Source: a virus | Reading direction: 5' to 3' (one strand) | DNA: 64,000 nt | IMG/VR virus record: IMGVR_UViG_3300047331_000009 | Coordinates: 1 to 64,000 of that record | Shown here: positions 1 to 64,000 of the stretch, in pieces | How positions within the stretch are numbered: position 1 is the first letter of the stretch | Layout of the letters: each line of letters begins with the position of its first letter | Made by a program: the position numbers and the translations under genes | The notes under the pieces: generated by a model | What the model saw: the letters and a program-made list of their open reading frames with translations, nothing else | Databases searched by the model: none | Told to the model about the DNA's origin: nothing

Positions 1-381
1 GAGATCATCATACGCCACGCGCATGATTGCATGGTGATGCACCGAGTCGAGAACGCCTTGCAGAAGCTCGCAGATATTGCTGTCGGGCAAGCGCAGCCGC
101 CGCAGCGAGGCTTCCACCTCCCGGATCGGCCGCTGGATGATCAGGGTTTGCGGCGCGAGCCGGTTCATGATCTCGGGCAGGTGAAAGCCCATGCCGTGAT
201 CGGACACGCCAAGATAGCGAAATCCGCTCATGTTCCACACCGTCGTGAACACGTCTTCCCATCGTTCGGCGCTGCGCAGCGGTTCATGCACGCAGATCGA
301 GACGTCATTCAGCGCTGCCGCCGCCATCCAGGCGGTTCGCGAGCGAGGCAGCCCGGTGATGAGAAACGGCTTTGACTTCAT
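1..381 (-). CDS. P-loop sulfotransferase-like protein, N-terminal 127 residues only
   Basis: The reading frame is open from an ATG that overlaps the preceding stop (ATGA) and continues past the left edge, so the C-terminus is not visible. The N-terminus MKSKPFLITGLPRSRTAW holds a GLPRSRTAW loop like the phosphosulfate-binding (5'-PSB) loop of sulfotransferases. Further on, IIQRPIREVEASLRRL resembles the 3'-phosphate-binding segment (R..P...V..SL). The family transfers sulfate from PAPS to hydroxyl groups; the substrate here is unknown. It is the last visible gene of the late operon, directly after a tail protein, so modification of a surface glycan or virion component is a reasonable inference. 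A kinase-like P-loop protein is the alternative. Confidence 0.75.
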   Translation of the reverse strand, partial: MKSKPFLITGLPRSRTAWMAAAALNDVSICVHEPLRSAERWEDVFTTVWNMSGFRYLGVSDHGMGFHLPEIMNRLAPQTLIIQRPIREVEASLRRLRLPDSNICELLQGVLDSVHHHAIMRVAYDDL

Positions 382-2042
382 GTGACATCCACTCCTGCGT
401 CGAGAATGGCCACCATGAACTGATCCGCCGATGACAACTCGAAAATACGGTCTGAAGCAGCAAATCTTCTGGTCGTGCCGAGGCGATTGAACTTCACGGT
501 GGCCGCTGTCACACCCAAAAGCCCCACCGACTCGATGCGTTGATCCGACCATGTGTGCCCGCCATCGTCCGACCAGCGCAGCATGACGTGCGGGTTGGTG
601 CCTTCCGGCACGCCCGCACCGGTCTGCATATCCACCCACAGCGCGGCGAAGGTCTTGGCGGACGGGTTGCCGCCGGGCAGGGCGCGCCAGCGGCGCAGCC
701 AGCGGCGTTGCACGCCGTTGTCGAGTTTGGTTTTCGGGTTGAACGCATAGAGGTTGCCCGAGGCATAGTCGCCCAGCACGCCCTGGCCGGTGGAATTGAC
801 CTGCTCCGTCGTCACGGTCTGCGATGAGCCGGGTGGCGCCGAGCCGCCCGCCGTGAGGCTGCCGCCGGTGATCGCGAACGCGCCGCCGCGCCCGGCATTG
901 GCGGCAAAGGATGAGGGTGTGCCGTTCGAGGTGAGGAACACCGCCGGCACCACGCCGAACGGCGCCTGGCCGTTGGCGCCGAGGTTTTCCGCGCCGCCGG
1001 CCGCCGAGATGAACAGGCGCCGGTTGGACGGCACGGTGAGATCGACGAAGCCCGAGGTGGCGGCGAAGAACAATTCCGCAACCGTCGCTTCCTGGCTGGG
1101 TGGCGGCGTCGCGCTCGTCCAGATCACCGCATAGCAGACATTGCTGGCATTGAAGGACGCGCCGGCCAGCACCGAACCGTCGCCGTTCACGCCGGTGGCA
1201 AAGGTGCTGCTGTTGCCGAGGCCCAGATTGGGCAGGTCGACCACGCTGCCGCTGACCAGCGCCTGATAGCCGCTGGCAACGATGACAGAGCCGTTCGAGG
1301 ACAGATGATCCCAGACACCGACCGCATAACCCGGATTGGATTGCGGGTTTTGCGCGATGGTCGCGGTGAGTGATGGCGTGCCGTTGGTCCAGATGCCTTC
1401 GCCGACCGACTGGTCCGAGCCGAAGATCACCGTCCCGTCGGAGGAAATGCCGTTGGCTACGCTGTTGTCGGCTGATGTGCCGCCCGGCAGGTTGGCCAGG
1501 GTGACGAAGCCGCCGGCCGATGTCCGGGTGCAGGCGTGGGTGACGCCGGACCCATCGAAATAATAGCCGACGGTGGTTATGCCGTCGCCAGAGCAGCCGT
1601 TGAGTTGCCAGACCGCGCCATACAGCCCGCTTGGTCCGGGGATGGCGACCACGCCGCTGCCCGAGGTCCAGACAAACCCCTGTCCGGTCGAGATGTTGTT
1701 GCCGTAGACGGTGCTGCCGTCGGACGAACAGCAAAACGGCACGTTGTTGACGCCGAGATCGACAATCCCGGTGCCAGAGGTCCAGCGGAAGCCGTGCGTG
1801 CCGGACACGCCGACGATGACAGACCCGTTCGCGGACAGGGCCAGCCCGGCGGCCGTGGTCTGGCCGCTGACCGTGCCGATGCCGACCATCCCCGAACCGG
1901 AGGTCCAGTAGAACGCTTGCGAGGCGCCGCCCGTGCTTGTGTTGGCATAGCCGGTTACCGTCGTGCCATCGGCGGAGACCGCCATCGCATAGCTGAGGTT
2001 GCCGCCCGAAAGATGGCCCAGGTTGACGATGCTGTAGGTCAT
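378..2042 (-). CDS. HAF-repeat tail protein with gp10-type C-terminal module
   Basis: 554 residues. The start is the ATG (MTYSIVNLGHL) that overlaps the stop of the gp10-like gene as ATGA; a longer open frame upstream is out-of-frame coding sequence of that gene. Residues about 5-315 carry repeated A.A.SADG..V.G....G..AF.WTSGSG..... units, typical of extracellular HAF repeats that build a beta-propeller. Residues about 318-554 are a module with FVDLTVPSNRRLF, an N.GRGG.F.ITGGSLTAGG stretch, LGDYASGNLYAFN and VMLRWSDDGGHTWSD, ending near RIFELSSADQF. That final part matches the C-terminal domain usually found on gp10-type packaged-DNA stabilisation proteins, and is duplicated on the protein at 60.6-62.4 kb. 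A role in the tail hub or as a tail-attached adhesin is inferred. Confidence 0.85.
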   Translation of the reverse strand: MTYSIVNLGHLSGGNLSYAMAVSADGTTVTGYANTSTGGASQAFYWTSGSGMVGIGTVSGQTTAAGLALSANGSVIVGVSGTHGFRWTSGTGIVDLGVNNVPFCCSSDGSTVYGNNISTGQGFVWTSGSGVVAIPGPSGLYGAVWQLNGCSGDGITTVGYYFDGSGVTHACTRTSAGGFVTLANLPGGTSADNSVANGISSDGTVIFGSDQSVGEGIWTNGTPSLTATIAQNPQSNPGYAVGVWDHLSSNGSVIVASGYQALVSGSVVDLPNLGLGNSSTFATGVNGDGSVLAGASFNASNVCYAVIWTSATPPPSQEATVAELFFAATSGFVDLTVPSNRRLFISAAGGAENLGANGQAPFGVVPAVFLTSNGTPSSFAANAGRGGAFAITGGSLTAGGSAPPGSSQTVTTEQVNSTGQGVLGDYASGNLYAFNPKTKLDNGVQRRWLRRWRALPGGNPSAKTFAALWVDMQTGAGVPEGTNPHVMLRWSDDGGHTWSDQRIESVGLLGVTAATVKFNRLGTTRRFAASDRIFELSSADQFMVAILDAGVDVT

Positions 2043-4372
2043 GGAACCGCAGTGACGGCCCAGGATTGCGTCGCCGACGGCGCAATCGCATGGCTGGAAG
2101 ACCACGTGATCGCCACCGGCGACAGATTGCTTTCGACCAATTTGTTCGAGACGATCGTGTTGGCGTAGACCTGCAATTGCTGCGTCGCGGTGTCGATCGA
2201 GATCAGGATGTTCACCCACGCCGCCCAGGTGGTGAAGTCATACGTCGCCACCACGATCGCGGCGGACGATGAATCCCAGGCTTTGACGGTGATTTGCGGG
2301 CTGCCGGTGGCGTCGTTCTGGATGGTGATGGACAGGCCCGGCGTCGCCATGCCGCCCTGGTTGGAGAAGATCAGCCCCGTCCCGCCGCTTTCCGGCAGGT
2401 TCAGCCACACCGAGAACAGCGCGGTGTAGAAGCTGGTTGGCAGCCCCACCAGCCCTTGCGCGGTTTCCAGCGTCTCGCCGGTGATGATCACCGAGTTCGC
2501 CTGATAGGTGGTGGTGGTGCTGACCAGCGTGACCGAACCGGTCCAGGGGGTGAAGCAGTTGCCGGCGTGGCGGTTCCACTGCCCGTCGGTCCAGGCGGCC
2601 AGGCGGTGCCATTGCGGCACGCCGGTGAGTTCGCTCGATGTCAGGTCATAGACCCAGGTTTTGTTCGCCTCGGGGAAGGTCAGCACATAGAACTGATGCC
2701 CGCCTTGTTGGCGGCCGTAGCCGATGGCGTCGCCAAGGTTCGCATAGGTGTCGAATTCCGCGATCAGCGCCTGTGTGGAAACCGGGATGAGATTGTAGCC
2801 TTGGGCGCGGACAACGATGCCCTTGCCCTGTTCATTGCGCGACAGCCACAGCAGGAATTCGCCCAGCGGTGCGGGCGAAAACGGCGCGATGGTGCCGCTT
2901 TCCATGCGCGCGGAGGTGAGCAGTGCGAACGGAAACGGCGACGTTCCATTGTCGATCCAGATTTCCGTGTGATTTTCTTTGATCAGGTAAACTTCGTCGT
3001 GAATCACCGCCAAAGACATACAATTATCGGGCGAACTGTCGGAAACGCCGTACGACAGCGGCTGCCATGTCGAGAGGTCCAGTTCGTCGGATGCGGCGAG
3101 GTATTGCTGGCCCTGGAACACCAGCACGCCGAAGCCGTCCGAGATCCCGCCGACGGTCGGGTTGGGAAACGGCAGGGTGATCTCGACCAGCCCGAGAAAC
3201 GAGCCGTATCCGGGCGATGTCAGGGTAAAGCCCGAACCGGAGCCGGAGGTGCTCTTTTGGGTGAAGGTGGCGGCCTTGTCGTTGACCGTTCCGGCCTGGG
3301 TGATGGTGAAGGCGCTGACCATCCCGGACGGGCCGATCGCCGTCACCCGATATGTCGCATCGCCGCTGCCGCCATCGATTGAGCCGACATTGCCGACGAC
3401 GTAACTCTTGCCGCCGGCGACCAGGGTGGAGGCGGTGATCGGCCCGGCGCTGGCGGTGGTGCTGATGATGAAGCCGGTTCCGTTGGCGGCGGGCACGGCG
3501 GGTGCGGCGAGTGTGGCCTGTCCCGTGCCGCTCGCATATTCCGAACCGCCGTAAAGCAGCCGCACCGAGGTGACCACGCCGGCCGACACGCCGGTGACCT
3601 GATACACCGCGTCTTCCGAGTAGGTTTTGATCAGGCCGGTATCGTTCAGCGCGTACTGGCTGCCGCCCGCTGCCACGGTCGCGGCCGTCAGCACGCCCGA
3701 TGTGGCGGTGGTATTGAGTGTCAGGCCCGAGCCGACGCCGGGTTTGCCGGTGATCGCGGTGGTGGTGTTGGAGGTGTTCGAGTTGTACGTCGTCCCGGCG
3801 TTGGGCAGTGTGTAGAGCGTGACCGGATTGTTGGCGATCGCCGTCACCATCAAGATCGGATAGCTGGTCTGGGTTCCCGTCGCCGCTTGCAGGGTGATCG
3901 TGTCGTTGACCGCATACAGGCCGCCGGCGAGGCCGGTGAGTGTGACGTTGGCGCCGGTGGTCGGGTTGGTTGCGCTGCCGGTGATGGTGCCACCGGTCAG
4001 CGGATAGCCGCCAGGTGCCAGCCAGCCGCCGACGCCGTCCACGATCATGATCTGCTTGGTGTTCTGGAACATCGAGACAGGCGCCGTGCCATCGACGATC
4101 TGGCCTATCAGCGTTGCGGTGCCGTTCTCGGTCAGGCTGTAGACGTTGTTGCCGGAGACCACATAGAGCACGTCGTTGAGCACTTTGACGCCGCGCACCG
4201 GGCCGGGTCCGAGTGTGCCGATCAGGTCCAGCCCGGCGGTGAGGTAAAGCGCGCCGGGAACTTTGCCGTCCTTGGTTTCGACGACTTCGAGATAGAGATT
4301 GTAAGCCTCGCCATCGCTGACATTGGCCGACCGGGATCTGGAAAAACCGCCCAGGATCGGGGATTGCGCCAT
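2039..4372 (-). CDS. P22 gp10-like packaged-DNA stabilisation / tail hub protein, lacking the usual C-terminal domain
   Basis: 777 residues against about 470 in P22. The N-terminus (SDGEAYNLYLEVV, GALYLTAGLDLIGTLGPGPVRG, VLNDVLYVVSGNNVYSL) and centre (QGQQYLAASDELDLSTWQPL, NHTEIWIDNG, RNEQGKGIVVRAQGY, WVYDLTSSELTGVPQWHRL) follow the gp10 propeller pattern. Two additions are visible. Residues about 125-385 are an insertion of Gly/Thr-rich units (GSG..L.TTA..G.ITA.T..AGG..Y.V.D). After about residue 620 a jelly-roll/laminin-G-like domain replaces the normal WSDDGG-type C-terminus. RBS GAGAGG precedes the ATG. It plugs the portal after packaging and connects to the tail; the expected partner is the gp4-like protein upstream. 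Confidence 0.85.
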   Translation of the reverse strand: MAQSPILGGFSRSRSANVSDGEAYNLYLEVVETKDGKVPGALYLTAGLDLIGTLGPGPVRGVKVLNDVLYVVSGNNVYSLTENGTATLIGQIVDGTAPVSMFQNTKQIMIVDGVGGWLAPGGYPLTGGTITGSATNPTTGANVTLTGLAGGLYAVNDTITLQAATGTQTSYPILMVTAIANNPVTLYTLPNAGTTYNSNTSNTTTAITGKPGVGSGLTLNTTATSGVLTAATVAAGGSQYALNDTGLIKTYSEDAVYQVTGVSAGVVTSVRLLYGGSEYASGTGQATLAAPAVPAANGTGFIISTTASAGPITASTLVAGGKSYVVGNVGSIDGGSGDATYRVTAIGPSGMVSAFTITQAGTVNDKAATFTQKSTSGSGSGFTLTSPGYGSFLGLVEITLPFPNPTVGGISDGFGVLVFQGQQYLAASDELDLSTWQPLSYGVSDSSPDNCMSLAVIHDEVYLIKENHTEIWIDNGTSPFPFALLTSARMESGTIAPFSPAPLGEFLLWLSRNEQGKGIVVRAQGYNLIPVSTQALIAEFDTYANLGDAIGYGRQQGGHQFYVLTFPEANKTWVYDLTSSELTGVPQWHRLAAWTDGQWNRHAGNCFTPWTGSVTLVSTTTTYQANSVIITGETLETAQGLVGLPTSFYTALFSVWLNLPESGGTGLIFSNQGGMATPGLSITIQNDATGSPQITVKAWDSSSAAIVVATYDFTTWAAWVNILISIDTATQQLQVYANTIVSNKLVESNLSPVAITWSSSHAIAPSATQSWAVTAVP

Positions 4373-4387
4373 GTCGGTCCTCTCGGG

Positions 4388-5113
4388 TTAGTAGTTTCGA
4401 TCCGAGCGGATGTTGTACGTGGACTGGCCGCGCGCGATGATTTCGGGCTCGTAAATCGACCGCTGGGTGCGGTTGTTGTTGCGCTTGACCGAACCGAGGC
4501 TTTCGGCGGCCCGTTTGATGATGATCGGATCAAGCTGGGCGGAGGTGAAATACGGTTTCAGTGCGACCGCCAGGTTGGTCTTGATCGCCAGATTGTAGCC
4601 GGGCGGCAGGGAGACGGCGGTGTAGATCGTCGGGAATTCCGCCAGTTGCAGATACGAGAAGAAGTAGACTTCGTAGACCTGCGACGGGGTTGGCCAGATG
4701 TTGACGATGCCCAAGGGGAATTGCGGGTCGTAGAACAGCGTGTCGGGCAGGTTCGAGTTCACCGCCGCCGTGGTGCGCAGGTTGTAGGTAAGCTGGTCGA
4801 CCACATCCATCGGGTATTTGTTGTTGTTCTGATCGAGGATGTAGGCGGATCCGGCGCTGTCCGAGACGCGCAGCGGGCGGACGTTGCTGATGGTTCCGCC
4901 CGGTCCGCATGTGTACTGGGTGACGTTGACCGCCAGCGCGAATGACTGTTGCAGCCATGCAAAGCAGGTCATCGCGTCGTTCGACCAGCTATCCAGCATG
5001 TCGTTCAGCACGATCAGCGAGCGGGAACTGTCGGCGGAACTGATCGCGTCGCCCGGCCCGTAGACGCCGAGCATTTCGAGACTGTCCTGGATCAGATCGA
5101 GGGCGGTGGTCAT
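4388..5113 (-). CDS. P22 gp4-like tail accessory / head-completion protein
   Basis: 241 residues. The N-terminus (TALDLIQDSLEMLGVYGPGD, then SRSLIVLNDMLDSWSND) is the helical signature of gp4-type head-completion factors, which dock on the portal ring and start tail assembly; P22 gp4 is about 165 residues. It ends with a basic helix and QSTYNIRSDRNY. It lies 15 bases upstream of the gp10-like gene, the same order as in P22-like phages, which supports the call. Confidence 0.85.
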   Translation of the reverse strand: MTTALDLIQDSLEMLGVYGPGDAISSADSSRSLIVLNDMLDSWSNDAMTCFAWLQQSFALAVNVTQYTCGPGGTISNVRPLRVSDSAGSAYILDQNNNKYPMDVVDQLTYNLRTTAAVNSNLPDTLFYDPQFPLGIVNIWPTPSQVYEVYFFSYLQLAEFPTIYTAVSLPPGYNLAIKTNLAVALKPYFTSAQLDPIIIKRAAESLGSVKRNNNRTQRSIYEPEIIARGQSTYNIRSDRNY

Positions 5114-5119
5114 GGCGCG

Positions 5120-5962
5120 TTATGAGGTCGCCATCAGTGCGGCGACCTGTTTGGCCGCGCGTGCGGTCTGGGTATCGCGCGGTGATCGCCGGCTCTGCGG
5201 CTTGCGCGGTTTCGCGGATTTCGCCCGCTGTTTCGCGGGTGTGGCCGGTTCCGGCAGGGTTTCGTCGGGCACCGGCGCCTCTGCTGCGGCCTGGCGTTCC
5301 TGCTGCATGGCTTCAGGTGCGGCGAACATAGGCGGGTGCATCCGGTTGGCCGCCATGAACTGCACGAACATCAGCTTGATTTCGCTCATATCCGCTTCCA
5401 GCGCGGTCATGCGGGCATCCAGCAGCGCGGTTTGCGGCGCAGGTGGCGGGTTGGACTCTGGTGACGGCGCGGGTTCGGGCGGGGCCTCATGGGCGATTTC
5501 AGGGACGGGGTCTGTCGGCGTGATTTCCGGCGCGTCCTCTTCCCCAGGCGGCTCGATGCCAAGCTGCACCCGCCGCTTATGCGCCGCCGCTTCCTCTTCC
5601 TCGCGGTTATTGACCAGGAAATCGCCCACCCATTTCGGGTATTCCTTCGGCCGGTAGTTTTCGTCCGGCGGCGGCATTGCCTGCACCGCCGCAGCGAACG
5701 CGGCCGGGTCGGACTTGCCCTGGGTGACATAGCCCTGGCTGCGGTAATACTCTTCCTGGTCGGCATCGCGCACCAGCATCGGCGGATAGCGAATGGGCGT
5801 TCCGCCAACGTGGTAGCTGAAACCCGCCGGTGAGCGCACTTCCTCGCCCACACGCCCCGGCTGATACGCCGGATGCGTCATGTATTTCGGATATTCCTTA
5901 TGCTCGCGTGTCGGCGGTGCATCGCGAATGATCGTGTCGGCGTGCTGTTGCAGCATCGGCAT
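5120..5962 (-). CDS. Proline/alanine-rich virion-associated protein with coiled coil, unknown function
   Basis: 280 residues from the ATG MPMLQQHADTIIRDAPP, chosen because GAAAGGA lies just upstream and the preceding stop is 2 bases away. The N-terminal half holds KEYPKYMTHPAYQPG, later echoed by KEYPKWVGDFLVNNREEEE, so a short 'EYPK' motif occurs twice. A Pro/Glu-rich linker (about 135-180) is followed by a helix-forming segment (LDARMTALEADMSEIKLMFV) and a Lys/Ala/Arg-rich tail. The YPKYMTHP segment is typical of small phage head-region proteins I cannot name. Placement between coat and gp4 suggests head morphogenesis. Confidence 0.7.
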   Translation of the reverse strand: MPMLQQHADTIIRDAPPTREHKEYPKYMTHPAYQPGRVGEEVRSPAGFSYHVGGTPIRYPPMLVRDADQEEYYRSQGYVTQGKSDPAAFAAAVQAMPPPDENYRPKEYPKWVGDFLVNNREEEEAAAHKRRVQLGIEPPGEEDAPEITPTDPVPEIAHEAPPEPAPSPESNPPPAPQTALLDARMTALEADMSEIKLMFVQFMAANRMHPPMFAAPEAMQQERQAAAEAPVPDETLPEPATPAKQRAKSAKPRKPQSRRSPRDTQTARAAKQVAALMATS

Positions 5963-5964
5963 CG

Positions 5965-6345
5965 TTATGTCCTTTCGATCAGCATGACGGCGTGCATCGC
6001 GCGCCACACCGCTTCCGCCTGCTTGTCCGGCGTTGCGTCGCAGTAATATTGCAGCGCTTTTGCCCCTGCCGTCAGCATCATCTGACTGGGTGCGGCCACG
6101 GCGTTGAGGCAGGTTTTCGCCAGCGGCACATAAACACCCCAAGCCGGAAATGTCTGATCCGCCGGCAGTGCGACCAGATAGCCGCGCGGTCCATACAGCG
6201 GCGCCTTTTGCATCCCGAGCATGGTGTCGGGATCTTCACCTTCCGACAGGCACATTGCCCGCGCCGCTGCCTCGACCGTGTCCATCTCGCCCTCGTTGTT
6301 GCCGCTGGCAAAGAGGTAACATTCCCCGTCGATGTCCAACAGCAT
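5965..6345 (-). CDS. Hypothetical head-region protein
   Basis: 126 residues from the ATG (MLLDIDGECYLF); GTG and TTG one and two codons upstream are alternatives, and no strong RBS distinguishes them. It contains alternating hydrophobic strands (YLFASGNNEGEMDTVEAA, APLYGPRGYLVALPADQTF) and a C-terminal helix. No known family recognised. It sits between the head-fibre-like gene and the proline-rich gene and is translated in step with them. Confidence 0.6.
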   Translation of the reverse strand: MLLDIDGECYLFASGNNEGEMDTVEAAARAMCLSEGEDPDTMLGMQKAPLYGPRGYLVALPADQTFPAWGVYVPLAKTCLNAVAAPSQMMLTAGAKALQYYCDATPDKQAEAVWRAMHAVMLIERT

Positions 6346-6363
6346 CACCAAATTGGCGTTGCG

Positions 6364-6672
6364 TTACGCCAGCAGGCCCTGCTGCTTCAGCATGGTGACG
6401 ATGTCACCCACCGAATAGGCGGTGGTGCCGGTGCCACCGGTAAAGGTGGTGTTGGTGAACACGTTGGTGGTGCTGCCGGCCGCGCTGGTGGTGGTGTTGG
6501 GCGAACCCGGCTGGGTGAACTGCACAACGCAGGTCACGCCGTAATGGCTGATCAGGTCGGTCGGGCTGTTGCCGAACGTGGTGCCGATCGGGTTGCCATC
6601 GGACAGCGCCCGCTGGTTGGTGGTGGTGGTGATGATGCCAGAGGTAACCGGTTCGTTGTTGGGGCCAGCCAT
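6364..6672 (-). CDS. Small phage virion protein (YGVT-type head fibre-like)
   Basis: 102 residues. The pattern NPIGTTFGNSPTDLISHYGV followed by CVVQFTQPGSP, a Thr/Ser-rich stretch, and a C-terminal helix VGDIVTMLKQQGLLA matches a common small phage structural family (LGQS..D.IAFYG..PV.Q...LK..GLI), often found next to coat genes. Membership is recalled, not tested. GGAG lies 11 bases before the ATG. Confidence 0.7.
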   Translation of the reverse strand: MAGPNNEPVTSGIITTTTNQRALSDGNPIGTTFGNSPTDLISHYGVTCVVQFTQPGSPNTTTSAAGSTTNVFTNTTFTGGTGTTAYSVGDIVTMLKQQGLLA

Positions 6673-6673
6673 G

Positions 6674-6994
6674 TCAGTTTACTCCGTGAATTGAAGGCGC
6701 AATCGGGGTGAGTGGAACGATGGCAACGTGTTTCCAGGTGCGTTCGCGGCCCAACGCGATCTGCTTATTGATGGCCGCCGCACACAGGCCGCAGGCGTCT
6801 TTGATCATCGCCGGTCCGACCGGCAGCAACTTACCAGTTTCGGCAACCGTGACGACAAGCTGATACAGCACCTCGGGCGCTTTCCGCTTGGTCATCAGGG
6901 CGGCAATCTCGGGCGGTATCGGCGCGCCGTTGCGTTCCTGCTCGACCTGTTCGGCGAATTGCTTTCGAAAGCGTTTGATCTGGCGAGGCGTCAT
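6674..6994 (-). CDS. Hypothetical protein downstream of the coat gene
   Basis: 106 residues with a strongly basic N-terminal helix (MTPRQIKRFRKQFAEQVEQ) and a helical middle (PEVLYQLVVTVAETGKLLPV) holding CGLC. It ends 1 base before the next start. The capsid-distal hairpin lies just upstream, so it is probably expressed at a lower level than coat. Function unknown. Confidence 0.6.
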   Translation of the reverse strand: MTPRQIKRFRKQFAEQVEQERNGAPIPPEIAALMTKRKAPEVLYQLVVTVAETGKLLPVGPAMIKDACGLCAAAINKQIALGRERTWKHVAIVPLTPIAPSIHGVN

Positions 6995-7028
6995 CGGTTC
7001 CGGTCCGTCGTCTGATATAAACTTGAAA

Positions 7029-7060
7029 CGAAAAACCGGAGCTTTATGGCCGGTTTTTCG
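7029..7060 (-). terminator. Hairpin terminator/attenuator after the coat gene
   Basis: An 11-bp perfect inverted repeat, CGAAAAACCGG / CCGGTTTTTCG, with a 10-base loop starts 13 bases after the coat stop codon. The U-rich 3' arm makes it termination-competent on either strand. Since more head genes follow on the same strand, it probably acts as a partial terminator that sets coat expression above downstream genes. Confidence 0.75.
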
Positions 7061-7072
7061 TCTTTTTCCGGC

Positions 7073-8257
7073 TTAGTTGGTCAGCCGGGCGGCGAGTTCT
7101 GGATAAAACGTGCTGGTGCCGTACAGCACATCGATACGGCACGGAGTAACGTCGTTAAATATGTCGAAAGCCCGAACGATACGCATGCTGATTGCGCGAT
7201 ACATCTCACGTGCAGCGAAGTCCACGCCGCCCGGTAACTCCATGGGAACACACACTAACCCGAACGCATCGCGGGTAAACCCGATGTTCTGGAAATAGGT
7301 GGTTGATGCCGTTCCAAGAACGGTTATCGCAGCCGAGTTCGCCGGGGAGTTCGAAACGTTCTGATAGGCGCCGGTGGTGGTGATCGCGGGGCTGATGGCC
7401 AGGGTCGATGCGCCGCCGCCGGAAGACGAAGCGGTGGTGGTGACGACAAAGTTCATCAAGCTGCCGGTGGACTGGCGACTTTGCGGGTTGATCGCGAACA
7501 CCCCCGCGATGGTGAACACGTCGCCCACGTTCAGCAGGGTGGCGATGCTGTTCGACCAGCCCTGCGTGACCAGCGATGCCCCGGTCTGCCCAGCGCCGTT
7601 GACGGTCGGGGTGCCGGCATAGTTGCCGACGGTCTGGCTTTGGATGTTCTGGTCTTCGTAGATTTCGAAGTTGGCGATCGCGGCCAGGAAGCCTTTCAGT
7701 GCCGGTTCGGCAACCGAACGGGTGAACAGGTTGGACAGCCCGTTGGCGATCGACCAGTAGGCGGCGGGGTTGAGGATCAGCACGCGGCCGTCCTGCGGTG
7801 CGGCCTGCTCGTCAAGCCGCTGGCCGACGGCGGCGAGCGAGGCAAACGAGTTCGGCAGGGTGCCAGGCGTGCCAACCTCGCTGTAGATCGCGGTGAAGTT
7901 TTGCAGCACCGAGATATCGATCTGGTTGGCGATGGTGGCGGCGGCGGGCTTGCAATACCGCTCCGAGTATTCCTCGATGGTCAGCGTCAGTTCCTGGCTG
8001 CTGAACTGGAAGTCCACATGCGCCTGGGTGGAGACGGTGATCGAGGTTGACGGCTCGCTGATGTCCTGGATCTGCAAAGCCGGGCCAAGGGTGATCTTGA
8101 ACCGGTTCGGCTTGCGCACGGTCAGCGTGGTGCCGATCTTGACGAACTGGTTTTCGAACTGACGGTTGACCTTGCCGGCTGCGACAAGGTTGTTCTCCAG
8201 GATCACCAGTGTTTCCTTGGTGATCAGGGCCGGCGTGAGTAGGGCGTTTGAGGCCAC
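7073..8257 (-). CDS. Major capsid protein, P22 coat (gp5)-like
   Basis: 394 residues from a GTG start with AGGAG at a 7-base spacing. The opening SNALLTPALITKETLVILEN, then FVKIGTTLTVRKPNRF, STQAHVDFQFSSQELTLTIEE and YCKPAAATIANQID is the conserved N-terminus of P22-type coat proteins, which form the T=7 shell with a scaffold. The C-terminus (FDIFNDVTPCRIDVLYGTSTFYPELAARL) also fits. It follows the scaffold and one small gene, as expected, and ends just before a terminator hairpin. Confidence 0.92.
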   Translation of the reverse strand: MASNALLTPALITKETLVILENNLVAAGKVNRQFENQFVKIGTTLTVRKPNRFKITLGPALQIQDISEPSTSITVSTQAHVDFQFSSQELTLTIEEYSERYCKPAAATIANQIDISVLQNFTAIYSEVGTPGTLPNSFASLAAVGQRLDEQAAPQDGRVLILNPAAYWSIANGLSNLFTRSVAEPALKGFLAAIANFEIYEDQNIQSQTVGNYAGTPTVNGAGQTGASLVTQGWSNSIATLLNVGDVFTIAGVFAINPQSRQSTGSLMNFVVTTTASSSGGGASTLAISPAITTTGAYQNVSNSPANSAAITVLGTASTTYFQNIGFTRDAFGLVCVPMELPGGVDFAAREMYRAISMRIVRAFDIFNDVTPCRIDVLYGTSTFYPELAARLTN

Positions 8258-8348
8258 GGTAACACTCCTGCGCGCCCCGCACGCGGAGCGACTAGATGAT
8301 TGTTGTCATGCTGATGGGTTCCTGCCCGGACTGCGCTCCGGTGGCGGT

Positions 8349-8463
8349 CCCGGCTTATTCGCGCCGGTGCGGTTCAGTCTTCGGTGGTCAGTGGTCGGTG
8401 GTCAGGCTACCCGGCTGTCCGGCCGGTCGGGGTCTTTGGTCACCCGGCTGTCCGGCCGGTCGG
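8349..8463 (-). repeat. Intergenic repeats upstream of the coat gene
   Basis: Two kinds of repeat fill this 220-base gap before the coat gene. A 22-base unit (ACCCGGCTGTCCGGCCGGTC plus GG) occurs twice with a 33-base period (8409 and 8442). A diverged copy of the hairpin CCCGGC...CGCGCCGGTGCGG at 8349-8372 is also found, better preserved, upstream of two other minus-strand genes (19583 and 60543). No gene is evident. A leader or promoter function for coat transcription is plausible but not shown. Confidence 0.6.
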
Positions 8464-8480
8464 TCAGGCTTGCCGCAGGG

Positions 8481-8789
8481 TCAGAGATGCGTTGCCAAAT
8501 CGCCGATCAGGCTTTTGATAACCTCGTGGCCTTCGTTGACGGTGAAAATCGCCGACCGGAGTTCCGCCAGGATGCCCGCTGGCGGGCGCTCCGGCAGCGA
8601 TGTCACGTTGCGGTCGTCTTGCGGCGGGCTGCTGCCCCGCAGCTTGATCACCAGCGACGCCAGCGACGCGATGATTTCCGCCGTGTCTCGCGCACTGGCG
8701 GTGATGGTGTCGTGCAGACTTTCGAGGTCGGTCGCCGGACGCGAAGGTTTGTCTGCGGGCGTGGTGCCAAACGAGGATGCGGTGAGCAT
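8481..8789 (-). CDS. Hypothetical helical protein between scaffold and coat
   Basis: 102 residues, mostly helix-forming (LESLHDTITASARDTAEIIA, ILAELRSAIFTVNEGHEVI), with AAGGAAA before the ATG. No known domain. Its position between scaffold and coat suggests a head assembly helper such as a decoration or stability factor; this is context only. Confidence 0.65.
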   Translation of the reverse strand: MLTASSFGTTPADKPSRPATDLESLHDTITASARDTAEIIASLASLVIKLRGSSPPQDDRNVTSLPERPPAGILAELRSAIFTVNEGHEVIKSLIGDLATHL

Positions 8790-8803
8790 GCCGGTATTTC
8801 CTT

Positions 8804-9931
8804 TCAGTGCCGCGCCGCAACGCGCTCAGTGACGTTGAAGAACGGTTTGCGGCCGTTCATGATCTCGGGGTTACGCTTGGCCGCCCATTCATCCATCGAC
8901 GGCTCGCGTTCGGACGTATCGGCGGGTGCTGTGTTGCGCTCGATCGGCTCGATCGGCTTGGCGCGCGTCGCGCGCGGCTTCGGCGCCGATAGCTGTGCCG
9001 CCAGCTTGCAAACCTCGACCATCTGCAACACCGGGCTCGGCATCGCGGCAATCTTGGCACTCTCTTCGGGGTTCTGGCCCAGATACATCGCAACGTCAGT
9101 GCCGTTTTCGAGGCCCATCATCGCAGACGCCATCGGCATCGAGACGACATGATCGCCCTCGGCAACCTTCTCGTAATCGGGGTATTTCTCGATCGCCGCC
9201 GTACGCCGCGCGGTCCAGATCGCAGCTTGGCGCGCCGCTTCCGCTTCGGCGTCGGCCTTCGCCTTGGCCTGCGCTTCGGCTTCCTGCTTGGCGGCAACCT
9301 TGCGCACGCCCTCGCGTTCGGCCCATTCGGTCAGCGCGGTGTCATACGAATCGGGGTCATCGAACGCATCGCGGGTCGGGCGGGCATCGACAACCGGTTC
9401 GAGGGGCTTGGCTTGTTCGGGGGTCTTTTCCGCCGCCGCGCGCAACGCCGCGAGTTCCGCCCGCGCTGCCGCCGCAGCGTCCGTCGCGGCTTTGATGGCA
9501 GCGGCGGCTTCGGCAACCTGGGTGCGCGAGACCTTGCGTGCCTTCGATATCTCCCGCACCGCCCATGTCGGGGTGCCTGGGGGAAGATCCGAAACGTCAA
9601 CTTCATCGTCCTCGCCGGCGGCTTCAACTTTGACTTCCGGCTCAGTTGGTTCGGCCTTGGCGGTCTTGTCGGCTTTCGCCGGTTTTGCAGGCTTCTCAGT
9701 CGTTTCTGGGTCCGCACCGGCTTCCACCGATCGCGCCGCATCCGCTGCGGCCTTCTCCTGCAACGTCATTTCCGCCGGGATGCCGGCATCGTTGTCGTCG
9801 GCATGGTTGGATGCGGATACCGGTGGCTTTGCCACCTCGGCCAACGGGGAGTCGGACGTCGCCGACAGCGGCGGGGCTGTGCGAATGAGGATGTCAGGTG
9901 GGCGCGAAACGGCAATCGATGCCACGGGCAA
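8804..9931 (-). CDS. Scaffolding protein, P22-type
   Basis: 375 residues, highly charged and Ala/Glu/Lys-rich with long coiled-coil-forming stretches (about 125-260) and RPTRDAFDDPDSYDTALTEW in the middle, a motif common to phage scaffolds of this class. It is located immediately before the coat block. The start is TTG at 9931 or GTG at 9925; AGGAG sits 4 or 10 bases away. It would direct procapsid assembly and leave before or during packaging. Confidence 0.8.
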   Translation of the reverse strand: MPVASIAVSRPPDILIRTAPPLSATSDSPLAEVAKPPVSASNHADDNDAGIPAEMTLQEKAAADAARSVEAGADPETTEKPAKPAKADKTAKAEPTEPEVKVEAAGEDDEVDVSDLPPGTPTWAVREISKARKVSRTQVAEAAAAIKAATDAAAAARAELAALRAAAEKTPEQAKPLEPVVDARPTRDAFDDPDSYDTALTEWAEREGVRKVAAKQEAEAQAKAKADAEAEAARQAAIWTARRTAAIEKYPDYEKVAEGDHVVSMPMASAMMGLENGTDVAMYLGQNPEESAKIAAMPSPVLQMVEVCKLAAQLSAPKPRATRAKPIEPIERNTAPADTSEREPSMDEWAAKRNPEIMNGRKPFFNVTERVAARH

Positions 9932-10073
9932 ACGTCTCCTGGGGGTCGTCTAGGGCAGGCGGAGATGGTCACCCGGCACGTCACCAGCCGGTTGGTCAGG
10001 CACGTCGTTCGGTTTTTATTTGATATGATCGTGTGTCGTCAATCAGTTACCAACACACGCTGACACCGCGATG

Positions 10074-12857
10074 TCAAATCAGCGCCGAAAGCAGCATCAA
10101 AACATCAGCGTCATCGGCGATCAGGCGCATCATTTTCAGCGCATCCGCCTCCGCCTCAGCCGCGATCGTTGCCGCATCGTCGGCGCGAATGGCATCCAGC
10201 AACGTCGCTGCGATCTCGGCCGCAATCGCATCCGCCGCGAACGGGACAACCTCGATGACCGGCGGAACAACGAAGATGATCGCCTGTTCGGGCGGGATAT
10301 CGGCGATCGGTGCCGGCAGGTCGGGCACGTCGTCTTGCGGCAACAGACCGATTTCAATGCGCGACTGGCGCAGCCGCGCCGCTTCTTGCGCTGCCAGGTC
10401 AACGTTCGAGGTGTCCAGCAGCCGCCGATAACCGGGCGGCGGCTCAATGCACTGGTCATTCGCTCCGCCGAACACGACCTCTATTTCGCCGCGCTCGTCC
10501 GGGATTGCGGCGTCGGTGACAACCGCAGAAGCGGTTTCGTCAACCGATAGGCCGTCATTGACAACCGATGCCGTCCATTCGGCCGGGATCGATTGATCGA
10601 CCAGCACCGCAGATACAGAACTCGTCCACTCGTTTGGATCGTTCTGCGTGACCATCACGCCGGTCAGGCTTTCAACCGGCACGCCCCGATCGGTGGAGGC
10701 GGCGGCCTGTGCTTCTGCCGGTATCGCCGCATCGCCAGCGACCAAGCTGGACCACTCGATTGGACTTGAAGCGTAGGTTTGGACTGATCCAAGCCCTTCC
10801 GTTGGTTCGCTCGTGTCACGCTGCACACCGGCCAACGACTCGACCGGGCTGGCGCCGACGGCTTGCACGGATGGCATCGCCTCGGCCGGGCTTGCGCTGT
10901 CGGTATCGACCGAGATCAGGTCTTCATTTGCCGTGACGCTGTCGGTCGCCACCCCGGCCAGCGATTCCACCGGCGTCGCACCCGTCGCCGCCACCCATTG
11001 CAGCGCGTCAACCGGGCTCGTTGTGTCGGTGCTGACCGTGCCTGTGGTTTCGTCCGGCGCGCTGGCGTCGCTCTGCACGCCAACCAGCGATTCGACCGGG
11101 CTTGTGCCCTCGGTTTGCGCCGATTGCAGGCTTTCGGCCGGGCTTTTGCCGTCGCGACTAACCGAAACCATGGCCTCGGTCGGCGCCGATGCGTCGGTTT
11201 CAACCGTGCCGGTCCATTCCGTCGGCGCCGAGGCGTCGGTCTGGACCATGAGCGTCGAGCCAAGCCATTCCAGCGGAATGTTGGTATCGACCTGCACCGC
11301 CAGGACCGAACTTGTCCATTCCGTCGGCGGGGCTTCGTCGCCGATAACACCGGCCGCAGCCTCAACCGGCGCCGTGCCATCGGCGGCTACCGTGGCGGTC
11401 GTCTCCGCCGGGCTGGCGTTGTGGGTCTGCTCGTTGGCCTGCGATTCTGCCGTCGGGGCTTGATCGGTGGCGACGCCAACCAGCCGTTCTGTCGGTATCG
11501 CACCGGTGGTGGCGGTGGAGATCAACCACTCCGCCGGGATCGCCGTTGTGGTGACCGGCTGGCCGTGCCAGCGGTTGATAATCTTTTCGTCGATGCTGAC
11601 GTTGGCCGTCGTTTCCGCTGGGATTGCTGTATCGCCCGGCAGCGCGCCCAGCCACTCGTTGAGCGGCGGCGTCTCGGTGTGCACCGCCGAGGACGTCTCC
11701 GCCGGCACCGCCGCATCCGTGACGGGCTGGCCGTGCCAACGGTTGATGATCTTGTCGTCTATGCTGACATTGGCCGTCGTTTCCGCTGCGATCGCGGCAT
11801 CGGCGGTTGGAGATCCAAGCACGGCGTTCGGCGTCAGCGCGTCCGATTCCAGTGCCGATGCGTTTTCCGCCGGAATGGCGCTGGTGGTGGTGGGCTGCCC
11901 ATGCCAACGGTTGATGATCTTGTCGTCTATGCTGACGTTGGCGAGCGTTTCGTCGCGCGGGGCCGCGTCGGTTTGCAGCGATGCGACCGTTTCGGTCGGT
12001 GGCGTGGCGTCGGTGCGAACCAGATCAACCGAGGTTTGCAGCGGCACATTGGCGTCGGTTTCAACCGAAGCCGTCCATTCGGTCGGCATCGACTGGTCGA
12101 TCATCACGGTCGGGAACACGCCCAGCCATTCGATCGGGATCGAAGCGTCGATTTGCACCGGCAGCACGGTGCTCAACCATTCTGTCGGGCTGATCTCGGT
12201 GGTGATGACACCCGAGAGGCTTTCGTCTGGCAGAGTGCGGTCGCGGACAATGCCGCCCAGGTTTTCCACCGGAATGGCGCCGGTGGTGACTTCGTTGGCC
12301 GATGATTCTGCCGGCGTCAGGCCCACATTCGCGGTCGCGGCACTGCGTTCGGCCGGTATCTGGCTGTCCCTGGCGACGCCGCTGAGGTCTTCGACCGGCC
12401 CATTGGCGTCGGTGATGACGCCTTCCAACCGCTCGTTGGGGATCTGGCTGTCGCCGCGCGCACTGCCGAACCATTCGTCCGGGATGGCGGTGTCGCCGCG
12501 CGGGCTGCCGGACCGTTCGCTGGGCACATTGCCGTCGGTGCGCGAACCGGTGAAATTTTCCACCGGCAGGTTGCCGTCGGTGCGCAGCCCTTCAAGGTTT
12601 TCCAGCGGCACATTGGCATCGGCGCGCACACTGGCGAGGCTTTCCGCCGATATCAGCCCGGTGGTTTGCGGCGAACCGGAGATCGAGTCGGGACTGTTGG
12701 CGTCGGTGCGAACGCCAACCAGCGCCTCGTCGGGAACGGCAATGTCACGGCGCAGGCTTTCCAGCCACTCGGCGGGCGCAAAGCCGTCAATCTGCACCAG
12801 GAACTGTGTGCGCCCGGCGGCGTAGGCGGTGCTGGAATAGGCGGATGAGCCGTACAT
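10074..12857 (-). CDS. Giant 14-residue-repeat protein, probably virion-associated
   Basis: 927 residues. From about residue 25 to 789 it is made of about 54 tandem units of 14 residues with consensus L.GV.TDA..P.E. (for example LEGLRTDGNLPVEN, FGSARGDSQIPNER). A few units carry 3 extra residues (LSTVLPVQIDASIPIEW). Three copies of NVSIDDKIINRWHGQP recur exactly 168 bases (56 residues, four units) apart. The last 138 residues are unrelated and end in an Ala/Asp-rich helix. No Cys network or signal peptide is visible. It lies between the fibre and scaffold genes. I know no function; a repetitive fibre or spacer is the simplest guess. Confidence 0.85.
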   Translation of the reverse strand: MYGSSAYSSTAYAAGRTQFLVQIDGFAPAEWLESLRRDIAVPDEALVGVRTDANSPDSISGSPQTTGLISAESLASVRADANVPLENLEGLRTDGNLPVENFTGSRTDGNVPSERSGSPRGDTAIPDEWFGSARGDSQIPNERLEGVITDANGPVEDLSGVARDSQIPAERSAATANVGLTPAESSANEVTTGAIPVENLGGIVRDRTLPDESLSGVITTEISPTEWLSTVLPVQIDASIPIEWLGVFPTVMIDQSMPTEWTASVETDANVPLQTSVDLVRTDATPPTETVASLQTDAAPRDETLANVSIDDKIINRWHGQPTTTSAIPAENASALESDALTPNAVLGSPTADAAIAAETTANVSIDDKIINRWHGQPVTDAAVPAETSSAVHTETPPLNEWLGALPGDTAIPAETTANVSIDEKIINRWHGQPVTTTAIPAEWLISTATTGAIPTERLVGVATDQAPTAESQANEQTHNASPAETTATVAADGTAPVEAAAGVIGDEAPPTEWTSSVLAVQVDTNIPLEWLGSTLMVQTDASAPTEWTGTVETDASAPTEAMVSVSRDGKSPAESLQSAQTEGTSPVESLVGVQSDASAPDETTGTVSTDTTSPVDALQWVAATGATPVESLAGVATDSVTANEDLISVDTDSASPAEAMPSVQAVGASPVESLAGVQRDTSEPTEGLGSVQTYASSPIEWSSLVAGDAAIPAEAQAAASTDRGVPVESLTGVMVTQNDPNEWTSSVSAVLVDQSIPAEWTASVVNDGLSVDETASAVVTDAAIPDERGEIEVVFGGANDQCIEPPPGYRRLLDTSNVDLAAQEAARLRQSRIEIGLLPQDDVPDLPAPIADIPPEQAIIFVVPPVIEVVPFAADAIAAEIAATLLDAIRADDAATIAAEAEADALKMMRLIADDADVLMLLSALI

Positions 12858-12870
12858 CAGGCCCTACCGA

Positions 12871-15057
12871 TCAGAAATCGGCGCTGAAGGCTGCGGTAAA
12901 CGAGCCAAACGCTGCGCCGACTCCGGTGATGCTGATCTGGATGCGGGCTTCGCTGACGGTTGTTGCGTTCACCGTCGCGGCCGAAGCGTTGCCGTAGCTG
13001 GCGCCGCTTAACGTGCCTGTCGGGGCCACGCGCATCGTCACGGGGAAGATGAAATCCTGGATCGCCGCGCCCGCAGCGAGGCCATAGCTGGTGTAGACCT
13101 GCAACGTCGAAAAGACCTGATAGAAACGCTGGCAAAGCACCAGATCGCGGCCGATTTCCTTGGTCTCAAGCGGCGACGCGACAGGGCCGACTTCGAGTTG
13201 CATGCCCCAGAAGGTGAAGGTGCCGGACTGCACCCCGACACCCAAGGTCGGACTGGCTGCGGCACCCGCCGAAAGACCCAGGGCGACTAGAAGACTGCTC
13301 GTGTTGGCCGTGGTTCCCAACGTCTTGCCCGAGGTCGAGGGCACGGTGAACGTCATGCTGTAGCGCGCCCAGCTTGTCGTGATCGCCACACTTTGCGTGC
13401 CGAACGACACGGACGCCGACGGTGAACCGCCGCTGCCGAAATTCTGGCTCATGTAGCCGCCGACGTTCAGCGCCACCGAACCTTTGGCCCAGAAACTTAG
13501 CACAACGGTCTTGTTGGCGGTCCGGCGCACGTCCTCGGTGTATTGCAGGATCTGCGTCAGGCCGGTGCTCACCCCTGCCACCACGCATTGCAAGGCGTTT
13601 TCGGCATACTCATTGCCGATCCCGGACCGGTCGGTGTCGGTCAGCGACGCGACGGTGATGCTGTCGGTGTCATTGGCCAGCGACAGTATCCACCGATCGG
13701 CGGTGTAGACGCTCGCCGTGGTAAACGGTCCGGTGCCTCGCTGTGCGATGTTGAACAGGGGGTTGTGGAAGATGTTGCGCCCGACATTGGCGGTGACCGG
13801 CGCCAGGGTGACGGTGTTGTTGGCGGTCAGGGTGGTGAACGCGCCGGTCGATGGCGTGGTGGCGCCGACCGTGGCGTTGTTGATCGATCCGCCGGTGATC
13901 GCCGCCCCTTTCGACAGGCTCACCAGACCGCTGGCGCGGTTGATCGTCAGCGGTTGCGCCAGAAAGCCGCCCGCGTCGGTGTTCGAATTGAAGAAGAAAT
14001 TGGCGCCCGCGTTCGATCCGGACTCGGTCGAGTTATCGACACCGACTTGCCAGCGCGATACCCCGCCTGAGTAAAAATTCATAAGCCGGTAGTTGGCCGC
14101 TGCGGTGTTGAAACTCAGCGAAGCGCCGGTCTGCGTATTCGTGCCGATCGATATCCCGCTGGTGGTGGCGATCAGACCGACACCGCTGACCGTCGATGTG
14201 GCGGTGACGGTGGTGAACGAACCGGCCGCCGGCGTCGTCCCGCCGATCACCACGCCGTCGATGGTGCCCGCGCTGCCCGAGATCGAGGATACGGTGATGA
14301 AGTTGAACGTCGCCGCCGCCGGCGTGCTGCCGCCGATGATCGTGCCGTCGATCGTGCCGCCGGTGATGGCGGCCGAGGCCGAACCGAGATCCGGGATGGT
14401 CACAAGTCCGGTGGCGCGGTTGATCGAAAGCACAGCAGCGAGAAAGCCGCCCGCATCGGAATACGAGTCGATGGCTAGATTGCTGCCCGCGTTCGATCCG
14501 CTTTCGGCCTCGCCGCTGGTGGCAATCGACCAGCGAGCCAGGAACCCGCTGTTGAAATAGATGATCCGGTATTGCCCGGCGGCGGCGCCGATATTGAGGA
14601 TCGATTGGTTGGCGCCGGTGGAGCCGATGTAAAGCTGCGGGTTGGTCCCGTTCATCACGATGTTGGCGCTGGCCGTGTACTGGCCCGACGTTGCGAGCGT
14701 GGTGAACGCGCCGCTGTTCGCCGCCGTGCCGCCGATCGCCGGAGGGGAGGCCAAGGTCTCGGTCTGCGTCAGCGCGGTGAACACCACCGTCACGATGCCG
14801 TTCCCCGACAGGCTGATCAGCGAGCCGGTGGACGAAGACCGCAGGCTCCGCGCCAGCGTCGGACCGGTCGAGTTATACGTGCCGACGCCGATCTCCCAGG
14901 CGTTGCCGTCCTCGATCAGATACTCGACCGTGTTGCCGTTGCTCACACCCGCTGCGGCAAAGGTCTGATACGCCGTCGCCGCCGAACCTAGCGTGATGGT
15001 ACCGGTACCGGTGGTCGCGGTGCTCATCCGCGCCCGGTCAACATAGGTCAGGGCCAA
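12871..15057 (-). CDS. Tail fibre-like protein with C-terminal receptor/carbohydrate-binding-type domain
   Basis: 728 residues from a TTG start with GGGAG 7 bases upstream. The N-terminal 95 residues ([38 protein letters not shown]) are a common phage fibre attachment domain. The middle carries several TPAAGSFTT / ATLNRA-type fibre repeats ([30 protein letters not shown]). The last about 280 residues match a distal phage domain ([51 protein letters not shown]) thought to fold as a galactose-binding-like sandwich. Receptor binding is inferred. Confidence 0.85.
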
Positions 15058-15086
15058 GGCGCTACTCCCGCTTTTTGCCCGCTAGG

Positions 15087-16181
15087 TCAGGTCGAGGTGC
15101 CGAAACTCCGCAGGTCGAAGAAGGTGTTGGTCGGCGCCAGCGCCGGCGGCAGGGTTTCCCGCATCCAGAAGCCTTGCGCCTGCGCGGCAGAGTTCGACGC
15201 GGCGGTCTGCGCCGGCGGCGTTACGGTCTGCGGCGCCGCACCGGACGAATATGAGCCAACGCCGGTGCTGGGCGCGGTCTGGCGGTTGGTGGTGGTGTTG
15301 GTGTCATTTAGCGCCGTGCACGGGGCGATATCGAACGCACCGCCACCCGAATACAGCCCCGACGGGTCAATCTGCTTGATCAGGGTCTGCGAGGTCAGCG
15401 CGGTAGTGCCGTCCGTGTTCAGGACGAACGCCTTTTCGTAGTAGAGCCGGGTCGAACCGCCCACCACGTCCGACGCCACGGTGGAAAACGGCCGGATGAC
15501 CGCTGTGACCGGGTTGGGCAGGATCGGGAACAGCATGCCCGTCGCCACCTCATAGGTCGTGGTCGCGTCCGGCACGGTGCCCCAGTCGCGGTTCACCGCG
15601 ATGATGTCGGTGCCATACTGCCCCGAGCCGGTGCCAGAGGTGCTGCACGCCTGTCTGATCTGGCCCGAACCGGTGCCGCCGGTCAGGTGGATGATCATGC
15701 CCAGCGTGATGCTGGCCCCGTCGCCCGATTGCAGCTTGATGGTCGGAGGCGTCACGCCGGAATGGTTCGCACTGCCAGCCTGGCAAGTGTGGCCGCTGAT
15801 GGTCAGGGTGTGCGCCATCGCCGCCACATCGCCCACCGCTGCGGTCCCGCCGGGGTTGGCCAGCGGGCCGTTGGCACTGGCACCCGAGATCGCGCCGAAC
15901 AGCAGGCGCTGAAACGACTGGCTGCCGTTGATCTTGACCTGCCCGTTCAGGGTGACGGCGGCCGGGGTTTGCAAGATGCCCGAGGCGTCGCGCCCGGCCA
16001 CCTGGATCTTGGTGGCGGTGTCAGAGGAGGACGAGGACAGGAAATCGATCGTGCCGGTCGCCGCCATGTCGCTGAAGGTGATGATCTTGGTCAGGTCCAC
16101 CGCGCCGCCGACGGTCACGCCGTCGGTTTCAGGCATGTTGGCGGAGCCGTAGATGTTGATCTCGGTGGCAAAAACGCTCAC
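15087..16181 (-). CDS. Virion structural protein of unknown function
   Basis: 364 residues, GTG start with AAGGA 7 bases upstream and a GTGA overlap with the preceding gene. The beginning (TEINIYGSANMPETDGVTVGGAVDL) and the Gly/Ser/Thr-rich beta composition are typical of phage particle proteins of this gene neighbourhood. The C-terminus ends NTFFDLRSFGTST. It lies between the portal-linked coiled-coil protein and the fibre. No catalytic motif visible. Confidence 0.75.
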   Translation of the reverse strand: MSVFATEINIYGSANMPETDGVTVGGAVDLTKIITFSDMAATGTIDFLSSSSSDTATKIQVAGRDASGILQTPAAVTLNGQVKINGSQSFQRLLFGAISGASANGPLANPGGTAAVGDVAAMAHTLTISGHTCQAGSANHSGVTPPTIKLQSGDGASITLGMIIHLTGGTGSGQIRQACSTSGTGSGQYGTDIIAVNRDWGTVPDATTTYEVATGMLFPILPNPVTAVIRPFSTVASDVVGGSTRLYYEKAFVLNTDGTTALTSQTLIKQIDPSGLYSGGGAFDIAPCTALNDTNTTTNRQTAPSTGVGSYSSGAAPQTVTPPAQTAASNSAAQAQGFWMRETLPPALAPTNTFFDLRSFGTST

Positions 16182-16801
16182 GGGCTTGTCCTTGCTTCGG
16201 GTGGTTGGGTGGGGGTGGAAACGACGCTGGAAACGGCCCCGGTCGCCAGACCGTCCTGGCCGCGCTCAAGTGCCACGCGCCGTGGCGCCCGGATGGCGGC
16301 CTCGATGCTGTGCGACCACGAGGCGATGCCCGAGGTCAGCGCCGGTTGCGCATCGGCGAGTTGCTTGACCTGTGCGGCCAGCGCCTGCTGCCCGGCCATC
16401 ACCTGCTGCAAGGTCGATTGCATGGTCTCGATGACCGGCTGCTGCGCCGCCTGCATCGCGCTCTGCACATCGGCGGTCCACTTGTTCAGCTTGTCGACCA
16501 GCGTTGCCACCTGATCGGCAAGATCGCGCTGCGCCTCGACCAAGGTGATGATGTCGTCCGCCAGCCCGTCGGGCAGCGCCATGGTGACATCCAGAGGGGT
16601 GCTGACGGTGATCGCGGCCGAGGTGCGCCCAGGCTTTGGTTCGCCGTCCTGCTTGGCCTGTGGCCCCGTCTCAGGCGCCGTATCGGCCGGTTTCGGCTTG
16701 GCCTTGGCGGGCTTGGTGTTGTCGGACACCAGTTTCGGGGTCCAGGCATCCGCATGATGCACCGGCCGCCACGGATCGGACGGGTTCATCGCACCGCTCA
16801 T
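16178..16801 (-). CDS. Coiled-coil protein next to portal
   Basis: 207 residues. A Lys/Pro/Ala-rich N-terminal 70 residues precede a long helical region (about 78-175; LITLVEAQRDLADQVATLVD and MQSTLQQVMAGQQALAAQV) predicted to form a coiled coil. It overlaps portal and the next gene by 4 bases each. It could be an assembly chaperone or ejection protein; no family recognised. Confidence 0.7.
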   Translation of the reverse strand: MSGAMNPSDPWRPVHHADAWTPKLVSDNTKPAKAKPKPADTAPETGPQAKQDGEPKPGRTSAAITVSTPLDVTMALPDGLADDIITLVEAQRDLADQVATLVDKLNKWTADVQSAMQAAQQPVIETMQSTLQQVMAGQQALAAQVKQLADAQPALTSGIASWSHSIEAAIRAPRRVALERGQDGLATGAVSSVVSTPTQPPEARTSP

Positions 16802-19179
16802 GTCTTCACCCGCACCGGCTGGCCGTTCGAGAGGGTCCAGGTCTGCCCGTTCGCGAACGTGGTGTTGCGGCCTTCCCGCAGATGTGAGAGGGCTTGCGGC
16901 GGTGGCGTGGCTTCGTCAGCGGAAGCCGGGTTCGAACCGTCGCCGCCCGTCGCCGCCGCTGGGGCGCCACCCTCGGCGGCGGCTGGCGGGTTTTCCAAAG
17001 CCTGCATCAGCGCGGCGGTATCCGCACCCATTTCGCGGATTTGCGCGCCGATATGGGTGTTGAAATTGGCCTTCGCCTTCTCTTCCGTCGCCGCCATCTT
17101 GGTCTCGACGTCGGCCACGATCTTCAGCAGCTTGGCCTCGTAATCCTTGTTGAATTTGTCGGCCGCCAGCGCCCGGTCCTGGTTCTTGTCGGTCAGCGCC
17201 GCCATCGCCTGCTGTAGCTGCTGGGTAAGCTGCTTGATCTGGCCGTCCATCGACGCCAGCAGCGCCTGCACCTGCGGCGAGAGGTCCTTCTGGTCGGGCA
17301 CCAGCAGGTTGGGCGGCAGGGTCTTGGCCAGCCGTGTGGCGATCTCTTCCGCGCCCGGCCAGTCCATGTTCTTGGCGATCAGATCGGCGATCAGCGCGGC
17401 GGTCTGCGGCAGCGCCTTGGCGAAGGCGATCATGTTCTCGCCCGCTTCCACCCGCTTGGTGGCGAAGTTCGGCCCGATCGTGACCGTGACGCCGTACTTG
17501 CCCATGACCGGGTTGAACACCCGCATCATCTTGCCGTCGGGCTTGCGCATTTCGCCCATCGGCTTCGGCTGCGCGGGGTCGATCTTGACCTGCTCTTCTT
17601 TGTCGTCTTCGCGAAGGATCGTGATGATGCGGGATTCGCTGTAAATCTTCGGGATCAGTTCCAGCATGATCTCGCCAGTACGTCGCAGCGACTGGGTGAG
17701 GTTGTCGATGAAGTCAAACGCGCCGATATCACCGGACTGGCGCAGTTCCCGCAGCGCTTTGCCGCTTTCGTCCATCGTCCGTTCGGCCAGCGTGCTATCG
17801 AACCGGACGCCGGTTATTCCCATCAGATGCTGCTGCGCGGACTGGCTGGCCTCGACGATGCCCGCCGGGACGCCAGCAAAGGCGACACGTTGCGGCGGCG
17901 GGGCGGGCGTGCCGTTCACCGAGGTGCCCTTGTAGGACAAATAGGGCGTCGAACGGATGTTCGACATCTTCCACTCGTCTTCGTGGCCCTCGAACTGGCC
18001 TTCCTCGCCGATGTAGGGCGATTTCGGCGCCAGCGCGACCATCTCGGTCTTGCTGGTATCCCAGTAATTGATCATGCGCTGCGCGTCCTTGGCGTCGCGC
18101 ACGATGCCTTTCAGCTTCGGCCGCCCCTCGATGTCGAGTTCCCGGCCGGTCACCTTGACGATCGGGATGGTGCTGCCCAGCCATTCCCGTTCCATCAGCA
18201 CGTCATTGGCGGTGACCTTGTACCACATCACCTGCGGGATCCGCGCCTCGCGCTCGTCCGTCACCCACAGCTTGCCGCGCTTGATGTAGCCATCGGTGAT
18301 CTCGTCGAGTTCGTCTTCCCAGCCGGTATGGCCGTTGCTGAGTTCGATCAGCGTCCTGGTCTGGTATTCGATCTCGAAATACTCGGCGATGCGGATTTCG
18401 TCGGTGGTGATCCACTGCTTCATCGTCTCGCCCAGACCGGCCTGGGTGAAAGGCATCTGGTCGGCTTTCGGCCATTTCTCCTTGAATTCTTCGCGCGGCA
18501 GCAATTCCGACACGAAACCCCATTTCGCGTCAGAACCGTCGATCTCCTGGTGTGACGGATCGAGATAAACGGTGAACGGGTTGCGGATGCGCTTGACCAC
18601 GAGCACGAGGTTGAAGCTGTCCGGCGCCTCCCATTCCGTCAGCACCCGCCAATACCCCCAGCCCATCGTGACGGAATCGGCAAACCCGGTGTCATAGGGT
18701 CCGTTTGGCGCATTGGCTCCGCAATCGCGTTCAATGAACCGGATCATGCCCCGGTACATCTTCGCCACCTCGGCATCGCCGCGCTCGCCGGTCGGGCTGA
18801 TGTTGATCGAGGGCCTGGACTGGCGTTGCGCGTTGGTGATCTGGCTGATCAGGGTGGGGAACTTGTTGAAGGTGAGGCACGGTCGCTTGTCGAGGTTGCG
18901 CTGTGCCACCACTTCGGACGGCCACTGGTTACCGGCGACAAACGAGCGGTCATCCATCCCGGCTTTGCGGTTGTCGGACTCGGCCGCGATGGCGCGGTCC
19001 ATCCGCTTGCGCACCCGTTCCAGCAGCTTCTGCTGCTTTTTCTTGTCGCCACGCGGACCGCCCAGCATGGTGCCCTTGTCGTCCATCTTGAACGGCGGGC
19101 TGATCTTGTTCATCGCGCTGTCGGTGGGCGGCATGCGGATGCGCCCGTCGTCTTTCGGCCGGGTGGTGTCCTGCGGCAT
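16798..19179 (-). CDS. Portal protein, P22-like
   Basis: 793 residues, similar in length to P22 portal (about 725). Recognisable features are RAIAAESDNRKAGMDDRSFV, AGNQWPSEVV..RNLDKRPCLTFNK, ITNAQRQSRPSINISPTGE, RNPFTVYLDPSHQEIDGSDA and the C-terminal half with a long helical barrel-like region rich in Gln and Ala (about 640-740). Twelve copies form the DNA channel at one capsid vertex. TerL normally lies close by, but here it is 9.6 kb away, with the mini-gene cluster in between. Confidence 0.92.
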   Translation of the reverse strand: MPQDTTRPKDDGRIRMPPTDSAMNKISPPFKMDDKGTMLGGPRGDKKKQQKLLERVRKRMDRAIAAESDNRKAGMDDRSFVAGNQWPSEVVAQRNLDKRPCLTFNKFPTLISQITNAQRQSRPSINISPTGERGDAEVAKMYRGMIRFIERDCGANAPNGPYDTGFADSVTMGWGYWRVLTEWEAPDSFNLVLVVKRIRNPFTVYLDPSHQEIDGSDAKWGFVSELLPREEFKEKWPKADQMPFTQAGLGETMKQWITTDEIRIAEYFEIEYQTRTLIELSNGHTGWEDELDEITDGYIKRGKLWVTDEREARIPQVMWYKVTANDVLMEREWLGSTIPIVKVTGRELDIEGRPKLKGIVRDAKDAQRMINYWDTSKTEMVALAPKSPYIGEEGQFEGHEDEWKMSNIRSTPYLSYKGTSVNGTPAPPPQRVAFAGVPAGIVEASQSAQQHLMGITGVRFDSTLAERTMDESGKALRELRQSGDIGAFDFIDNLTQSLRRTGEIMLELIPKIYSESRIITILREDDKEEQVKIDPAQPKPMGEMRKPDGKMMRVFNPVMGKYGVTVTIGPNFATKRVEAGENMIAFAKALPQTAALIADLIAKNMDWPGAEEIATRLAKTLPPNLLVPDQKDLSPQVQALLASMDGQIKQLTQQLQQAMAALTDKNQDRALAADKFNKDYEAKLLKIVADVETKMAATEEKAKANFNTHIGAQIREMGADTAALMQALENPPAAAEGGAPAAATGGDGSNPASADEATPPPQALSHLREGRNTTFANGQTWTLSNGQPVRVKT

Positions 19180-19535
19180 CAGCCCGGCGCCAGTCGCACG
19201 TCGGCGAGATAGGCCGCGCCAGGCAGGAAGGCAAAGCCGGTCTGCGACGAGAGCGCGCCGATATTGATGCCGCTGACCTCAATCGCGCCATCCAGCGCCA
19301 TCGACGGGTAGATGGTGAAACAGCCCGCCATTTCTGCGCGTTTGTTATCGTCAGCAGTGGGAAACGCCCGGACTTCGCGGATCAGCATGCGCACCGTCAC
19401 GTAGTCATGGATGCGGTCGCTATTCGGCGGGTTCAGTTGCCGCGCCACCCATTCGGGCACGATCAGCACGCCGAGATAGGTGCCGTTCCGGTCGGCCAGT
19501 TTGAACGATATGCCTGTAAGCGGCTTCGGCCTCAT
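19179..19535 (-). CDS. Hypothetical protein immediately before portal
   Basis: 118 residues, TGATG overlap with portal and GGAGGGG upstream of its ATG. Beta-rich (ISFKLADRNGTYLGVLIVPE, MLIREVRAFP, IEVSGINIGALSSQTGFAF). No family recognised. The hairpin repeat at 19583-19607 lies 47 bases upstream of its start, so a transcript or processing boundary may precede portal here. Confidence 0.65.
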   Translation of the reverse strand: MRPKPLTGISFKLADRNGTYLGVLIVPEWVARQLNPPNSDRIHDYVTVRMLIREVRAFPTADDNKRAEMAGCFTIYPSMALDGAIEVSGINIGALSSQTGFAFLPGAAYLADVRLAPG

Positions 19536-19582
19536 GCGCGGGCACCCCTCCGCGCGTTGCGCGGTGATAATAGCGTTGGGTA

Positions 19583-19607
19583 CCCGGCAAGCCCCGCGCC
19601 GGTGCGG
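19583..19607 (-). repeat. 25-base intergenic hairpin repeat (copy 1)
   Basis: CCGCACCGGCGCGGGGCTTG followed by CCGGG on the minus strand. An identical 25-mer occurs at 60543-60567 and a diverged copy at 8349-8372. All three lie in gaps upstream of minus-strand virion genes. CCGGC/GCCGG arms can form a 5-bp stem. Confidence 0.65.
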
Positions 19608-19612
19608 TCCGC

Positions 19613-19843
19613 CTACGGTAGCATTGTCGTCGTATCGGTAGCAATCACGGCGGCGTTTTCGTCCTTTTGCCGCGCATCGATGCGTTCACGCTGGCGCAGA
19701 ATGAAGCCTTCGAGGGCTTCAAGCTGGCCGTCGTCGATCATGCCTTTGGCGAGCACCGTCATGTGCTGGTCGGGTGTTGAACCCTCTTCGTGGAAGACGA
19801 TCCGCCATGCGGTTTCGTCGCTGTCGGCTTCTTCGGTGCTCAA
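19613..19843 (-). CDS. Small acidic hypothetical protein
   Basis: 76 residues, acidic N-terminus (MSTEEADSDETAWRIVFHEE) and a helix (LEALEGFILRQRERIDARQK). Starts within the stop of the upstream gene (ATGA). First gene of the mini-gene island next to portal; function unknown. Confidence 0.6.
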   Translation of the reverse strand: MSTEEADSDETAWRIVFHEEGSTPDQHMTVLAKGMIDDGQLEALEGFILRQRERIDARQKDENAAVIATDTTTMLP

Positions 19844-20121
19844 ACGATGATTTCCACCGGATCTTTCATCGACGCGACGGCCTTTTCGGCAAAATCATCG
19901 GCGTCCGCGCGGCTGCCGAAATACAGCATCAGCGGCACGCTGCCATCCAGTTCCTTGGCCGGATAGCGCAGCGGATCAACCGCATCGGCCGCTGCCAGCG
20001 CGACACGCGCCAACGTCGTGTCAAAATCGTCGCCCGGTTTCGGTGCGGTTTTGCTGTCCAGAAACGCCCCGATGGCGTCCGCCGCCGCTTCGATGCGGGT
20101 GACTGCGAATGTTCGGGTCAT
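19840..20121 (-). CDS. Small hypothetical protein
   Basis: 93 residues, mixed alpha/beta, with a helix-strand pattern (VPLMLYFGSRADADDFAEK) that resembles a small alpha-beta sandwich. Linked by 4-base overlaps on both sides, which implies translational coupling. No family recognised. Confidence 0.6.
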   Translation of the reverse strand: MTRTFAVTRIEAAADAIGAFLDSKTAPKPGDDFDTTLARVALAAADAVDPLRYPAKELDGSVPLMLYFGSRADADDFAEKAVASMKDPVEIIV

Positions 20122-20453
20122 CGGCCAACCTCGATCCTGTATCCCTGCGCCTCGGGCGCCTCGCCCATCGCCTGACGCGCCTGCGCCTCGCGCAGCGCCG
20201 CCAGATAGGGTGTCAGGTCATGCCGCAATGCCAGCGGCACCGCTACGTGCATGTCTGCGACCGGGTCATACAGCAGGATCATCGGCGGATCGCCGCCGCG
20301 CAGATACGCCACCATGCCCAACGGCAGGCCGGGCAGCGCCTCGGCGTCGATTTGCGGCAGCGAACGGATATCCAGCACCGCCATCGGCTGCTGATCGGGG
20401 TCGACCTTGCCGCTGGCCAGCGCCGTGCTGCGGCGCAAATCCCGCCGTGTCAT
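20118..20453 (-). CDS. Small hypothetical protein
   Basis: 111 residues. Central hydrophobic strands (LPLGMVAYLRGGDPPMILLY) and a C-terminal helix with Ala/Gln/Glu. No motif recognised. Coupled by ATGA overlaps to its neighbours. Confidence 0.6.
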   Translation of the reverse strand: MTRRDLRRSTALASGKVDPDQQPMAVLDIRSLPQIDAEALPGLPLGMVAYLRGGDPPMILLYDPVADMHVAVPLALRHDLTPYLAALREAQARQAMGEAPEAQGYRIEVGR

Positions 20454-20713
20454 GGTTCCCGGTCGTTTGAACCGATGCGTTCATACATTTCCCAAATCTC
20501 CGCTTCACTCGGCATGTCGATACTGCGCAGAAACCCCACCGAACGGTTCAATCGAACGGGCCAGTCCCGCGCCAGAAACGCATTGAGGCAAATCGCCTGC
20601 AACAGAGCAACGCACTGGTTGCCCTCGCGCACCTTGCGCCACAACAGCAACACCAGCGCGATATTGGCCATCGCGATGATGATGTGCACGGTTTCGATGA
20701 TCGCCAGAATCAT
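20450..20713 (-). CDS. Small membrane protein with one N-terminal TM helix
   Basis: 87 residues. Residues about 2-26 (ILAIIETVHIIIAMANIALV) form one membrane span, followed by a basic, then mixed tail that would face the cytoplasm or periplasm. It is the only clear membrane protein among the genes between portal and terminase. Function unknown; interference with host envelope or superinfection exclusion are possibilities. Confidence 0.65.
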   Translation of the reverse strand: MILAIIETVHIIIAMANIALVLLLWRKVREGNQCVALLQAICLNAFLARDWPVRLNRSVGFLRSIDMPSEAEIWEMYERIGSNDREP

Positions 20714-21003
20714 GTCCCGGTTTCCTTCGCGCCTCGCTTGGCCTCTGCATCACGCCAGCGATAATACAGCACCGCCGCCGTGGCCGCCTCGCGCCGGCTC
20801 AGAAACGGCGGGTCGGGCGGGTCGCTGCCGCCATGACACAGACAGGTGCCCATCAGATGATTAAGCCCGCCGATCACCAGTCGGATCTGGCAATCCCGGT
20901 GCATGCCGCGCAGCGTCGGCATTTCACCCGGCGACTGCGTCGCCACCCAGGCGACTTCTTCTTCGGCGATCGGCTCATCGCAATGCATGCAAGTCACGCT
21001 CAT
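20710..21003 (-). CDS. Small zinc-binding-type protein
   Basis: 97 residues. An N-terminal CMHCDEPI pair together with MHRDC and CLCHGG gives a plausible zinc site. GGLNHLMGTCLCHGGSDPPD followed by SRREAATAAVLYYRWRDA is a pattern I recall from small proteins of many alphaproteobacterial phages. Role unknown. Confidence 0.65.
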   Translation of the reverse strand: MSVTCMHCDEPIAEEEVAWVATQSPGEMPTLRGMHRDCQIRLVIGGLNHLMGTCLCHGGSDPPDPPFLSRREAATAAVLYYRWRDAEAKRGAKETGT

Positions 21004-21581
21004 GCCGCCAGCCTTTCCAGATGCTCAATCTCCGCCCGCTCCGGCGCGTTGGTCGGATTGCCGTGCCGCCAGAACTCCACCATCTGCCAGTCGAGCGGCA
21101 CAAAAATGCTGTGCCCGATGTTGGCCCGGTCGGGACGAACCCGCTTGAACGCGAAGCAGCCGCCCATGGCGAACCATTCGGGACGCATCGGCCCATTATA
21201 GGCCACGTTATTCAGCGCCATGTTGCCCGGCATCAGCTCGCGGTTCACCCGCCGCTGGCCGATGCTGCGTGTGTAGCGCGGCGCGGCCAGGAACGGGCAC
21301 ACCGCGAGGGCAAATTCGGCACATTCCTGGTGCATCGGCGGGTCGAGGAAGGCGGCGCGGTCGCTGGTAAAGCAGAGCGTGCCGCCGACAAACCAGACCA
21401 GCTTTTCCAGCCGCTTGCCGCATATCGAGCAAAGCCGCTTGGCCAGCGCGGTCTCGACGCGGCGCGAATCGTTGATGTTGAAATGGGCAAAGCCGGTCTT
21501 GTCGCGCATGACGATGAACGGGATCGGAAACCCCCGCGCGTCGCGCTCCATCGTGCGCATGATCTTGGGCAGTTCAATCAC
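21000..21581 (-). CDS. Conserved phage protein with a CxxC zinc knuckle
   Basis: 193 residues, the largest in this gene cluster. RLCSICGKRLEKLVWFVGG, then DPPMHQECAEFALAVCPFLA, gives a CxxC...H...C...C arrangement, consistent with one zinc site. C-terminal half ends with a helix. The DPPMH.EC..YA...CPFL pattern is common in phages of Actinobacteria and Alphaproteobacteria. Function unknown. Confidence 0.7.
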   Translation of the reverse strand: MIELPKIMRTMERDARGFPIPFIVMRDKTGFAHFNINDSRRVETALAKRLCSICGKRLEKLVWFVGGTLCFTSDRAAFLDPPMHQECAEFALAVCPFLAAPRYTRSIGQRRVNRELMPGNMALNNVAYNGPMRPEWFAMGGCFAFKRVRPDRANIGHSIFVPLDWQMVEFWRHGNPTNAPERAEIEHLERLAA

Positions 21582-21870
21582 GCTTCGCCACTGGAGCGAT
21601 GCAATCGATCTCCACCCCGTTGCCGAACACTTTCAGCCGTATCGTCACACTGAGTTCGTCGGCGATCTGTTGCGCGTTCGGGCGCAGGGACTCCATCCGC
21701 TCCCGGTCAGCACCCATCAGCGGCATCCAGGTGCCATTCCGCGCAAGATATGCCGGGATGGCCTCGCCGCCGTCCTGCGGGTCGTTCAGCACCCAGCAAT
21801 ACAGCTTCTCGATGCGCATGCCGTGCGGCTTGGAGGCGGCCTTGGCGTCAGGCTTCTGCATCATTGTCAT
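21574..21870 (-). CDS. Small hypothetical protein
   Basis: 98 residues from MTMMQKPDAK; GAGGGG precedes and the ATG sits in the upstream stop (ATGA). Mixed fold with KLYCWVLNDPQDGGEAIPAY and a final strand pair (VTIRLKVFGNGVEIDCI). A much longer frame upstream is the shadow of the next gene. No family recognised. Confidence 0.6.
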   Translation of the reverse strand: MTMMQKPDAKAASKPHGMRIEKLYCWVLNDPQDGGEAIPAYLARNGTWMPLMGADRERMESLRPNAQQIADELSVTIRLKVFGNGVEIDCIAPVAKRD

Positions 21871-22217
21871 CCCCTCACATAGAGCACGCCGACGCCGCCC
21901 ACCTTGGCACCCTCCGCGTCGATCTCGTCCTCGGACTGGCTGACACGCCGCCCGCTGGGCGGATGGCGTATCCAGCCTGTCGGCTCGCCCTGGCCGTTCC
22001 AGCCGTCCAGCGCGGCCTTGGCGTCGGCGTAGCTTCGGTAGCACCAGCAATCGGCGATGCCGGTCGTATCGCCCATCTGGCCGGTGACAACGGCATGGGT
22101 GTACATCTTCGCCTGGATGCCCGCCCAGTGCGTGCGCCCGATCGGCTTGATGTCGAGATAGCCGCAGGCTTGCAGAAACAGCAGGTAACTGATCTCGCGG
22201 GAGAATTCTTCTGCCAT
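21867..22217 (-). CDS. Small hypothetical protein
   Basis: 116 residues from ATG (MAEEFSREISYLLF), 5 bases after GAGAGG; a GTG two codons upstream is the alternative start. Contains WCYRSYADAKAALDGWNGQG and GWIRHPPSGRRV, seen in small phage proteins of unknown role. C-terminus overlaps the next gene by 4 bases. Confidence 0.65.
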   Translation of the reverse strand: MAEEFSREISYLLFLQACGYLDIKPIGRTHWAGIQAKMYTHAVVTGQMGDTTGIADCWCYRSYADAKAALDGWNGQGEPTGWIRHPPSGRRVSQSEDEIDAEGAKVGGVGVLYVRG

Positions 22218-22226
22218 GATCACCTC

Positions 22227-22490
22227 TCAATCCATGGTCGGCGGAACATAGGTGACCGGTGGCCACAGCACCGTCGCCCCGCTTTTGAGCATCGCCATGT
22301 TGTGCGCCAGCATCATCACCCTCGCCTGTTCCTCGTCCATGACGCAGACAACGCGCCGCAGGTCCGGCAGCGCGTTGATAATCTTCTGGCGCAGTCTGGC
22401 AACCGCTTGCGCCGTGGTGGTGTCGAGGTTTCCAGGTTGCAGCGTCGGGTCGTCCGTTTCGATCAGCACCATCACGGCAATCGCGGTCAT
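22227..22490 (-). CDS. Small hypothetical protein
   Basis: 87 residues with strand-helix-strand character (AIAVMVLIETDD, AQAVARLRQKIINALP, RRVVCVMDEEQARVMML). It directly abuts the stop of the upstream gene (1 base). No family recognised. Confidence 0.6.
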   Translation of the reverse strand: MTAIAVMVLIETDDPTLQPGNLDTTTAQAVARLRQKIINALPDLRRVVCVMDEEQARVMMLAHNMAMLKSGATVLWPPVTYVPPTMD

Positions 22491-22865
22491 CTAAGCGCCT
22501 TCCTGTTGTGCGCGGCGCAGCGTCTCAAGAACGCTGTTGTGGCCCTTGATCGCGTTTTCGTATGACCGGTAGCGCACGCTGATCCGGTCGTATTTCTTCC
22601 ACAGCGGCGATCGCGGGTCGCAGAACACCATGGTTTCGAACACGACAGGGTCGGAGTCGAAGCCGTGCATGATCCCCATGTCCACGCCTAGGAAAACCGT
22701 CGATACGATCACGCCGTCTTCTTCCTTGAACGCTATCGTCCGGTCGTTCTCTTGCATCCACGTGGCGTATTCCATCATCGTCGCGGGGACGACGTTGTTG
22801 TTCTGATCCAGCATGTAGAAGGTGAAAAGCCTTTCGACGGGCATATCGCCGGTCATTCCCAGCAC
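22491..22865 (-). CDS. Conserved small phage protein
   Basis: 124 residues. RLFTFYMLDQNNNVVPATMM, then EYATWMQENDRTIAF, VSTVFLGVDMG and VVFETMVFCDPRSP follow a pattern seen in many phages of Proteobacteria (Y.LD..G..V.....EWA.WME...R.VA.T.V....VSTVFLG.DH......P.LFETM.F). Function is not known to me. It overlaps the upstream gene by 13 bases. Confidence 0.7.
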   Translation of the reverse strand: MLGMTGDMPVERLFTFYMLDQNNNVVPATMMEYATWMQENDRTIAFKEEDGVIVSTVFLGVDMGIMHGFDSDPVVFETMVFCDPRSPLWKKYDRISVRYRSYENAIKGHNSVLETLRRAQQEGA

Positions 22866-23113
22866 TCCGTCGGCAAGGAGGGAAAGTCGGTGTGGTAGAC
22901 CTGCTGCATGTTCTCAATGTCCTCGCAGGCAACCGGCAACTCGGGCAGATAACCGTGCCTGGCAGCCTGTCCGGGGATCGCTTCGGTGCAGACTTTGAGC
23001 GCATCCGCCCGCGAAAACCCCCGCGCCTCGGACAGCTTCGCGGTGTAGCCGTGCCCCTGGCAGTGCCACCAGCCGCAATGTTCCATTGACCAGACCAGAT
23101 ACGTCTCACCCAT
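22853..23113 (-). CDS. Conserved small phage protein (YLVWS..H..WW type)
   Basis: 86 residues. YLVWSMEHCGWWHCQGHGYT followed by SRADALKVCTEA is a recurring pattern in small alphaproteobacterial phage proteins. GGGAG precedes the ATG. The C-terminal half is acidic. Function unknown. Confidence 0.65.
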   Translation of the reverse strand: MGETYLVWSMEHCGWWHCQGHGYTAKLSEARGFSRADALKVCTEAIPGQAARHGYLPELPVACEDIENMQQVYHTDFPSLPTECWE

Positions 23114-23522
23114 GTTGTTCTCCCTGCGGTGCGGTTGGTTCTCTTTGATAGCTTCTCGTCAGCCGCACCGCGTTGGCGATCTCCAGCGGCCGCTTGGCGT
23201 TGCAGCCGTGCGGGCAGCGCATGCGCGTATCTTCAACCGAGGCGTACATCCGGCAGATGAACGGCCGTCGCTCGTAGACCTTGCAGCCGTGCTCGACGGA
23301 GGCGAACGGGCAGCGCATCGTGGTCGGATCAAGCAGCGCGGACGCGCCTCTGATCGTGACCCATTCGGCGTGCAGCGGAAGGTCGTGGCGAACCCGTTCG
23401 AATTCCTCGAAAGACCACGCCACCGGCCCGCAGCAATCGATGCAGCCCGCAAGACAAGGGCCTGAACTTGGGATCTTGCGGTACAGCATGCGCAGCCGCC
23501 GCCGCGCGGCCGGGTCGCTCAT
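23106..23522 (-). CDS. YkgJ-type zinc/iron-chelating cysteine-cluster protein
   Basis: 138 residues. CLAGCIDCCGPV, MRCPFASVEHGCKVYERRPF, ICRMYA and MRCPHGCN give the conserved Cys layout of the YkgJ/UPF0153 family (PF03692), small proteins thought to bind Zn or Fe-S. The closing of the family motif (C.vYe.RP..CR.Y) is complete. A second, more diverged cysteine-cluster protein is encoded at 52.3-52.7 kb. Its role in phages is unknown. Confidence 0.8.
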   Translation of the reverse strand: MSDPAARRRLRMLYRKIPSSGPCLAGCIDCCGPVAWSFEEFERVRHDLPLHAEWVTIRGASALLDPTTMRCPFASVEHGCKVYERRPFICRMYASVEDTRMRCPHGCNAKRPLEIANAVRLTRSYQREPTAPQGEQHG

Positions 23523-23734
23523 TTTGCCTCGCTGGCGGTGTCGTCAATGTCGCGCCCAACCAGCGCTTTGGCCCGCGAAACGGAACCGGCCGCCAAGCCC
23601 ATCGCGAAAACCGTGTCCGATTGCCCGCCTTGCATCGAGCGGCCAAGATTGATCAGTTCGCCGAAGATTTCATTCAGGCGGAGGTGCATCGCCTTCAACT
23701 CGGCCAAGCTGATCACCCCTGTTGGCGAAACCAT
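23519..23734 (-). CDS. Small hypothetical helical protein
   Basis: 71 residues if the ATG is used, which overlaps the upstream gene by 22 bases. A GTG six codons in overlaps that stop as GTGA and fits the local pattern better. Sequence is one amphipathic helix pair (LAELKAMHLRLNEIFGELIN, VFAMGLAAGSVSRAKAL). No family recognised. Confidence 0.55.
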   Translation of the reverse strand: MVSPTGVISLAELKAMHLRLNEIFGELINLGRSMQGGQSDTVFAMGLAAGSVSRAKALVGRDIDDTASEAK

Positions 23735-23955
23735 GTCATTGCATCCTTGCTGGCCAGGAAAATCCGGTAAAGCCCCGGACGATCATCGATCCATAGTGGC
23801 GAGACGTCGATCAGGCTGATCCAGCCTTCCACCTGCATCGCCTCGAACGCCTGCTGCTGCTCGTCCGGCATCGAGCATCCCATGGCAACGGCGAATTTGC
23901 CCGCCTCGTTGCACGCCTTGAGGATTTCGTATCGCGCCGCTTTTTCTTCATCCAT
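23713..23955 (-). CDS. Small hypothetical protein
   Basis: 80 residues. An N-terminal helix (EEKAARYEILKACNEAG) precedes a strand-rich half (GWISLIDVSPLWIDDRPGLY, RIFLASKDAMTWFRQQG). No known motif. Overlaps neighbours on both sides. Confidence 0.55.
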   Translation of the reverse strand: MDEEKAARYEILKACNEAGKFAVAMGCSMPDEQQQAFEAMQVEGWISLIDVSPLWIDDRPGLYRIFLASKDAMTWFRQQG

Positions 23956-24172
23956 GCGACGGAAACTCCGGGTCCTCGATCAACCCCTGGTCCATCCGGT
24001 GGATTTGCCGCGAAAGCGACGCTCGCACCCGCGACACCAGATCGAGCGCTTCGTTCATGTCGAACACCAACTGGGTCGACGTGTCCGCGCATAACGGCTG
24101 GCTGTCGCTGATCGCGCGTGCCGCATCGCCCAGCTTCTTGTATGCGATGACCCAATTCTGCTGTCTGCTCAT
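23948..24172 (-). CDS. Small helical protein
   Basis: 74 residues from MSRQQNWVIAYKKLGD, the ATG overlapping the upstream stop (ATGA). Helical throughout, ending in LIEDPEFPSHG. No family recognised. Confidence 0.55.
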   Translation of the reverse strand: MSRQQNWVIAYKKLGDAARAISDSQPLCADTSTQLVFDMNEALDLVSRVRASLSRQIHRMDQGLIEDPEFPSHG

Positions 24173-24399
24173 GTGTCCAGAGTCCGCCTCTGCCTTGCTG
24201 GGAACCAGTTCCACGGATTGCGCGGATCCGGCTCGAAGCCGAATTTCTTGGTCAGGATGGCCGCCAGCGCATCCATCGCGGCCTTTTCGCCGTATCGCTC
24301 ATAGGCCAGCGCCACCGCGCCGCGTATCCACATCCGCTCTTGCCATTCGACCGACGCCGGCTGGCGGAACGAAGACCAGAATACCTCGATACGGCTCAA
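24169..24399 (-). CDS. Small hypothetical protein
   Basis: 76 residues, helical, with aromatic-rich ends (FWSSFRQPASVEWQERMWIR, DPRNPWNWFPARQ). Coupled by ATGA overlaps. No family recognised. Confidence 0.55.
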   Translation of the reverse strand: MSRIEVFWSSFRQPASVEWQERMWIRGAVALAYERYGEKAAMDALAAILTKKFGFEPDPRNPWNWFPARQRRTLDT

Positions 24400-24650
24400 G
24401 TGCTCGTCGACCTGATCTCGGTCAACAGTATCTGGCCATGCAGCGCGGCCGATGCAGTCAGCAGCAGCGACGCCGCTTGCGCCATGGCGTGCCGCGCCTG
24501 CTCGTCGATGCCAAGATATTCGCTGTTCAAATTGAGGATCTGGTCGGTGATGCCGTCAACCTTGTCCCGCGCCTCGCGCAATCGCTCAATGCTGATCGGT
24601 CCGGCCGGCGGCGCCCGCCACGTGGCGAAAAGCGCGTGCGGCGGCTTCAT
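24396..24650 (-). CDS. Small helical protein
   Basis: 84 residues. Two long helices (ERLREARDKVDGITDQILNL, ARHAMAQAASLLLTASAALH) could form a helical hairpin. No family recognised; coupled by 4-base overlaps on both sides. Confidence 0.55.
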   Translation of the reverse strand: MKPPHALFATWRAPPAGPISIERLREARDKVDGITDQILNLNSEYLGIDEQARHAMAQAASLLLTASAALHGQILLTEIRSTST

Positions 24651-24826
24651 TTCAGGCTGGCCCAGGTGAGGTTTTCCCGCGCCGTGGCCATGGGCGTCTC
24701 GCCATGGCTGTCGTATCGCACGAACACGTAGCCGTCGTTGATCGAGACGATCTCGCCCACTTCTTCTTTGCCGAAATTGGAGTAGATCACCCGCCGTCCG
24801 ATGTCGGAATTGCTTGGCGATATCAT
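24647..24826 (-). CDS. Small SH3-like barrel protein, conserved in phages
   Basis: 59 residues from MISPSNSDIGRRVIYSNF; the ATG lies in the upstream stop. GRRVIYSNFGKEEVGEIVS followed by YVFVRYD is a compact five-strand pattern (G..V.Y......EEG.I.S.ND.YVFVRY) seen in many small phage proteins. It probably folds as a small SH3-like barrel; role unknown. Confidence 0.65.
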   Translation of the reverse strand: MISPSNSDIGRRVIYSNFGKEEVGEIVSINDGYVFVRYDSHGETPMATARENLTWASLK

Positions 24827-25038
24827 TGTTTGAGTTCCTCCGCTGCCTGTTTGACCAGCCACGCCGTCATGGACGGCGACATCCCGTCAATGTCTTCGAA
24901 CCGCTCCGCCAGGAGCCGTTCGGCTGTCCAGCCGCGTGCCCGCATGAACATGTACCCGCGTGCACAATCGCTGTCACTTACCGGAGTGGTGCGTGCCGGT
25001 GTTTTCGCCTCGCAGCATGGGCATGAATAGAGCCTCAT
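24823..25038 (-). CDS. Small zinc-ribbon-type protein
   Basis: 71 residues from MRLYSCPCCEAKTPA with AGGCGAG upstream. CPCC and a later DC could hold a metal. The following helix (TAERLLAERFEDIDGMSPSM, TAWLVKQAAEELKQ) is acidic. First gene after the tandem hairpins on this transcript. Function unknown. Confidence 0.55.
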   Translation of the reverse strand: MRLYSCPCCEAKTPARTTPVSDSDCARGYMFMRARGWTAERLLAERFEDIDGMSPSMTAWLVKQAAEELKQ

Positions 25039-25049
25039 CGGTCTCGCCT

Positions 25050-25232
25050 TCAGTCGCTGATGCTGAGAAAGTCGCACGATGCGCGTTCTTGGTCGATCCT
25101 GGTGGTTCGCCACCTGATGCGTTCGTGAGCGGGCAGACTGCTCGCCGAAATGGGAAACGTCAACTTCACCATTCCGTCAACTCGCAAACATCGAGACTGG
25201 CTGTATGTGTTTGTTCCAAACGTAACTTGCAT
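25050..25232 (-). CDS. Possible small protein in an atypical-composition stretch
   Basis: 60 residues (MQVTFGTNTYSQSRC...) preceded by AGGAAATCC; an internal ATG (MVKLTFPISASS) would give 40 residues. Codon use is less GC-rich than neighbours. Without another recognisable feature it could be non-coding leader sequence downstream of the tandem hairpins. Confidence 0.3.
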   Translation of the reverse strand: MQVTFGTNTYSQSRCLRVDGMVKLTFPISASSLPAHERIRWRTTRIDQERASCDFLSISD

Positions 25233-25267
25233 GGCAAACCTGGATTTCCTGTTTGCGATGAAACGAT

Positions 25268-25348
25268 TAAGCGGCGGTTTGCGGTCTTCCGCCGCTTAGG
25301 ATGAAGGCCGGAAAGGCTGGCAACTCAATTCCCGGCCTTTCCAGCCTT
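25268..25348 (-). terminator. Two tandem hairpins within the small-gene cluster
   Basis: Hairpin 1 (25304-25348) has 17-base arms AAGGCCGGAAAGGCTGG / CCGGCCTTTCCAGCCTT with two wobble/mismatch positions. Hairpin 2 (25268-25298) is a perfect 10-bp stem, TAAGCGGCGG / CCGCCGCTTA. They follow the stop of the gene at 25355. A long T-run is missing, so Rho-independent termination is uncertain; RNA processing or pausing is also possible. Confidence 0.6.
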
Positions 25349-25354
25349 ATCGTC

Positions 25355-25579
25355 TTACTCGCCGATAACGACTTCGCCGGGTAGTAGATCCCGCTCAATG
25401 GCTTGTTCGATAAGATCGAGGGCATCGCGCAACATCGCCCGCCGCTTGGCCCCGGACGTCGGAATGATCCGCTTGCACCAGAATTCGCCGCGCCCGGAGA
25501 AGCCCGAGATGCGCACGCTCTGCGCGTCGGTGGACGGATCGTAGAACTGCACCTGCTGGAACGCCCGCATCCTCGGCAT
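25355..25579 (-). CDS. Small hypothetical protein
   Basis: 74 residues. RAFQQVQFYDPSTDAQSVRI and an acidic C-terminus (AIERDLLPGEVVIGE). Last gene before the tandem hairpins. No family recognised. Confidence 0.55.
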   Translation of the reverse strand: MPRMRAFQQVQFYDPSTDAQSVRISGFSGRGEFWCKRIIPTSGAKRRAMLRDALDLIEQAIERDLLPGEVVIGE

Positions 25580-25582
25580 CTG

Positions 25583-25900
25583 TCACTCGTCGTCCGGCCA
25601 CGTGCGCTTGGAATAGCTTTGCTGCATCCGCGTCATCAGCCCCAGCACGTGATGTTCCTCGCCGTCCGACCACGCTTTGGACGCCTCAATGCACTTCTGG
25701 CGGTTGCCGCCTTCGGTGGCGATCGTGGCGAGGATGGCATAGCCCATCACCTTGCCCGCGCGGGCCTGATTGATCAGCCACAGCAGGGTCGGAATGAAAT
25801 TGGTGTCGTCGGGTTCGGGCGGCGGTGTGAGGATGCTGATCGAAGCCCCACCGGCCTTGGACGTGACCTTGCTGATGCGAACCCGCGCGGCGTCGGTCAT
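25583..25900 (-). CDS. Small hypothetical protein
   Basis: 105 residues. Middle segment (FIPTLLWLINQARAGKVMGY, AILATIATEGGNRQ) looks like a hydrophobic helix plus strand. It ends with KRTWPDDE 3 bases before the next start region. Function unknown. Confidence 0.55.
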   Translation of the reverse strand: MTDAARVRISKVTSKAGGASISILTPPPEPDDTNFIPTLLWLINQARAGKVMGYAILATIATEGGNRQKCIEASKAWSDGEEHHVLGLMTRMQQSYSKRTWPDDE

Positions 25901-26136
25901 CGCTGTTTCGCCAGCACACGCCGGGCGGCGGCGTGAACTTCCCCGACGGTCGCCTCGATCTCCGTCTCGGTCTGGGTGTTCTGGTCGGGCGTGATGCCCA
26001 TCACGAACGCGGCCAGCAGCTTCGCGTCGCGGTGCAGCAGGCCGAGTTCTAGGGTCAAGGCAAAGAACCTGCCGAACAACGTGAACTCGCGGCTTGGCTG
26101 CGTTGCCGTTGTTGGCGGCTTATCCGACGACATCAT
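25897..26136 (-). CDS. Small hypothetical protein
   Basis: 79 residues, helical, with a hydrophobic centre (FTLFGRFFALTLELGLLHRD, AKLLAAFVMGI) that might associate with membranes, and an acidic C-terminal helix. ATGA overlap with the next gene. No family recognised. Confidence 0.5.
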   Translation of the reverse strand: MMSSDKPPTTATQPSREFTLFGRFFALTLELGLLHRDAKLLAAFVMGITPDQNTQTETEIEATVGEVHAAARRVLAKQR

Positions 26137-26392
26137 GGCGTGCTATCCTCCCCGCGCTGTGCGGGCGCCATCCCGCGTGCGAAAGCAGCCCGGTCCCAAT
26201 CCCGGACTTAGCCGATTGGGTGGGGTGTACGGCCGCCGCGAACGGCCCGGCTTCGGCTGGGCCGTTCTGCGTCATGGCGGCGCTGTCATGGCCGTTGTGG
26301 CAGGGTCCGGCGCCGCAACGCTCGCAGGCTGGTCGGGTGACCACGTTTCCGGTCGCCAAGCACTCCCAGGCGCAGCTTGGGCGCATGGTCAC
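26120..26392 (-). CDS. Possible small Cys-containing protein; region also forms a GC-rich hairpin
   Basis: 90 residues from a GTG that overlaps the upstream stop (GTGA), the same coupling used by neighbours. CERCGAGPCHNG could bind metal. Against it, the C-terminal half is low-complexity, and the DNA at 26258-26284 contains a perfect 8-bp stem (AACGGCCC / GGGCCGTT) of the kind usually found between genes. Otherwise this would be a gap of about 250 bases. Confidence 0.4.
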   Translation of the reverse strand: MTMRPSCAWECLATGNVVTRPACERCGAGPCHNGHDSAAMTQNGPAEAGPFAAAVHPTQSAKSGIGTGLLSHAGWRPHSAGRIARHDVVG

Positions 26393-26568
26393 GGCACGCT
26401 GGTGATCTTGATGGTGATGATCTGCTCGCCGCAGTCGGCCATCCCAAACTCGGCCAGGAACTCGGTGATCATGTCCACCATGGGTTCATCGGCATCGAAC
26501 GTCTGGGTGGCGACCACCATGCGCGGTTCGCTCGCCACCGTCAGCTTGATCTCGACATCATGCCTCAT
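26389..26568 (-). CDS. Small beta-rich hypothetical protein
   Basis: 59 residues from MRHDVEIKLTVASEP; the ATG lies in the upstream stop. Strand-helix-strand pattern with an acidic helix (PMVDMITEFLAEFGMADCG). Longer upstream frame is a shadow of the next gene. No family recognised. Confidence 0.55.
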   Translation of the reverse strand: MRHDVEIKLTVASEPRMVVATQTFDADEPMVDMITEFLAEFGMADCGEQIITIKITSVP

Positions 26569-26960
26569 GCCGCACCGCCAGTATCGGGCCTCGTTTCGGG
26601 GTGCGTCGGCTGCTGCGGTGCCAGCATCAGCGCCTTTAGCTTGTCGAGCATCCAGTTGCACTCGGCCATGGTCAGCCCCGAGTCCAGGAACACAAGCGAA
26701 CCGTCGTCCCGCTCGGACAGCAGCAGCAGGTTCGGCAGGTCCATCTGTGCCGCCGCGCCCAGCACCTCGGCGACGGAATGGAAATGCGTCGGCACCCGCA
26801 ACAGGCTGGGTTTCGGCGCTGGTGCACCGGCAGGCGCGGCCTTGACGCGCGGCAGCACGGTATCGAGGTAGCACACGCCGAACAGCCCGCAGCGCTGGCA
26901 CGTGCGTGGATAGGGCAGCCCGGCTTCGCGACGTTCGCGCATGCAGGTCGGTTCAGCCAT
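26565..26960 (-). CDS. Two-part small phage protein: Cys motif plus LPNLL..SE domain
   Basis: 131 residues from MAEPTCMRERREAGLPYPRT. The first 45 residues carry TCQRCGLFGVCY, a possible metal site. After a Pro/Ala linker, VAEVLGAAAQMDLPNLLLLS followed by ERDDGSLVFLDSGLTMAECN and WMLDKLKALM forms a second unit that I recall as a free-standing small phage protein. It seems to be a fusion of two small families. Function unknown. Confidence 0.6.
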   Translation of the reverse strand: MAEPTCMRERREAGLPYPRTCQRCGLFGVCYLDTVLPRVKAAPAGAPAPKPSLLRVPTHFHSVAEVLGAAAQMDLPNLLLLSERDDGSLVFLDSGLTMAECNWMLDKLKALMLAPQQPTHPETRPDTGGAA

Positions 26961-27174
26961 GATCGACGCTCCATTCGCCGGTTTCGAGCAGGTCAGCGGC
27001 AAACCGCAGGTCCTCGGCGACACGCTCGCGCTGCACCTCGTCGGGTTCGGACACGTCATGCACAGACACGCCCATCACCCATTCGCCCGCCGCGACGAAG
27101 TGGCGGATCTTGACGGTGTATTCCACCGGTTTGGCACGCAAGCGGTGAATCACGAAGGCATCGGCGCCGCTCAT
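26953..27174 (-). CDS. Small hypothetical protein
   Basis: 73 residues. Strand (PVEYTVKIRHFVAAGEWVMG) followed by an acidic helix (VQRERVAEDLRFAADLLETG). ATGA overlap upstream and 8-base overlap downstream. No family recognised. Confidence 0.55.
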   Translation of the reverse strand: MSGADAFVIHRLRAKPVEYTVKIRHFVAAGEWVMGVSVHDVSEPDEVQRERVAEDLRFAADLLETGEWSVDHG

Positions 27175-27479
27175 GTCGGCACAATCAATTCGCGAGCGTC
27201 GATCAGATAGGAAAGGAAATGCCGGACCGCCTTTATCTGATCGAATGACAGGATTATTTGCATGGTCGTGTGAAAGGTTCTGCCGGTCTCTTCGTTCTTG
27301 TCGTCAAAACTACACATCTCGATGGTGACCGTGTCATACGGCTGGTCTTCTTCGATGCGAATTGCCAAAGACACGTCAGCCTCTCCATCGACCAGTTCGG
27401 CGGTAAACGGATAGGTCGGCGCATTAGGATTAGGATTCGCCACACTCTCGTTCAGATCCACCGAACCAGCATTGTTCAT
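27171..27479 (-). CDS. Small acidic hypothetical protein
   Basis: 102 residues from MNNAGSVDLNESVANPNPN. Beta-rich acidic body (FTAELVDGEADVSLAIRIEE, YDTVTIEMCSFDDKN) and a C-terminal helix (DQIKAVRHFLSYLIDARELI). No family recognised. Confidence 0.55.
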   Translation of the reverse strand: MNNAGSVDLNESVANPNPNAPTYPFTAELVDGEADVSLAIRIEEDQPYDTVTIEMCSFDDKNEETGRTFHTTMQIILSFDQIKAVRHFLSYLIDARELIVPT

Positions 27480-27520
27480 CGACAAACCTGTCTGGGTCCT
27501 GGTTGTGCCATCGGGCTTGC

Positions 27521-27814
27521 TCAATTTGGCACCCCCGCCTTGGAGCGGATCGCCCGCAGCCGCTCTTGCAGCGCCGCGTGATCCTCGGCCAGTCGGCTGC
27601 GCAACAGCGCATAGGCGTTCGCCACCTCCTGCAACTGGTCGAGATCGACCTGCGTGGCATCGCGGTAATCGTCGATGTGGATGTCGTAAAGGCGAAGCGT
27701 CGCCATCGCAGTCGGGTCCTCTCTCGGCCAGCCGCAGTAGACGCAAACGAGCGAGGCCGTGCCGCCCGTCCTAGAGCGGTAATCGCACCACGAGTTGCAC
27801 CGCTCGATCCGCAC
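27521..27814 (-). CDS. Small protein with a CxxxC / CxxC zinc ribbon and coiled coil
   Basis: 97 residues from GTG. RCNSWCDYRSRTGGTASLVC plus VYCGWPRED gives paired cysteines about 16 residues apart, a typical zinc ribbon. A predicted coiled coil follows (LDQLQEVANAYALLRSRLAE). An internal ATG after the ribbon would drop the zinc site; I prefer the longer form because the ribbon is well formed. Function unknown. Confidence 0.55.
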   Translation of the reverse strand: MRIERCNSWCDYRSRTGGTASLVCVYCGWPREDPTAMATLRLYDIHIDDYRDATQVDLDQLQEVANAYALLRSRLAEDHAALQERLRAIRSKAGVPN

Positions 27815-27820
27815 GCACCG

Positions 27821-27982
27821 TCACATCTTCTGCTTCTGCGTGGGCAGGCCGTAGCGCTGCGGCATCTCCACCTGTGCCACCTTCTCGTGCTTGACCGGGG
27901 TGTTGATCCCAGATCCGCCCTTCTGCGCCTGCTTGCGCTCCATCGTGCCTTTGCCTGGCTTCGTCTTTCCGGGTTTGCGCAT
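27821..27982 (-). CDS. Small basic protein (53 residues)
   Basis: Short frame (MRKPGKTKPGKGTMERKQAQ...QRYGLPTQKQKM) rich in Lys, Gly and Gln. It lies between two other short genes with 1-6-base gaps. Probably nucleic-acid or acidic-surface binding by charge; no family recognised. Confidence 0.5.
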   Translation of the reverse strand: MRKPGKTKPGKGTMERKQAQKGGSGINTPVKHEKVAQVEMPQRYGLPTQKQKM

Positions 27983-27983
27983 C

Positions 27984-28142
27984 TCACATCCGCTCTTTGT
28001 GCTTGCCCATCATGGGCATCTTGTCGGCCATCATTTTGTCCGCCGACGGCTCGCCCTTCATCATCTTGCCGGGCATGGGCATCTTCGGCATCGGTCCTTT
28101 CATGCCCTTGCCTTTGGCCTTGGAGGGATGTTTTGACTTCAT
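27984..28142 (-). CDS. Very small Met/Lys-rich protein (52 residues)
   Basis: The 52-residue product has about 14 methionines and about 14 lysines, in blocks such as GMKGPMPKMPMPGKMMKGEP and DKMMADKMPMMGKHKERM. It has no Cys and a single basic start (MKSKHPSK). Met-rich tracts can bind Cu(I), or pack as greasy helices; neither is shown here. Genes of this type beside terminase/portal occur in other alphaproteobacterial phages, to my recollection. Confidence 0.55.
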   Translation of the reverse strand: MKSKHPSKAKGKGMKGPMPKMPMPGKMMKGEPSADKMMADKMPMMGKHKERM

Positions 28143-28147
28143 GGGCG

Positions 28148-28546
28148 TCAGTCTCCGGCTGGGGTTGGTAGCTTGGGCGGCGGTGATTGCGGGGGTTCGG
28201 GCGTCGGATCGATCCGCCTGTAGCCGTTGGTGAACAACGCTCCCGGCGACACGGAACAGAAACCATCCTCGTAAATGACAGCGTAGCCGCCGATCTCGGC
28301 TCTATCCGCCATCGCGGGCACGGTGGGCCAGAACGGTTCGATGGCACTGTCCGGCTCAGGCTTGACCATCAGGGTGATGCGGTCGTCGGGACCGCGCACG
28401 ATCTCGCTGATCACGGCGGCGGCGACAACCTTGTGCGACTCGTATTTCGGCCACAGCACCCGCTGCGCCTGGGCCAGTGTCGGACCGGTTGGTGACTGGA
28501 CCAGGGCAGCGAGCGCCATCGCAGGGTCTTTCGAAGGGTTCCGCAT
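28148..28546 (-). CDS. Hypothetical protein
   Basis: 132 residues. Helical start, beta-strand middle (VVAAAVISEIVRGPDDRITL, IGGYAVIYEDGFCSVSPGAL) and a Pro-rich tail (PTPEPPQSPPPKLPTPAGD). Resembles small phage proteins of the terminase-upstream area but no family is recognised. Confidence 0.55.
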   Translation of the reverse strand: MRNPSKDPAMALAALVQSPTGPTLAQAQRVLWPKYESHKVVAAAVISEIVRGPDDRITLMVKPEPDSAIEPFWPTVPAMADRAEIGGYAVIYEDGFCSVSPGALFTNGYRRIDPTPEPPQSPPPKLPTPAGD

Positions 28547-28591
28547 ACAGACGTAACAGACCCATTGGCGCGTCGCAAGAAAACGCGCGGA

Positions 28592-28816
28592 TCAGGGCGG
28601 ATCGTCGCCCATCCGCGCCGCATGCAGGTTGAGCAGCCCCGCCTGGATCGCTTCGCGGCTCCACGGCATCGGACCGGACACGTGACGGTCGCCCAGCCAG
28701 ATCACCCATTGCTCCGCACCGTCCGGCGCCGTTCCGATCAGCCCCTCGACCTCGCCGATGCGGGCCTGCCGCCACGCAAAGTGCGGGTTCGCACTGATGA
28801 TCTCGGCGGCGTTCAT
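28592..28816 (-). CDS. Small hypothetical protein following TerL
   Basis: 74 residues from the ATG (MNAAEIISANPHFAWRQARI) that overlaps the TerL stop as ATGA. Contains GTAPDGAEQWVIWLGDRHVS and a closing helix. First gene after TerL in this cluster; function unknown. Confidence 0.6.
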   Translation of the reverse strand: MNAAEIISANPHFAWRQARIGEVEGLIGTAPDGAEQWVIWLGDRHVSGPMPWSREAIQAGLLNLHAARMGDDPP

Positions 28817-30174
28817 GCGCCTAACCATGCGTTCGAGGCTTCGCCGCTGGCCTGCACCGTGCGCACCTCACGCCCAGACCGCACGACCGGACGCGCCGCC
28901 TTGTGCGCCACGCCCAGGGTGCGCAGCGCGTCCGCACCGTGGCTGGCCCAGTTGTGCAGCGGCGTTGACTTCCACTCGGCCAGCCGCTTGTTCCGCTCGC
29001 GCTGGTAGTGCTTCAGCGCCTCCAGCCCGGCGGCGCATTTCCGCTCGTCGAACCACATCCGCGCCATCAGCATGCGGGTTGCGTGGATCCCGTCGTCGAC
29101 GCCGATGTTGGGCGCGGTCTCGAAGCGGATGCCGAGCGAGGCGGCGGTTTCCACCCGCGAGCGGCCGGAACCCAGTTCGCGCACCTCAATGTCGTGCGGG
29201 GCTGTGTGGCGGCCGTAGAGGTAGCCGCGCTTGTCCAGCACGGCGGCATAGTGCGGCAAGCCTTCGCCCTGCGCTTCGTAGTAATCGATCACCCGCAACT
29301 CGCGCCCGACGTCCTGGGTGAACCAGATCGCCGTGCTGTCGGCGACGCCGAGATCCCACCACGTATCCACCCGCGCGACCGGATCATACGGCACGCTGGT
29401 GATGCGGCCTTGCTCGCGCGCCTTGACGAGTTCGTCGTTGTAGATCGCGCCGTCGATGATCGGCTCGTCCCAGCGCCCGTCGAGCAGCGCCTTGCGCAGA
29501 TGGTCGGGCAGCAGCATGAGCCGCTCGCGATAGCCGGTATCGGTCAGATGCGGGTTATCGTGCAGCCGAGCGGCGATGAACCGCAGCCGGAACTCCTTGC
29601 CCTTCACCTGCATCGTGCGGCGGCAGGACGCGCCATCGGCGCTGATCCCCCAGCGCTTCGCAATCCAGCGTGCGCCAGGACCGTCCGGGTTGCAGGTGGC
29701 GCGGATGTAGACCGGGATATCCAGCCGGTCAGGCCGGCGCAGGCGAGAAATCATGTAGGTGTAGGCGTAATCGCTTTCCCATTGCGCCAGTTCTTCCCAG
29801 CCGATCCACTGGAACTGACGGGACTGATACCGCATCACGTCGGTGTCGCGGTCGAGGTAGCCGAGTTCGAGACGCGCACCGGAGGGAAACCGCCATTCCG
29901 GTTCGACATAGCGGGCGCCTGGATACGCCGCCGGATAGATCGCCTGCGTGCGGTCCACCACCTCCTTCAGTTCGGGGTAGGACCGACGGAGCAGCAACGC
30001 TCGATACTCGGGCTGTTCGACGGCGCGACACTGCCCACCAAGCGCGTCGATCACCAGCGCATCGGTCTTACCGCCGCCAGCAGAGCCGCCGTAAAGCACC
30101 TCGTCCTCGGGCGCGGCCAGAAACTCGGCTTGGCGTTCGGTGGGCCGCCAGACAATGCGATCGCTGTTCGTCAT
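28813..30174 (-). CDS. Terminase large subunit
   Basis: 453 residues from MTNSDRIVWRPTERQAEFLA, with the ATG in the TerS stop (ATGA). Walker A is GGSAGGGKT at about 29-37; the Walker B region is WIGWEELAQW; coupling-type motif ATCNPDG follows. The nuclease part shows VDTWWDLGVADSTAIWF and, near the end, HNWASHGADALRTLGV. It packages DNA into the procapsid through the portal. Unusually, portal is separated from it by about 9.6 kb of small genes. Confidence 0.92.
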   Translation of the reverse strand: MTNSDRIVWRPTERQAEFLAAPEDEVLYGGSAGGGKTDALVIDALGGQCRAVEQPEYRALLLRRSYPELKEVVDRTQAIYPAAYPGARYVEPEWRFPSGARLELGYLDRDTDVMRYQSRQFQWIGWEELAQWESDYAYTYMISRLRRPDRLDIPVYIRATCNPDGPGARWIAKRWGISADGASCRRTMQVKGKEFRLRFIAARLHDNPHLTDTGYRERLMLLPDHLRKALLDGRWDEPIIDGAIYNDELVKAREQGRITSVPYDPVARVDTWWDLGVADSTAIWFTQDVGRELRVIDYYEAQGEGLPHYAAVLDKRGYLYGRHTAPHDIEVRELGSGRSRVETAASLGIRFETAPNIGVDDGIHATRMLMARMWFDERKCAAGLEALKHYQRERNKRLAEWKSTPLHNWASHGADALRTLGVAHKAARPVVRSGREVRTVQASGEASNAWLGA

Positions 30175-30449
30175 GGGTCTTTCGGCGGCATCACGATCAG
30201 GCCCAGCACCGCCGCGCCCTCGCTGACGTAATGTTCCGTCGCCTTGCGCTTGGGCGCGATATACTGCGCCAGTTCGGCAAACATTTTGGCGCGGAGTTCG
30301 ACAGGATTTTTCCGATTGAGCGCGATTCGCGCCATGCCCGTGAGCGGGTCGCATTTCAGCGCCGCCAGCTTGGCGGCGACGTCGGCAGTCGCTTTGTTCG
30401 GGATGCCCTTGCGACTGCCGCCGCCCGTTTTTACACCGTTACGTGCCAC
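30171..30449 (-). CDS. Terminase small subunit-like DNA-binding protein
   Basis: 92 residues from GTG. The basic start (GGGSRKGIPNKATADVAAKL) then DPLTGMARIALNRKNPVELR and KMFAELAQYIAPKRKA fit short TerS-like proteins of phages in this group, which recognise the pac/cos site and recruit TerL. It lies directly before TerL with an ATGA overlap, which is the main support. Confidence 0.75.
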   Translation of the reverse strand: MARNGVKTGGGSRKGIPNKATADVAAKLAALKCDPLTGMARIALNRKNPVELRAKMFAELAQYIAPKRKATEHYVSEGAAVLGLIVMPPKDP

Positions 30450-30484
30450 ATTCGATTTCGCACAGTTTCACACTTTGCCCGTGG

Positions 30485-30664
30485 TTACTTGAGCCAGCCG
30501 GGCGGCGCCGGGCGGATCATGTAAGGGCTGGTCGGCGCGGAACTTTCGATCGGCTCCTTGTAGCTGCCCGGACGCGAGCCGGAGCCGGTCGCGGTGTTCT
30601 GCGGCGCGCTGGTCTGCGCGGGCGCTTTGACGGTCGGTGTGTCGGAACCCAGTGCGCGGCCCAT
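30485..30664 (-). CDS. Small Pro/Ser/Thr-rich hypothetical protein
   Basis: 59 residues from MGRALGSDTPTVKAPAQTSA; a strong RBS (AGGAGA) sits 5 bases before the ATG. Low complexity, ending in PYMIRPAPPGWLK. No family recognised. The about 85 bases upstream contain no gene. Confidence 0.55.
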   Translation of the reverse strand: MGRALGSDTPTVKAPAQTSAPQNTATGSGSRPGSYKEPIESSAPTSPYMIRPAPPGWLK

Positions 30665-30750
30665 GAAAATCTCCTGTAGTGGCAAACGACAGATTGGAAG
30701 CAGCGGCACAATACGCAGGCTGGCACGGCGTTAGCAAGAAATGCACGGTT

Positions 30751-31167
30751 TCAGCGCTGTGGCCGTTGTTTGTCCTGCGTCATGATGGCCGGTATCTCGG
30801 GTAAATTCGCCAGGCCCTGGCTACGAAAGAACGCGATCCAGCGACGCATGATCTCGACCGACGCTTGCTGGATCGCCAGTTCTTCCTCCAGCGCGGCGAT
30901 CCTGCCACGCAGGATATCGCGGTCGGTCTCGCACTGGCCAAGCCGCTGTCGCAGGTCGCTGATTGTGTCGAGCAGAGACTGACGGAATTTCGCTTGATCG
31001 GCCAAGCCGGTGTTGAGCGCATCGGCGCCGATCTTGTCGTGCTCGCGCAGCATTGCGGCGCGCAAGGTCCTGACGGCGACAAACCACGATCCAGCGGCGG
31101 TTGCGAGGCTGGACAGAAAAGCCCAGGCCGCGACTGGCAGCGAGGCGAGGCTTTCGATGATCGTCAC
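30751..31167 (-). CDS. Membrane-anchored coiled-coil protein
   Basis: 138 residues. One TM helix at about 9-32 (VAAWAFLSSLATAAGSWFVA) is followed by a long coiled coil (LLDTISDLRQRLGQCETDRD, GRIAALEEELAIQQASVEIM). The shape resembles an inner-membrane spanin or an ejection/inner-membrane protein; no lysis gene is adjacent. Start is GTG, overlapping nothing, 7 bases after the preceding stop. Confidence 0.65.
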   Translation of the reverse strand: MTIIESLASLPVAAWAFLSSLATAAGSWFVAVRTLRAAMLREHDKIGADALNTGLADQAKFRQSLLDTISDLRQRLGQCETDRDILRGRIAALEEELAIQQASVEIMRRWIAFFRSQGLANLPEIPAIMTQDKQRPQR

Positions 31168-31174
31168 GAGATTT

Positions 31175-31627
31175 TCAGGCGTCGGAAGCGCGGCGGCGGA
31201 TCACCACGATCGTGAATACACCGTCCGGGATGACAACCGGTCCCAGCCTCACCATCACGGGGATTTCCTCGCCGGTTTTGCGTTTCGCATTGAGGTGGAG
31301 ATTTTCGCCCATGTCACGAATGCGCGGCGCAAGGTCGAAAGCCGCCCTGTGCTCAACGTGCCGCGCCCTCGCCTCGTCCGGCACAAGCACCTCGACTGGC
31401 TGGCCGATGAGTTCGGTGCGGTGATAGCCGAACATCAGTTCAGCCTGATTGTTCACCGCGACGATCTCGCCCGCTTCGCTGACCACGACGACGGCATCGG
31501 GTAACGCCTCGGGGACGGCGCGAGCCAGGGCGTTGGCGCGCAGCGAAAGGCGCGCGTCATCCAGCGCGGCGGAGGCGACCTCGTGATAGTCCGCGAAACT
31601 CGGATCGGTGGGAAATCGCCAGGGCAC
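31175..31627 (-). CDS. PAS-domain protein
   Basis: 150 residues from GTG with GGAGG 7 bases upstream. Residues about 40-148 are a PAS fold: DAVVVVSEAGEIVAVNNQAE, LMFGYHRTELIGQPVEVLVP, DEARARHVEHRAAF, LNAKRKTGEEIPVMVRLGPV and a last strand FTIVVIRR. No kinase, HTH or GGDEF domain is attached. PAS domains sense ligand, redox or light or mediate protein contact. It is the first gene of the late/terminase operon, so it may be a soluble sensor or adaptor. Confidence 0.85.
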   Translation of the reverse strand: MPWRFPTDPSFADYHEVASAALDDARLSLRANALARAVPEALPDAVVVVSEAGEIVAVNNQAELMFGYHRTELIGQPVEVLVPDEARARHVEHRAAFDLAPRIRDMGENLHLNAKRKTGEEIPVMVRLGPVVIPDGVFTIVVIRRRASDA

Positions 31628-31673
31628 AGACGCACCTCCGCTGCATGGCCCGGCTTATAGCACTACTAGCGCA

Positions 31674-31708
31674 ACGATCCGATCGTGTTATTGCATCGCG
31701 ACGATGCA
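31674..31708. promoter_or_regulatory. Two palindromes upstream of the late operon
   Basis: ACGATCCGATCGT (6-bp arms, 31674-31686) and TGCATCGCGACGATGCA (7-bp arms, 31692-31708) lie 47-81 bases upstream of the PAS gene, in a 107-base gap between two minus-strand genes. Both have CGAT-containing arms. They look like operator half-sites for a dimeric regulator. A promoter could not be assigned with confidence. Confidence 0.4.
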
Positions 31709-31734
31709 CGACTTTTGAGCGTGTCGCCAACGCA

Positions 31735-31980
31735 TCACGTAGGCTCGGTATCCCCTAAGCATACTGGGCAAGCGACGGTCTTAGGCGACCTTGCAGACGG
31801 CGCAGTCTTTGCCGGATGCAGGATGCTCAATCGGTCCATGTAATACCCCAGGCCCATAAGCAGCGGCAGGGCGTCGGGGTCGGTCACCCGGATCAGCCGG
31901 ATCACCCAAAGCAGCAGCAACTGGATCAGCGCCCAGCGAGCGCTCAGGCACAGCCGATCCCACGATTGCTTGAATGTCAT
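31735..31980 (-). CDS. Small membrane protein
   Basis: 81 residues from MTFKQSWDRLCLSARWALIQ. One TM helix (about 14-30, LIQLLLLWVIRLIRV) and a second hydrophobic segment (ALPLLMGLGYYM); the tail has CPVC. It sits alone between the late operon and the divergent plus-strand block. Could be holin-like or an exclusion protein; no evidence favours either. Confidence 0.6.
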   Translation of the reverse strand: MTFKQSWDRLCLSARWALIQLLLLWVIRLIRVTDPDALPLLMGLGYYMDRLSILHPAKTAPSARSPKTVACPVCLGDTEPT

Positions 31981-32100
31981 CGTATGTTTTCCCGGTTTTG
32001 TGTGGTCGGTTTTCCGTTTTGGTTTGCCAGGGTCAGATAGCACCGATATGGTGATGGTGGCTAACGCGCTCCTCGGCGGATCTGGGGTGGAGATTGAAAC

Positions 32101-32436
32101 ATGATCATACGCACATCATCGGGGCACCTCTTCCGGGTCCGCCCCGCCGACGGCATCGACCATGCTTGGCACGGCATACCCGTCAAACGCACCGCATCAG
32201 GCTTTGCTGCAAAATCCGGCGCTGTTGAGCGTCTCGTGCGCAAGGCTGGCTGCTACGAGGTCGACCGCGAAGAGGCGGCTGCTGCTCCAGCGCCCGCCAC
32301 GGCCTTATCTGACAGCCGCATTGAGGCACTGGCAGGGTCAGCCCAGCACGGGTTCGCGAACTGGGCTGTGATGTGGGACGAATTGCGCTCGATGGCGGCA
32401 GAAATCCGGCGCTACCGTAACGGGGGAGCGATCTGA
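32101..32436 (+). CDS. Hypothetical protein, first gene of the plus-strand block
   Basis: 111 residues, GGGGTGGAG upstream. N-terminal half is strand-rich (MIIRTSSGHLFRVRPADGID, HAWHGIPVKRTASGF), then an Ala/Pro linker and a helix (FANWAVMWDELRSMAAEIRR). No family recognised. TGATG overlap with the next gene. Confidence 0.6.
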   Translation: MIIRTSSGHLFRVRPADGIDHAWHGIPVKRTASGFAAKSGAVERLVRKAGCYEVDREEAAAAPAPATALSDSRIEALAGSAQHGFANWAVMWDELRSMAAEIRRYRNGGAI

Positions 32437-32945
32437 TGAGCAACGTTCAGATCCACCGCTACGAGTCCACTGGCGAAGCCTATGACGACAGCCAGTGCAA
32501 CGAGGATATCCACGACGGCGACGTGCTGGTGGTGGCGTCCGAGGGCGTGGTTGGGATCTTGGTCAAGGCGTGGCCCATCGCGATCACCGAAGCGCGCGGC
32601 GCTTTTCACTTCGTCAAGGACGGCGACACGGTCAGCCGGTTTGTCACCGACGAATATCCCGACACCGATTACAGCGCCTCCCTGGCACTCGCCCAGGCCG
32701 AGGCGGATGCGATGCCCAAGCCCATGGCGCCGCCCGAACCCATCCAGGTGCTGTATCAGGCGATCGACGGCTATTCCGAGACGCGCGGCTACGCGACGGT
32801 CGAGGCTGCCCGCGAGTGGCCGCAGCGCATGATCGGCGCCCACCCGGACATGGGCAGCCACTACGCGGTTTCGTTCGACGGCGTCGGCAAGGTGTCGGTG
32901 GCGGGCTGCACGCTGGATGATCTTTTCCCGCCGGGAGATCGCTGA
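32436..32945 (+). CDS. Hypothetical protein
   Basis: 169 residues. Beta-rich N-terminus with NEDIHDGDVLVVASEGVVGI and LVKAWPIAITEARGAFHFV, then a helix-rich C-terminus. No known motif. Shares the operon with ten other small plus-strand genes, none of which I can assign to a pathway. Confidence 0.6.
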   Translation: MSNVQIHRYESTGEAYDDSQCNEDIHDGDVLVVASEGVVGILVKAWPIAITEARGAFHFVKDGDTVSRFVTDEYPDTDYSASLALAQAEADAMPKPMAPPEPIQVLYQAIDGYSETRGYATVEAAREWPQRMIGAHPDMGSHYAVSFDGVGKVSVAGCTLDDLFPPGDR

Positions 32946-32946
32946 C

Positions 32947-33177
32947 ATGAGCGACAGCACCGAGACGAGCATCAAGGCCATTCTTCAGCCCCGCTTCGAA
33001 GTGGTGGAAATGAAGGCGAAAACCCGCACCACGGGGTACGGCGTGCACGACCACGGCAAGGGGTGGATATGCGAGGTGTTCATGTTTTCGGACATGAGCG
33101 TTGCGGCAGCCCAACACGCTGCCGCCGACTATGCCGCACGCCACAACATCGACCAGCTATCAAGCGGAGGCAGGTGA
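32947..33177 (+). CDS. Small hypothetical protein
   Basis: 76 residues from MSDSTETSIKAILQPRFEVV. Strand-strand-helix pattern (GKGWICEVFMFSDMS, AAQHAAADYAARHNIDQL). No family recognised. Confidence 0.55.
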   Translation: MSDSTETSIKAILQPRFEVVEMKAKTRTTGYGVHDHGKGWICEVFMFSDMSVAAAQHAAADYAARHNIDQLSSGGR

Positions 33178-33178
33178 C

Positions 33179-33517
33179 ATGATCCGAGATATCGCCTCTC
33201 AGCTTGTGTTCTATGCCGAGATCGGCATCCCGCTGTTCATCGTCACCTTCATCGCGGTCGTGTTGCTTGGCGTGGCTCTTACGTTTCTTGAGGGTTGGGA
33301 ACGCTCTGCCGGAAATTCGGCTCTGCGGGCGAAGTGGAGTCAGGATCTTCGTGAATTTTCGGCTGCGCTTTGGGCGGCGTTATGGGCCGCCGTCTGGGCA
33401 ATCGGCTGGAGGGTCGCGGCCTCCTACTTCCTTTTTACGGTCTTCTGCGACGTCGTTCGCGGAATTGGCGTCCTGTTTCGCGGTGGTCAACTCTGCACAT
33501 GGGCCGGGTGCTTCTGA
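33179..33517 (+). CDS. Membrane protein
   Basis: 112 residues from MIRDIASQLVFYAEIGIPLF with GGAGG upstream. Two to three TM helices (IGIPLFIVTFIAVVLLGVAL; LWAALWAAVWAIGWRVAASY; YFLFTVFCDVV). No family recognised. Confidence 0.6.
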   Translation: MIRDIASQLVFYAEIGIPLFIVTFIAVVLLGVALTFLEGWERSAGNSALRAKWSQDLREFSAALWAALWAAVWAIGWRVAASYFLFTVFCDVVRGIGVLFRGGQLCTWAGCF

Positions 33518-33586
33518 CCGAACGACCTGACACGCCTTCACTCAATGACTACGGGCGCCTCGCCGGTCCGGGGCAGGAAAACCACG

Positions 33587-34522
33587 ATGCCATACATCAT
33601 CAAAACCGCCGCCGCCGAAATCCTCCCCCGCACCTATCGCGAGCGTGCGGCAGCCGTCAAAGCCCTGACCCGCCGTGCGGAGATCGGCGCCCAGGTCTGG
33701 TGGTGCAAATACGGCCGCCATCCGAAGCTCCTGGTGGCAACCTTTGATCCAGCGGGCGTCACCCACCTCGACGTGCAGCCGAACGCCGCCCGTGCGCCCG
33801 GCAGCCTGGAATACGAGTTCCCTGATTACCCGGTCGAGACGCTGCCGCAGGATATTCCCGCCTGGATGGTGCCGACGCACTGGCACAACGACACGGCGCC
33901 ATCGTGGACGTTTCGAGGCCCCGACGGGGCGATGGTGATCTACATCGATTACGCCGACGTTTCGCAGCGCGAAATGCACTCGGACGGCTCGCGCCGCTTC
34001 ACGCTGATGACGTTCGACGCAAACGATAGGCACATGGGCGACTTCGCCACGGACGACTGGGCCGAAGCCAAAGGCACGCTGATCGCGATGCGGTGGACGC
34101 ACGCCTGCCGCATCGGGATCGATGCGCACGGCATCTACGCCCGTTCCGTGGGCGACAAGCCCGTGGCGATCGCCGAAGGGATCGAGGCCGAATTCAACGC
34201 CGATCTGGATGCGATGATGGCGTGCGGGGACGCAGGCCAGTACGCGATGAACGCGCTGGCCGCGATGGCGCTGATCCCCGAAAAAGAACGGCTGATCCAG
34301 CCGCCGCAGCCGGTCGAGGCCGAGGTTGCCGAAGCAACACCGGATGACTTCCTCGCCTGCCTCACCGGGCTGTCGGATGATCCGCTGCGCCGTGCCGCTC
34401 AGATCGCCTTGGCCGCGATCGATCTGACGATCTCGGTGGGTGATGGCACGCCAGCATTGACAGCGGCGCATCAGGCGCTGGTGGCGGTGTTGGGCAACGA
34501 GTGCGGCGGGAGCGAGGCATGA
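33587..34522 (+). CDS. Hypothetical protein, two-domain
   Basis: 311 residues from MPYIIKTAAAEILPRTYRER; 14 more residues upstream are possible, but GGCAGGAAAA supports this start. Residues about 95-190 (DAQSPSW-type beta region: APSWTFRGPDGAMVIYIDYA, RFTLMTFDANDRHMGDFA) differ from an Ala-rich helical C-terminal half. Largest product of this block. No recognised family or catalytic motif. Confidence 0.6.
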   Translation: MPYIIKTAAAEILPRTYRERAAAVKALTRRAEIGAQVWWCKYGRHPKLLVATFDPAGVTHLDVQPNAARAPGSLEYEFPDYPVETLPQDIPAWMVPTHWHNDTAPSWTFRGPDGAMVIYIDYADVSQREMHSDGSRRFTLMTFDANDRHMGDFATDDWAEAKGTLIAMRWTHACRIGIDAHGIYARSVGDKPVAIAEGIEAEFNADLDAMMACGDAGQYAMNALAAMALIPEKERLIQPPQPVEAEVAEATPDDFLACLTGLSDDPLRRAAQIALAAIDLTISVGDGTPALTAAHQALVAVLGNECGGSEA

Positions 34523-34713
34523 GCGCCCTGCTTTGGTGGGTGTTGCCGGTGCTCGTGCTGCTCACCGCCTGCCGCTGGTTCGCCTGGATCTGGTCTGAGT
34601 TCCCGCCGCAGCTTCGCCGCTTCCTGGTCAAGTTCCTAGGCTCGATCGTGATCGCCGCCGCACTCGGGGTCACCGCCATGTTCGTACTGGTGCATCTGAT
34701 GGGGAAAATCTGA
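34519..34713 (+). CDS. Small membrane protein with two TM helices
   Basis: 64 residues from MSALLWWVLPVLVLLTACRW; ATGA overlap with the upstream stop. A second TM helix (FLGSIVIAAALGVTAMFVLV) follows a basic loop. Size and topology suit a holin or small effector, but no lysis gene is nearby. Confidence 0.6.
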   Translation: MSALLWWVLPVLVLLTACRWFAWIWSEFPPQLRRFLVKFLGSIVIAAALGVTAMFVLVHLMGKI

Positions 34714-34715
34714 CC

Positions 34716-34931
34716 ATGATCCGCGCTGGTGCCGGCGTCACCCACGCCACAACGGGACGGCTCGGGCGCGTGCTGCGCGGCAGGCCGTGCCGGGGCATGG
34801 TGCGTGTCCTCTTCGATGACACGGATACCGCCGTGGTGCTGCCCGAACGCGCCGTGCGGTTGTTCGCGGCCCGCTATGCCACCGCGAAAGGATGGCTCGC
34901 CCGAACCGCACCCACAAAACCCGGCTGCTGA
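34716..34931 (+). CDS. Small basic hypothetical protein
   Basis: 71 residues. Compact beta pattern (GRLGRVLRGRPCRGMVRVLF, DDTDTAVVLPERAVRLF) that could form a small barrel. No family recognised. Confidence 0.55.
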   Translation: MIRAGAGVTHATTGRLGRVLRGRPCRGMVRVLFDDTDTAVVLPERAVRLFAARYATAKGWLARTAPTKPGC

Positions 34932-34962
34932 CAACTGCGATGAATTGAAAGGTTTTCGCCAT

Positions 34963-35316
34963 ATGCCCACACATGCCAACCGAAACCCGATCCTGGCGGC
35001 CGTGCTGGCGGTCTGTGCGCACCAGCGCATCGCCGCCGGTGTGTGCCGCGACGGATCAGCGGTCGCCCGCATCGATGTCGTCCTCGCGGTGCTCGACGCA
35101 ATGGCACAGACCTGCGCCGATCTGACGTCGGCCCGCTATGTCACGATCGCCGCCGAACGCGAGGCCGCCCGCGAAACCCGCCACTACGCCGAGGTGCACG
35201 ACCTCGCGGCGCGTGGCGCCCTGGTAGGCGACGCCTACGGCGATGCGCTGAAAGCCGTGCGCGAGCGGTTCGTGCAATACCACGCGGCGGTGGCCGCATT
35301 GTCGGAGGCAGAGTGA
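34963..35316 (+). CDS. Small helical hypothetical protein
   Basis: 117 residues from MPTHANRNPILAAVLAVCAH, GAAAGG upstream. Nearly all helical with regularly spaced Ala/Arg (VTIAAEREAARETRHYAEVH). No family recognised. Ends in the next start (TGATG). Confidence 0.55.
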   Translation: MPTHANRNPILAAVLAVCAHQRIAAGVCRDGSAVARIDVVLAVLDAMAQTCADLTSARYVTIAAEREAARETRHYAEVHDLAARGALVGDAYGDALKAVRERFVQYHAAVAALSEAE

Positions 35317-35612
35317 TGTTCGAAAAAGACGAAATGTGGACCATGCGCGACGGCACCCAGATCGCCGTGTCCGACATGGAAGAGTCGCATGTGCGCAACG
35401 CCTTGCGCATGGTGATCCGACACGATCGCAGGCGGAAAGAGCGGCGGGCCGAACGGGCTAGGCTGGAAATCTCCATGGTGGACTGCGACGGCGCGATGGC
35501 GATGACGGTGGGCGAAATGCAAGACCAACTTGACGCCGAGGCCCGCGACCACCGGGGGATGACGTTCAACGCGCGGGACGGCTATTGGACGAATTTGCGG
35601 AAATCAACATGA
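35316..35612 (+). CDS. Small conserved phage protein (MWTTRDG type)
   Basis: 98 residues. MWTMRDGTQIAVSDMEESHV followed by RNALRMVIRHDRRRKERRAE fits a small family common in alphaproteobacterial phages (W..RDG..I.V..M...HL.N...M). Basic helix then acidic tail. GGAGGCAGAG precedes the ATG. Function unknown. Confidence 0.6.
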   Translation: MFEKDEMWTMRDGTQIAVSDMEESHVRNALRMVIRHDRRRKERRAERARLEISMVDCDGAMAMTVGEMQDQLDAEARDHRGMTFNARDGYWTNLRKST

Positions 35613-35689
35613 CCAAGATCCTGGATCTACCGCTAGTGCTGTTCGCCCACGCGGCGGAGGTGATCGCCATACTGTCGGAGGTTGAATGA
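35609..35689 (+). CDS. Candidate 26-residue peptide
   Basis: MTKILDLPLVLFAHAAEVIA then ILSEVE. ATGA overlaps both upstream and downstream suggest that ribosomes can pass through it. Hydrophobic helix-forming; too short to judge further. Could be only a coupling device for the next gene. Confidence 0.35.
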   Translation: MTKILDLPLVLFAHAAEVIAILSEVE

Positions 35690-35838
35690 TGGACGACGAC
35701 GAACGCGAGTATGGCGACAGCGACGCCAGGGCAGATATGGCGCTGGAGAAAGAGAAGCGACGGCGAGCACGGTGGAGGCCAACCGACAGTGATCCATACC
35801 CCGACTGGACCGACGAACTGCCCGACGATTTGAGGTAG
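35686..35838 (+). CDS. Small, highly charged protein (50 residues)
   Basis: ATG overlaps the preceding stop and GGAGG is 6 bases upstream. Composition is mainly Asp, Glu, Arg (DDDEREYGDSDARADMALEK, RRRARWRPTDSD). Could mimic nucleic acid or bind basic surfaces, but that is speculation. Last plus-strand gene before the convergent replication block. Confidence 0.5.
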   Translation: MMDDDEREYGDSDARADMALEKEKRRRARWRPTDSDPYPDWTDELPDDLR

Positions 35839-35852
35839 TTAAACGGGTCGAT

Positions 35853-36638
35853 CTAGGCATCCGCGCCTGGATCGGCCCAGACCATCTTTTCCTTGATCAG
35901 CCGCACCCGTATCGCCGCCGCGTTCGCCGCCAGCTTTTCCGCACCACCAGCGCCATCACGCTGCCCGTTTTCCACAATGCGCTGATAGGTCGCCAGCAAC
36001 GTGCCGTCCGACATCGCCCCTGGCCGCACCTTCAACCGCTCGCTCGGCAAGCCCTGGCTGAACGTCCGTTCCCCCACCACCGTCGCCACCGCCGCTGCCA
36101 CGTAGGCAACCGCCTCGGGCGTCGGGTCCTCGGGCTTGTGTGGCGGCTGCGCTGGCTGTGCACCGGCTGCCACCACCCGCGCCAGCCCGTCACGGATGCG
36201 CCTGTAGCGCCGCGCATGGGGCGCCAGCAGTTCCAGCACCTTGGCCGGGGTTGGCCACCACTCCAGCACCCGCAGCGCTTCAGCGGCCGTCTCGCCGGTC
36301 CACACCGCGTAGGGCAAATCACCGCAGGCCATGGCGATGCCTTGCACCGCGAGCATCACCGCATCGTCCGCGATCGGCGCTTTCGGCAAATGCGGCGACA
36401 GCTTGCGGCACCACGCCGCAATCACGCCGATGGTGGCCGGGCGGCACTGGTGTTCCGCCTGGGGCAGCGCACGCCGGGCTTCGTCGATGTCGCGCGGTCC
36501 AGGCGTGCCGTGAACGGGATGCAAATCACCGTCGATCACCGCATCGCCGCCGACGTAATACCGCAACGAACCCGACATCGGCGGCAGGCTGGCCAGCGCC
36601 GGCAGCGTTTCAGTGCGGACGGAAAGTGCCCTGTTCAT
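35853..36638 (-). CDS. Replication-block protein, unknown function
   Basis: 261 residues from MNRALSVRTETLPALASLPP with GGAGG upstream; a longer form adds 13 residues. Helical, with IADDAVMLAVQGIAMACGDL, ALRVLEWWPTPAKVLELLAP and HARRYRRIRDGLARVVAAG. Such proteins often follow DUF1376-type replication genes in phages and may be helicase loaders or accessory factors; this is context-based. Confidence 0.6.
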   Translation of the reverse strand: MNRALSVRTETLPALASLPPMSGSLRYYVGGDAVIDGDLHPVHGTPGPRDIDEARRALPQAEHQCRPATIGVIAAWCRKLSPHLPKAPIADDAVMLAVQGIAMACGDLPYAVWTGETAAEALRVLEWWPTPAKVLELLAPHARRYRRIRDGLARVVAAGAQPAQPPHKPEDPTPEAVAYVAAAVATVVGERTFSQGLPSERLKVRPGAMSDGTLLATYQRIVENGQRDGAGGAEKLAANAAAIRVRLIKEKMVWADPGADA

Positions 36639-37629
36639 CGGGCGTCGCCTCCAGGTCAAACTCGGTTGCGGTGCCATCGCCGCCGACGGTTTCGGTCCCG
36701 TTCAACTTGTCCACCCAGGCCCACGGGTCGTGCTTTTCGACCACGGGCGGCGGATCCCAAAGCCCCTCGACGATGCGGATCAGGTTGCGCGGTTCGAGCA
36801 CGAAATCGAAGTTTGCCCGCCAGTCAGCGCGGTTTTTCCGCTCCGCGTTGGTCAGAAAGTTCGAGGCCGCCACCCGCTCGCAAAACCGCTGCCACTGCTC
36901 GGCATCCTCGCCGAAATCCTCGCGCCAGCGCCGCAGGAACGCATCGCGGCGGTTGGGCGTGATCTTCACCACCGGGCTGAGTTTGCCGCCGCAGACGCGG
37001 TTCCAGGTCGTGACCGCCCATTCGACGATCTCGGTCGGGTTCGGTTTCGCCTTGCCTGGTTTCGCCTCCGGCAAACCGTCCAACGGCGGTGGAATTCCGC
37101 CGTGGTCGTCCGCCAGGATGACCTCGGGACGAAGTCCCGTACTCTTTCTTCCTTTCTTTGGTGAAGGTGAAGGTGAAGGTCTGGCGTTTCGTTGACCTTT
37201 CGTTGGCCCTCCCGTTGCAACGCTCGTTGAACGCTCGTTGACTTCTCGTTGCTCATTTCCGGGCGTTTCGTTGCCTGTATTTTGCATCTTGCGGGTACGC
37301 GCTTGGCCGGAAATCTTCCCAGCGGATCGACGTTGCTCTGTGTGGCTTTGCGCAATGGCGAGTTCTTCGTCCAGGCGCTTCTGCCGCAACACATCCCCAT
37401 CACGCGCGAAGAAGGCTGTGAGAACCGGGCCTGACTGCTTCCAGGCTTTGGCATCCAACTTTCCGATGATGCACAACCGTTGTGGGGCAGCGGGCAACGC
37501 GCCGCCATGTGTCCATGCGTGCATCAGCAGCAGCATGTAGGCGCCGTGTTCGGTGGCAGACAAATGCGCTGTGTCGCGCATGTAATCGCCAATATAGAGC
37601 GGCATCCATGTAGATGGCTTCTTTTTCAA
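36610..37629 (-). CDS. Phage replication initiator-like protein with DUF1376 domain
   Basis: 339 residues from a TTG that overlaps the previous stop (TTGA), with GGGGGAG upstream. The N-terminus (STWMPLYIGDYMRDTAHLSA, TEHGAYMLLLMHAWTHGGAL) is a clear DUF1376 domain of phage replication proteins. A low-complexity linker (about 115-175) leads to a C-terminal domain (WAVTTWNRVCGGKLSPVVKI, RRDAFLRRWREDFGEDAEQW, RADWRANFDFVLEPRNLIRI) typical of replication-associated proteins. Likely helps open or prime the phage origin. Confidence 0.8.
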   Translation of the reverse strand: MKKKPSTWMPLYIGDYMRDTAHLSATEHGAYMLLLMHAWTHGGALPAAPQRLCIIGKLDAKAWKQSGPVLTAFFARDGDVLRQKRLDEELAIAQSHTEQRRSAGKISGQARTRKMQNTGNETPGNEQREVNERSTSVATGGPTKGQRNARPSPSPSPKKGRKSTGLRPEVILADDHGGIPPPLDGLPEAKPGKAKPNPTEIVEWAVTTWNRVCGGKLSPVVKITPNRRDAFLRRWREDFGEDAEQWQRFCERVAASNFLTNAERKNRADWRANFDFVLEPRNLIRIVEGLWDPPPVVEKHDPWAWVDKLNGTETVGGDGTATEFDLEATPDEQGTFRPH

Positions 37630-37952
37630 GTCCAGTCTCCCCCCCGGTATATTGGCGCGGTCGCAGCTTCGGCGCGTGCCAGGGCAATCTGATGGGCAAG
37701 ATCCGCGCGGGCTAACAGCAGCAGCCGTTCCTCGGCTTGCATCGTATCTTCGGGCGACGGCGCGGGTTCGGGGTTGATCCTCGGGCGGCGGCTTTTCGGC
37801 ATCCGCTGGAAGCTGATGCCCCTCGCACTGCACTGCTGGGTGAGCGTGCCAAGACGCATAACGGTTATTACGGCGGTCTGTTTGGCAGAATAGCCCTGCT
37901 CCGCCAGCCTGCGGACTTTCTCGATGAACTCGGGGGTCCAGCGGGTGCTCAT
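37626..37952 (-). CDS. Small HTH protein
   Basis: 108 residues. Residues 4-45 (RWTPEFIEKVRRLAEQGYSA, KQTAVITVMRLGTLTQQCSA) look like a helix-turn-helix of the GcrA/SANT-like type, followed by a basic tail and a helix with Ala/Glu. Translationally coupled to the replication protein, so it may regulate or load it. Family not certain. Confidence 0.6.
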   Translation of the reverse strand: MSTRWTPEFIEKVRRLAEQGYSAKQTAVITVMRLGTLTQQCSARGISFQRMPKSRRPRINPEPAPSPEDTMQAEERLLLLARADLAHQIALARAEAATAPIYRGGDWT

Positions 37953-37964
37953 GGCTCTGTGGCT

Positions 37965-38468
37965 TCAGAAACCGACGCTGCTGATGGGCTGGTCTGGCTT
38001 GCAGCCGCGCCGCAAAGCAGTCTCCCGAAGCACCTCGATGCTGGCCTTAACTTCAGCGCGGGCTTCGTCGATCTTCTCGCGATGCAGCAGAACCATGGTG
38101 AGATCGTTCGGCGTGCAATCGCGCTTGCGCTTCCAGCGTGGCATGGTCTTGTCGGCCTGCGGCACCGAGAAGTGCGTCGCCACGATGATACCAGGGAGGA
38201 TGCCTTGGTCATCGAACGACAATGTTTCGTCCTGCCCGCCGCCCAACACCAAACTGATCCGCCGCGCCACGACATCGGCGACGGTTTCCGCGAAAAAGTT
38301 AGCGAACAGAATCGACGAGTATTCGACGAGCTTGGCGCCAATATCGGCGTTTGTATAACCTTTGCCCTTGGTGTCTTCGGCCTTCAATTCGGCTTCGACC
38401 TCCAGGATCTTGGCGTCCAGGCTGGCCCAAAGGTCAGCCGGAAAGCGCAGACGAATGTGTTGCGTCAT
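37965..38468 (-). CDS. Hypothetical protein of the early block
   Basis: 167 residues. Amphipathic N-terminal helices (LRFPADLWASLDAKILEVEA) and a middle with ARRISLVLGGGQDETLSFDD. No known motif recognised. Confidence 0.55.
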   Translation of the reverse strand: MTQHIRLRFPADLWASLDAKILEVEAELKAEDTKGKGYTNADIGAKLVEYSSILFANFFAETVADVVARRISLVLGGGQDETLSFDDQGILPGIIVATHFSVPQADKTMPRWKRKRDCTPNDLTMVLLHREKIDEARAEVKASIEVLRETALRRGCKPDQPISSVGF

Positions 38469-38472
38469 GACA

Positions 38473-39429
38473 TCAGACCTTTTCGTTGGGATCGTAATCT
38501 TCCAGCGCGGATTGGCATTGCTCTATCCAGGCACGCGCGGCGCCAAGGCGGTCGCGAATCATCAGCCGTTGCACCGGCATGCACGTCGCCAGAAGCGCAT
38601 GCGGCGGCGCCGAACCGCCGAGTGTTGCCAATGCGCTGGCCGCCGATCCGGCCAACCGCAGCGTCTCACTGATCCGCGCGAGTTCTTCTTCCGGCAATGG
38701 CGAATAGGTCTTGTTGCCGACGGAAATGCCGCGCCCTAGCACCTGCGCCAAGCCGCTGTAATGCCGGTCCGTCAGGCGCTTGATCTTCAGCATCTTGCAC
38801 AACACGGCGGCGATCGTTTTCAGATCAGGAGATGCCAGTTCCGCCTTGATTGCGGCTATCGTGTCGGCCAGTGCTTTCTTGTCGTCGCGCAGCTTCTGCG
38901 TCGCTTCCTTAATTGCCGCCTTGGTCTTGGCTTCCTGCTGGGCGTTGGCTTCTTTGACCGCATTGGCGATGATCTCCATTTCGGTCTCGGCGCGCGCCGC
39001 CACGGCCTTGGCGACCATTTCCTGTGCGTCTTTCAGTGTGATGTGTTCGCCGGATTCGGCGCGTTCGACAGCTTCTTCGCGGGCTTGCTGCGGAACGTCG
39101 GGCGCAGCCAGCGCGTAAAGGGCGGTCGCGTCGATCGTTAGAGAAGCAAAGTCCTCATACTGAGGAATTTGAAATGCACGGGCGACCTGCATGTATCGAT
39201 CAGCCGTAGGTACAGACCAATTGAACTCACGTTCCAGCCACGGCAACCATTGCCCGTGCGGCTGATCGGCTTTCGCTTCGATCAGTTCCCGCCCAATCTC
39301 GATGATGCAGCCGCGCGCGACGTTGACCAGCGAACGTATCCGATCGGCGCGGTCGGCCAGGGGGATGTGGTTATGCCCGATCGACGCCGGGATGATGTCG
39401 CCCATCGCCAGTTGGACAGCTTTGTTCAT
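38473..39429 (-). CDS. DUF3102-type protein with long coiled coil
   Basis: 318 residues from MNKAVQLAMGDIIPASIGHN (ATGA overlap upstream). VARGCIIEIGRELIEAKADQ, then PHGQWLPWLEREFNWSVPTA, DRYMQVARAF is the DUF3102 pattern, found in phage and plasmid proteins of unknown, possibly ParB-like, function. A coiled coil follows (about 120-210, Ala/Lys/Glu-rich). The C-terminal part has no recognised domain. DNA binding is plausible. Confidence 0.75.
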   Translation of the reverse strand: MNKAVQLAMGDIIPASIGHNHIPLADRADRIRSLVNVARGCIIEIGRELIEAKADQPHGQWLPWLEREFNWSVPTADRYMQVARAFQIPQYEDFASLTIDATALYALAAPDVPQQAREEAVERAESGEHITLKDAQEMVAKAVAARAETEMEIIANAVKEANAQQEAKTKAAIKEATQKLRDDKKALADTIAAIKAELASPDLKTIAAVLCKMLKIKRLTDRHYSGLAQVLGRGISVGNKTYSPLPEEELARISETLRLAGSAASALATLGGSAPPHALLATCMPVQRLMIRDRLGAARAWIEQCQSALEDYDPNEKV

Positions 39430-39641
39430 TGCGCCAATGCTCCTTTGATCAGCCCCAGCCCCACCGCCCAACAGGTCCAGCAGCGGGTGCGCGGCTTCAC
39501 CTCGGCGCGGTCATCGCCCAGCCAGCGCCAGCCCCGCTTGCGCCCGCAGCCTTCCAGGCAGGGTGCTTCGGGGTCGTGGTCGCAGAACGGCATGTCGTGC
39601 CACAGGCCGCATCGGGGGCAGTAGTTGGCGTCGGCGCTCAT
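39426..39641 (-). CDS. Small zinc-ribbon protein
   Basis: 71 residues from MSADANYCPRCGLWHDMPFC; the ATG lies in the stop of the upstream reductase-like gene. Cysteines and histidines occur as CPRCG..H..FCDHD, then CLEGCG and TRCWTCW, enough for two zinc sites. No enzyme motif. Coupling to the PAPS-reductase-like gene suggests a shared job, not known. Confidence 0.65.
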   Translation of the reverse strand: MSADANYCPRCGLWHDMPFCDHDPEAPCLEGCGRKRGWRWLGDDRAEVKPRTRCWTCWAVGLGLIKGALAQ

Positions 39642-40582
39642 TCGCATAGCCCGTAGAGCGATGAGCATTGATCAGACGGGATGGCGCGGATCAGATCAAA
39701 CTGCTTGCCACCCCGGCTGGTCTTCGACCACGCCACCACCTCATCAATTCGCGCATACTGGACCGATGGGTGCGGCCTGGAACGTCCCTGTTTGATGGGA
39801 TCGGCGAAGAACGTCGCCGATGCGCGTTTCGATACGTCGGCGACGATAGATTCCCACTCGCGAACGCGATCGATTTCTTCCGGCCAGCGGTCCGAGATTT
39901 CCATCAACTCGTCCTTGCCGCAGTTGATACAGGGCATGCAGCCCACCCGCTTCATCCCCATGGAATAAAGCGGGTTCAGCCATTGCCCGCGCGCCAGGAT
40001 CGCATCGACGGTCTGCTGTGCCGTCAGGTCCACGACCGGCCGCACGATCGGCCAGGGGCGATCGAGACATGCCGGCTCATAGGCGATTACATCGCGCCGG
40101 TTTTCACTCTCGTCGCGCCGGATGCCCTGCCAGGACTCCACCGGTCCATCGCGCATCGCTGCCAGGATGAAAGCATCCAGCACGTCGCCCTTCAGTAAGC
40201 CCGTGCAGAACTGCGCCTTGCGGGACGGAAACCGGCCCTTCCACATGCACAGGTCGAGGTAGGGATTGCCTGTGGGGCGCAGCAGTTCCAGCGCCCGGTC
40301 GATCCGCGCGAGCGGGACGCCCATGTATTCCCAGTTCTCGGCGATGAACCTTCGCTTGCGCGCGAGGCGTTGGCAAAAATCAGCGCGCAGAATGGTGACA
40401 GGCAAGCCAAGCATCGCCGGCAGGTCGTTGCGCACAAAATCCATGGTCAGCGGATGCTCGTGGCCGGTGTCAGCCATCATCAGCCTGACGCGGTCCGGAC
40501 CGTAGGCATCGATCGCGCGGTTGGCGGTTTCCTGACTGTCCTTGCCGCCCGAGACGGAGACGATGGCGATGATGTCTTTCAC
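39638..40582 (-). CDS. PAPS reductase / DndC-like PP-loop protein
   Basis: 314 residues from a GTG (GTGA overlap with upstream gene). DIIAIVSVSGGKDSQETANR holds the SGGKDS PP-loop of the PAPS-reductase/sulfurtransferase superfamily (PF01507). Cysteines (DLCMWKGRFPSRKAQFCTGL, RVGCMPCINCGKDEL) suggest an iron-sulfur or zinc site as in DndC-like proteins. The family adenylates or reduces sulfur compounds or modifies nucleic acids with sulfur. No other Dnd genes are present, so phosphorothioation is not supported; the substrate is unknown. Confidence 0.8.
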   Translation of the reverse strand: MKDIIAIVSVSGGKDSQETANRAIDAYGPDRVRLMMADTGHEHPLTMDFVRNDLPAMLGLPVTILRADFCQRLARKRRFIAENWEYMGVPLARIDRALELLRPTGNPYLDLCMWKGRFPSRKAQFCTGLLKGDVLDAFILAAMRDGPVESWQGIRRDESENRRDVIAYEPACLDRPWPIVRPVVDLTAQQTVDAILARGQWLNPLYSMGMKRVGCMPCINCGKDELMEISDRWPEEIDRVREWESIVADVSKRASATFFADPIKQGRSRPHPSVQYARIDEVVAWSKTSRGGKQFDLIRAIPSDQCSSLYGLCE

Positions 40583-40962
40583 GTTGCCAGGTCTCCCCAA
40601 CGTATCAAGACGCCCGAGAAGTCAGGCATGTCTGGATGGTTCACCTCCCAGAACTGGCGCATTGCCTGCCAATCCTCGAACCCGTCCGCGCGGGCGAAGT
40701 CGTCCAGGCCGTCTAGCAGCCGCAATCGCTTCCCATCGAACGCAGCGTGCGGCGGATACGCGATTTGCAGGTGGATCGGCTGAACATCCGTGCACGTCGC
40801 CACCGCGATCAGCGCACAGTGCTTGGTGCGCATCCCCCGGTAGAGTTGCAGCGTATCGCCCGGCCGCGCATGCCGCTTGCGTTCGGCGCGGATGGTCTGG
40901 CGCTTGGTCCCCGCCAGGATCGGCGGCACGAACATCTTGTTGAAGGAATACGCCACCATCAC
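40579..40962 (-). CDS. ASCH-domain-like RNA-binding protein
   Basis: 127 residues. VAYSFNKMFVPPILAGTKRQ, then TIRAERKRHARPGDTLQLYR and GMRTKHCALIAVATCTDV is the ASCH/PUA-like barrel pattern common in small phage proteins. The C-terminal helix ends in LLDGLDDFARADGFEDWQAM. ASCH proteins bind RNA or nucleosides; role in phages unclear. Coupled by GTGA to the PP-loop gene. Confidence 0.75.
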   Translation of the reverse strand: MMVAYSFNKMFVPPILAGTKRQTIRAERKRHARPGDTLQLYRGMRTKHCALIAVATCTDVQPIHLQIAYPPHAAFDGKRLRLLDGLDDFARADGFEDWQAMRQFWEVNHPDMPDFSGVLIRWGDLAT

Positions 40963-41513
40963 GCGATCGCCTTGCGACGAAAGCGCGGCAGGTTCTGCAC
41001 GTCGCGCACCATGTTGACACCGTGAAGATCCGCCCAGGCCCGGAACCTGACGCCCTGATCATTGGCCCAGGCCGAAATCTCGTTGAAATCCGCCGCATAG
41101 GCGGGTCTGCGCGACTTGATCGCTTCGTCCTCGGGGTTGGCCAGGATGGCGAACGGACGCTTGAAGCGCGGCAGATTTAGCTGGTCGCGCTTTTCGTTCA
41201 CCCGGCGCAAATCGTCCCAGCCGCGCCAGCTTATGTCGTGCGCCTGCGCGAACCGCGCCACCTCTTCGGGCATCGCCGCCACCGCCGGCACCTCCGCCTC
41301 GTCCTGCACCGGCATCGCAGCGATGCCCGCGATGATCTCGGGCGGCAGATAGCCGGGCGGCGGGATGGCGGGCACCGGCAGCCCCAGCGCCAGCGCCTCA
41401 TAGGCGCTGATGGCGATGTCCAAAGCGTCGATCGCCGCGACCAGCCGCGCCTTCTCCATCAGCAGCCGGGAGAGGAAATCGACATTCAGGGTCGGGGCTG
41501 GAAACGCGCTCAT
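40959..41513 (-). CDS. Hypothetical protein with an internal duplication
   Basis: 184 residues from MSAFPAPTLNVDFLSRLLME (ATGA overlap with the GcrA stop). The C-terminal part has two similar units of about 35 residues: HDISWRGWDDLRRVNEKRDQ then LNLPRFKR, and QGVRFRAWADLHGVNMVRDV then QNLPRFRR. Pro-rich linker (IPPPGYLPPEIIAG) precedes them. It may bind two DNA or protein sites. No family recognised. Confidence 0.6.
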   Translation of the reverse strand: MSAFPAPTLNVDFLSRLLMEKARLVAAIDALDIAISAYEALALGLPVPAIPPPGYLPPEIIAGIAAMPVQDEAEVPAVAAMPEEVARFAQAHDISWRGWDDLRRVNEKRDQLNLPRFKRPFAILANPEDEAIKSRRPAYAADFNEISAWANDQGVRFRAWADLHGVNMVRDVQNLPRFRRKAIA

Positions 41514-42136
41514 GCCCGGCGCGGCACCTTCACATGCGTGGCCGCATGGTGCTCGGCGCAATAGCCCGATCCCTGCAACGTCGGTTTGCGGCACAGCAGC
41601 GGGCTGCCGTCGGCATTGAATTTCGTGCGCTCGTTGTTCGACCACATCGGCATCGAGCAGCAGCCCACACGGCGCGGCAGGAACACCGTGGTCGGCGGCA
41701 CGATGGCGAGGCTAGGGCGGGGCGGGGCGGGTACTGGTGCAGCCACTGGCGCCGCCACTGGTGGCGCTACTGGCGCCACCGCTGGAGGAAGCCTGGCGGG
41801 CTTGTTCGGCGGCGGTGGCGGCGGCAGCGGAACCACGACCTCTTCGACAACGATCGGTGCGGGTTCGGGCGCTTCGAGACTGGGCAGCGGCGCGAGTGTG
41901 ACGGTCGGGAACGGTCGCGGCGGCGGCAACACCGGCGTGACCACCGGACCAACGCTCATATGCTCGCGCCGAATGGGCGAGGGCCGAACAGGCAGGTCGA
42001 TGCGATGCGCGCGGCCAACGATGGCGTTTTTCGATTTCTTCAACTGCCGCCCGATTTCAGCGGTCGGCAGCCCCTGAAGCCACAAAACGCGCAGCTTGTC
42101 GTCCTCTTCGGGTGGCCAGACAGGTTTTGCGCCCAT
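41510..42136 (-). CDS. gcrA: GcrA-family transcription regulator
   Basis: 208 residues from MGAKPVWPPEEDDKLRVLWL (TGATG overlap with the methyltransferase stop). EEDDKLRVLWLQGLPTAEIG followed by RQLKKSKNAIVGRAHRIDLP is the DNA-binding part of GcrA. A long Pro/Ala/Val linker (about 65-150) separates it from a C-terminal Cys-containing part (RRVGCCSMPMWSNNERTKF, LCRKPTLQGSGYCAEHH). Host GcrA binds RNA polymerase sigma70 and methylated GANTC promoters in Alphaproteobacteria, so a phage copy could redirect the host cell cycle or late transcription. The symbol denotes the family. Confidence 0.85.
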   Translation of the reverse strand: MGAKPVWPPEEDDKLRVLWLQGLPTAEIGRQLKKSKNAIVGRAHRIDLPVRPSPIRREHMSVGPVVTPVLPPPRPFPTVTLAPLPSLEAPEPAPIVVEEVVVPLPPPPPPNKPARLPPAVAPVAPPVAAPVAAPVPAPPRPSLAIVPPTTVFLPRRVGCCSMPMWSNNERTKFNADGSPLLCRKPTLQGSGYCAEHHAATHVKVPRRA

Positions 42137-43284
42137 CACGCCACCTCCGCGTCGCGGCACGCCATGTAGGCGCGGATCACTTCCGCGCCGAGGACCGGGT
42201 TGATCGCGTTGCCGTAGTGGCGCAGCTTGGCCACGTCGCCGGGATGCCTTGCAGCCAGCGGGAAAATTCCGGGTTGAGCAGGCCGCCTTTTGCCGTCGGT
42301 GCAGTCGAGCCATTCAATGTCGCGCCAGAAATCACATGCGCGACCTGATGGTTCAGGTTCTCGCCCTTGTTGCCGCCGCCCCGCTCCGCATAGGTCTTGT
42401 GCGCCGGCGTGCGGTAATCGCGCGAATTGGGCGTCGCCCAGCCGGTAAGCAGCAGTTTCGTCGCCGCGTGCAGATTGTCCGGCGTCTTGCCCGCGTCCAT
42501 CCGCTTGGCCGAGAAGCCCGAGGACTCCGCATCCTCCGGCCTCGGCGTCGGCCAGCCGCTGGTCCGCGCCGCCGTGTTGAGGTTGATCCCGCCTGATCCG
42601 CGCGTTTGCTTGCTGGCCAGGGCTTCCGAGTTCGACCGCGCATCGACCGCCGCCGGCGTCGGCGACCCTGCCATTTGTTGCTTGCAAAAAGCATTGAGTC
42701 CGATCTGCACTTTGCGTCCGGCCAGCGTCAGGCCGTTCGCTTGCAGATCGTTGGGGATGCTCTGTCCCCCGTCCGGCGCCGTGGGCGTCGGCCACCCACC
42801 ACAGCCTTTGCCGGATGTTGGGAGCCCCCACGCCCGCAGACGGAAAATCGATCGCCCCGATGGTGTAACCGCGCGCTTCCAGGTCAGTTGATACAAGGTC
42901 GAGCCACAAGAGGCCGTCGCCGCCCGCAGTCTGTTCGCCAAAGACGACATCAGGACGGCACTGTTCGATGAGCCAGAACCAGTCGGGCCAAAGGTGCCGC
43001 TCGTCAGCAAACCCTTTTCTCTGGCCTGGCGCGGCGAAAGGCTGGCATGGGCACGATCCCGTCCATACCGGGCGCTGGTCGGGCCATCCGGCCATGCGCA
43101 AGGCGCAGGCCCATAATCCGATTCCGGCAAAGAAGTGGCATTGCGCGTAGCCGTCGAGGTCAGCAGGGCAGACGTCGCGGATGTCGCGTTGATCGACATC
43201 ACCACGGGGAATAAGTCCATCTGCGATGAGGTTGCGGAGCCATCCTGCGGCATGGCGGTTCACCTCGTTGTAGTAGGCGGTCAT
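42136..43284 (-). CDS. C5-cytosine DNA methyltransferase
   Basis: 382 residues from MTAYYNEVNRHAAGWLRNLI (ATGA overlap upstream). Motif I is HFFAGIGLWACALRMAGWP; motif IV is GSCPCQPFAAPGQRKGFADE, with the catalytic PC; DVVFGEQ and GAPNIRQRLWWVADAHG match motifs VI and VIII; the C-terminal LRHYGNAINPVLGAEVI is motif X. The region between motif VIII and IX (about 190-310) is low-complexity Gly/Ala/Asp/Gln. The recognition sequence cannot be read. It would protect phage DNA from restriction or alter host methylation. No cognate endonuclease is visible. Confidence 0.85.
   Translation of the reverse strand: MTAYYNEVNRHAAGWLRNLIADGLIPRGDVDQRDIRDVCPADLDGYAQCHFFAGIGLWACALRMAGWPDQRPVWTGSCPCQPFAAPGQRKGFADERHLWPDWFWLIEQCRPDVVFGEQTAGGDGLLWLDLVSTDLEARGYTIGAIDFPSAGVGAPNIRQRLWWVADAHGAGRGTEHPQRSASERPDAGRTQSADRTQCFLQATNGRVADAGGGRCAVELGSPGQQANARIRRDQPQHGGADQRLADAEAGGCGVLGLLGQADGRGQDAGQSARGDETAAYRLGDAQFARLPHAGAQDLCGAGRRQQGREPEPSGRACDFWRDIEWLDCTDGKRRPAQPGIFPLAARHPGDVAKLRHYGNAINPVLGAEVIRAYMACRDAEVA
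42177..43253 (-). other. 358-codon ORF overlapping the methyltransferase in another frame
   Basis: This ORF lies wholly inside the methyltransferase gene. It contains recurring GWPTP units (CGGWPTPTAPDGG, TSGWPTPRPEDAESSG, LTGWATPNSRDY), a LYQLTWKRAVTPSGRS stretch and an end LLNPEFSRWLQGIPATWPSC, and lacks stops over 1.07 kb. Similar sequences are, as I recall, annotated beside or within phage C5 methyltransferases. Whether this is a true overprinted gene or a shadow of the methyltransferase variable region cannot be decided from one sequence. Confidence 0.3.
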
Positions 43285-43469
43285 GACGCCGTCTCTTGCA
43301 GGGCGGCATTGCCCGCCTCGGTCCACCAGACACGGGCGACGCGCGTGCCCACCCATTCCAGGCGGGCAAAACCGGCTTTCTGCAACGCCGTGACGATGTC
43401 CCAGGCGGGATCACGGCTGCCCACCGTGACGGGGCAGCGCAACAGAAACTCTCGCATTTCTCGGGTCAT
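43281..43469 (-). CDS. Small hypothetical protein
   Basis: 62 residues. Mixed alpha/beta (MREFLLRCPVTVGSRDPAWD, ARLEWVGTRVARVWWTEAG) consistent with a small winged-helix-like unit; the WWTEAG segment resembles the wing region. Coupled to the methyltransferase on one side and RusA on the other. No firm family. Confidence 0.5.
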   Translation of the reverse strand: MTREMREFLLRCPVTVGSRDPAWDIVTALQKAGFARLEWVGTRVARVWWTEAGNAALQETAS

Positions 43470-43966
43470 GCCAGAACACCTTGCCCTGAGAGGTTGATCG
43501 GCCGCACCTCGATCACGACGCGCGGGCGGTCGCTGTAGCGTTTCCAGAAAAACACGTCCGTGGCCTGGGCGTCGTCCACCCAGACGATGCCTTTCAGCGC
43601 ATCAACCTGCTTCATGAGGTTGTCGAAATCCGGCCTTGGCGTCGGGCGGATCAGATCCGCCAGGGCGCGCCGGCGCTTCGCACCGGACCAACTCGGCGGC
43701 ACCGGCATGAACGCGCCGTAGCGCAGATCGATCGGTCCAGAGAACGGCGCGCGCCCGGCCATCTGGTCATACGCCATCTGCCGCAAATCCGCCTGTTCGC
43801 TGCGGGTCTCGGCATAGGTGTAGGTGCTGACGAAAGGCTTTTTCGTCTTGTCACGCGGGGTGATGATCCGCCGCCCGTCGCGCTTCCACGCCGTCGGTAT
43901 GCCCGGCAACACGATCCTGATGACCGTCTCGGCTGGCGCCGGCAGCACGGCAAGCGCGCCGTCCAT
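43466..43966 (-). CDS. rusA: RusA-type Holliday junction resolvase
   Basis: 166 residues from MDGALAVLPAPAETVIRIVL; a longer form adds 19 residues of uncertain value. The RusA signature is present: IRIVLPGIPTAWKRDGRRII, RPTPRPDFDNLMKQVDALKG and IVWVDDAQATDVFFWKRYSD (D.DN..K...D.L.G..W.DD.Q). RusA cuts four-way junctions; here it would resolve branched replication or recombination intermediates before packaging. The symbol denotes the family. Confidence 0.85.
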   Translation of the reverse strand: MDGALAVLPAPAETVIRIVLPGIPTAWKRDGRRIITPRDKTKKPFVSTYTYAETRSEQADLRQMAYDQMAGRAPFSGPIDLRYGAFMPVPPSWSGAKRRRALADLIRPTPRPDFDNLMKQVDALKGIVWVDDAQATDVFFWKRYSDRPRVVIEVRPINLSGQGVLA

Positions 43967-43967
43967 T

Positions 43968-44696
43968 TCAGTGCACGGCCGCCGGGATGGCGACCGGCAA
44001 ATCTCCTTGCGAATGTTCGGCATGCGGTTGCGCCGCCGTCGCCTTTTTGGCGCGTGGGGCCTTACCTGTGCTGGGCTTGGCGCTGGCCTTGGCCGGGCTC
44101 GCCTTGGGCTGTCTCGGTGCGGTGTCGCTGGTGATGCCTGGGATCATTTCGTCGGCTATGGCCATCTGCCCGCCGCGCCAGCCGTCATTCCATTTCCGCT
44201 CGCCGAGGCTGCCTTCGGGATAGGGGTTGGTACTGCGCGGATGCCCCGACCGGCCCGCCTTGGTGCCACGGTCAAAGGCGATGAGAACCTGATTTTCCTC
44301 TTCTTCGTCGTTGGTCGCCTCTTGCACGTCGAACCGGCCCAGCAGCTTCTCGCGGATACCTGGCAGGAAGCCCGAGAGGTCGAGCATCCTGAGTTCCTCG
44401 CGCTTTTCGATCAGCACCAGATCGGGGTCCTGGAAACGCACCGCCAGCGCAGAGGCAATCGCCTTGGTATCAACGCCGCGTTTCTTCGCCTCTTTCAGAT
44501 AGGCGCGGTATGCGCCGAGTTTGCCGCGTGCCACCTCGGCGGCACTTTCCACCGCGATCTTCAGCACCAGCGCCTCCTGGTAGGCTTTCCGCTTGGTGGC
44601 GTCGGTGCAGTTCGGACCGGGCGAAGCGGGTGGCGCCGGGTCCTCGAAATCGTCGTCGTCATTGATCACAGACCGTGCAGACTTGCGGGCCATCAT
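43968..44696 (-). CDS. Helical protein with C-terminal RMF-like motif
   Basis: 242 residues. VESAAEVARGKLGAYRAYLK followed by EAKKRGVDTKAIASALAVRF is a common phage helical unit. Residues about 145-180 (RGTKAGRSGHPRSTNPYPEG, ERKWNDGWRGGQM) match the ribosome modulation factor-like pattern (G...G..G..R..NPY.......W..GW..G). A basic Ala/Lys/Pro tail follows. Ribosome binding is a possibility from the motif alone. Confidence 0.65.
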   Translation of the reverse strand: MMARKSARSVINDDDDFEDPAPPASPGPNCTDATKRKAYQEALVLKIAVESAAEVARGKLGAYRAYLKEAKKRGVDTKAIASALAVRFQDPDLVLIEKREELRMLDLSGFLPGIREKLLGRFDVQEATNDEEEENQVLIAFDRGTKAGRSGHPRSTNPYPEGSLGERKWNDGWRGGQMAIADEMIPGITSDTAPRQPKASPAKASAKPSTGKAPRAKKATAAQPHAEHSQGDLPVAIPAAVH

Positions 44697-44702
44697 GCTG
44701 TC

Positions 44703-44927
44703 CTATCGTTGCGAAGCGGGCTTGGGGCGACCACGCCAGACCGAAGCGCAAGCGAGGTCGTCATAGATGTCGATTTTCAGTTGAGTGCCGCCGAGACGGC
44801 GCGCGGCGGCCACGGCTGACCGGGCCAGCGGTTCGGCTGCGGCCAGGGTTTCGACCGGCGGGCGTTGCCAGATGGTGCAAAGACTGCCATCCCGGTCGAT
44901 ATGGTGGACCATCACGTGCAGGCTCAT
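44703..44927 (-). CDS. Small hypothetical protein
   Basis: 74 residues. Compact alpha/beta (LHVMVHHIDRDGSLCTIWQR, AEPLARSAVAAARRLG, LKIDIYDDLACASVWRG). First gene of the early block after the leader terminator, so it may be among the earliest made. No family recognised. Confidence 0.55.
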   Translation of the reverse strand: MSLHVMVHHIDRDGSLCTIWQRPPVETLAAAEPLARSAVAAARRLGGTQLKIDIYDDLACASVWRGRPKPASQR

Positions 44928-44945
44928 GCGGCAGAAACCTTGGCC

Positions 44946-44987
44946 AATAAAAAGTCGGACGGCTCAAGTTCGGGGGGGAGCCGTCCG
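44946..44987 (-). terminator. Rho-independent terminator between Cro-type gene and early genes
   Basis: Perfect 10-bp stem CGGACGGCTC / GAGCCGTCCG with a 12-base loop followed on the minus strand by ACTTTTTATT. It lies 78 bases after the stop of the Cro-like gene. Transcripts from the immunity region must read through it to express the replication genes, as with a lambda tR1 and antitermination, or a second promoter must lie between 44930 and 44945. Confidence 0.85.
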
Positions 44988-45064
44988 CAGTTCAAACAGG
45001 GAGGAAACTGGCAGACTGCGCGCCCACGGACGCACCCGGTCTGCCGGCGGGGTTGGTAAACCGG

Positions 45065-45292
45065 CTAGGCCGCGACTTTCGCCGCCGGCCCATCCGGTGA
45101 TTGTGAAAACGCATAGAAGTCGTTTGGTTGGACAGCGCCTTTCGTGACAATGCTAATCTGTTCAAGCACTTCGGGGCGTGGAATACGCTCGCCGCCAAGA
45201 TAGCGGTGCAGCGCGGCGATACTCACCCCGATAAGGGGTGCGAACGCTGTCAGGCTGATGTGGTGGTCATCCAGATAGGTTCGAAGTTTCAT
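45065..45292 (-). CDS. Cro-like HTH repressor
   Basis: 75 residues. MKLRTYLDDHHISLTAFAPL followed by IGVSIAALHRYLGGERIPRP is a helix-turn-helix of the phage repressor type, and the small size fits Cro. It is divergent from the CI-type gene across 125 bases and faces the minus-strand replication block. Expected to bind operators in the shared gap and favour lytic growth. Confidence 0.75.
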   Translation of the reverse strand: MKLRTYLDDHHISLTAFAPLIGVSIAALHRYLGGERIPRPEVLEQISIVTKGAVQPNDFYAFSQSPDGPAAKVAA

Positions 45293-45357
45293 GGCCGCAC
45301 ATCACCACACTGGCGTATGCGCGGCAAGTGGAGATTTTACCGGACCGGCGATGGAAG

Positions 45358-45367
45358 TTTCGCGAAA
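45358..45367. promoter_or_regulatory. Palindrome in the divergent repressor gap
   Basis: TTTCGCGAAA is a perfect 10-bp palindrome 50 bases before the CI-type start, with a looser GTTGCGAAAG 16 bases downstream. Both could be operator half-sites. No clear -35/-10 pair could be assigned in the gap. Confidence 0.35.
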
Positions 45368-45417
45368 AACTGGCCACGTTGCGAAAGCGCGCGGGAAACC
45401 CCAGCAAAGAGAGAACG

Positions 45418-45843
45418 ATGAGCAGTGCGATCGGCGAGCGGATCAAGCAGCAGCGCGAAAAGCGCAACATGAAACAACACGAACTTGCCCAGGCCGTCGG
45501 CACGTCGGCGCAAACGATTTCCCGGCTGGAAACCGGTACCCGTCAGATCACCGAGGTCTGGATCGCCAAGCTATCCAGCGCGCTGGGCTGCTCTGCGGCC
45601 GATCTCCTGCCTGAAGCGACTGATGTAACACGCCTCCAGCCAGCGACGCGCGACCTCCCGTTGCTCGACGAGACTGAACTGATGCTGGTGTATTTCTGGC
45701 GCAGCCTCAGCGCCTCCACTCGCCATGTCATTCTGCGATTTGTCACCTTCTGGTCGATCGAGGCGATGCGGAGCGACGGTGATCGGGCGATGGCCGAGGC
45801 CGTCAAAGCCGCCGCCGTGCGCAAGAAAATGGGCGAACGATAA
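45418..45843 (+). CDS. CI-type repressor (XRE family), short form
   Basis: 141 residues from MSSAIGERIKQQREKRNMKQ (AGAGAG before the ATG). Standard XRE HTH: IGERIKQQREKRNMKQHELA, QAVGTSAQTISRLETGTRQI, ALGCSAADLLPE. The C-terminus is helical and has no LexA-type (S24) peptidase, so RecA-stimulated self-cleavage is not expected. It probably maintains lysogeny by repressing the minus- and plus-strand promoters flanking it. Confidence 0.85.
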   Translation: MSSAIGERIKQQREKRNMKQHELAQAVGTSAQTISRLETGTRQITEVWIAKLSSALGCSAADLLPEATDVTRLQPATRDLPLLDETELMLVYFWRSLSASTRHVILRFVTFWSIEAMRSDGDRAMAEAVKAAAVRKKMGER

Positions 45844-45882
45844 AATATCAGCCATAAAACCTGGGTCCCGCCGGTTCACGTA

Positions 45883-45912
45883 TTGCGAATTTTATACCAG
45901 TTTGGCGAATAA
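45883..45912 (+). promoter_or_regulatory. Possible sigma70-type promoter for the plus-strand recombination operon
   Basis: TTGCGA and GAATAA with an 18-base spacer in a short AT-rich stretch after the repressor gene, followed by about 60 bases before the next gene start. It is the best -35/-10 candidate in this gap, but unverified. Confidence 0.35.
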
Positions 45913-45973
45913 CCTCTAGACAATAGGCTTACCAAAGTGGTGAGTTGGGCGCCGCCATCTGGGAGCCCGCGCC

Positions 45974-46186
45974 GTGTCGCTGTTTGCCATCAGCAATCCC
46001 GACAGCCTGCCGCACCACCTATTGATATGTGTCAACGGGGAGGCAGACAAGCCGCTATTCCGCCCCCCAGTACGCCAGCAACACGCGCCGTTTTCGGCCG
46101 CTGATCGAAAACTGCGCGATTCCAACGGCGACACCGCGCGTTACCGCCAAATCCGCGACAAAAATAAATCCGGCCGCGCGGCATGA
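45974..46186 (+). CDS. Small basic hypothetical protein
   Basis: 70 residues from GTG (MSLFAISNPDSLPHHLLICV). Basic C-terminus (DTARYRQIRDKNKSGRAA). The stop overlaps the next ATG (ATGA), which argues that it is translated. Without it, 45844-46182 would hold no gene. No family recognised. Confidence 0.45.
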   Translation: MSLFAISNPDSLPHHLLICVNGEADKPLFRPPVRQQHAPFSAADRKLRDSNGDTARYRQIRDKNKSGRAA

Positions 46187-46590
46187 TCAGCATGATCGAG
46201 GCCGCCAGCCTGCTGCGACAGGCACTGCGCCTGCAACCAGGGATACCACTCTCCAGCACGGTGATTAACCCGACCGTCAGCGGCGCCCATGAACGCGCCC
46301 AGCACCAAGCCGGCTCGATCTATGTCGCGACACACCGGCTGGTCGATACGCCATCCATGCGGCAAGTCGCCGAAATGCTGAACGAACCTCTGTTTATTCA
46401 AGATACGCTCGGCGAACGGGCGTTGGCGGAAGCGCAGGCCGTGCTGCGCGGACGTGTGCTGAACGTGGCCTCTTGCGACTATCTGTTCGCAGGACGCCGC
46501 CACAGCGCGCGGGTCAATGAAGCCACGGTTACCGCAGCGGTGGACCTGATCACCGATGCAATCACCCAACAACAGCAGAAGGTTGCCTGA
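46183..46590 (+). CDS. Hypothetical protein
   Basis: 135 residues; ATG at 46183 or three codons later (MIEAASLLRQALRLQPGIPL). A helical start, then HERAQHQAGSIYVATHRLVD and a long helical end. No motif recognised. Leads the plus-strand recombination operon. Confidence 0.55.
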   Translation: MISMIEAASLLRQALRLQPGIPLSSTVINPTVSGAHERAQHQAGSIYVATHRLVDTPSMRQVAEMLNEPLFIQDTLGERALAEAQAVLRGRVLNVASCDYLFAGRRHSARVNEATVTAAVDLITDAITQQQQKVA

Positions 46591-46591
46591 A

Positions 46592-47092
46592 ATGGACGTA
46601 ATGACCGCCCCACCGCCCGCCCCACCGGTCACCCAATCGGCGGATCCCGCGCGCGAGGTCCTGCCCGGCGTGACGGTCAGCGACATGATGGCCGCAATGC
46701 GGGTCCTGGCCAGCGAAATCAGCCCGAACGCCGAGTGCGCCTTCATGGTCATGTACCGCTATGGCGGCAATCACGGTTTACTGACGGTCTATCCGAGTGG
46801 CATCGCCGCCGCCAGCGAACGGTGCCACCATTTCGACGGTTTCAGCTTCCAGGAAACCATCGCCAAGGCCCGCGCGTGGAGCGTTACCTATCTTCAGGAA
46901 CGCAGCGAAACCCTCATCCGCCGCCTCGCACTGGCGATTATCGACCTCTACGACGGCGAAGGCCGCGCCACCGTCGAGGCGTTGGCCAAGCGTGATTTCA
47001 AACCCGCCGAGATTTTGGAGTTCCGCGACGCCGCCTGCTTCCGCGCCAGCAGCATGGCCGGGCTCCGCCCCTTCACGGTGGAGGCGGCGTGA
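46592..47092 (+). CDS. Hypothetical protein of recombination operon
   Basis: 166 residues from MDVMTAPPPAPPVTQSADPA. The centre has a short beta segment (AFMVMYRYGGNHGLLTVYPS), then a helix with SVTYLQERSETLIRRLALAI. It is coupled to the coiled-coil protein by GTGATG/TGATG. No family recognised. Confidence 0.55.
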   Translation: MDVMTAPPPAPPVTQSADPAREVLPGVTVSDMMAAMRVLASEISPNAECAFMVMYRYGGNHGLLTVYPSGIAAASERCHHFDGFSFQETIAKARAWSVTYLQERSETLIRRLALAIIDLYDGEGRATVEALAKRDFKPAEILEFRDAACFRASSMAGLRPFTVEAA

Positions 47093-48234
47093 TGTCGGAA
47101 ACCCTCATCGAAGAGGACGTGGTCGCGGCCGAGGATCAGCCCGCCAAGCCCGCCTCCGCGCTCGCCACCATCACCGCGCTGGTGCCCGCGCAGGTGTTCG
47201 CACCGGGCGGGATCAACACGCTGCTGGGCAAACTCGAAACCGAGGTGCGCGCCCAGGCGAAAACCCTGGCCGATATCAGCAAGCCGAAGAACCGCAAGGC
47301 CATCGCCAGCCTCGCCTACAAGGTGGCACGGTCGAAGACCGCCCTCGATGACATGGGCAAGGATCTCGCCGCCGAATGGAAACGCCTCGCCGGGCTGGTC
47401 GATGCCGACCGGCGCGACCTGCGTGACCGGCTGGATGCGCTGAAAGCCGAGGTGTCGGCGCCGCTCGAACGCTACGAGGCGGAAGAAGCGGCGCGCATGG
47501 CCGGGCATGAAACCGCCATCGCCGCCATTGTCGCACTGGCCTCTGACATCGACGGACTGACCGCCGAACAGATATCCGAACGGCTCTGGTCGGTACCGGG
47601 GATGGATGCCCGCGCATGGCAGGAATATGCCTACCGCGCCCAGGAGGTGACCGAGGCGACCATCGCGCGGCTGAACGAAGCGCATGATGCCGCCGTCCTG
47701 GCCGAAGCCGCCGCCGCCGAGGCTGCCGCCGCCAAACAGGCCGAAGCCGCGCGCATCGCCGCAGAGAACGAAGCCGCGCGGCTCGCCCACGAAGCCCAGA
47801 TCGCCGAGAACGCCCGCGCGGTGGCACTGATGGAGGCCGACGCCAAGGCGGAGCGCGAGCGTCAGGCCGCCGCCCTCGCGTTGGCCGAAGCCGAGGAAAA
47901 AACGGCGGCCGCCCTGAAAGCCGCCGAAGACGCCGCCAAACAGGCCGCAGCGGACAAAGTCGCGGCTGCGGCCAAAGCCGACGCGGACGCCGCCGCAGCG
48001 GTCGAGGCGGAGCGGCGCCGGGTTGCCGCCGAAGCAGCGGCCGAAGCCGCCGAGGCCGCGCGGCGGGAAAGCAGCAAGGCCCACCGCAAGCGCATCAACG
48101 CCCAGGTGCTGGCTGACATGCACATGGCGATCAAAGACATCGAACTGCCGGCGGAAACCGCCGCCGCCGTGCTCAAGGCGGTGATCATCGCCATCGCCTT
48201 GCAGAAAGTCCGCCACGTCTCGATCGATTACTAG
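47092..48234 (+). CDS. Long coiled-coil phage protein of the recombination block
   Basis: 380 residues. QVFAPGGINTLLGKLETEVR, then RKAIASLAYKVARSKTALDD, MGKDLAAEWKRLAGLVDADR and RRDLRDRLDALKAEVSAPLE is a pattern found in many phages near YqaJ/RecT genes. Residues about 180-340 are Ala/Glu/Arg-rich coiled coil; the C-terminus is a small helical domain (LPAETAAAVLKAVIIAIALQ). It may scaffold nuclease and annealing proteins; function not established. Confidence 0.75.
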   Translation: MSETLIEEDVVAAEDQPAKPASALATITALVPAQVFAPGGINTLLGKLETEVRAQAKTLADISKPKNRKAIASLAYKVARSKTALDDMGKDLAAEWKRLAGLVDADRRDLRDRLDALKAEVSAPLERYEAEEAARMAGHETAIAAIVALASDIDGLTAEQISERLWSVPGMDARAWQEYAYRAQEVTEATIARLNEAHDAAVLAEAAAAEAAAAKQAEAARIAAENEAARLAHEAQIAENARAVALMEADAKAERERQAAALALAEAEEKTAAALKAAEDAAKQAAADKVAAAAKADADAAAAVEAERRRVAAEAAAEAAEAARRESSKAHRKRINAQVLADMHMAIKDIELPAETAAAVLKAVIIAIALQKVRHVSIDY

Positions 48235-48244
48235 GAACCCACGC

Positions 48245-48658
48245 ATGACCACGGATCTGGAAATGACCGCCATCAGCGCCGCCTATGCGGCGCTTGAAGG
48301 CATGACGACGGCGCAATGGCAGCGTGCGCTGAATTACCTAGGCGACCGTCTCGCCGGCGACGATCGCACCGCGTTCGTTGCCAGTCTCGGGCAGGCCCAC
48401 CCCGAACCCACGCAATGGGTGATCAGGGGGGATCTCGATATCCGCGAACCCACGCGCGAGGCGGCGGTGCTGGAAAGCATCGAAGAAGCCTGGACACCGA
48501 TCGAGGTCAACGGTGTCGCCATCGTCTCGCAGGAATGGGCGGTCATCACGCCCGACGACGACGGCCGCGAAGTCTACTGGTTCGCAAGGCGCGAACTGGC
48601 CGACCTTTTCATCACCGCCGCGATGCAGGACGGCATCAACACGGAGCACGCGCCATGA
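48245..48658 (+). CDS. Hypothetical protein
   Basis: 137 residues. Helical N-terminus (ALEGMTTAQWQRALNYLGDR) and a beta C-terminal half (VAIVSQEWAVITPDDDGREV, YWFARRELADLFITAAMQD). Directly precedes the YqaJ nuclease with ATGA overlap. No family recognised. Confidence 0.6.
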   Translation: MTTDLEMTAISAAYAALEGMTTAQWQRALNYLGDRLAGDDRTAFVASLGQAHPEPTQWVIRGDLDIREPTREAAVLESIEEAWTPIEVNGVAIVSQEWAVITPDDDGREVYWFARRELADLFITAAMQDGINTEHAP

Positions 48659-49632
48659 TCATTGCCGAGATCACCGAACACACCGCTGAATGGCACGCCG
48701 CGCGGCTGAAGAACATCGGCGGGTCCGAGATCGCCGGGCTGTTCGGCGTGCAGGCTGACTACGCCCCGTCCGCCTACACCCTGCATATGGTCAAATCCGG
48801 GCGCATCCCAGCCCCGCCGGTGGACGACAAACCGGGCTCGCGGGTCTGGTTCGGCATCAAGCTGGAACCCACCATCGCCGCCCTGGCGGCCGAACTGCAC
48901 GGCTGGAAACTGGCCAAGGGCGGTTATTGCCTCGATGACACGACACCGGGCATGGCGTGCTCGCTGGATTACCTGATCACCGAACCGGGGCCTGAAGAAA
49001 TCAAACTCGGCTTCGAGGGGCCGGGGGTGTTGCAGATCAAGAACATCGACGGCATCCAGTTTCGCCAGAAATGGACCGCCGACGAACCGCCGTTCCCGAT
49101 CCTCTTGCAGCTACAGCACGAAATCGCCTGTTCGGGCTGCACCTGGGGGGTCATCGTTGGCATGGTCGGCGGCAACGAATTGCCCGCCTACCGCTATGCC
49201 AAGCGCGAGAAGACCATCGCCCTGATCCGCAAGCGGGTCACCGAGTTCTGGGAGGGCGTGCGGGCCAAAAAAGCCCCGCTGGTGGATGGCACCGACAGCA
49301 CCGCCGCCGCCATCGCCGCCCTTTACCCGACGCTGGGTATCAAGCTGCCGCTCGATCTGACCACCGACAACGAACTGCCCGAAATATGCGCCGGGCTGAT
49401 CGTGGCGACGGCCGATCGCAAGGCCGCCGAGGCGAACGAAAACGAGTTCAAGAACCGGCTGACAGAGAAGCTGAAAGGCCACAAGAACGCGGTGGCCAGC
49501 GGCTACGCCATCAATGGCGTGTTCACCCCGGAAAACCCCGGCCAGCGCGCCGGCGACCTGCCGCCCAGCCAGATCATCGGCAAACGCGCGGAAAGCATCT
49601 GGTTCAAGGTGAAGGAGTTGGTCGGGGCATGA
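48655..49632 (+). CDS. YqaJ-type alkaline exonuclease
   Basis: 325 residues. EWHAARLKNIGGSEIAGLFG is the N-terminal motif of lambda-exonuclease/YqaJ proteins; GMACSLDYLITEP supplies the Asp and GVLQIKNIDGIQFRQKW the Lys of the catalytic centre. The usual Glu before .K is Gln, a variant I recall in some phage relatives. It would resect double-stranded ends 5'-3' for RecT, encoded 1 kb downstream. Confidence 0.85.
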   Translation: MIIAEITEHTAEWHAARLKNIGGSEIAGLFGVQADYAPSAYTLHMVKSGRIPAPPVDDKPGSRVWFGIKLEPTIAALAAELHGWKLAKGGYCLDDTTPGMACSLDYLITEPGPEEIKLGFEGPGVLQIKNIDGIQFRQKWTADEPPFPILLQLQHEIACSGCTWGVIVGMVGGNELPAYRYAKREKTIALIRKRVTEFWEGVRAKKAPLVDGTDSTAAAIAALYPTLGIKLPLDLTTDNELPEICAGLIVATADRKAAEANENEFKNRLTEKLKGHKNAVASGYAINGVFTPENPGQRAGDLPPSQIIGKRAESIWFKVKELVGA

Positions 49633-50264
49633 CATACGTGGTCTGGGATACCGAAACCACCGGCCTGCCGCTGTTCAATCAGCGGTCGACCGATCCGCGT
49701 CAGCCGCATCTGGTCCAGATCGCCATGCTGATGCTGGCCGACGACGGCAGCGAAACCTCCATGGCATCGCTGATCGTCCGCCCCGAGGGGTGGACGGTCC
49801 CCGAGGATGTCACCGCCATCCACGGCATCAGCCATGAACGCGCGATGGATGAAGGCGTGTCGGAAAACCTCGCCGCGCTGCTGTTTGTGGATCTTCAGGC
49901 CCGCGCCAGCCTGCGGGTCGCGCATAATGAGAGTTTCGACCGCCGCATCATGCGCATAGCCATGACGCGCGCCGGCGTCCCGCGCGATGTGATCGAGGCG
50001 ATCGAGGCGCGGCCGTCCTTCTGCACCTGCAAGGCCGCCCAGCCGATCATTCGCCTGCCGCCCACCGAACGGATGGTCGCGACCGGGCGTACTGGTGCCA
50101 AGCCGCCCAAACTCGAAGAGTGCATCCGCTTCTTCTTCAATGAGGAACTGGCGGGCGGGCATGACGCGCTGATCGATGCCCGCGCCTGCGCCCGCGTCTA
50201 CCGCGCCATCATCGCCATCGACAGCGCCGCACCAGCCACCGCGCCGCTGGAGACCACCCCATGA
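49629..50264 (+). CDS. DnaQ-like 3'-5' exonuclease
   Basis: 211 residues. MTYVVWDTETTGLPLFNQRS holds the DTE motif (D7, E9); AIHGISHERAM and VAHNESFDRRIM the second; AGGHDALIDARACARVYRAI the third (H...D). This is the DEDDh exonuclease fold. It may trim or proofread phage replication or act in recombination. ATGA-coupled to YqaJ. Confidence 0.85.
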   Translation: MTYVVWDTETTGLPLFNQRSTDPRQPHLVQIAMLMLADDGSETSMASLIVRPEGWTVPEDVTAIHGISHERAMDEGVSENLAALLFVDLQARASLRVAHNESFDRRIMRIAMTRAGVPRDVIEAIEARPSFCTCKAAQPIIRLPPTERMVATGRTGAKPPKLEECIRFFFNEELAGGHDALIDARACARVYRAIIAIDSAAPATAPLETTP

Positions 50265-50671
50265 TGCACAAGCCGGGCCGGCCATGTCCCTACTGCCAGG
50301 GCGAGGTCACGTTCATGGCCAACAGCGCACCGATCTACAACGGGCGCAATTTCGGTCCGATCCACATCTGCCACCCCTGCCGCGCCTGGGTCGGCTGCCA
50401 TCCCAACACCTATAACCCGCTGGGACGGCTCGCCGATGCGACCTTGCGCAAGGCCAAGAGCAACGCCCACCGCGCCTTTGATCCGCTCTGGCAGGCCATA
50501 CAGGTCCGCGACGGCATTTCCAAAGGCGAGGCCCGCGCAAGAGCCTACCGATGGCTGGCGCAGCAACTCGGCATCGATCCCCCGGCCTGCCATATCGGCA
50601 TGTTCGATGTCGAACTCTGCCGCCGGGTCGTGAGTGTGTGTGAACCCTACAAACAGAAAGACGTAGCATGA
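50261..50671 (+). CDS. Zinc-finger DUF3268-type protein
   Basis: 136 residues. RPCPYCQGEVTFMANSAPIY, NFGPIHICHPCRAWVGCHPN, PLGRLADATLRKAKSNAHRA and FDPLW match the DUF3268 pattern, a small zinc-binding protein found in phage recombination operons. Two CxxC pairs hold the metal. Function unknown. Confidence 0.75.
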   Translation: MMHKPGRPCPYCQGEVTFMANSAPIYNGRNFGPIHICHPCRAWVGCHPNTYNPLGRLADATLRKAKSNAHRAFDPLWQAIQVRDGISKGEARARAYRWLAQQLGIDPPACHIGMFDVELCRRVVSVCEPYKQKDVA

Positions 50672-52083
50672 GCGGCGCACCTGACTGGTCGGACATCCCC
50701 CCGCCCGAGGATACCGGAAGAGGCCCCTCCGGCGGGCGCAGCAAGCGCAGCGGTCCGCCGCCGATGACCGAAGAGCAGTTGAAAGCCGCGAGTGCGGATT
50801 TCTTCGAGTGGCTGGCCGCACCCGAGACGCACGTGCAACTGAAAATGCTGCTCCCCGATCATGTCGACGCCGACGTGTTCATCGCCACCGCCAAGAGTGC
50901 GGTGCTGACCAAGCCGCAGTTGCTGCGCGAGGACTTCCGCCCCTCGCTGATGATCGGGCTGATGAAAGCCGCCGCCCAGGGGCTGCTGCCGGACGGCAAG
51001 CAAGGTGTCCTGGTGCCGCGCTACGACAGCGACTCCCGCACGACCGTCATCGCGTGGCAGCCGATGATCTGGGGTGTGGTCAAACTCGGCCGCGAAACCG
51101 GCGCCATCCGCGAAATCCGCGCCATGCTGGTGTTCTACGGCGAACCGTTCCGCATCATTCAGGGCGATCAGAACATCATCGAGCACGAGGTTGATCTCGA
51201 CATCGTCGATGCCGCCTACGCCGCGCTCAACGCCGGGCGCGACGCCAACGGCAATCCGCTGTCGAGGCCGCTGGATTTCATCGCCCATGTGCGCGCCGCC
51301 TACTGCCTGATCACCGGCATGGACGGCACCATCACCAAACGCTGGATGACCCGCCAGCGCCTGATCAGCCTGTGGGAAAGCACCAGGGCCGAGAAAGGCC
51401 CGTGGTCGGGCCGCTGGGTGGATGAAATGTTCCTCAAGGGGATGATCCTGTTCACCGCCAAATGGATCAACCTCGATCCCAACAGTATCGCCGCCAAGCG
51501 CTTCCAGGCGGCGATGCTGACCGATCTGAACATCGATTTCGACCGCGACGACAACATCGTGCCGCTCGCCGCCGAACCGGCGGCACTGCCGGCCCCTGGC
51601 GACCGGCTGACCGCGTTCGAGGACGGGCTGATGAACCTCAAACCCACCAAGGCCCCCGTCGAAACCCAACCGCACTCCGCGCGCCATCCCGGCACGGCCA
51701 AGGCCAAGCCCACCGACGTGCCAGCCAGGGAAGTCAAGCCGGAGACCAAGCCAGCCGCCGCCAAGCCCGCCAGGACGGCCAAGGCCGCGCCAGCGGAGGA
51801 CAAGCCCATCCCGTTCATCGAACGCGCCGCAACCGCCCTGCTGATCGATGGCGGGGTGGGTTTTAAGTGGATGCGAACGCTGGAATTCGCGTTGCGCGAT
51901 TGCCCCAGCATGGATGATCTTGCCGCCCTGAAAGCGGTGCCCTCGGTGGTGCGCAACAGCAAGGCGGCACCGGCCGCCGTGAAGACCGAGATTGCCCTGC
52001 TGTTCCGCAACGCGGCCGAACGGCTCAGTAACTTTCACAACCAGGACGGATGGCCCATGGACGAAACAGGACAGGCAGCGTGA
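50668..52083 (+). CDS. recT: RecT-family single-strand annealing protein
   Basis: 471 residues. MLIGLMKAAAQGLLPDGKQG, followed by VLVPRYDS, QPMIWGVVKLGRETGAIREI, RAMLVFYGE and ITKRWMTRQRLISLWES fits the RecT core (residues about 60-290). A long Pro/Ala/Lys-rich tail (about 310-400) and helical C-terminus make it longer than E. coli RecT (269). With YqaJ and the DnaQ-like exonuclease it forms a recombination unit. The symbol denotes the family. Confidence 0.85.
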   Translation: MSGAPDWSDIPPPEDTGRGPSGGRSKRSGPPPMTEEQLKAASADFFEWLAAPETHVQLKMLLPDHVDADVFIATAKSAVLTKPQLLREDFRPSLMIGLMKAAAQGLLPDGKQGVLVPRYDSDSRTTVIAWQPMIWGVVKLGRETGAIREIRAMLVFYGEPFRIIQGDQNIIEHEVDLDIVDAAYAALNAGRDANGNPLSRPLDFIAHVRAAYCLITGMDGTITKRWMTRQRLISLWESTRAEKGPWSGRWVDEMFLKGMILFTAKWINLDPNSIAAKRFQAAMLTDLNIDFDRDDNIVPLAAEPAALPAPGDRLTAFEDGLMNLKPTKAPVETQPHSARHPGTAKAKPTDVPAREVKPETKPAAAKPARTAKAAPAEDKPIPFIERAATALLIDGGVGFKWMRTLEFALRDCPSMDDLAALKAVPSVVRNSKAAPAAVKTEIALLFRNAAERLSNFHNQDGWPMDETGQAA

Positions 52084-52301
52084 GCGACATCGCCCAGGCG
52101 CTCCGCATCAGCGGACGCATCAACGAAATGGTCGGGCAGGTGTTCGCACCGGTCGCACTGACGATGGCCAGGGAAGGCTGGGACGGCCAGTATCAGGCGA
52201 TGTTCTGGCAGGCCCTGGCGCGCGATGCGATGGTCCGCTCGATCGACGCGCGCAACGGCAAAACCAAAGCCCCCGCCAGGGGAACCCCCGACGATGGATA
52301 A
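52080..52301 (+). CDS. Small hypothetical protein
   Basis: 73 residues from GTG (GTGA overlap with RecT). Helical (SDIAQALRISGRINEMVGQV, YQAMFWQALARDAMVRSI). Could be an accessory of RecT; no family recognised. Confidence 0.5.
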   Translation: MSDIAQALRISGRINEMVGQVFAPVALTMAREGWDGQYQAMFWQALARDAMVRSIDARNGKTKAPARGTPDDG

Positions 52302-52692
52302 GCCGCCCATGGGCGCCCCATGCAACCATTGCGGCTATTGCTGCCGCACGGCGCTTTGCATGCTGGGCCAGTCGATTTTCGGAGAACACATGCCAGCACC
52401 GTGCCCCGCTCTGATCACCCAGGGCGGGGTTTCGTCTTGTGGGATCGCCGACCAGCCATCCGCCTTTGTGCGCCACGCCGGCGGCGCGCGTGGCGCAAGG
52501 CGTCTCCGTATCGCCGCGAAGCTGCTGATCGGCGCCGGCCTCGGCTGCGATGCGCAGGACGAGAACGAACCGTTCAGTCCGACCTTCGATGCCGACATGA
52601 CCGCGCACTATCGCGCCAACCACGCCCGGCTGCACCGCGCCGCAGCCGTGTGGGGTCTGATGCTGACAACACGGAGAGGACACAATGCCTGA
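52294..52692 (+). CDS. Small cysteine-cluster protein
   Basis: 132 residues from MDKPPMGAPCNHCGYCCRTA. CNHCGYCC is the beginning of a YkgJ-like or ferredoxin-like cluster; CPALITQGGVSSCGIADQ follows. The C-terminus is helical. Compare the more typical YkgJ-like protein at 23.1-23.5 kb. Metal binding is likely, function unknown. Confidence 0.6.
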   Translation: MDKPPMGAPCNHCGYCCRTALCMLGQSIFGEHMPAPCPALITQGGVSSCGIADQPSAFVRHAGGARGARRLRIAAKLLIGAGLGCDAQDENEPFSPTFDADMTAHYRANHARLHRAAAVWGLMLTTRRGHNA

Positions 52693-52900
52693 CCAGGACG
52701 AACGCGATCGCGACGACGGGCTGGAATGGGGTCACATGGTCGATGGCATGTTCCGGCCGTTGCCCAAGCTGCCGCTGCTGCGCGCCGGGCTTGGGCCGCC
52801 GCCGTTCGATGTGAAAATGTGGGATGACACGGTCCGCCATGTCTGCCACCGCCCGCTCGACACCGCACCAGTACCGGCGCCGGAGCGTTCCGATGGGTGA
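52685..52900 (+). CDS. Small acidic hypothetical protein
   Basis: 71 residues. Acidic N-terminus (PDQDERDRDDGLEWGHMVDG) and Pro-rich end. No motif recognised. Overlaps neighbours by 8 bases on each side. Confidence 0.5.
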   Translation: MPDQDERDRDDGLEWGHMVDGMFRPLPKLPLLRAGLGPPPFDVKMWDDTVRHVCHRPLDTAPVPAPERSDG

Positions 52901-53435
52901 GGCCCGCCGCAAGCTGGATGCCGACGCCTGCGGCATCCCCAGGCCGCGCGACGACGTTTGCCCGTCCTGTCACTCCCGCAAGGTCTTCTCCATCCCGCAA
53001 GAAAGCTGGCCGGAGGGCATCAGCATCGACTGCGAATGGCAAGGCTGCATCGAGTGCAGCGCGGTCTGGGAAGCCTTCCCGCCGGTCTACGCGCGTGATC
53101 CGGTCTGCGCCGAACCCTGCGACAATTGCGCCTTCCGCCCAGGATCGCCCGAACAGGCGGATCCGGTGAAGTGGCGCGCTTTGCTCGACACGCTCAAACC
53201 CCACCCGTCCGGCTTCGGCTTCACCGGCAAGTTCTACTGCCACAAAGGCGTGCCGATCGATCAGACCAAGGGACCAGGCAACTTCTTATTCCCTCAGAAG
53301 CCGATGCTGATCGATGGCGAGCCGGTCCGGCGCGCCGACGGCAGCATCGCGACAACCGAAGATCCCGCCCAGATGCGGACATGCACGGGTTTTCTGCGCA
53401 TGGTCTGGGCACGCACCAAAAAGGTGAAACCATGA
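52893..53435 (+). CDS. Cysteine-rich probable zinc protein
   Basis: 180 residues from MGEARRKLDADACGIPRPRD. At least two clusters: CPSCHSRKVF with CEWQGCIECSAVW (about 24-58), and CAEPCDNCAFRPGSP (about 70-85), followed by a FYCHKGVP unit. The second part resembles small metal-binding proteins fused in phages. Function unknown. Confidence 0.65.
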   Translation: MGEARRKLDADACGIPRPRDDVCPSCHSRKVFSIPQESWPEGISIDCEWQGCIECSAVWEAFPPVYARDPVCAEPCDNCAFRPGSPEQADPVKWRALLDTLKPHPSGFGFTGKFYCHKGVPIDQTKGPGNFLFPQKPMLIDGEPVRRADGSIATTEDPAQMRTCTGFLRMVWARTKKVKP

Positions 53436-53938
53436 GCACGACAACCCCCCCCTGGCAGGCCGACGTCATCACCACGCCGCCGACGATCGAAAGCGAGCAC
53501 GCGCGCATCTGGTTCATGCCGCTGCTCGAACGCCATGAGTTCCGCCACGCCGGCGTCGCCTTGTGGCTGATCGAGGCCGCCTGGGCGCATCCCTTCTGGC
53601 ACAGCTATGTCATGTCGCTGGTGCACCTGCGCAGCGAGGAAGGCCGCGAAGAGCCGAAGATTTACATCCCCGGCGCGACGCATGAAATGGTCCTGATGGC
53701 GGCCGATCCGCAGTATGCGCGCCAGCCGATGATGGACACGCTCGATTTCCGGCTGCTGTCGCCGCCGAACTTCGCGGCACAGATGGTGATGCCCGACGAC
53801 GATGCCGCGATGGCGAATGTCGAACGCGCGATGCCGCTGATCGCCAAGGGCGAGTTGTCGCCCGACACCGATTTCATCGCTCAATGGGTGGCGATGTTCG
53901 GCGACAGCATGCTGCGCGAGAAGACCACCAAGCACTGA
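53432..53938 (+). CDS. Hypothetical protein upstream of xis-int
   Basis: 168 residues from MSTTTPPWQADVITTPPTIE. Helical start (HARIWFMPLLERHEFRHAGV, ALWLIEAAWAHPFWHSYVMS) and a mixed C-terminus. No motif recognised. Last gene before the xis-int pair. Confidence 0.55.
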   Translation: MSTTTPPWQADVITTPPTIESEHARIWFMPLLERHEFRHAGVALWLIEAAWAHPFWHSYVMSLVHLRSEEGREEPKIYIPGATHEMVLMAADPQYARQPMMDTLDFRLLSPPNFAAQMVMPDDDAAMANVERAMPLIAKGELSPDTDFIAQWVAMFGDSMLREKTTKH

Positions 53939-53992
53939 GGTGCAATTCAACCTCGCATTTTACCCAGCACTCGAACCGGAGGACAAAACCGT

Positions 53993-54322
53993 ATGACCGA
54001 TCCCCGCTGGCTCGACGCTGGCGCCGCCGCTGATTATCTTTCGATCAGGGTTGACGCCTTCCTGCGCGCGGTGCGCGATGGCCGGATACCCCAGCCATCA
54101 CATCATCTTGGTGAACGCACTGCGCGTTGGGATCGAACCCAATTAGATGCAACGATGAGTGGGGGGACAGCTTCTACCGACGCAAGGACCGCATTTGATG
54201 CCCTGGCAGAAAAAATCAAAGAAGAAGGCCGCAAGGGTCGTTCGTTACACGCTAAAGGACGGCACCCAGGTAGAAAGAACATACGCACCCTACACCCCAA
54301 AGCCGCAACCGCGTCCACGTGA
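53993..54322 (+). CDS. Excisionase-like HTH protein
   Basis: 109 residues. MTDPRWLDAGAAADYLSIRV, then DAFLRAVRDGRIPQPSHHLG and RTARWDRTQLDATM is the MerR/AlpA-type winged helix used by excisionases. The C-terminal half is basic and low-complexity. It overlaps the integrase gene by 125 bases in another frame, more than usual; ending earlier is not possible because there is no stop. It would direct excision and perhaps control int. Confidence 0.7.
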   Translation: MTDPRWLDAGAAADYLSIRVDAFLRAVRDGRIPQPSHHLGERTARWDRTQLDATMSGGTASTDARTAFDALAEKIKEEGRKGRSLHAKGRHPGRKNIRTLHPKAATAST

Positions 54323-55184
54323 CACGCTTACGGCCTTGATCGACGCCTACAAGGACTCCCCGGAATTCCGGGGAATGGCGCAATCGACCAAAACAACCTA
54401 TTCGATCTACTTGCGCCCGCTGGATATCGTCGGGCAGGTGGCGCCGGGCGAGGTGAAGCGGCGCAATATCCTCACCACGCGGGATGTCATCGCCAGCGAA
54501 CGCGGCAATGCCGCCGCCAACTATTTTGTCACGGTTGCGCGGCAGTTGTTCAATTGGGCAATCGATCGCGAGTGGGTCGAGATCAATCCGGCCGCCAAGA
54601 TCAAGAAGCTGGAAACCGGCCACCTGACGGCCTGGACGCAGGAACAGGCCAACACCGCGCTGGCCGGTCTGCCGGAGCACCTGCGCCGAGTTGTCGTCCT
54701 GGGTATGCACACCGGGCAACGCCGTGGCGATTTGTGCAGCATGACATGGGCCGCCTATGACGGCGAGCGGATCCGCCTGCGCCAGCAAAAGACCGGCGCG
54801 GTTTTGGTGCTGCCGGTGCATCCCGACCTGAAGGCGGAACTCGACGCCTGGAAGCCAACCGCCACCGCCATGACGATGCTGACCAACGCGGATGGGAGAC
54901 CGTGGCTGCCCAACAACCTGTCCTATCACATGCCGGCGGCGCTGGCCCGGCTGGGGTTGCCTGACGATTTAAACGTGCACGGGTTGCGTAAACTGGCGGC
55001 TGCCAACCTCGCGGATGCGGGCTGCTCGACCAAGCAAATCATGGCGGTCACCGGGCATCGGACGCTTGCGATGGTCGAATTGTATACTCGCAGTGCTGAT
55101 CAGGAGGCTTTGGCATCGGCGGCAATCTATCGCTTGCGCAACATACAAAATTCTACAAAATACAAAAACCGGACCAAAAACTAG
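54198..55184 (+). CDS. int: Tyrosine integrase
   Basis: 328 residues from MPWQKKSKKKAARVVRYTLK. An N-terminal arm-binding-type basic segment and SAM-like core domain (about 35-130) precede the catalytic domain. Catalytic residues are visible as R in MHTGQRRGDLCSMTW, H..R in HGLRKLAAANLADAG, H in VTGHRTLAMVELYTR and the Tyr nucleophile in the same stretch. It integrates and excises the phage genome. The start overlaps the xis-like gene. Confidence 0.92.
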   Translation: MPWQKKSKKKAARVVRYTLKDGTQVERTYAPYTPKPQPRPRDTLTALIDAYKDSPEFRGMAQSTKTTYSIYLRPLDIVGQVAPGEVKRRNILTTRDVIASERGNAAANYFVTVARQLFNWAIDREWVEINPAAKIKKLETGHLTAWTQEQANTALAGLPEHLRRVVVLGMHTGQRRGDLCSMTWAAYDGERIRLRQQKTGAVLVLPVHPDLKAELDAWKPTATAMTMLTNADGRPWLPNNLSYHMPAALARLGLPDDLNVHGLRKLAAANLADAGCSTKQIMAVTGHRTLAMVELYTRSADQEALASAAIYRLRNIQNSTKYKNRTKN

Positions 55185-55212
55185 GATAATCATGATGTTA
55201 AGTGGCATCCAC

Positions 55213-55255
55213 TTCATCTTCCGTAAGATGAATGTGTTGATTTTGTTGACACATT
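55213..55255. other. Inverted repeats downstream of int, attP-core candidate
   Basis: TTCATCTT-CCGT-AAGATGAA (8-bp arms) and, adjoining it, AATGTGT with ACACATT (7-bp arms, 11 bases apart) lie in an AT-rich stretch right after the integrase. Tyrosine-recombinase core sites are made of such inverted elements. They could also serve as an int terminator. The attachment core cannot be identified without the host junction. Confidence 0.4.
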
Positions 55256-55397
55256 TTCTACAAACCTTTTTTCAATTCGTGGTCGTTATCGATGCCTGAC
55301 GCGGCTCTTGTAAGGCAATTTGTTCGCTCGGTGTTCTGGTGAATAATGAGCGTCCGAACGGCCGAAACAGAGCCAATTTTCCCACATTCGCAACCGA

Positions 55398-55457
55398 GAA
55401 ACTGTGACGAAAACTGTGACGAAACTGTGAGCCGACACAGTTTCCCTCACAGTTTCG
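55398..55457. repeat. Five phased copies of GAAACTGTG
   Basis: Three direct copies (55398, about 55409, 55421) and two inverted copies (55436-55444, 55448-55456) are spaced about 11-12 bases, one helical turn, and the inner pair forms a 12-base inverted repeat (CGAAACTGTGAG / CTCACAGTTTCG). This is how arrays for a multimeric DNA-binding protein look, such as Int/Xis arm sites, an iteron origin or an operator. There is no gene over the array. Confidence 0.7.
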
Positions 55458-55532
55458 CCCCGTTCGCGTCCCGTTCAGGGTGGAGAAATGCCCCACGAAA
55501 CCGACAAAACCGGGCGCATTTTTCCATACCGC

Positions 55533-55763
55533 TCACCACCGATGATCCAGCGGCCCATCCCCCTCGATGGCACACCCGGCCGCCTGCATCTCGCTCGCCA
55601 GAACGAACACGGGGCGCATGTTGCCCCCCTTCAACACCTCGCCATCAGCCCCGCGCGGCACCTTGCCCAGCCGCTTCGAAATCCAGCCGATCCTGCGGAA
55701 ATCGCTCGGGTAGATATTGCCGATATGCACCTCGCCGCGCTTGGCTTCCGGGTGGTCGATCAT
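55533..55763 (-). CDS. Possible small protein on the minus strand
   Basis: 76 residues (MIDHPEAKRGEVHIGNIYPS, DFRRIGWISKRLGKVPRGAD). Composition looks protein-like, and it stands alone in an otherwise gene-poor stretch from 55185 to 55822. No RBS of note. It could be a lysogenic-conversion or regulatory gene, or spurious. Confidence 0.4.
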   Translation of the reverse strand: MIDHPEAKRGEVHIGNIYPSDFRRIGWISKRLGKVPRGADGEVLKGGNMRPVFVLASEMQAAGCAIEGDGPLDHRW

Positions 55764-55822
55764 GCGGGCTGTTTACACCAGATTGGTTAGGGTCTAGCGA
55801 GGCGACAGGGAGATTTTACCAG

Positions 55823-56077
55823 ATGCAGATTACGATCTCGCCCACCCCTGAGTTTTTTATGGCTGGCGACGTGATGGTTCGCATGTGGACCGGCACGGAC
55901 CAGAACGGCAACCATCTCGTCGCCCTGGTCACCGCCGTCGGCTTCTCGGGCCAAGCCGAAGACATCGCCGAGGGGCTGGTGTCGATCCCGCCGCCGGACG
56001 AAGCCGAGGCGCGCCGCTGGGCCGAGGAAGTGATGTCCGGCCGTCCGTTCAAGGAGGACAAAGATGCACTCGACTGA
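55823..56077 (+). CDS. Small hypothetical protein
   Basis: 84 residues from MQITISPTPEFFMAGDVMVR, AGGGAG upstream. Two or three strands then an acidic helix (PPPDEAEARRWAEEVMSGRP). No family recognised. First gene of a short plus-strand run beyond the att region. Confidence 0.6.
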   Translation: MQITISPTPEFFMAGDVMVRMWTGTDQNGNHLVALVTAVGFSGQAEDIAEGLVSIPPPDEAEARRWAEEVMSGRPFKEDKDALD

Positions 56078-56663
56078 GAAGCTGGCCGCCGCGTTGCGCG
56101 ACGCCGGGCTCAACGCCATGGCGCTTAAAGCGAAGAATGGCTGGTACCACGATTTCCTGTCGCCACTCGACATGCCCTCCGTGCAGCTTGCCCACGATCT
56201 GAAGACCTATGCCGAGGCGCAGTCCTGGCCGCGCCGCAATGAGGCGCAAGCCGTCCTCGAACGCCACATGAACGGCGATTTCGACGCCACCAAGGAAGAA
56301 AGCGAAGCCTGGGCGAGAACCACAGAAGGCCAGCAAGCGATGCGGGCTTTGATTGGGCCTCACGCCGCTGGTGCGTCGGAAAGCACCGCTCAATCCAGGC
56401 CCGCGATGGAGATCGGCCGGCTTGCGCTGCGTCAGGACGGCCCGCTCTGGGTGGCCTATTTTGCCGCGCCCGACACGATGGATGGCGCGGTGAAAATCGC
56501 CTCGATCCTGCTCACATGCGTGGCCGATCCGAAGCACAAGGCGACGTTCATGGCGCTGATGCGCGACATCGTCAGCGACATCATCGAATCCAACATCGGC
56601 CATCGCCCGGACTGGCCGCAGCCCGACGGCCAGCCGCCCAAAGAAAGCGAGTCCAGATCATGA
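56064..56663 (+). CDS. Fusion of two small conserved phage units
   Basis: 199 residues. The first about 80 residues (LRDAGLNAMALKAKNGWYHD, FLSPLDMPSVQLAHDL) and the region about 110-175 (GPLWVAYFAAPDTMDGAVKI, ASILLTCVADPKHKATFMAL, MRDIVSDIIES) each correspond to small phage proteins I usually see as separate genes. No catalytic motif. Function unknown. Confidence 0.65.
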   Translation: MHSTEKLAAALRDAGLNAMALKAKNGWYHDFLSPLDMPSVQLAHDLKTYAEAQSWPRRNEAQAVLERHMNGDFDATKEESEAWARTTEGQQAMRALIGPHAAGASESTAQSRPAMEIGRLALRQDGPLWVAYFAAPDTMDGAVKIASILLTCVADPKHKATFMALMRDIVSDIIESNIGHRPDWPQPDGQPPKESESRS

Positions 56664-57157
56664 AAGCCTATCTGGTTGACGCCGGCGCACGGCGCATCAG
56701 CGCGATCGAGTACGAATACGACACCATGCGCCAGTATTTGCCGGGCGGGCTGTGCATCGGTGCGGTGTTCGACAACGGCGATGTGCTCTACGTTGACGAT
56801 GAAGGCTGTTTGCGCCCGGCGACGGTTGCCTTCCGCATCCGGCAGCGCAAGGACGGCCAGCCGATGATGTCCAACGCCATCCTGACCGGTCCCGACGACC
56901 TCGAGTCGACGCGGCCCCCGGCATTCACCATCGCTCAGTTGCAAGCCGAAATCGAATGGCTCACGGTGCCCGAGGCGCTGGCATGGTTCGAGGCAATGGC
57001 GAACCAGCCTTGTGTGACCAGCCGCGTCGCCGACGATCCGGTGATGATCCATGCGGTTTGGGCGGATCTCTTGCGCAATCTGAAAGGCGGTGACGGATAT
57101 GACCCAAGGGCAGATGAACGGCTGATCAAAGGTGTCATTGGTGGCCGCGATGTCTGA
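56660..57157 (+). CDS. DUF3846-like N-terminal protein
   Basis: 165 residues. KAYLVDAGARRISAIEYEYD, then GDVLYVDDEGCLRPATVAFR and SNAILTGPDDLES are in the style of DUF3846 (YLIDP.....I......I...IGC......G..LYVDDEGLL). The C-terminal helical part (IAQLQAEIEWLTVPEALAWF) is separate. Role unknown. Confidence 0.65.
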   Translation: MKAYLVDAGARRISAIEYEYDTMRQYLPGGLCIGAVFDNGDVLYVDDEGCLRPATVAFRIRQRKDGQPMMSNAILTGPDDLESTRPPAFTIAQLQAEIEWLTVPEALAWFEAMANQPCVTSRVADDPVMIHAVWADLLRNLKGGDGYDPRADERLIKGVIGGRDV

Positions 57158-57377
57158 CGACAACCGAGACGATCACCTCGTCTGGGCCAAGGCCCGCGCC
57201 CTCGAGTACGTCGATGCCGGGAACATTATGCACGCCATGGCGTCACTCACCAGCGATCTGACCAAGCACGACGAAACGCACAAGCTGGTCACACGGGATC
57301 TGCTTGTCGAAACCACCCGGATCGCGATGCGCGGCGATGTCGAGGCCGCGCGGGCGTTCATCAACGGTTTGGCCTGA
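57150..57377 (+). CDS. Small helical protein
   Basis: 75 residues from MSDDNRDDHLVWAKARALEY. Helical (AGNIMHAMASLTSDLTKHDE, HKLVTRDLLVETTRIAMRG). The pattern is common in small phage proteins. Function unknown. Confidence 0.6.
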   Translation: MSDDNRDDHLVWAKARALEYVDAGNIMHAMASLTSDLTKHDETHKLVTRDLLVETTRIAMRGDVEAARAFINGLA

Positions 57378-57659
57378 GTGTATTGCATCGCGCCGCCGCG
57401 CCCGCACCGCGCGAACTATATGTTCACAGAGAGACACGGGCGCCTGCTGGTGTTCGATCTATGCATGCCCCGCGCCCCCTCGGTCACCAACGACGTGGAA
57501 CGGGTGATCGCCGATTTCGTAGCCATGGGCTTTGACCTCGCGAAAAAGCGGCTGTTCTATCAGGACAGCATGCGCCAATGGGCCGAGATCGTGACGGACG
57601 GCGACAATCAGTTTGTCGGCTTCGAACCGGTCGAGGGGCCGGACGACTGGCGCGACTGA
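57378..57659 (+). CDS. Small hypothetical protein
   Basis: 93 residues from GTG just after the preceding stop; an internal ATG (MFTERHGRLLVFDLCMPRAP) is an alternative start. Mixed strands and helices with acidic C-terminus. Its last 52 bases overlap the convergent membrane-protein gene. No family recognised. Confidence 0.55.
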   Translation: MYCIAPPRPHRANYMFTERHGRLLVFDLCMPRAPSVTNDVERVIADFVAMGFDLAKKRLFYQDSMRQWAEIVTDGDNQFVGFEPVEGPDDWRD

Positions 57660-57799
57660 AGCAAGGTTTTCAGCCCGTTGAGCAACCGGTCTTCGGCCGC
57701 CTGATGCGCGGCAAGCCGGTCGTTCTGGGCGTTCAGGATCACGAAACCCGCCACCACCAGCAGCAGCCCCAGCCCGAAGATCACCGACGCCCAGTGCAT
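57608..57799 (-). CDS. Small membrane protein of the lysis block
   Basis: 63 residues. One N-terminal TM helix (HWASVIFGLGLLLVVAGFVI) followed by a hydrophilic helix (NDRLAAHQAAEDRLLNGLKT). Location 1.1 kb downstream of the endolysin suits a holin-like or i-spanin-like role, which remains unproved. Confidence 0.6.
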   Translation of the reverse strand: MHWASVIFGLGLLLVVAGFVILNAQNDRLAAHQAAEDRLLNGLKTLLQSRQSSGPSTGSKPTN

Positions 57800-57802
57800 C
57801 GG

Positions 57803-58801
57803 TCAGTCCATCCGAATGTCGTCTTCGTTGCGGATGATCAGCATGCGCCGCAGCCCATCGCGCAGCAGCCGGTTGTCGCCGTTCAGCGACGGGATGCCCT
57901 GCCAGTCCCAGGTCAGATCCTTGTCGGGATCGAACTTGCTTTCTTCCAGCACTTCCTTGCGCGTGAGGTAGTAGCGCAGGGATTTCTGGCCATGAAACCC
58001 ATGCAGCAAGGTTCCCGGCACCACGCCGATATCCTGGCGGATATGCTCATGGCAGCGCGCGGCGAACTCGCGCAGCCGCCGCGTTGCCCCAGGTGACGTG
58101 TAGGCTTCGGATTTCGCCAGCTTGCCGGCAAACGCCAGCGCCGCATGGAAATCGGCCGATCCGGTCACCATCCAGTCCGGCAGCCCGCCGATGCCGTCCC
58201 AGGCTTCGCGGCGGATTACCCAGGCATAGCCGTAATGCTGGCGGGCATCTTTCTTGTTGGGGTTCTTCAGCATCGCGCGCGACGGTTGCTGGCCGTAATC
58301 CTCGGCCGACACCGACACATCGCCCGCCATCCAGGCCGCCGAAAAGCTGCGGTCGGCATCGTTGCCCCACTCGTTGCGCATCACCTCGCCGTTCGGCCCG
58401 AGATCTACCGAATGCGACCATGGCTGACCGACGCGGTGGTGTTGCAGCATGTGCACCGCTTCCTTGGCCCAGTCCGGCCGGACGAATTTGCAGTCGCCAT
58501 CGATCCAGGCGAGGTATTTCCAGTCATGCGGCAGGGTGCGGACGCCGCATTTGATCAGCGCCTCCTTGATCCACAGTTCCTGGTTGGCGCCGCCGCGCAC
58601 CTGCACGAGATTGACATCGCGCATGTCGGGCGAAGCACGGTCGAACTGAAACGGCCGCTCGCCGAAGGCGTGCTCCACCAGCGTGAGGCGAACCCCGCTG
58701 TTGAGCATGAAATGGACGGTTTCGATAATCAGCCGGATGCGTGAGGCGAAGCGGCGGGGGTTGGAGTAGACCAGCACGACATGCAGCAGGTCCGCACGCA
58801 T
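57803..58801 (-). CDS. Glycosyltransferase (GT-A-like)
   Basis: 332 residues with AGGA before the ATG. Starts ADLLHVVLVYSNPRRFASRI, then RLIIETVHFML; LPHDWKYLAWIDGDCKFVRP contains the DxD-type metal-binding motif (D.D). Later WVIRREAWDGIGGLPDWMVT with GSADFHAALAF fits acceptor/galactosyl-type GT-A folds. Sits with endolysin and collar fibre, so it may glycosylate a virion or host surface. Confidence 0.75.
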   Translation of the reverse strand: MRADLLHVVLVYSNPRRFASRIRLIIETVHFMLNSGVRLTLVEHAFGERPFQFDRASPDMRDVNLVQVRGGANQELWIKEALIKCGVRTLPHDWKYLAWIDGDCKFVRPDWAKEAVHMLQHHRVGQPWSHSVDLGPNGEVMRNEWGNDADRSFSAAWMAGDVSVSAEDYGQQPSRAMLKNPNKKDARQHYGYAWVIRREAWDGIGGLPDWMVTGSADFHAALAFAGKLAKSEAYTSPGATRRLREFAARCHEHIRQDIGVVPGTLLHGFHGQKSLRYYLTRKEVLEESKFDPDKDLTWDWQGIPSLNGDNRLLRDGLRRMLIIRNEDDIRMD

Positions 58802-58826
58802 AGAAGGGTCCTAATGTGGGGGGAAG

Positions 58827-58949
58827 TCACGCAGGCGGCGGGGCGATCGAAGCGCCCGCAGAATACTTCGGTTGGGTGGCGTTCGTCGCGTGCAAAGCGT
58901 CGGCCGGCAGCATATTTGCCAGCCGATAGCAGGCGCCGTCCGCGATCAT
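58827..58949 (-). CDS. Possible 40-residue protein after endolysin
   Basis: MIADGACYRLANMLPADALH then ATNATQPKYSAGAS. Its ATG overlaps the endolysin stop (ATGA), which supports translation. Ends with a short Pro run. No family recognised. Confidence 0.4.
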   Translation of the reverse strand: MIADGACYRLANMLPADALHATNATQPKYSAGASIAPPPA

Positions 58950-59551
58950 GTCTCTTTGGTTTCGGGTGTGTGACCGTTTTCCGCAACCGGCCAAACCGGA
59001 TGCACCTTTGAGGCCAGGATCGACAGCACCAGATCGCGGCAGGCTTCCGCCCTGGCATCCCAGCCGCGTTCGAAATACCGCGCGGCAAGCCTTGTGGCGT
59101 AGAACTCTTCGCGCCGCGAACACAGCAGCCGCGACAGCGCCGGTTGATCCTGCGCCCGCGCCGCCGCGATGGTCAGCGGTCCGATGGCGCGGTCCTGTGC
59201 GACGCCGATCAACGCTTGCAGGAAGAGTGCGGCGTGCCCTGGCCCGCAGTTCACCGCCGCATCGAACACCTGGATGCCGATAGGCCCTAGCGCATCGCAG
59301 TTGCAGGCGTTCCAGAACATCGTGCGGTAGAGCGGCAGCAGGTCGGGCCTCAACACCCGCTTGAAACCGGCCATCGAAACCGGATCGCCATGCAGTTCCC
59401 GCCAACTCGCCCAGGTGTCGTATGTCACCCCCCAGCTTGTCGCCCCGCCGGGATCGGATGTGGTGATGTGATACGGCTGTCCGTCATTCTCCGGCAGCCA
59501 GATGAAATCCATTGCCTCGCTGAAAAGGTCCGCTGTTTGGGCTGCGGTCAT
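58946..59551 (-). CDS. Endolysin, GH108/N-acetylmuramidase-like
   Basis: 201 residues. FSEAMDFIWLPENDGQPYHI, then TTSDPGGATSWGVTYDTWAS, WRELHGDP, FKRVLRPDLLPLYRTMFWNA and GIQVFDAAVNCGPGHAALFL follow the GH108 lysozyme layout, whose second domain (QALIGVAQDRAIGPLTIAAA) resembles the peptidoglycan-binding part. The usual catalytic EGG is E-N-D-G here. No signal peptide. It cuts peptidoglycan at lysis. Confidence 0.8.
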   Translation of the reverse strand: MTAAQTADLFSEAMDFIWLPENDGQPYHITTSDPGGATSWGVTYDTWASWRELHGDPVSMAGFKRVLRPDLLPLYRTMFWNACNCDALGPIGIQVFDAAVNCGPGHAALFLQALIGVAQDRAIGPLTIAAARAQDQPALSRLLCSRREEFYATRLAARYFERGWDARAEACRDLVLSILASKVHPVWPVAENGHTPETKET

Positions 59552-60492
59552 TATGAGGACGTTCCTGTGAAGATGATCCAGTTATCCACTTCGGTCGGCG
59601 GCATGTTCTGCGAACTGCCGGTCAACGTCGAGGTGACGGTGGTAACCGCTGTTGCGGTAATCCCGGTCGTCGCCGTGCCTGTCGTGGTGGCCAACTGGAT
59701 GGTGCCGGCGCCGAAGTTGTTGACGGCTGATCCCGAACCGCTGACTTGGTTCCAGACATTCGGCAAGCTGTGCTGATGGCCGGCATCGCCGATGCTGACG
59801 GTGGTTGACGCGGTCAGCGTATCGGTCTGCGCAAGCTGGTTACCGCCCGCCTGGCCCACCGTGGTGGCCAGGATGCCCGATACCGCCTGGGTCACCCGGT
59901 TGGCGGCGGATCCGCCCATGTTGTCGGCGCCGATGCTCATGCGGCCGCGCTTGTCGGGCACGTTGAAGGTGGTCGATCCGTCGCCGGTACCGTAGGCGGT
60001 GCCCAGCACGGCGAACAGCAGCGCATAGGTGGTGCGCGACACCGCCTGCCCGTAGCAAAGCAGCCAGCCGGTCGGTGCGGTGGCACCGCCATAGGCGATC
60101 ATCGTGCCGATCGGGTTGCCGCCCAGGGTGGCTTGATACTCGGTCAGCGCCGCCAGGATGGCCGATTGCGGCGAAACCAGATTGTCGATGGTCCAGAACG
60201 GATTGGTCGGCGGGTCGGTATCGTTGGCCGGCGCCAGCACCAGCTTGTAAGCCAGCGTCGGGTCGAGCCACAGCCCGCATGACGTGCCGGTGGCCGACGG
60301 TGCCACCTCGCCCCGGACATTCAGCACGATCGGGTCCGGCAGCGCGGTCGCACCGGATGCGTCGGTAAAGGCCGCCTGCTTGGTGGTGGTGCCGGCGGCG
60401 TAGACGAAGAGTTGGCCGCCCACCAGCAGCACGCCGTTGTTGTCGGTGTATTGCTGGACCGGCTGCGGGGCGAGGATCATCGTGTTGGTCAC
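59551..60492 (-). CDS. Tail collar-domain fibre protein
   Basis: 313 residues from GTG with GGAGG 9 bases upstream; a longer form adds 26 residues that look like non-coding sequence. The N-terminus (MILAPQPVQQYTDNNGVLLV, GGQLFVYAAGTTTKQAAFTD) is the phage fibre attachment type. Residues about 140-190 (GWLLCYGQAVSRTTYALLFA, VLGTAYGTGDGSTTFNVPDK, RGR) are the collar (PF07484) domain. The C-terminus is Thr/Ser-rich beta repeat. TAATG overlap with the endolysin. Confidence 0.85.
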   Translation of the reverse strand: MTNTMILAPQPVQQYTDNNGVLLVGGQLFVYAAGTTTKQAAFTDASGATALPDPIVLNVRGEVAPSATGTSCGLWLDPTLAYKLVLAPANDTDPPTNPFWTIDNLVSPQSAILAALTEYQATLGGNPIGTMIAYGGATAPTGWLLCYGQAVSRTTYALLFAVLGTAYGTGDGSTTFNVPDKRGRMSIGADNMGGSAANRVTQAVSGILATTVGQAGGNQLAQTDTLTASTTVSIGDAGHQHSLPNVWNQVSGSGSAVNNFGAGTIQLATTTGTATTGITATAVTTVTSTLTGSSQNMPPTEVDNWIIFTGTSS

Positions 60493-60542
60493 GGCGCGGC
60501 ACCTCCAAGGAGCGACAGACACTCCGATGAGCATGGACGATG

Positions 60543-60567
60543 CCCGGCAAGCCCCGCGCCGGTGCGG
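60543..60567 (-). repeat. 25-base intergenic hairpin repeat (copy 2)
   Basis: Identical over 25 bases to the copy at 19583-19607, in the same orientation, 50 bases upstream of the collar fibre start. The two lie 41 kb apart in intergenic sequence. Confidence 0.65.
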
Positions 60568-60609
60568 CAAGACGTTCTAGCCGATTATCCGCCGCGTCGC
60601 CATGCAGGC

Positions 60610-62367
60610 TTACTTGCCGTCGATTTGCGCCCACAGGATCACCACCGGGAACTGGTCGGCGGCGGTCAGTTCGAATATCCGGTCGGACTGGCTGTAGCGC
60701 CGGGTCGAACCAAGGCGGTTGAACTTCACCACCTGCGCGGTCTTGCCGTTGGGGCCGACGGGCTGGATGCGCTGGTCACTCCATGTTGAACCGCCGTCGT
60801 CGGACCAACGCAGCATCACATGCGGCTGGGTGCCTTCTGGCACGTCGATGCCGGTCTGCATGGCGATTTGCAGGGCGGCGAATCGGTCAGCCTCGGACGT
60901 TGCGTTGGCCAACGCCCGCCAGCGCCGCAGCCAGCGCCGCGCCGTGCCGTTGTCGGTCAAGGTCTTGACGTTGAAGGCGTACAGGTTGCCCGAGGCGTAA
61001 TCGCCCAGCACGCCCTCGCCACCCGAACCGGGATTGGCAGTCACCACGGTCTGTGCGGAGGCGTTGGGCGCTGATCCGCCCGCCGTCAGTGTCCCGCCGG
61101 TGATGCCGAACGGACCGCCGCGCCCGGCATTGGTCCCGAAAGAGGATGGCGTGCCGTTCGAGGTCAGAAACACCGGCGGCTGTGTGCCGAACGGGCTTGA
61201 ACCATCGCTGCCGAGTTGCTGCGCGCCGCCGTCATAGGCGATGAACTTGCGCCGGTTGGCCATAACCGTCAGGTCGACGAACGCTGCGGTGTTGGAAAAC
61301 CAGAGATCCGCCACGACCGCTTCGCCGGTGCTGCCGCCCGAGACGGAAATCAGCGGTTGCGTCGGCGATCCGGTGTCGGAACGGCTGAAATAGACTGTGC
61401 CATTGGCCGCGATGAACACGCCGACATCGAAGAAGGTAAAGGCTGTCCAGGTTGCCGGGTTGCCGATGATGGTGCTGGCGCCGGATGATCCGCCGGTGAA
61501 GGTGTAGAACCAGTATTTCGTGCCGTCCGGGGACAGCAGGATCAGCCCGCCGGTGACCAGAAACCCCCAGCCCAGCGGCCCGACATAGGGCAGGGTGACG
61601 AAGGCGGCGGCGAACAGCGCGTTGTGGCCCGAATTGCTGAGGGTGATCTTGTTGTAGCTGGCCGCTGCGGCGTTGGTGCTGCTGACCGTGACGATCGAGG
61701 GCACGCCGTCGCCGGCGAGCCCGTCCTGCATGAAGTAATTGAAGCCGCCGCCGGTGTCGGGATAGCAGGCCGGGGTCCGCTGGGTCTGGCTGGTGTCGGC
61801 GCCAGGCCAGACGGTTGCAATCGAGGTGGTGCCATCGGCATGCCCCAGCACCGCGTTGCCCGCCCCGGTGGCGCCGAATTCCAGCGCCTGAAGCATGTAG
61901 GACACGCCCTGCCATTTGATCGGATAGCTGCACTGGCCCACACCGCTCCATGACGGGATCGATGTCGCGGTCATGCTCTGTGCGGCATAGGTGCCTGCGG
62001 TGTAGCTGCCGATGAAGCTGTAGCCGGTATTGCCCGCCAGGAAATTGGTGGCCGAGGTCAGCGTGGTGACGCCGTTCCACTGCGCCCAGTTGCCGCCCGA
62101 CCACGCGGCATTGATGTTCGAGGTGGTCACCGCCGCGCCGATATCGATCGTGGTATAGCCGGTCGGGGTCAGCAGCCACGTTTGCAGCCCGTCCACGGCG
62201 GTGCCGGTATTGCTGAAATACACACCCGAGGTGGCAATCGGCTCATCGGCGATCCAGGCAAGGCCAGGAATCACGCCCGACTGCACCGGCAGGGTGTAGG
62301 GTAGCAGGTTCAGCGTCAGGTTGACCGTGCCCTGGTATTGCGCCGTGACGGCGCCATAGGTCGGCAT
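60610..62367 (-). CDS. Tail protein with a second copy of the gp10-type C-terminal module
   Basis: 585 residues from MPTYGAVTAQYQGTVNLTLN. Residues about 1-345 are Gly/Thr/Ser-rich beta, unlike the HAF protein, and contain no recognisable domain (FQFVDL boundary near 350). The last about 235 residues (FVDLTVMANRRKFIAYDGGA, SSFGTNAGRGGPFGITGGTL, LGDYASGNLYAFNVKTLTDN, VMLRWSDDGGSTWSD) closely match the HAF protein, including the WSDDGG motif, with shared DNA identity visible over long stretches. Probable alternative tail tip or receptor-contact protein. Confidence 0.8.
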   Translation of the reverse strand: MPTYGAVTAQYQGTVNLTLNLLPYTLPVQSGVIPGLAWIADEPIATSGVYFSNTGTAVDGLQTWLLTPTGYTTIDIGAAVTTSNINAAWSGGNWAQWNGVTTLTSATNFLAGNTGYSFIGSYTAGTYAAQSMTATSIPSWSGVGQCSYPIKWQGVSYMLQALEFGATGAGNAVLGHADGTTSIATVWPGADTSQTQRTPACYPDTGGGFNYFMQDGLAGDGVPSIVTVSSTNAAAASYNKITLSNSGHNALFAAAFVTLPYVGPLGWGFLVTGGLILLSPDGTKYWFYTFTGGSSGASTIIGNPATWTAFTFFDVGVFIAANGTVYFSRSDTGSPTQPLISVSGGSTGEAVVADLWFSNTAAFVDLTVMANRRKFIAYDGGAQQLGSDGSSPFGTQPPVFLTSNGTPSSFGTNAGRGGPFGITGGTLTAGGSAPNASAQTVVTANPGSGGEGVLGDYASGNLYAFNVKTLTDNGTARRWLRRWRALANATSEADRFAALQIAMQTGIDVPEGTQPHVMLRWSDDGGSTWSDQRIQPVGPNGKTAQVVKFNRLGSTRRYSQSDRIFELTAADQFPVVILWAQIDGK

Positions 62368-62370
62368 CGC

Positions 62371-63696
62371 CTAAGCCTGCATGTCCAGCGCGTAGCCGTA
62401 TTTGTGCAGCTCGCGGATCTTCTCGATCACCTTGTCGCCGATGTCGGTGCGGTACATCCGGTTGGGGAAATGGATCTGATCCACGGTGCCATAGACCTTC
62501 TGTTGCGCCCGGCCGATGGTCTTGCCCAGCGCGGTCGCCACCAGCACGTATTCGCCGGCGGTCTGATAGGTCGGGCGGTCGACCACCTTGCCGTCCTCCA
62601 TCACCGGGCCTTTGCCCATCATCACCTCGACCAGATGGATATTGGCCAGCGCCTCGCCCGCACCTCGGATCGGCACGCCCTCGACCTCGGCGGCGGCGGC
62701 CTTGTCGTAAGGGTAGCAGGGTTGTGCCATGACCACGCCGATGGCGACGTCGTTGGACACGCGCAAGCTATCCTTGCCGATGAGCAAATCGGCCATCCAC
62801 TGTGCCGGGTCGCCCCGGTGCGAGGCCGCCTGTATCCACCATGCCGGATAGCCGCACCTGGCAGTGACTTCGAGGAAATGCGCCTCGCCTTTCTGGTCGA
62901 TGATCGCGCCGATGGCGAAATCCCCCCGGTGGCCCAGGGTGCGCAGGATCGGTTCCAGCGGCAGCAGCATCTGTTCGGCCAGCTTGTCCTTGTCGGTGTA
63001 CTGGCAGACCGAACCCTGCTCGCCCGTGGCCGGGCCGAGTTCTTCGTTCATCAGGTTCTTGTGCTCAAAGCAGATTTGCCAGCGGCCGGGCAGAAACCCT
63101 TCCGGCCCCATCCAGCCCGAGACGCCGATTTCGCCGATGCGTTCGATTTTTTCCTGTAACATCGCCTTGCCCTTCAGCACCTTGCCGAGTGCGATCTGGC
63201 GGCGCAGCCAGCCCACCATGTCGGCGGGGTCTTTGCCCACATAGGTCAGCGATTTGTCTTCCTCGTCGCCCATCGGCTTGAACACCCAGGCGCGGTCGGA
63301 CTTGCGGGCAAAGGCTTCGGCGTCGGCGAGGCTGTCGAAGGTCTGGAACGCCGGCACCTCGACGCCGATCGAGGCCATCGCCTCCATCCCGGCGGAGCGG
63401 ACGATTTCGAGGCGGGCGGAGGCGACGGTCGGGGCGAAGATCCGATAGCCGAAATCGGCGCGGTAGCGGTCCATCTCCCACAGATAGCGGTTGTTGGCCG
63501 TCACGAAGATCAGCCCGTCCTTGGCCCATGCCATATGCTGCTTGTAATCGTCCACCAGGGCGATACCCGGAAAGCCCTCGGCGTATTTCGTGGGTTTTTT
63601 CGAGTAGCGGAACATGCGGACGTCATGGCCAGCGGCCACGCATCGCATGGCGAAGTCCAGGCCGACGTGATCGGTGTCGATTACGAGTACCCGGAT
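62371..63696 (-). CDS. PurD-like ATP-grasp protein
   Basis: 441 residues if read from an ATC start. From the first ATG (63648) it is 425, but the 16 upstream residues IRVLVIDTDHVGLDFA complete the Rossmann-like first strand and helix expected for this fold; AGGAGG lies 5 bases before the ATC and a TGA stop is 6 codons upstream of it. Other signs of a phosphoribosylamine-glycine ligase-like ATP-grasp: RAWVFKPMGDEEDKSLTYVG, FLEVTARCGYPAWWIQAA, and the end YRTDIGDKVIEKIRELHKYG. Family members ligate a carboxylate to an amine; the substrate here is unknown, and no other purine gene is nearby. Confidence 0.8.
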   Translation of the reverse strand: MRVLVIDTDHVGLDFAMRCVAAGHDVRMFRYSKKPTKYAEGFPGIALVDDYKQHMAWAKDGLIFVTANNRYLWEMDRYRADFGYRIFAPTVASARLEIVRSAGMEAMASIGVEVPAFQTFDSLADAEAFARKSDRAWVFKPMGDEEDKSLTYVGKDPADMVGWLRRQIALGKVLKGKAMLQEKIERIGEIGVSGWMGPEGFLPGRWQICFEHKNLMNEELGPATGEQGSVCQYTDKDKLAEQMLLPLEPILRTLGHRGDFAIGAIIDQKGEAHFLEVTARCGYPAWWIQAASHRGDPAQWMADLLIGKDSLRVSNDVAIGVVMAQPCYPYDKAAAAEVEGVPIRGAGEALANIHLVEVMMGKGPVMEDGKVVDRPTYQTAGEYVLVATALGKTIGRAQQKVYGTVDQIHFPNRMYRTDIGDKVIEKIRELHKYGYALDMQA

Positions 63697-63763
63697 AGCA
63701 ACCTCCTGCGACCATCACCAAATTGGCATTGCCCGTCGCCGGGGTGCCGCGTAAGGTCAGTTT

Positions 63764-63985
63764 ATGACGGCGCGCGATCAAGAAGAACAGGATTGGAAAA
63801 TCACGCTCATGCAGACCGACATCGCCAACAAACAGGCCGACACGGGGCTGAAATCTGAACAGTTGCGGTGGGAGCCATGGAAAGCCCTGTCGGCCGCGTT
63901 CGGCGCCGGGGTCGCGGTTGCCTCCGCGCTGATCGCCGCGATTACGTGGGTTGTTCATGGTGTGATGACCGGGCGGTTCTGGTGA
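63764..63985 (+). CDS. Small membrane protein on the plus strand
   Basis: 73 residues, AAGG upstream. An acidic N-terminus (TARDQEEQDWKITLMQTDIA, NKQADTGLKSEQLRWEPW) leads to one TM helix (KALSAAFGAGVAVASALIAA, ITWVVHGV). The arrangement ..W..LM..D....Q...L.WEPWK is familiar from small alphaproteobacterial membrane proteins. It is divergent from the PurD-like gene; function unknown. Confidence 0.65.
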   Translation: MTARDQEEQDWKITLMQTDIANKQADTGLKSEQLRWEPWKALSAAFGAGVAVASALIAAITWVVHGVMTGRFW

Positions 63986-64000
63986 TATCGCCAACTTCGA

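Follow-up and report, generated by a model that had tools for sequence, protein, structure and literature searches.

What is a protein made mostly of short tandem repeats doing among the head genes of a phage, and is it peculiar to that phage? The question is raised by a stretch of 64,000 nucleotides (positions 1 to 64,000 of the virus record IMGVR_UViG_3300047331_000009 in IMG/VR, which has 88,432 bases in all), called here the window. Its initial annotation had described a 927-residue protein composed of about 54 copies of a 14-residue unit. The open reading frame is present, and 54 units could be delimited in it. We refer to the run of units as the array and divide the gene as follows, with positions counted in the window.

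10074..12857, minus strand: the whole array gene, 927 aa, ATG start; relatives L011 and L012 have it at the equivalent place
12810..12857, minus strand: N-terminal 16 residues, rich in G, Y and S (MYG...YS...Y), kept in L011 and L012
10494..12809, minus strand: array of 54 units, residues 17-788, from a fitted profile and manual boundaries
12129..12179, minus strand: 17-residue unit, residues 227-243
12078..12128, minus strand: 17-residue unit, residues 244-260
11268..11318, minus strand: 17-residue unit, residues 514-530
11217..11267, minus strand: 17-residue unit, residues 531-547
10578..10628, minus strand: 17-residue unit, residues 744-760
11892..11939, minus strand: higher-order motif NVSIDDKIINRWHGQP, copy 1
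11724..11771, minus strand: higher-order motif, copy 2, identical in its 16 residues and 94% identical to copy 1 in nucleotides
11556..11603, minus strand: higher-order motif, copy 3, with one D-to-E change
10077..10493, minus strand: C-terminal domain, residues 789-927, also in L011 and L012; its first part also in the array-less L083 and L156

The periodicity of the 54 units is far beyond chance. Autocorrelation of the protein, the check that had been proposed for it, peaked at 14 aa (z 17.6 against 200 shuffles) and again at 28, 42 and 56 aa (z 19.7), and a fitted 14-column profile scored 675, where 20 shuffles reached at most 15.5. Unit boundaries were placed by hand, starting from this profile, in which 50 units scored; the last of them was discarded because it fell within the C-terminal domain (score 0.9), and five degenerate units were added in gaps. 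Forty-eight units have 14 residues, one has 15 and five have 17, the last being the few longer units already reported, and the array occupies 83% of the protein, in line with the earlier figure of more than 80%. The units were said to have diverged strongly with their period preserved. Their mean pairwise identity is indeed only 29%, and yet P is kept at position 11 in 44 of the 54, E at position 13 in 47 and D at position 7 in 40. The higher-order motif begins at residues 307, 363 and 419. Its reported spacing of 168 bases (exactly 56 aa) thus stands, while the reported exact identity of all three copies fails at the third. The persistence of a 14-residue period at such low identity makes the unit relevant to the design of repeat proteins.

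The array gene is located between a fibre and a scaffold gene within a structural cassette, as first described. The fibre gene ends 13 bp upstream, the scaffold gene lies downstream, and the order on the minus strand is portal, p207, p364, fibre, array gene, scaffold, coat.

16798..19179, minus strand: P22-like portal (PF16510, E 1.1e-161)
16178..16801, minus strand: p207, shared with the cassette that holds the array-less homologue in L156
15087..16181, minus strand: p364, 364 aa, the array-linked partner-gene family, two genes upstream of the array gene
12871..15057, minus strand: tail fibre gene, 728 aa, directly upstream of the array gene (phrog_4492, E 3.8e-50)
8804..9931, minus strand: scaffold (phrog_8865, E 2.1e-22)
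7073..8257, minus strand: major coat protein (PF11651, E 6.1e-43)

Portal and coat are P22-like, and P22-like phages have short tails. The named phages closest in portal sequence, which are P22-like by annotation, show about 40% identity, the portal of Rhodoferax phage P26218 being 39.9% identical over 74% of the query. The window phage has in common with P22-like podoviruses such as P26218 the order of portal, scaffold and coat genes. In P26218, however, a scaffold-like gene directly follows the portal, whereas in the window four genes, p364, the fibre gene and the array gene among them, stand between the two. Elsewhere in the window, two proteins encoded far apart (60610-62367 and 378-2219) both match one stretch of phrog_578 (head closure Hc3) and one of phrog_19101, and positions 2039-4372 match a different stretch of phrog_578.

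How constant is the array among close relatives? A search with p364 led to two related contigs, L011 and L012, with an array protein at the equivalent place. These proteins have the N-terminus and the C-terminal domain of the window protein. A comparison of repeat number among relatives, suggested at the outset, gave 54 units in the window, about 30 in L011 (579 aa; 28 scored, plus unit-length gaps within the span) and about 23 in L012 (480 aa; 22 scored, plus such gaps). Among pairs of arrays 45-99.5% identical, 90 of the 161 gaps of at least 10 aa were multiples of 14, as were 90 of the 418 gaps of at least 5 aa, in counts where the pairs are non-independent, weak arrays are included and the 10-aa limit was chosen once the counts were known.

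Other relatives have no array at all. In L083 a short protein encoded before the scaffold gene has the C-terminal domain of the window protein (43% identity over 75 aa) and is without repeats, and a search with this type of domain yielded a second array-less homologue in L156, where a homologue of p207 is present and neither the array nor p364 was detected in the record. The presence of p364 in L083 cannot be judged, since the contig starts inside the ORF that precedes the array-less gene. The C-terminal domain thus occurs without the array in both records, and on comparison of these homologues the array is an optional extension, inserted into a small conserved protein. In two further loci the region before the scaffold differs: the gap between portal and scaffold is about 4.5 kb in L088, the corresponding region of L087 is alike, and the ORFs there, in place of fibre genes, look partly like HNH endonucleases by eye.

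The repeat is not restricted to this group. A pattern of two P.EW units 14 residues apart matched 38 stretches, many of them with a single match and failing the spacing screen. Long arrays were found in L033, L040, L041/L062 (one contig), L043, L046, L050, L053, L055, L056, L057, L058 and L068, those of L055 and L068 and those of L057 and L058 being near-identical; L045, on a 172-kb contig, has a weaker one. Their consensus across phages is D..IP.EW every 14 residues, with tryptophan in most rows, and in an alignment inspected by eye the phase of the units and the approximate place of the extra residues agree between the window and the other arrays. A 19-row profile was taken from seven loci (L033, L040, L043, L050, L053, L055 and L056), whose rows had been aligned together with those of the window, L011 and L012 before the latter were removed. 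It gave 281.7 bits on the window protein (L001), compared with at most 7.5 for 200 shuffles, 11.1 for the reversed sequence and at most 42.6 for 50 column-permuted decoys that keep the period, which places the window protein in the array family; L012 scored 151.7 bits and L011 94.5. The phrog_156 portal family occurs in 10 of the 17 array-bearing records, L014 and L015 included; the remaining seven may be fragmentary or come from phages of another type. In L043, two tandem phrog_2448 proteins (4634-6684) separate the coat region from the array gene.

The databases had little to say about the window protein itself. Pfam, PHROGs, NCBIfam and PDB sequences gave nothing usable for it and no recognised binding domain: a match to YajR_YAM (E 0.007; 16.6 bits, where the cut-off is 26; 19 residues) and one to phrog_7112 (E 0.02) were weak and were set aside. 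Searched with tblastn, 50,697 phage records held no match to the window protein at E<=0.01 or to the L011 protein at E<=1. Three other candidates were rejected: a 42-bp repeat of Microcystis phage LMM01 (E 4) lies between annotated genes, its three same-strand translations are without the unit, and we regard it as chance; a match in Aeromonas phage BUCT552 is on the strand opposite its gene; and one in Brevundimonas phage Delta (E 9e-3) is to L056 outside the array. In the genome contigs, none of 52 pattern matches to the C-terminal domain was confirmed, and a stricter array pattern had no match. The 14-residue repeat was not described in the literature searched, from which most subscription journals were absent. 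All the same, the statement in the initial annotation that no characterised phage protein of this kind is known is not supported as it stands, since many phages carry the repeat and some of its carriers are labelled 'tail protein' in PHROGs. Of nine array proteins from other phages that were scanned, five (L040, L043, L053, L055 and L056) match this family, phrog_6079, over the repeat region (best E 1.7e-13). The window protein (hmmscan, E<=1) and those of L046, L011, L014 and L033 (E<=0.1) do not match it, and the family carries the label only.

Does the array travel with other genes? Its linkage with p364 is the strongest new result of this analysis, and it goes beyond what was first read from the sequence. 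Homologues of p364 are present in 10 of the 17 array-bearing records. In six of the remaining seven the contig continues for at most about 5.5 kb on the downstream side of the array, less than the distance to p364 in comparable records; the seventh, G004 (locus L046), has the array and about 20 kb of downstream sequence, in which p364 was not found. Among 20 control contigs, consisting of L156 and 19 contigs of at least 34 kb from the coat-protein search outside the window group, none had p364 and none had an array, with models that do detect both in array records.

A search with p364 only, taken at the best 80 of 115 relatives with L011, L012 and L013 dropped and L019 added, gave 78 loci, among them L014 and L016, both of which had contributed to the search alignment, together with near copies of the two. 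An array ORF was found at E<1e-5 in 54 of these loci; seven more were weak and 17 had none. The coat-protein search, taken at the best 80 of 111 relatives and directed at phages with matching head genes, gave 76 loci outside the window group, and none had an array at E<1e-5, these controls being of one head lineage and unmatched in flank length. Fisher's p for the contrast is 6e-23, a value that ignores relatedness, with loci that are partly related and counts that are non-independent. The 19-row profile gave 31 of 78 loci against 0 of 76. At 90% nucleotide identity the 78 loci form 46 clusters, 34 of them with an array. All 54 array ORFs share the strand of p364; 51 follow it downstream, 42 of these at a distance of no more than 2 kb. 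A score of at least 40 bits is reached by 27 of the 54; since the other 27 fall below this, and 2 of 1134 reversed decoys passed the array cut-off (at 33.3 and 31.6 bits), some of the weak calls may reflect period and composition. In the window, too, p364 lies nearby on the matching strand (15087-16181). Thus p364 and the array appear linked across many phages, and a widespread, mostly unannotated repeat family gains a common partner gene.

More direct hints of function come from fusions. In L224 the array follows a concanavalin A-like (lectin) domain, Laminin_G_3 (E 1.5e-23). The other nine of the ten p364-linked array proteins scanned had no Pfam domain at E<=0.01, and the N-termini are varied, some starting with what by eye look like glycine-rich or beta-sandwich-like segments. 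The second fusion is in Vibrio phage vB_VspM_VS2 (L163:18477-20396; the record is unannotated and marked UNVERIFIED), where a homologue of gp15, which we take to be the tail connector or completion protein gp15 of T4, is extended at its C-terminus by an array with tryptophan at nearly every 14th residue. Residues 6-221 of its 439 match solved gp15 (E 2e-52; 182 bits to 4huh_A), the solved chain 3j2m_A having 272 aa, whereas the window protein matches nothing in PDB at E<=1. The VS2 array gives an autocorrelation z of 11.6 at 14 and 35.2 bits to the 19-row profile (500 shuffles, at most 7.9). Directly after the gp15 homologue comes a p364-like ORF, a weak match (tblastn E 9e-3, hhalign probability 22%), which one ORF separates from the large terminase, and the neighbour on the other side matches the neck protein gp14. 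In the near relative VS1, a 1311-bp 'tail sheath stabilizer' is listed at the position of the gp15-array gene, and the table of that phage, which takes in only about 116 of 389 genes, has no entry in the gap of the p364-like match (PMC10473537).

What shape might the array take? For a 202-residue piece of the window array (54 rows), the best AlphaFold2 model had a mean pLDDT of 60.7, the other four lying at 24-36, with two short strands placed in each unit at low confidence. For the L055 array (25 rows) the best mean pLDDT was 52.0, with one strand of at least 3 residues per unit. By residue count, both low-confidence models put a strand at x-E-[W]. An alignment of repeat blocks shifted by whole units was not used for folding. 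With Foldseek at E<=0.001, neither the window model (searched in PDB and BFVD) nor the L055 model (searched in BFVD only) matched anything. On these models a beta-rich rod is plausible. No confident solenoid model or match to a solenoid structure came out of these runs, and the solenoid suggested in the initial annotation stays a candidate fold.

Taken together, we consider it probable, if not by a wide measure, that the array protein is a virion appendage with a stalk of variable length, attached by its C-terminal domain and working in a module with p364. Its parts would be a very short N-terminus, a stalk of 54 units and, at the other end, a small C-terminal domain. This domain would be the constant part, probably attached to the virion or to the fibre base, and the array an optional spacer whose reach would be set by the number of 14-residue units. 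As an extended beta-rich rod, the array could keep an adhesin or fibre at a distance from the particle, and together with p364 it would act beside the fibre and head genes of a phage with a P22 portal. It is from gene position and the fusions only that we infer the presence of the protein in the virion. The fibre or spacer role put forward in the initial annotation gains from the variation in array length, the array-less relatives, the lectin fusion and the gp15 fusion, though the role itself is still reached by deduction. The gp15 fusion suggests the neck as the site of attachment, and the gene order in the window phage suggests the fibre base. The former, found in a cultivated phage, provides a location on the particle that can be tested. 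Should the array prove to be a stalk, its varying number of units would offer a natural series for how far a phage adhesin must reach. It is tempting to speculate further, on ground that we consider rather doubtful, that p364 and the array are the two parts of an appendage anchored at the neck or close to it, a module that has spread through phages with quite different particles (P22-portal phages, the myophage VS2 via gp15, and others), in which gain and loss of whole units tunes the length of the arm while lectin and other domains replace one another at the tip.

Alternatively, the array itself might be the binder, the tryptophan of each unit contacting a surface glycan so that many weak contacts add up. 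The consensus across phages, with tryptophan in most rows, and the near-regular tryptophans of VS2 speak for this. In the window protein, however, tryptophan is kept in only 11 of 54 units where P, E and D persist, so that its conserved signal looks structural, and we regard a binding array as unlikely. The protein could also be a chaperone that stays out of the virion and aids the folding or assembly of the fibre, since it is encoded right after the fibre gene. In the same sense, the array-less homologue of L156 is preceded by an ORF whose N-terminus matches that of the window fibre (E 3e-11), and in L083 the preceding ORF is fibre-like, by eye only and with no PHROG match. As the window fibre gave no significant match to the ORF before the array of L014, we claim no shared fibre gene for that locus. 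A variable array of 54 units would not be expected of a chaperone, and elsewhere arrays occur in fusion with a lectin domain or with gp15; this explanation seems to us quite unlikely. An array without a fixed role, generated by slippage of units under little constraint, would fit the seemingly frequent gains and losses of whole units and the two relatives without an array, but the persistence of P, E and D at 29% unit identity and the linkage with p364 across many phages make it very unlikely. Finally, a length ruler in the manner of tape measure proteins is hardly credible: these do have tandem units in variable number with W or F at fixed positions (PMC3271669), but the periods published there are 11 and 18 as against 14 in the window, their genes are placed differently, the window phage has a P22-like portal and coat, and the VS2 array sits on gp15.

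Beyond the stalk and its rivals, some minor observations were made in the same phages. The part of the window phage's record that follows the window holds an ORF of 4685 residues with ResIII and Helicase_C domains (L004:3823-17880; record positions 67823-81880); the protein next to it has a phage tail lysozyme domain. In three related phages the P22-like portal gene is interrupted in frame, at a similar place, by a LAGLIDADG_3 homing-endonuclease insert (L095:3919-7269, L117:4759-8118 and L149:4846-8136), which, by its motifs, is presumably an intein.

Follow-up and report, generated by a model that had tools for sequence, protein, structure and literature searches.

The C-terminal platform of the T7 nozzle protein gp12 touches the adaptor, and the fibers dock between its propeller and this platform (PMC6702177). 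Nozzle proteins of SU10 and T7 carry extra domains inserted between propeller blades, in loops of the hub (PMC9509320, PMC6702177), and hub-type tail proteins of other phages bind a receptor or alter host range (PMC7241545, PMC10904470). Paralogs in this region have also been described: PhiGT1 and Bcep22-like podoviruses encode two adjacent copies of the tubeA adaptor, for which either two rings or a single heteromeric ring has been proposed (PMC10386132). In the literature searched, with most subscription papers outside the search, we found no report of a split hub of the gp10/gp12 type. Here, we analyze a window of 64,000 nucleotides (positions 1 to 64000 of an 88,432-bp IMG/VR record, designated G000) in which two genes, A and B, share a C-terminal module that proved to be part of such a hub.

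Results

Gene A (378 to 2042, minus strand; 554 amino acids [aa]) and gene B (60610 to 62367, minus strand; 585 aa) had been put forward in a preliminary description, which placed the ORFs correctly, as paralogous at their C termini in both protein and DNA. Our alignments bear this out. The last 235 residues are identical at 160 positions (68%; BLASTP, 0 gaps, E = 1 × 10−93), so that the similarity extends far beyond the WSDDGG motif, and the underlying DNA is identical at 416 of 583 nucleotides (71%; BLASTN, E = 3 × 10−78; longest exact run, 19 nucleotides [nt]). A repeat finder independently returned pairs of 155 and 114 nt at 77% identity, both with an offset of 60,232. The N termini (319 residues in A, 350 in B) are unrelated, as had been claimed (hhalign probability 0.2).

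Profile searches indicated what the shared module is. PHROG 578 (head closure Hc3, the P22 gp10 family) matched the gene upstream of A, here called gp10N (2039 to 4372, minus strand; 777 aa), up to profile position 345 only (E = 3.7 × 10−53), whereas A was matched only at positions 336 to 469 (E = 1.4 × 10−13) and B only at 342 to 467 (E = 3.2 × 10−14). BLASTP against five annotated phage hubs gave the same complementary division between gp10N and the C-chains. Therefore, the C terminus of A is the missing end of the hub whose N-terminal two thirds are encoded by gp10N, and B carries a second copy of that end. By homology, the last 134 residues of the module (381 to 782 in A and 60613 to 61014 in B, minus strand) are the C-terminal third of a P22 gp10-type hub, namely, the last propeller strands and the platform. 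The "common docking module" of the preliminary description is thus shared by A and B; it is not a peripheral or free-standing docking tag, being the C-terminal third of the hub itself, set apart from the N-terminal two thirds, together with half of an inserted domain. A P22 gp10-type hub is a single chain; in this genome and six further ones it is encoded by two ORFs. B on its own is a C-terminal hub fragment and was not classed as a hub.

Gene order agrees for gp10N, which directly follows an adaptor-like gene in the gp4 position (4388 to 5113, minus strand; 241 aa; PHROG 12985, with a weak match to head-tail adaptor Ad3, E = 0.021), with portal and coat genes upstream. B departs from this order, lying between the purD-like gene g94 and a fiber gene. 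At the junction of gp10N and A, stop and start codons overlap as ATGA (2039 to 2042, minus strand). The N-terminal domain of A (residues 1 to 319; 1086 to 2042, minus strand) consists of HAF repeats (NCBIfam TIGR02913, 39.5 bits against a cutoff of 22.65). A near-identical contig (L010) has a 9-bp in-frame deletion in this HAF part, which represents variation within the population. A second family-specific insertion of ∼250 aa, with repeated glycine-rich beta motifs, occupies residues 120 to 370 (approximate) of gp10N and is also found in an unsplit relative (L024); T7 and SU10 have insertions at the nozzle tip to which it may correspond.

Compared to ordinary hubs, the extra sequence comprises the 167 residues that end gp10N (residues 611 to 777; 2042 to 2542, minus strand) and the approximately 100 residues that start the C-chain module (783 to 1085 in A and 61015 to 61317 in B, minus strand; for B, the profile of the joined halves matched from the cut onwards with E = 3 × 10−42). 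When joined, the two halves gave one continuous alignment, running through the cut, with a domain that another split relative, L020, carries uninterrupted in its C-chain (hhalign; 203 columns, 30% identity, probability 97.4, E = 1.2 × 10−11), indicating that the split runs through one domain with its halves on two chains. Neither the halves nor the joined domain matched Pfam or PHROGs, and tblastn of the joined domain found no match in annotated phages. By eye, the domain looks lectin-like (LamG/ConA).

The position of the cut in the fold, like the propeller-plus-platform fold itself, was read from a model of unsplit L024 (741 aa), in which the two hub parts are joined by a short linker, and not from the split pair. 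This model is of moderate confidence (mean pLDDT 67.8; 22-row alignment). Its best match was P22 gp10 (8eap; Z = 28.5, root mean square deviation [RMSD] 6.3, 426 residues aligned), compared to Z of about 20 for unrelated propellers, whose matches stop near residues 615 to 635. The cut corresponds to a low-confidence loop (residues about 594 to 607), after which the model predicts the last two propeller strands (608 to 612 and 617 to 621) and then the C-terminal strands (651 to 740). Since these strands and the platform follow the cut, and given the layout of T7 gp12 (PMC6702177), gp10N alone should lack both propeller closure and platform.

To place the split among relatives, IMG/VR and GTDB genomes were scanned and the loci classified; a few contigs begin inside the hub gene. 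Wherever both hub parts were recovered from a relative outside one clade, they formed a single ORF, and the two hubs from GTDB genomes are both unsplit. The split occurs in seven distinct genomes (G000/L010, L011, L015, L016, L017 to L019, L020 and L021, and L022). Those placed in the tree fall in one strongly supported clade (100/100) that also includes L024; an AU test did not resolve whether the split genomes form a clade without it (P = 0.128). The spacer of the L024 hub (8210 to 10435) is 22 aa long, compared to about 12 in most other unsplit hubs, and resembles the linker of the split form. Such hints in the sequence make a secondary loss of both domain and split possible in L024.

What stands at the cut differs from genome to genome. 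HAF repeats are fused to the C-chain in G000, other HAF-matching sequence in L022, sequence with only a subthreshold PQQ-propeller match in L017, and, in L020, both a full-length copy of the split domain and a bacterial Ig/cadherin-like domain. A separate 343-aa gene is found there in L015; L016 has a 531-aa fiber-like gene followed by a minimal C-chain of 236 aa, and in L011 a new gene starts where the contig ends. Apart from the short HAF similarity, these N-terminal domains are mutually unrelated, so the module does carry interchangeable N termini across relatives, as the comparison of A and B had suggested. gp10N is 76 to 77% identical among G000, L011, and L015 while the sequence that follows is unrelated, which argues for exchange at the gene boundary. 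The C-chain of L016, with no extra domain, indicates that a displayed domain is not always needed. The ATGA overlap recurs in L017, L020, and L022, making four genomes with G000. A programmed −1 frameshift joining gp10N and A was rejected, since the overlaps of L010, L017, L020, and L022 contain no slippery heptamer and, in L011, L015, and L016, the cut holds a gap or an entire gene.

The N-terminal domain of B (residues 1 to 350; 61318 to 62367, minus strand) is an orphan: it had no match in Pfam, PHROGs, NCBIfam (including TIGR02913), or annotated phages, only chance-level matches in the PDB, and none in IMG/VR by peptide patterns. Its AlphaFold model was unusable (mean pLDDT 40.5). A second C-chain was found only in G000, also when compared to records of 86 to 88 kb, and B is known from this one metagenomic record; in the other complete-sized relatives, one C-chain suffices. 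B is flanked by g94 upstream (62371 to 63615, minus strand; ATP-grasp) and the tail collar fiber gene g92 downstream (59551 to 60492, minus strand; Pfam Collar, E = 3 × 10−23). In relatives G005 and G007, these two neighbors directly adjoin, an empty site from which we conclude that B was inserted. g94 itself scored 70.6 bits against NCBIfam purD, far below the cutoff of 288, and lies beside the collar fiber gene across the clade at 62 to 85% identity.

In the tree, A and B are sisters (95/88), with a longer branch for B (0.43 versus 0.22). Duplication, the origin that the preliminary description proposed, is therefore favored and would have occurred within this lineage. However, dS between A and B is about 1, the same as for orthologs from separate phages in the clade, so B could equally well have been captured from a close relative. 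Purifying selection acts on B: its dN/dS is 0.29 to 0.35, and 9 of 100 otherwise invariant columns are changed, compared to 2 to 13 in other members. No clear ribosome-binding site precedes B, which lies 26 kb from gp10N and may be expressed at a low level.

A genome-wide repeat check found a perfect 12-nt inverted repeat bracketing B, with one arm at 60601 to 60612 (CATGCAGGCTTA, plus strand) and the other at the g94 end at 62372 to 62383 (TAAGCCTGCATG, plus strand). The 12-mer has just these two copies in the genome and none with one mismatch, and inverted repeats flanking other genes never exceed 8 nt. The g94-end arm is ancestral, since the same 12-mer ends the g94 ortholog of G005, which does not have B. 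The repeat may be a footprint of the insertion. A designed inversion switch is unlikely, because inversion would turn the g94 stop codon TAG into TAC; the genes scanned include only one tyrosine recombinase (54198 to 55184).

A and B had been described as lying 59 kb apart at opposite ends of the window. This distance is an effect of where the linear record was cut. The record ends share an exact 127-bp repeat, and L010, an independent contig 99.9% identical to the record, reads across their join; the genome thus maps as an 88,305-bp circle, and the argument from distance fails. On the circle, the shorter path between A and B is ∼26 kb, and both genes lie on one strand within a single run of late genes. 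Its order is portal, coat, adaptor-like gene, gp10N, A, a sulfotransferase-like gene, fiber-like genes, ejection-type proteins (one of 4685 aa), g94, B, collar fiber, and endolysin, with several of these roles assigned by position or by eye. The 4685-aa protein is a single ORF in the ejection-protein region of the record (67823 to 81880; L003/L004). Tandem and dispersed repeats (units of 168, 51, and 42 nt; 11023 to 12552) lie within a 927-aa late gene (10074 to 12857). The tyrosine recombinase (Phage_integrase), a YqaJ-type exonuclease (48655 to 49632), and a RecT-like annealing protein (50668 to 52083) suggest that the phage is probably temperate, with its own recombination pair.

Discussion

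The reading that we favor, at a probability of roughly 0.6, is that this clade of short-tailed phages (about 86 to 88 kb) builds a P22 gp10-type tail hub from two chains with exchangeable fronts, with A as the resident C-chain and B as an extra one competing for gp10N. In this scheme, gp10N would account for the first half of the inserted domain and the bulk of the beta-propeller; the C-chain (gp10C) would complete both, adding the remaining domain half and the last propeller strands, and would also bring the platform, so that a complete hub subunit would need both chains to meet. gp10C would dock on gp10N in trans, via the split domain and closure of the propeller, and anything fused to its front would be displayed from the hub-surface loop that holds the cut. 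Because relatives carry different N-terminal domains there, the cut appears to work as an exchange point for display domains, which are probably surface binding. The receptor-binding role of these front domains is suggested by their position and variability only. The ATGA overlap suggests that A is probably translationally coupled to gp10N and made in step with it. B, with its orphan domain, is an acquisition of this lineage, placed between g94 and the collar fiber gene; made at the other end of the late gene run, it would most likely compete with A for the same site on gp10N. The predicted outcome is hubs, or a mixed hub population, with two kinds of head, the N-terminal domain of B being a putative binding head by analogy. 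The "alternative tail tips" of the preliminary description would thus be alternative subunits of one tail hub. A broader version, to which we give a little less than even odds, is that the hub works by fragment complementation, such that any C-chain bearing the module could be plugged in and two C-chains would yield mosaic or alternative hubs with two binding heads.

The strongest competitor, which we regard as unlikely though worth weighing, holds that virions lack B, a C-chain that was duplicated or captured and persists as a relic or passenger. The longer branch of B, the lack of a second C-chain in the other 86- to 88-kb relatives, and the lack of a clear ribosome-binding site speak for this. 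However, B has stayed open over 585 codons at a dN/dS of 0.29 to 0.35, and its changes at invariant columns fall within the range of working orthologs. It is improbable in our view that B works away from the virion, for example as a free decoy, or serves as an accessory part of the tail, for example by capping another tail protein, with the module providing a binding surface. Its place beside the collar fiber and endolysin genes, away from gp10N, would fit such a role, whereas B has kept its hub part and half domain in full, at ordinary constraint, as expected if it still pairs with gp10N.

We find it slightly harder still to credit that B is a silent cassette, supplying A with another N-terminal domain through recombination in the shared module. 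Such a mechanism could draw on 0.7 kb of common DNA and on the RecT-like and YqaJ-type genes; however, homology lies on only one side of the N-terminal domain, making a clean swap impossible by homology alone, identity is 71% with no exact run above 19 nt, and B has its own start codon. Finally, although these are metagenome assemblies and B comes from one record, an assembly or sequencing error is scarcely credible for the second copy, as B is flanked by proper neighbors on both sides, and error or chimerism is rejected for the split, which is present in seven distinct genomes with different sequences at the cut and recurs as gp10N-A in the independent contig that differs by the 9-bp deletion.

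Short-tailed phages conserve the hub, or nozzle, which is a single chain in relatives recovered outside the clade. If the two-chain hub with exchangeable fronts holds, the split clade would offer a route to changed surface recognition outside fibers and spikes. Having two C-chains in one genome allows a test of whether a single virion can bear a heterogeneous hub, and the split-domain junction could serve as a natural two-part assembly tag. What is new here is that a conserved structural protein is divided, that its second part carries exchangeable domains, and that this part is present twice in one genome.

Among known systems, the hub described here is most like that of P22 gp10, Sf6, and Pam1 in sequence family, in its place after an adaptor-like gene, and in its propeller-plus-platform fold, with a more distant likeness to the T7 gp12 nozzle. 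Unlike the P22 gp10, Sf6, and Pam1 hubs, which are one chain, it is divided into two within an inserted domain; its second chain bears a variable domain and exists in two versions. Insertions in the SU10 and T7 nozzles remain within one polypeptide, whereas here the site of insertion now separates two genes. Tail fibers and spikes also combine a constant docking part with a variable partner part and exchange at the boundary between them; however, their anchor is usually N-terminal and attached to the hub, while the constant part here is C-terminal and belongs to the hub. Like PhiGT1 and the Bcep22-like podoviruses, this phage has two paralogs of a hub-region protein. In those phages, the paralogs are complete, adjacent adaptors; here, they carry the C-terminal third of the hub (tubeB) and are distant in the genome.
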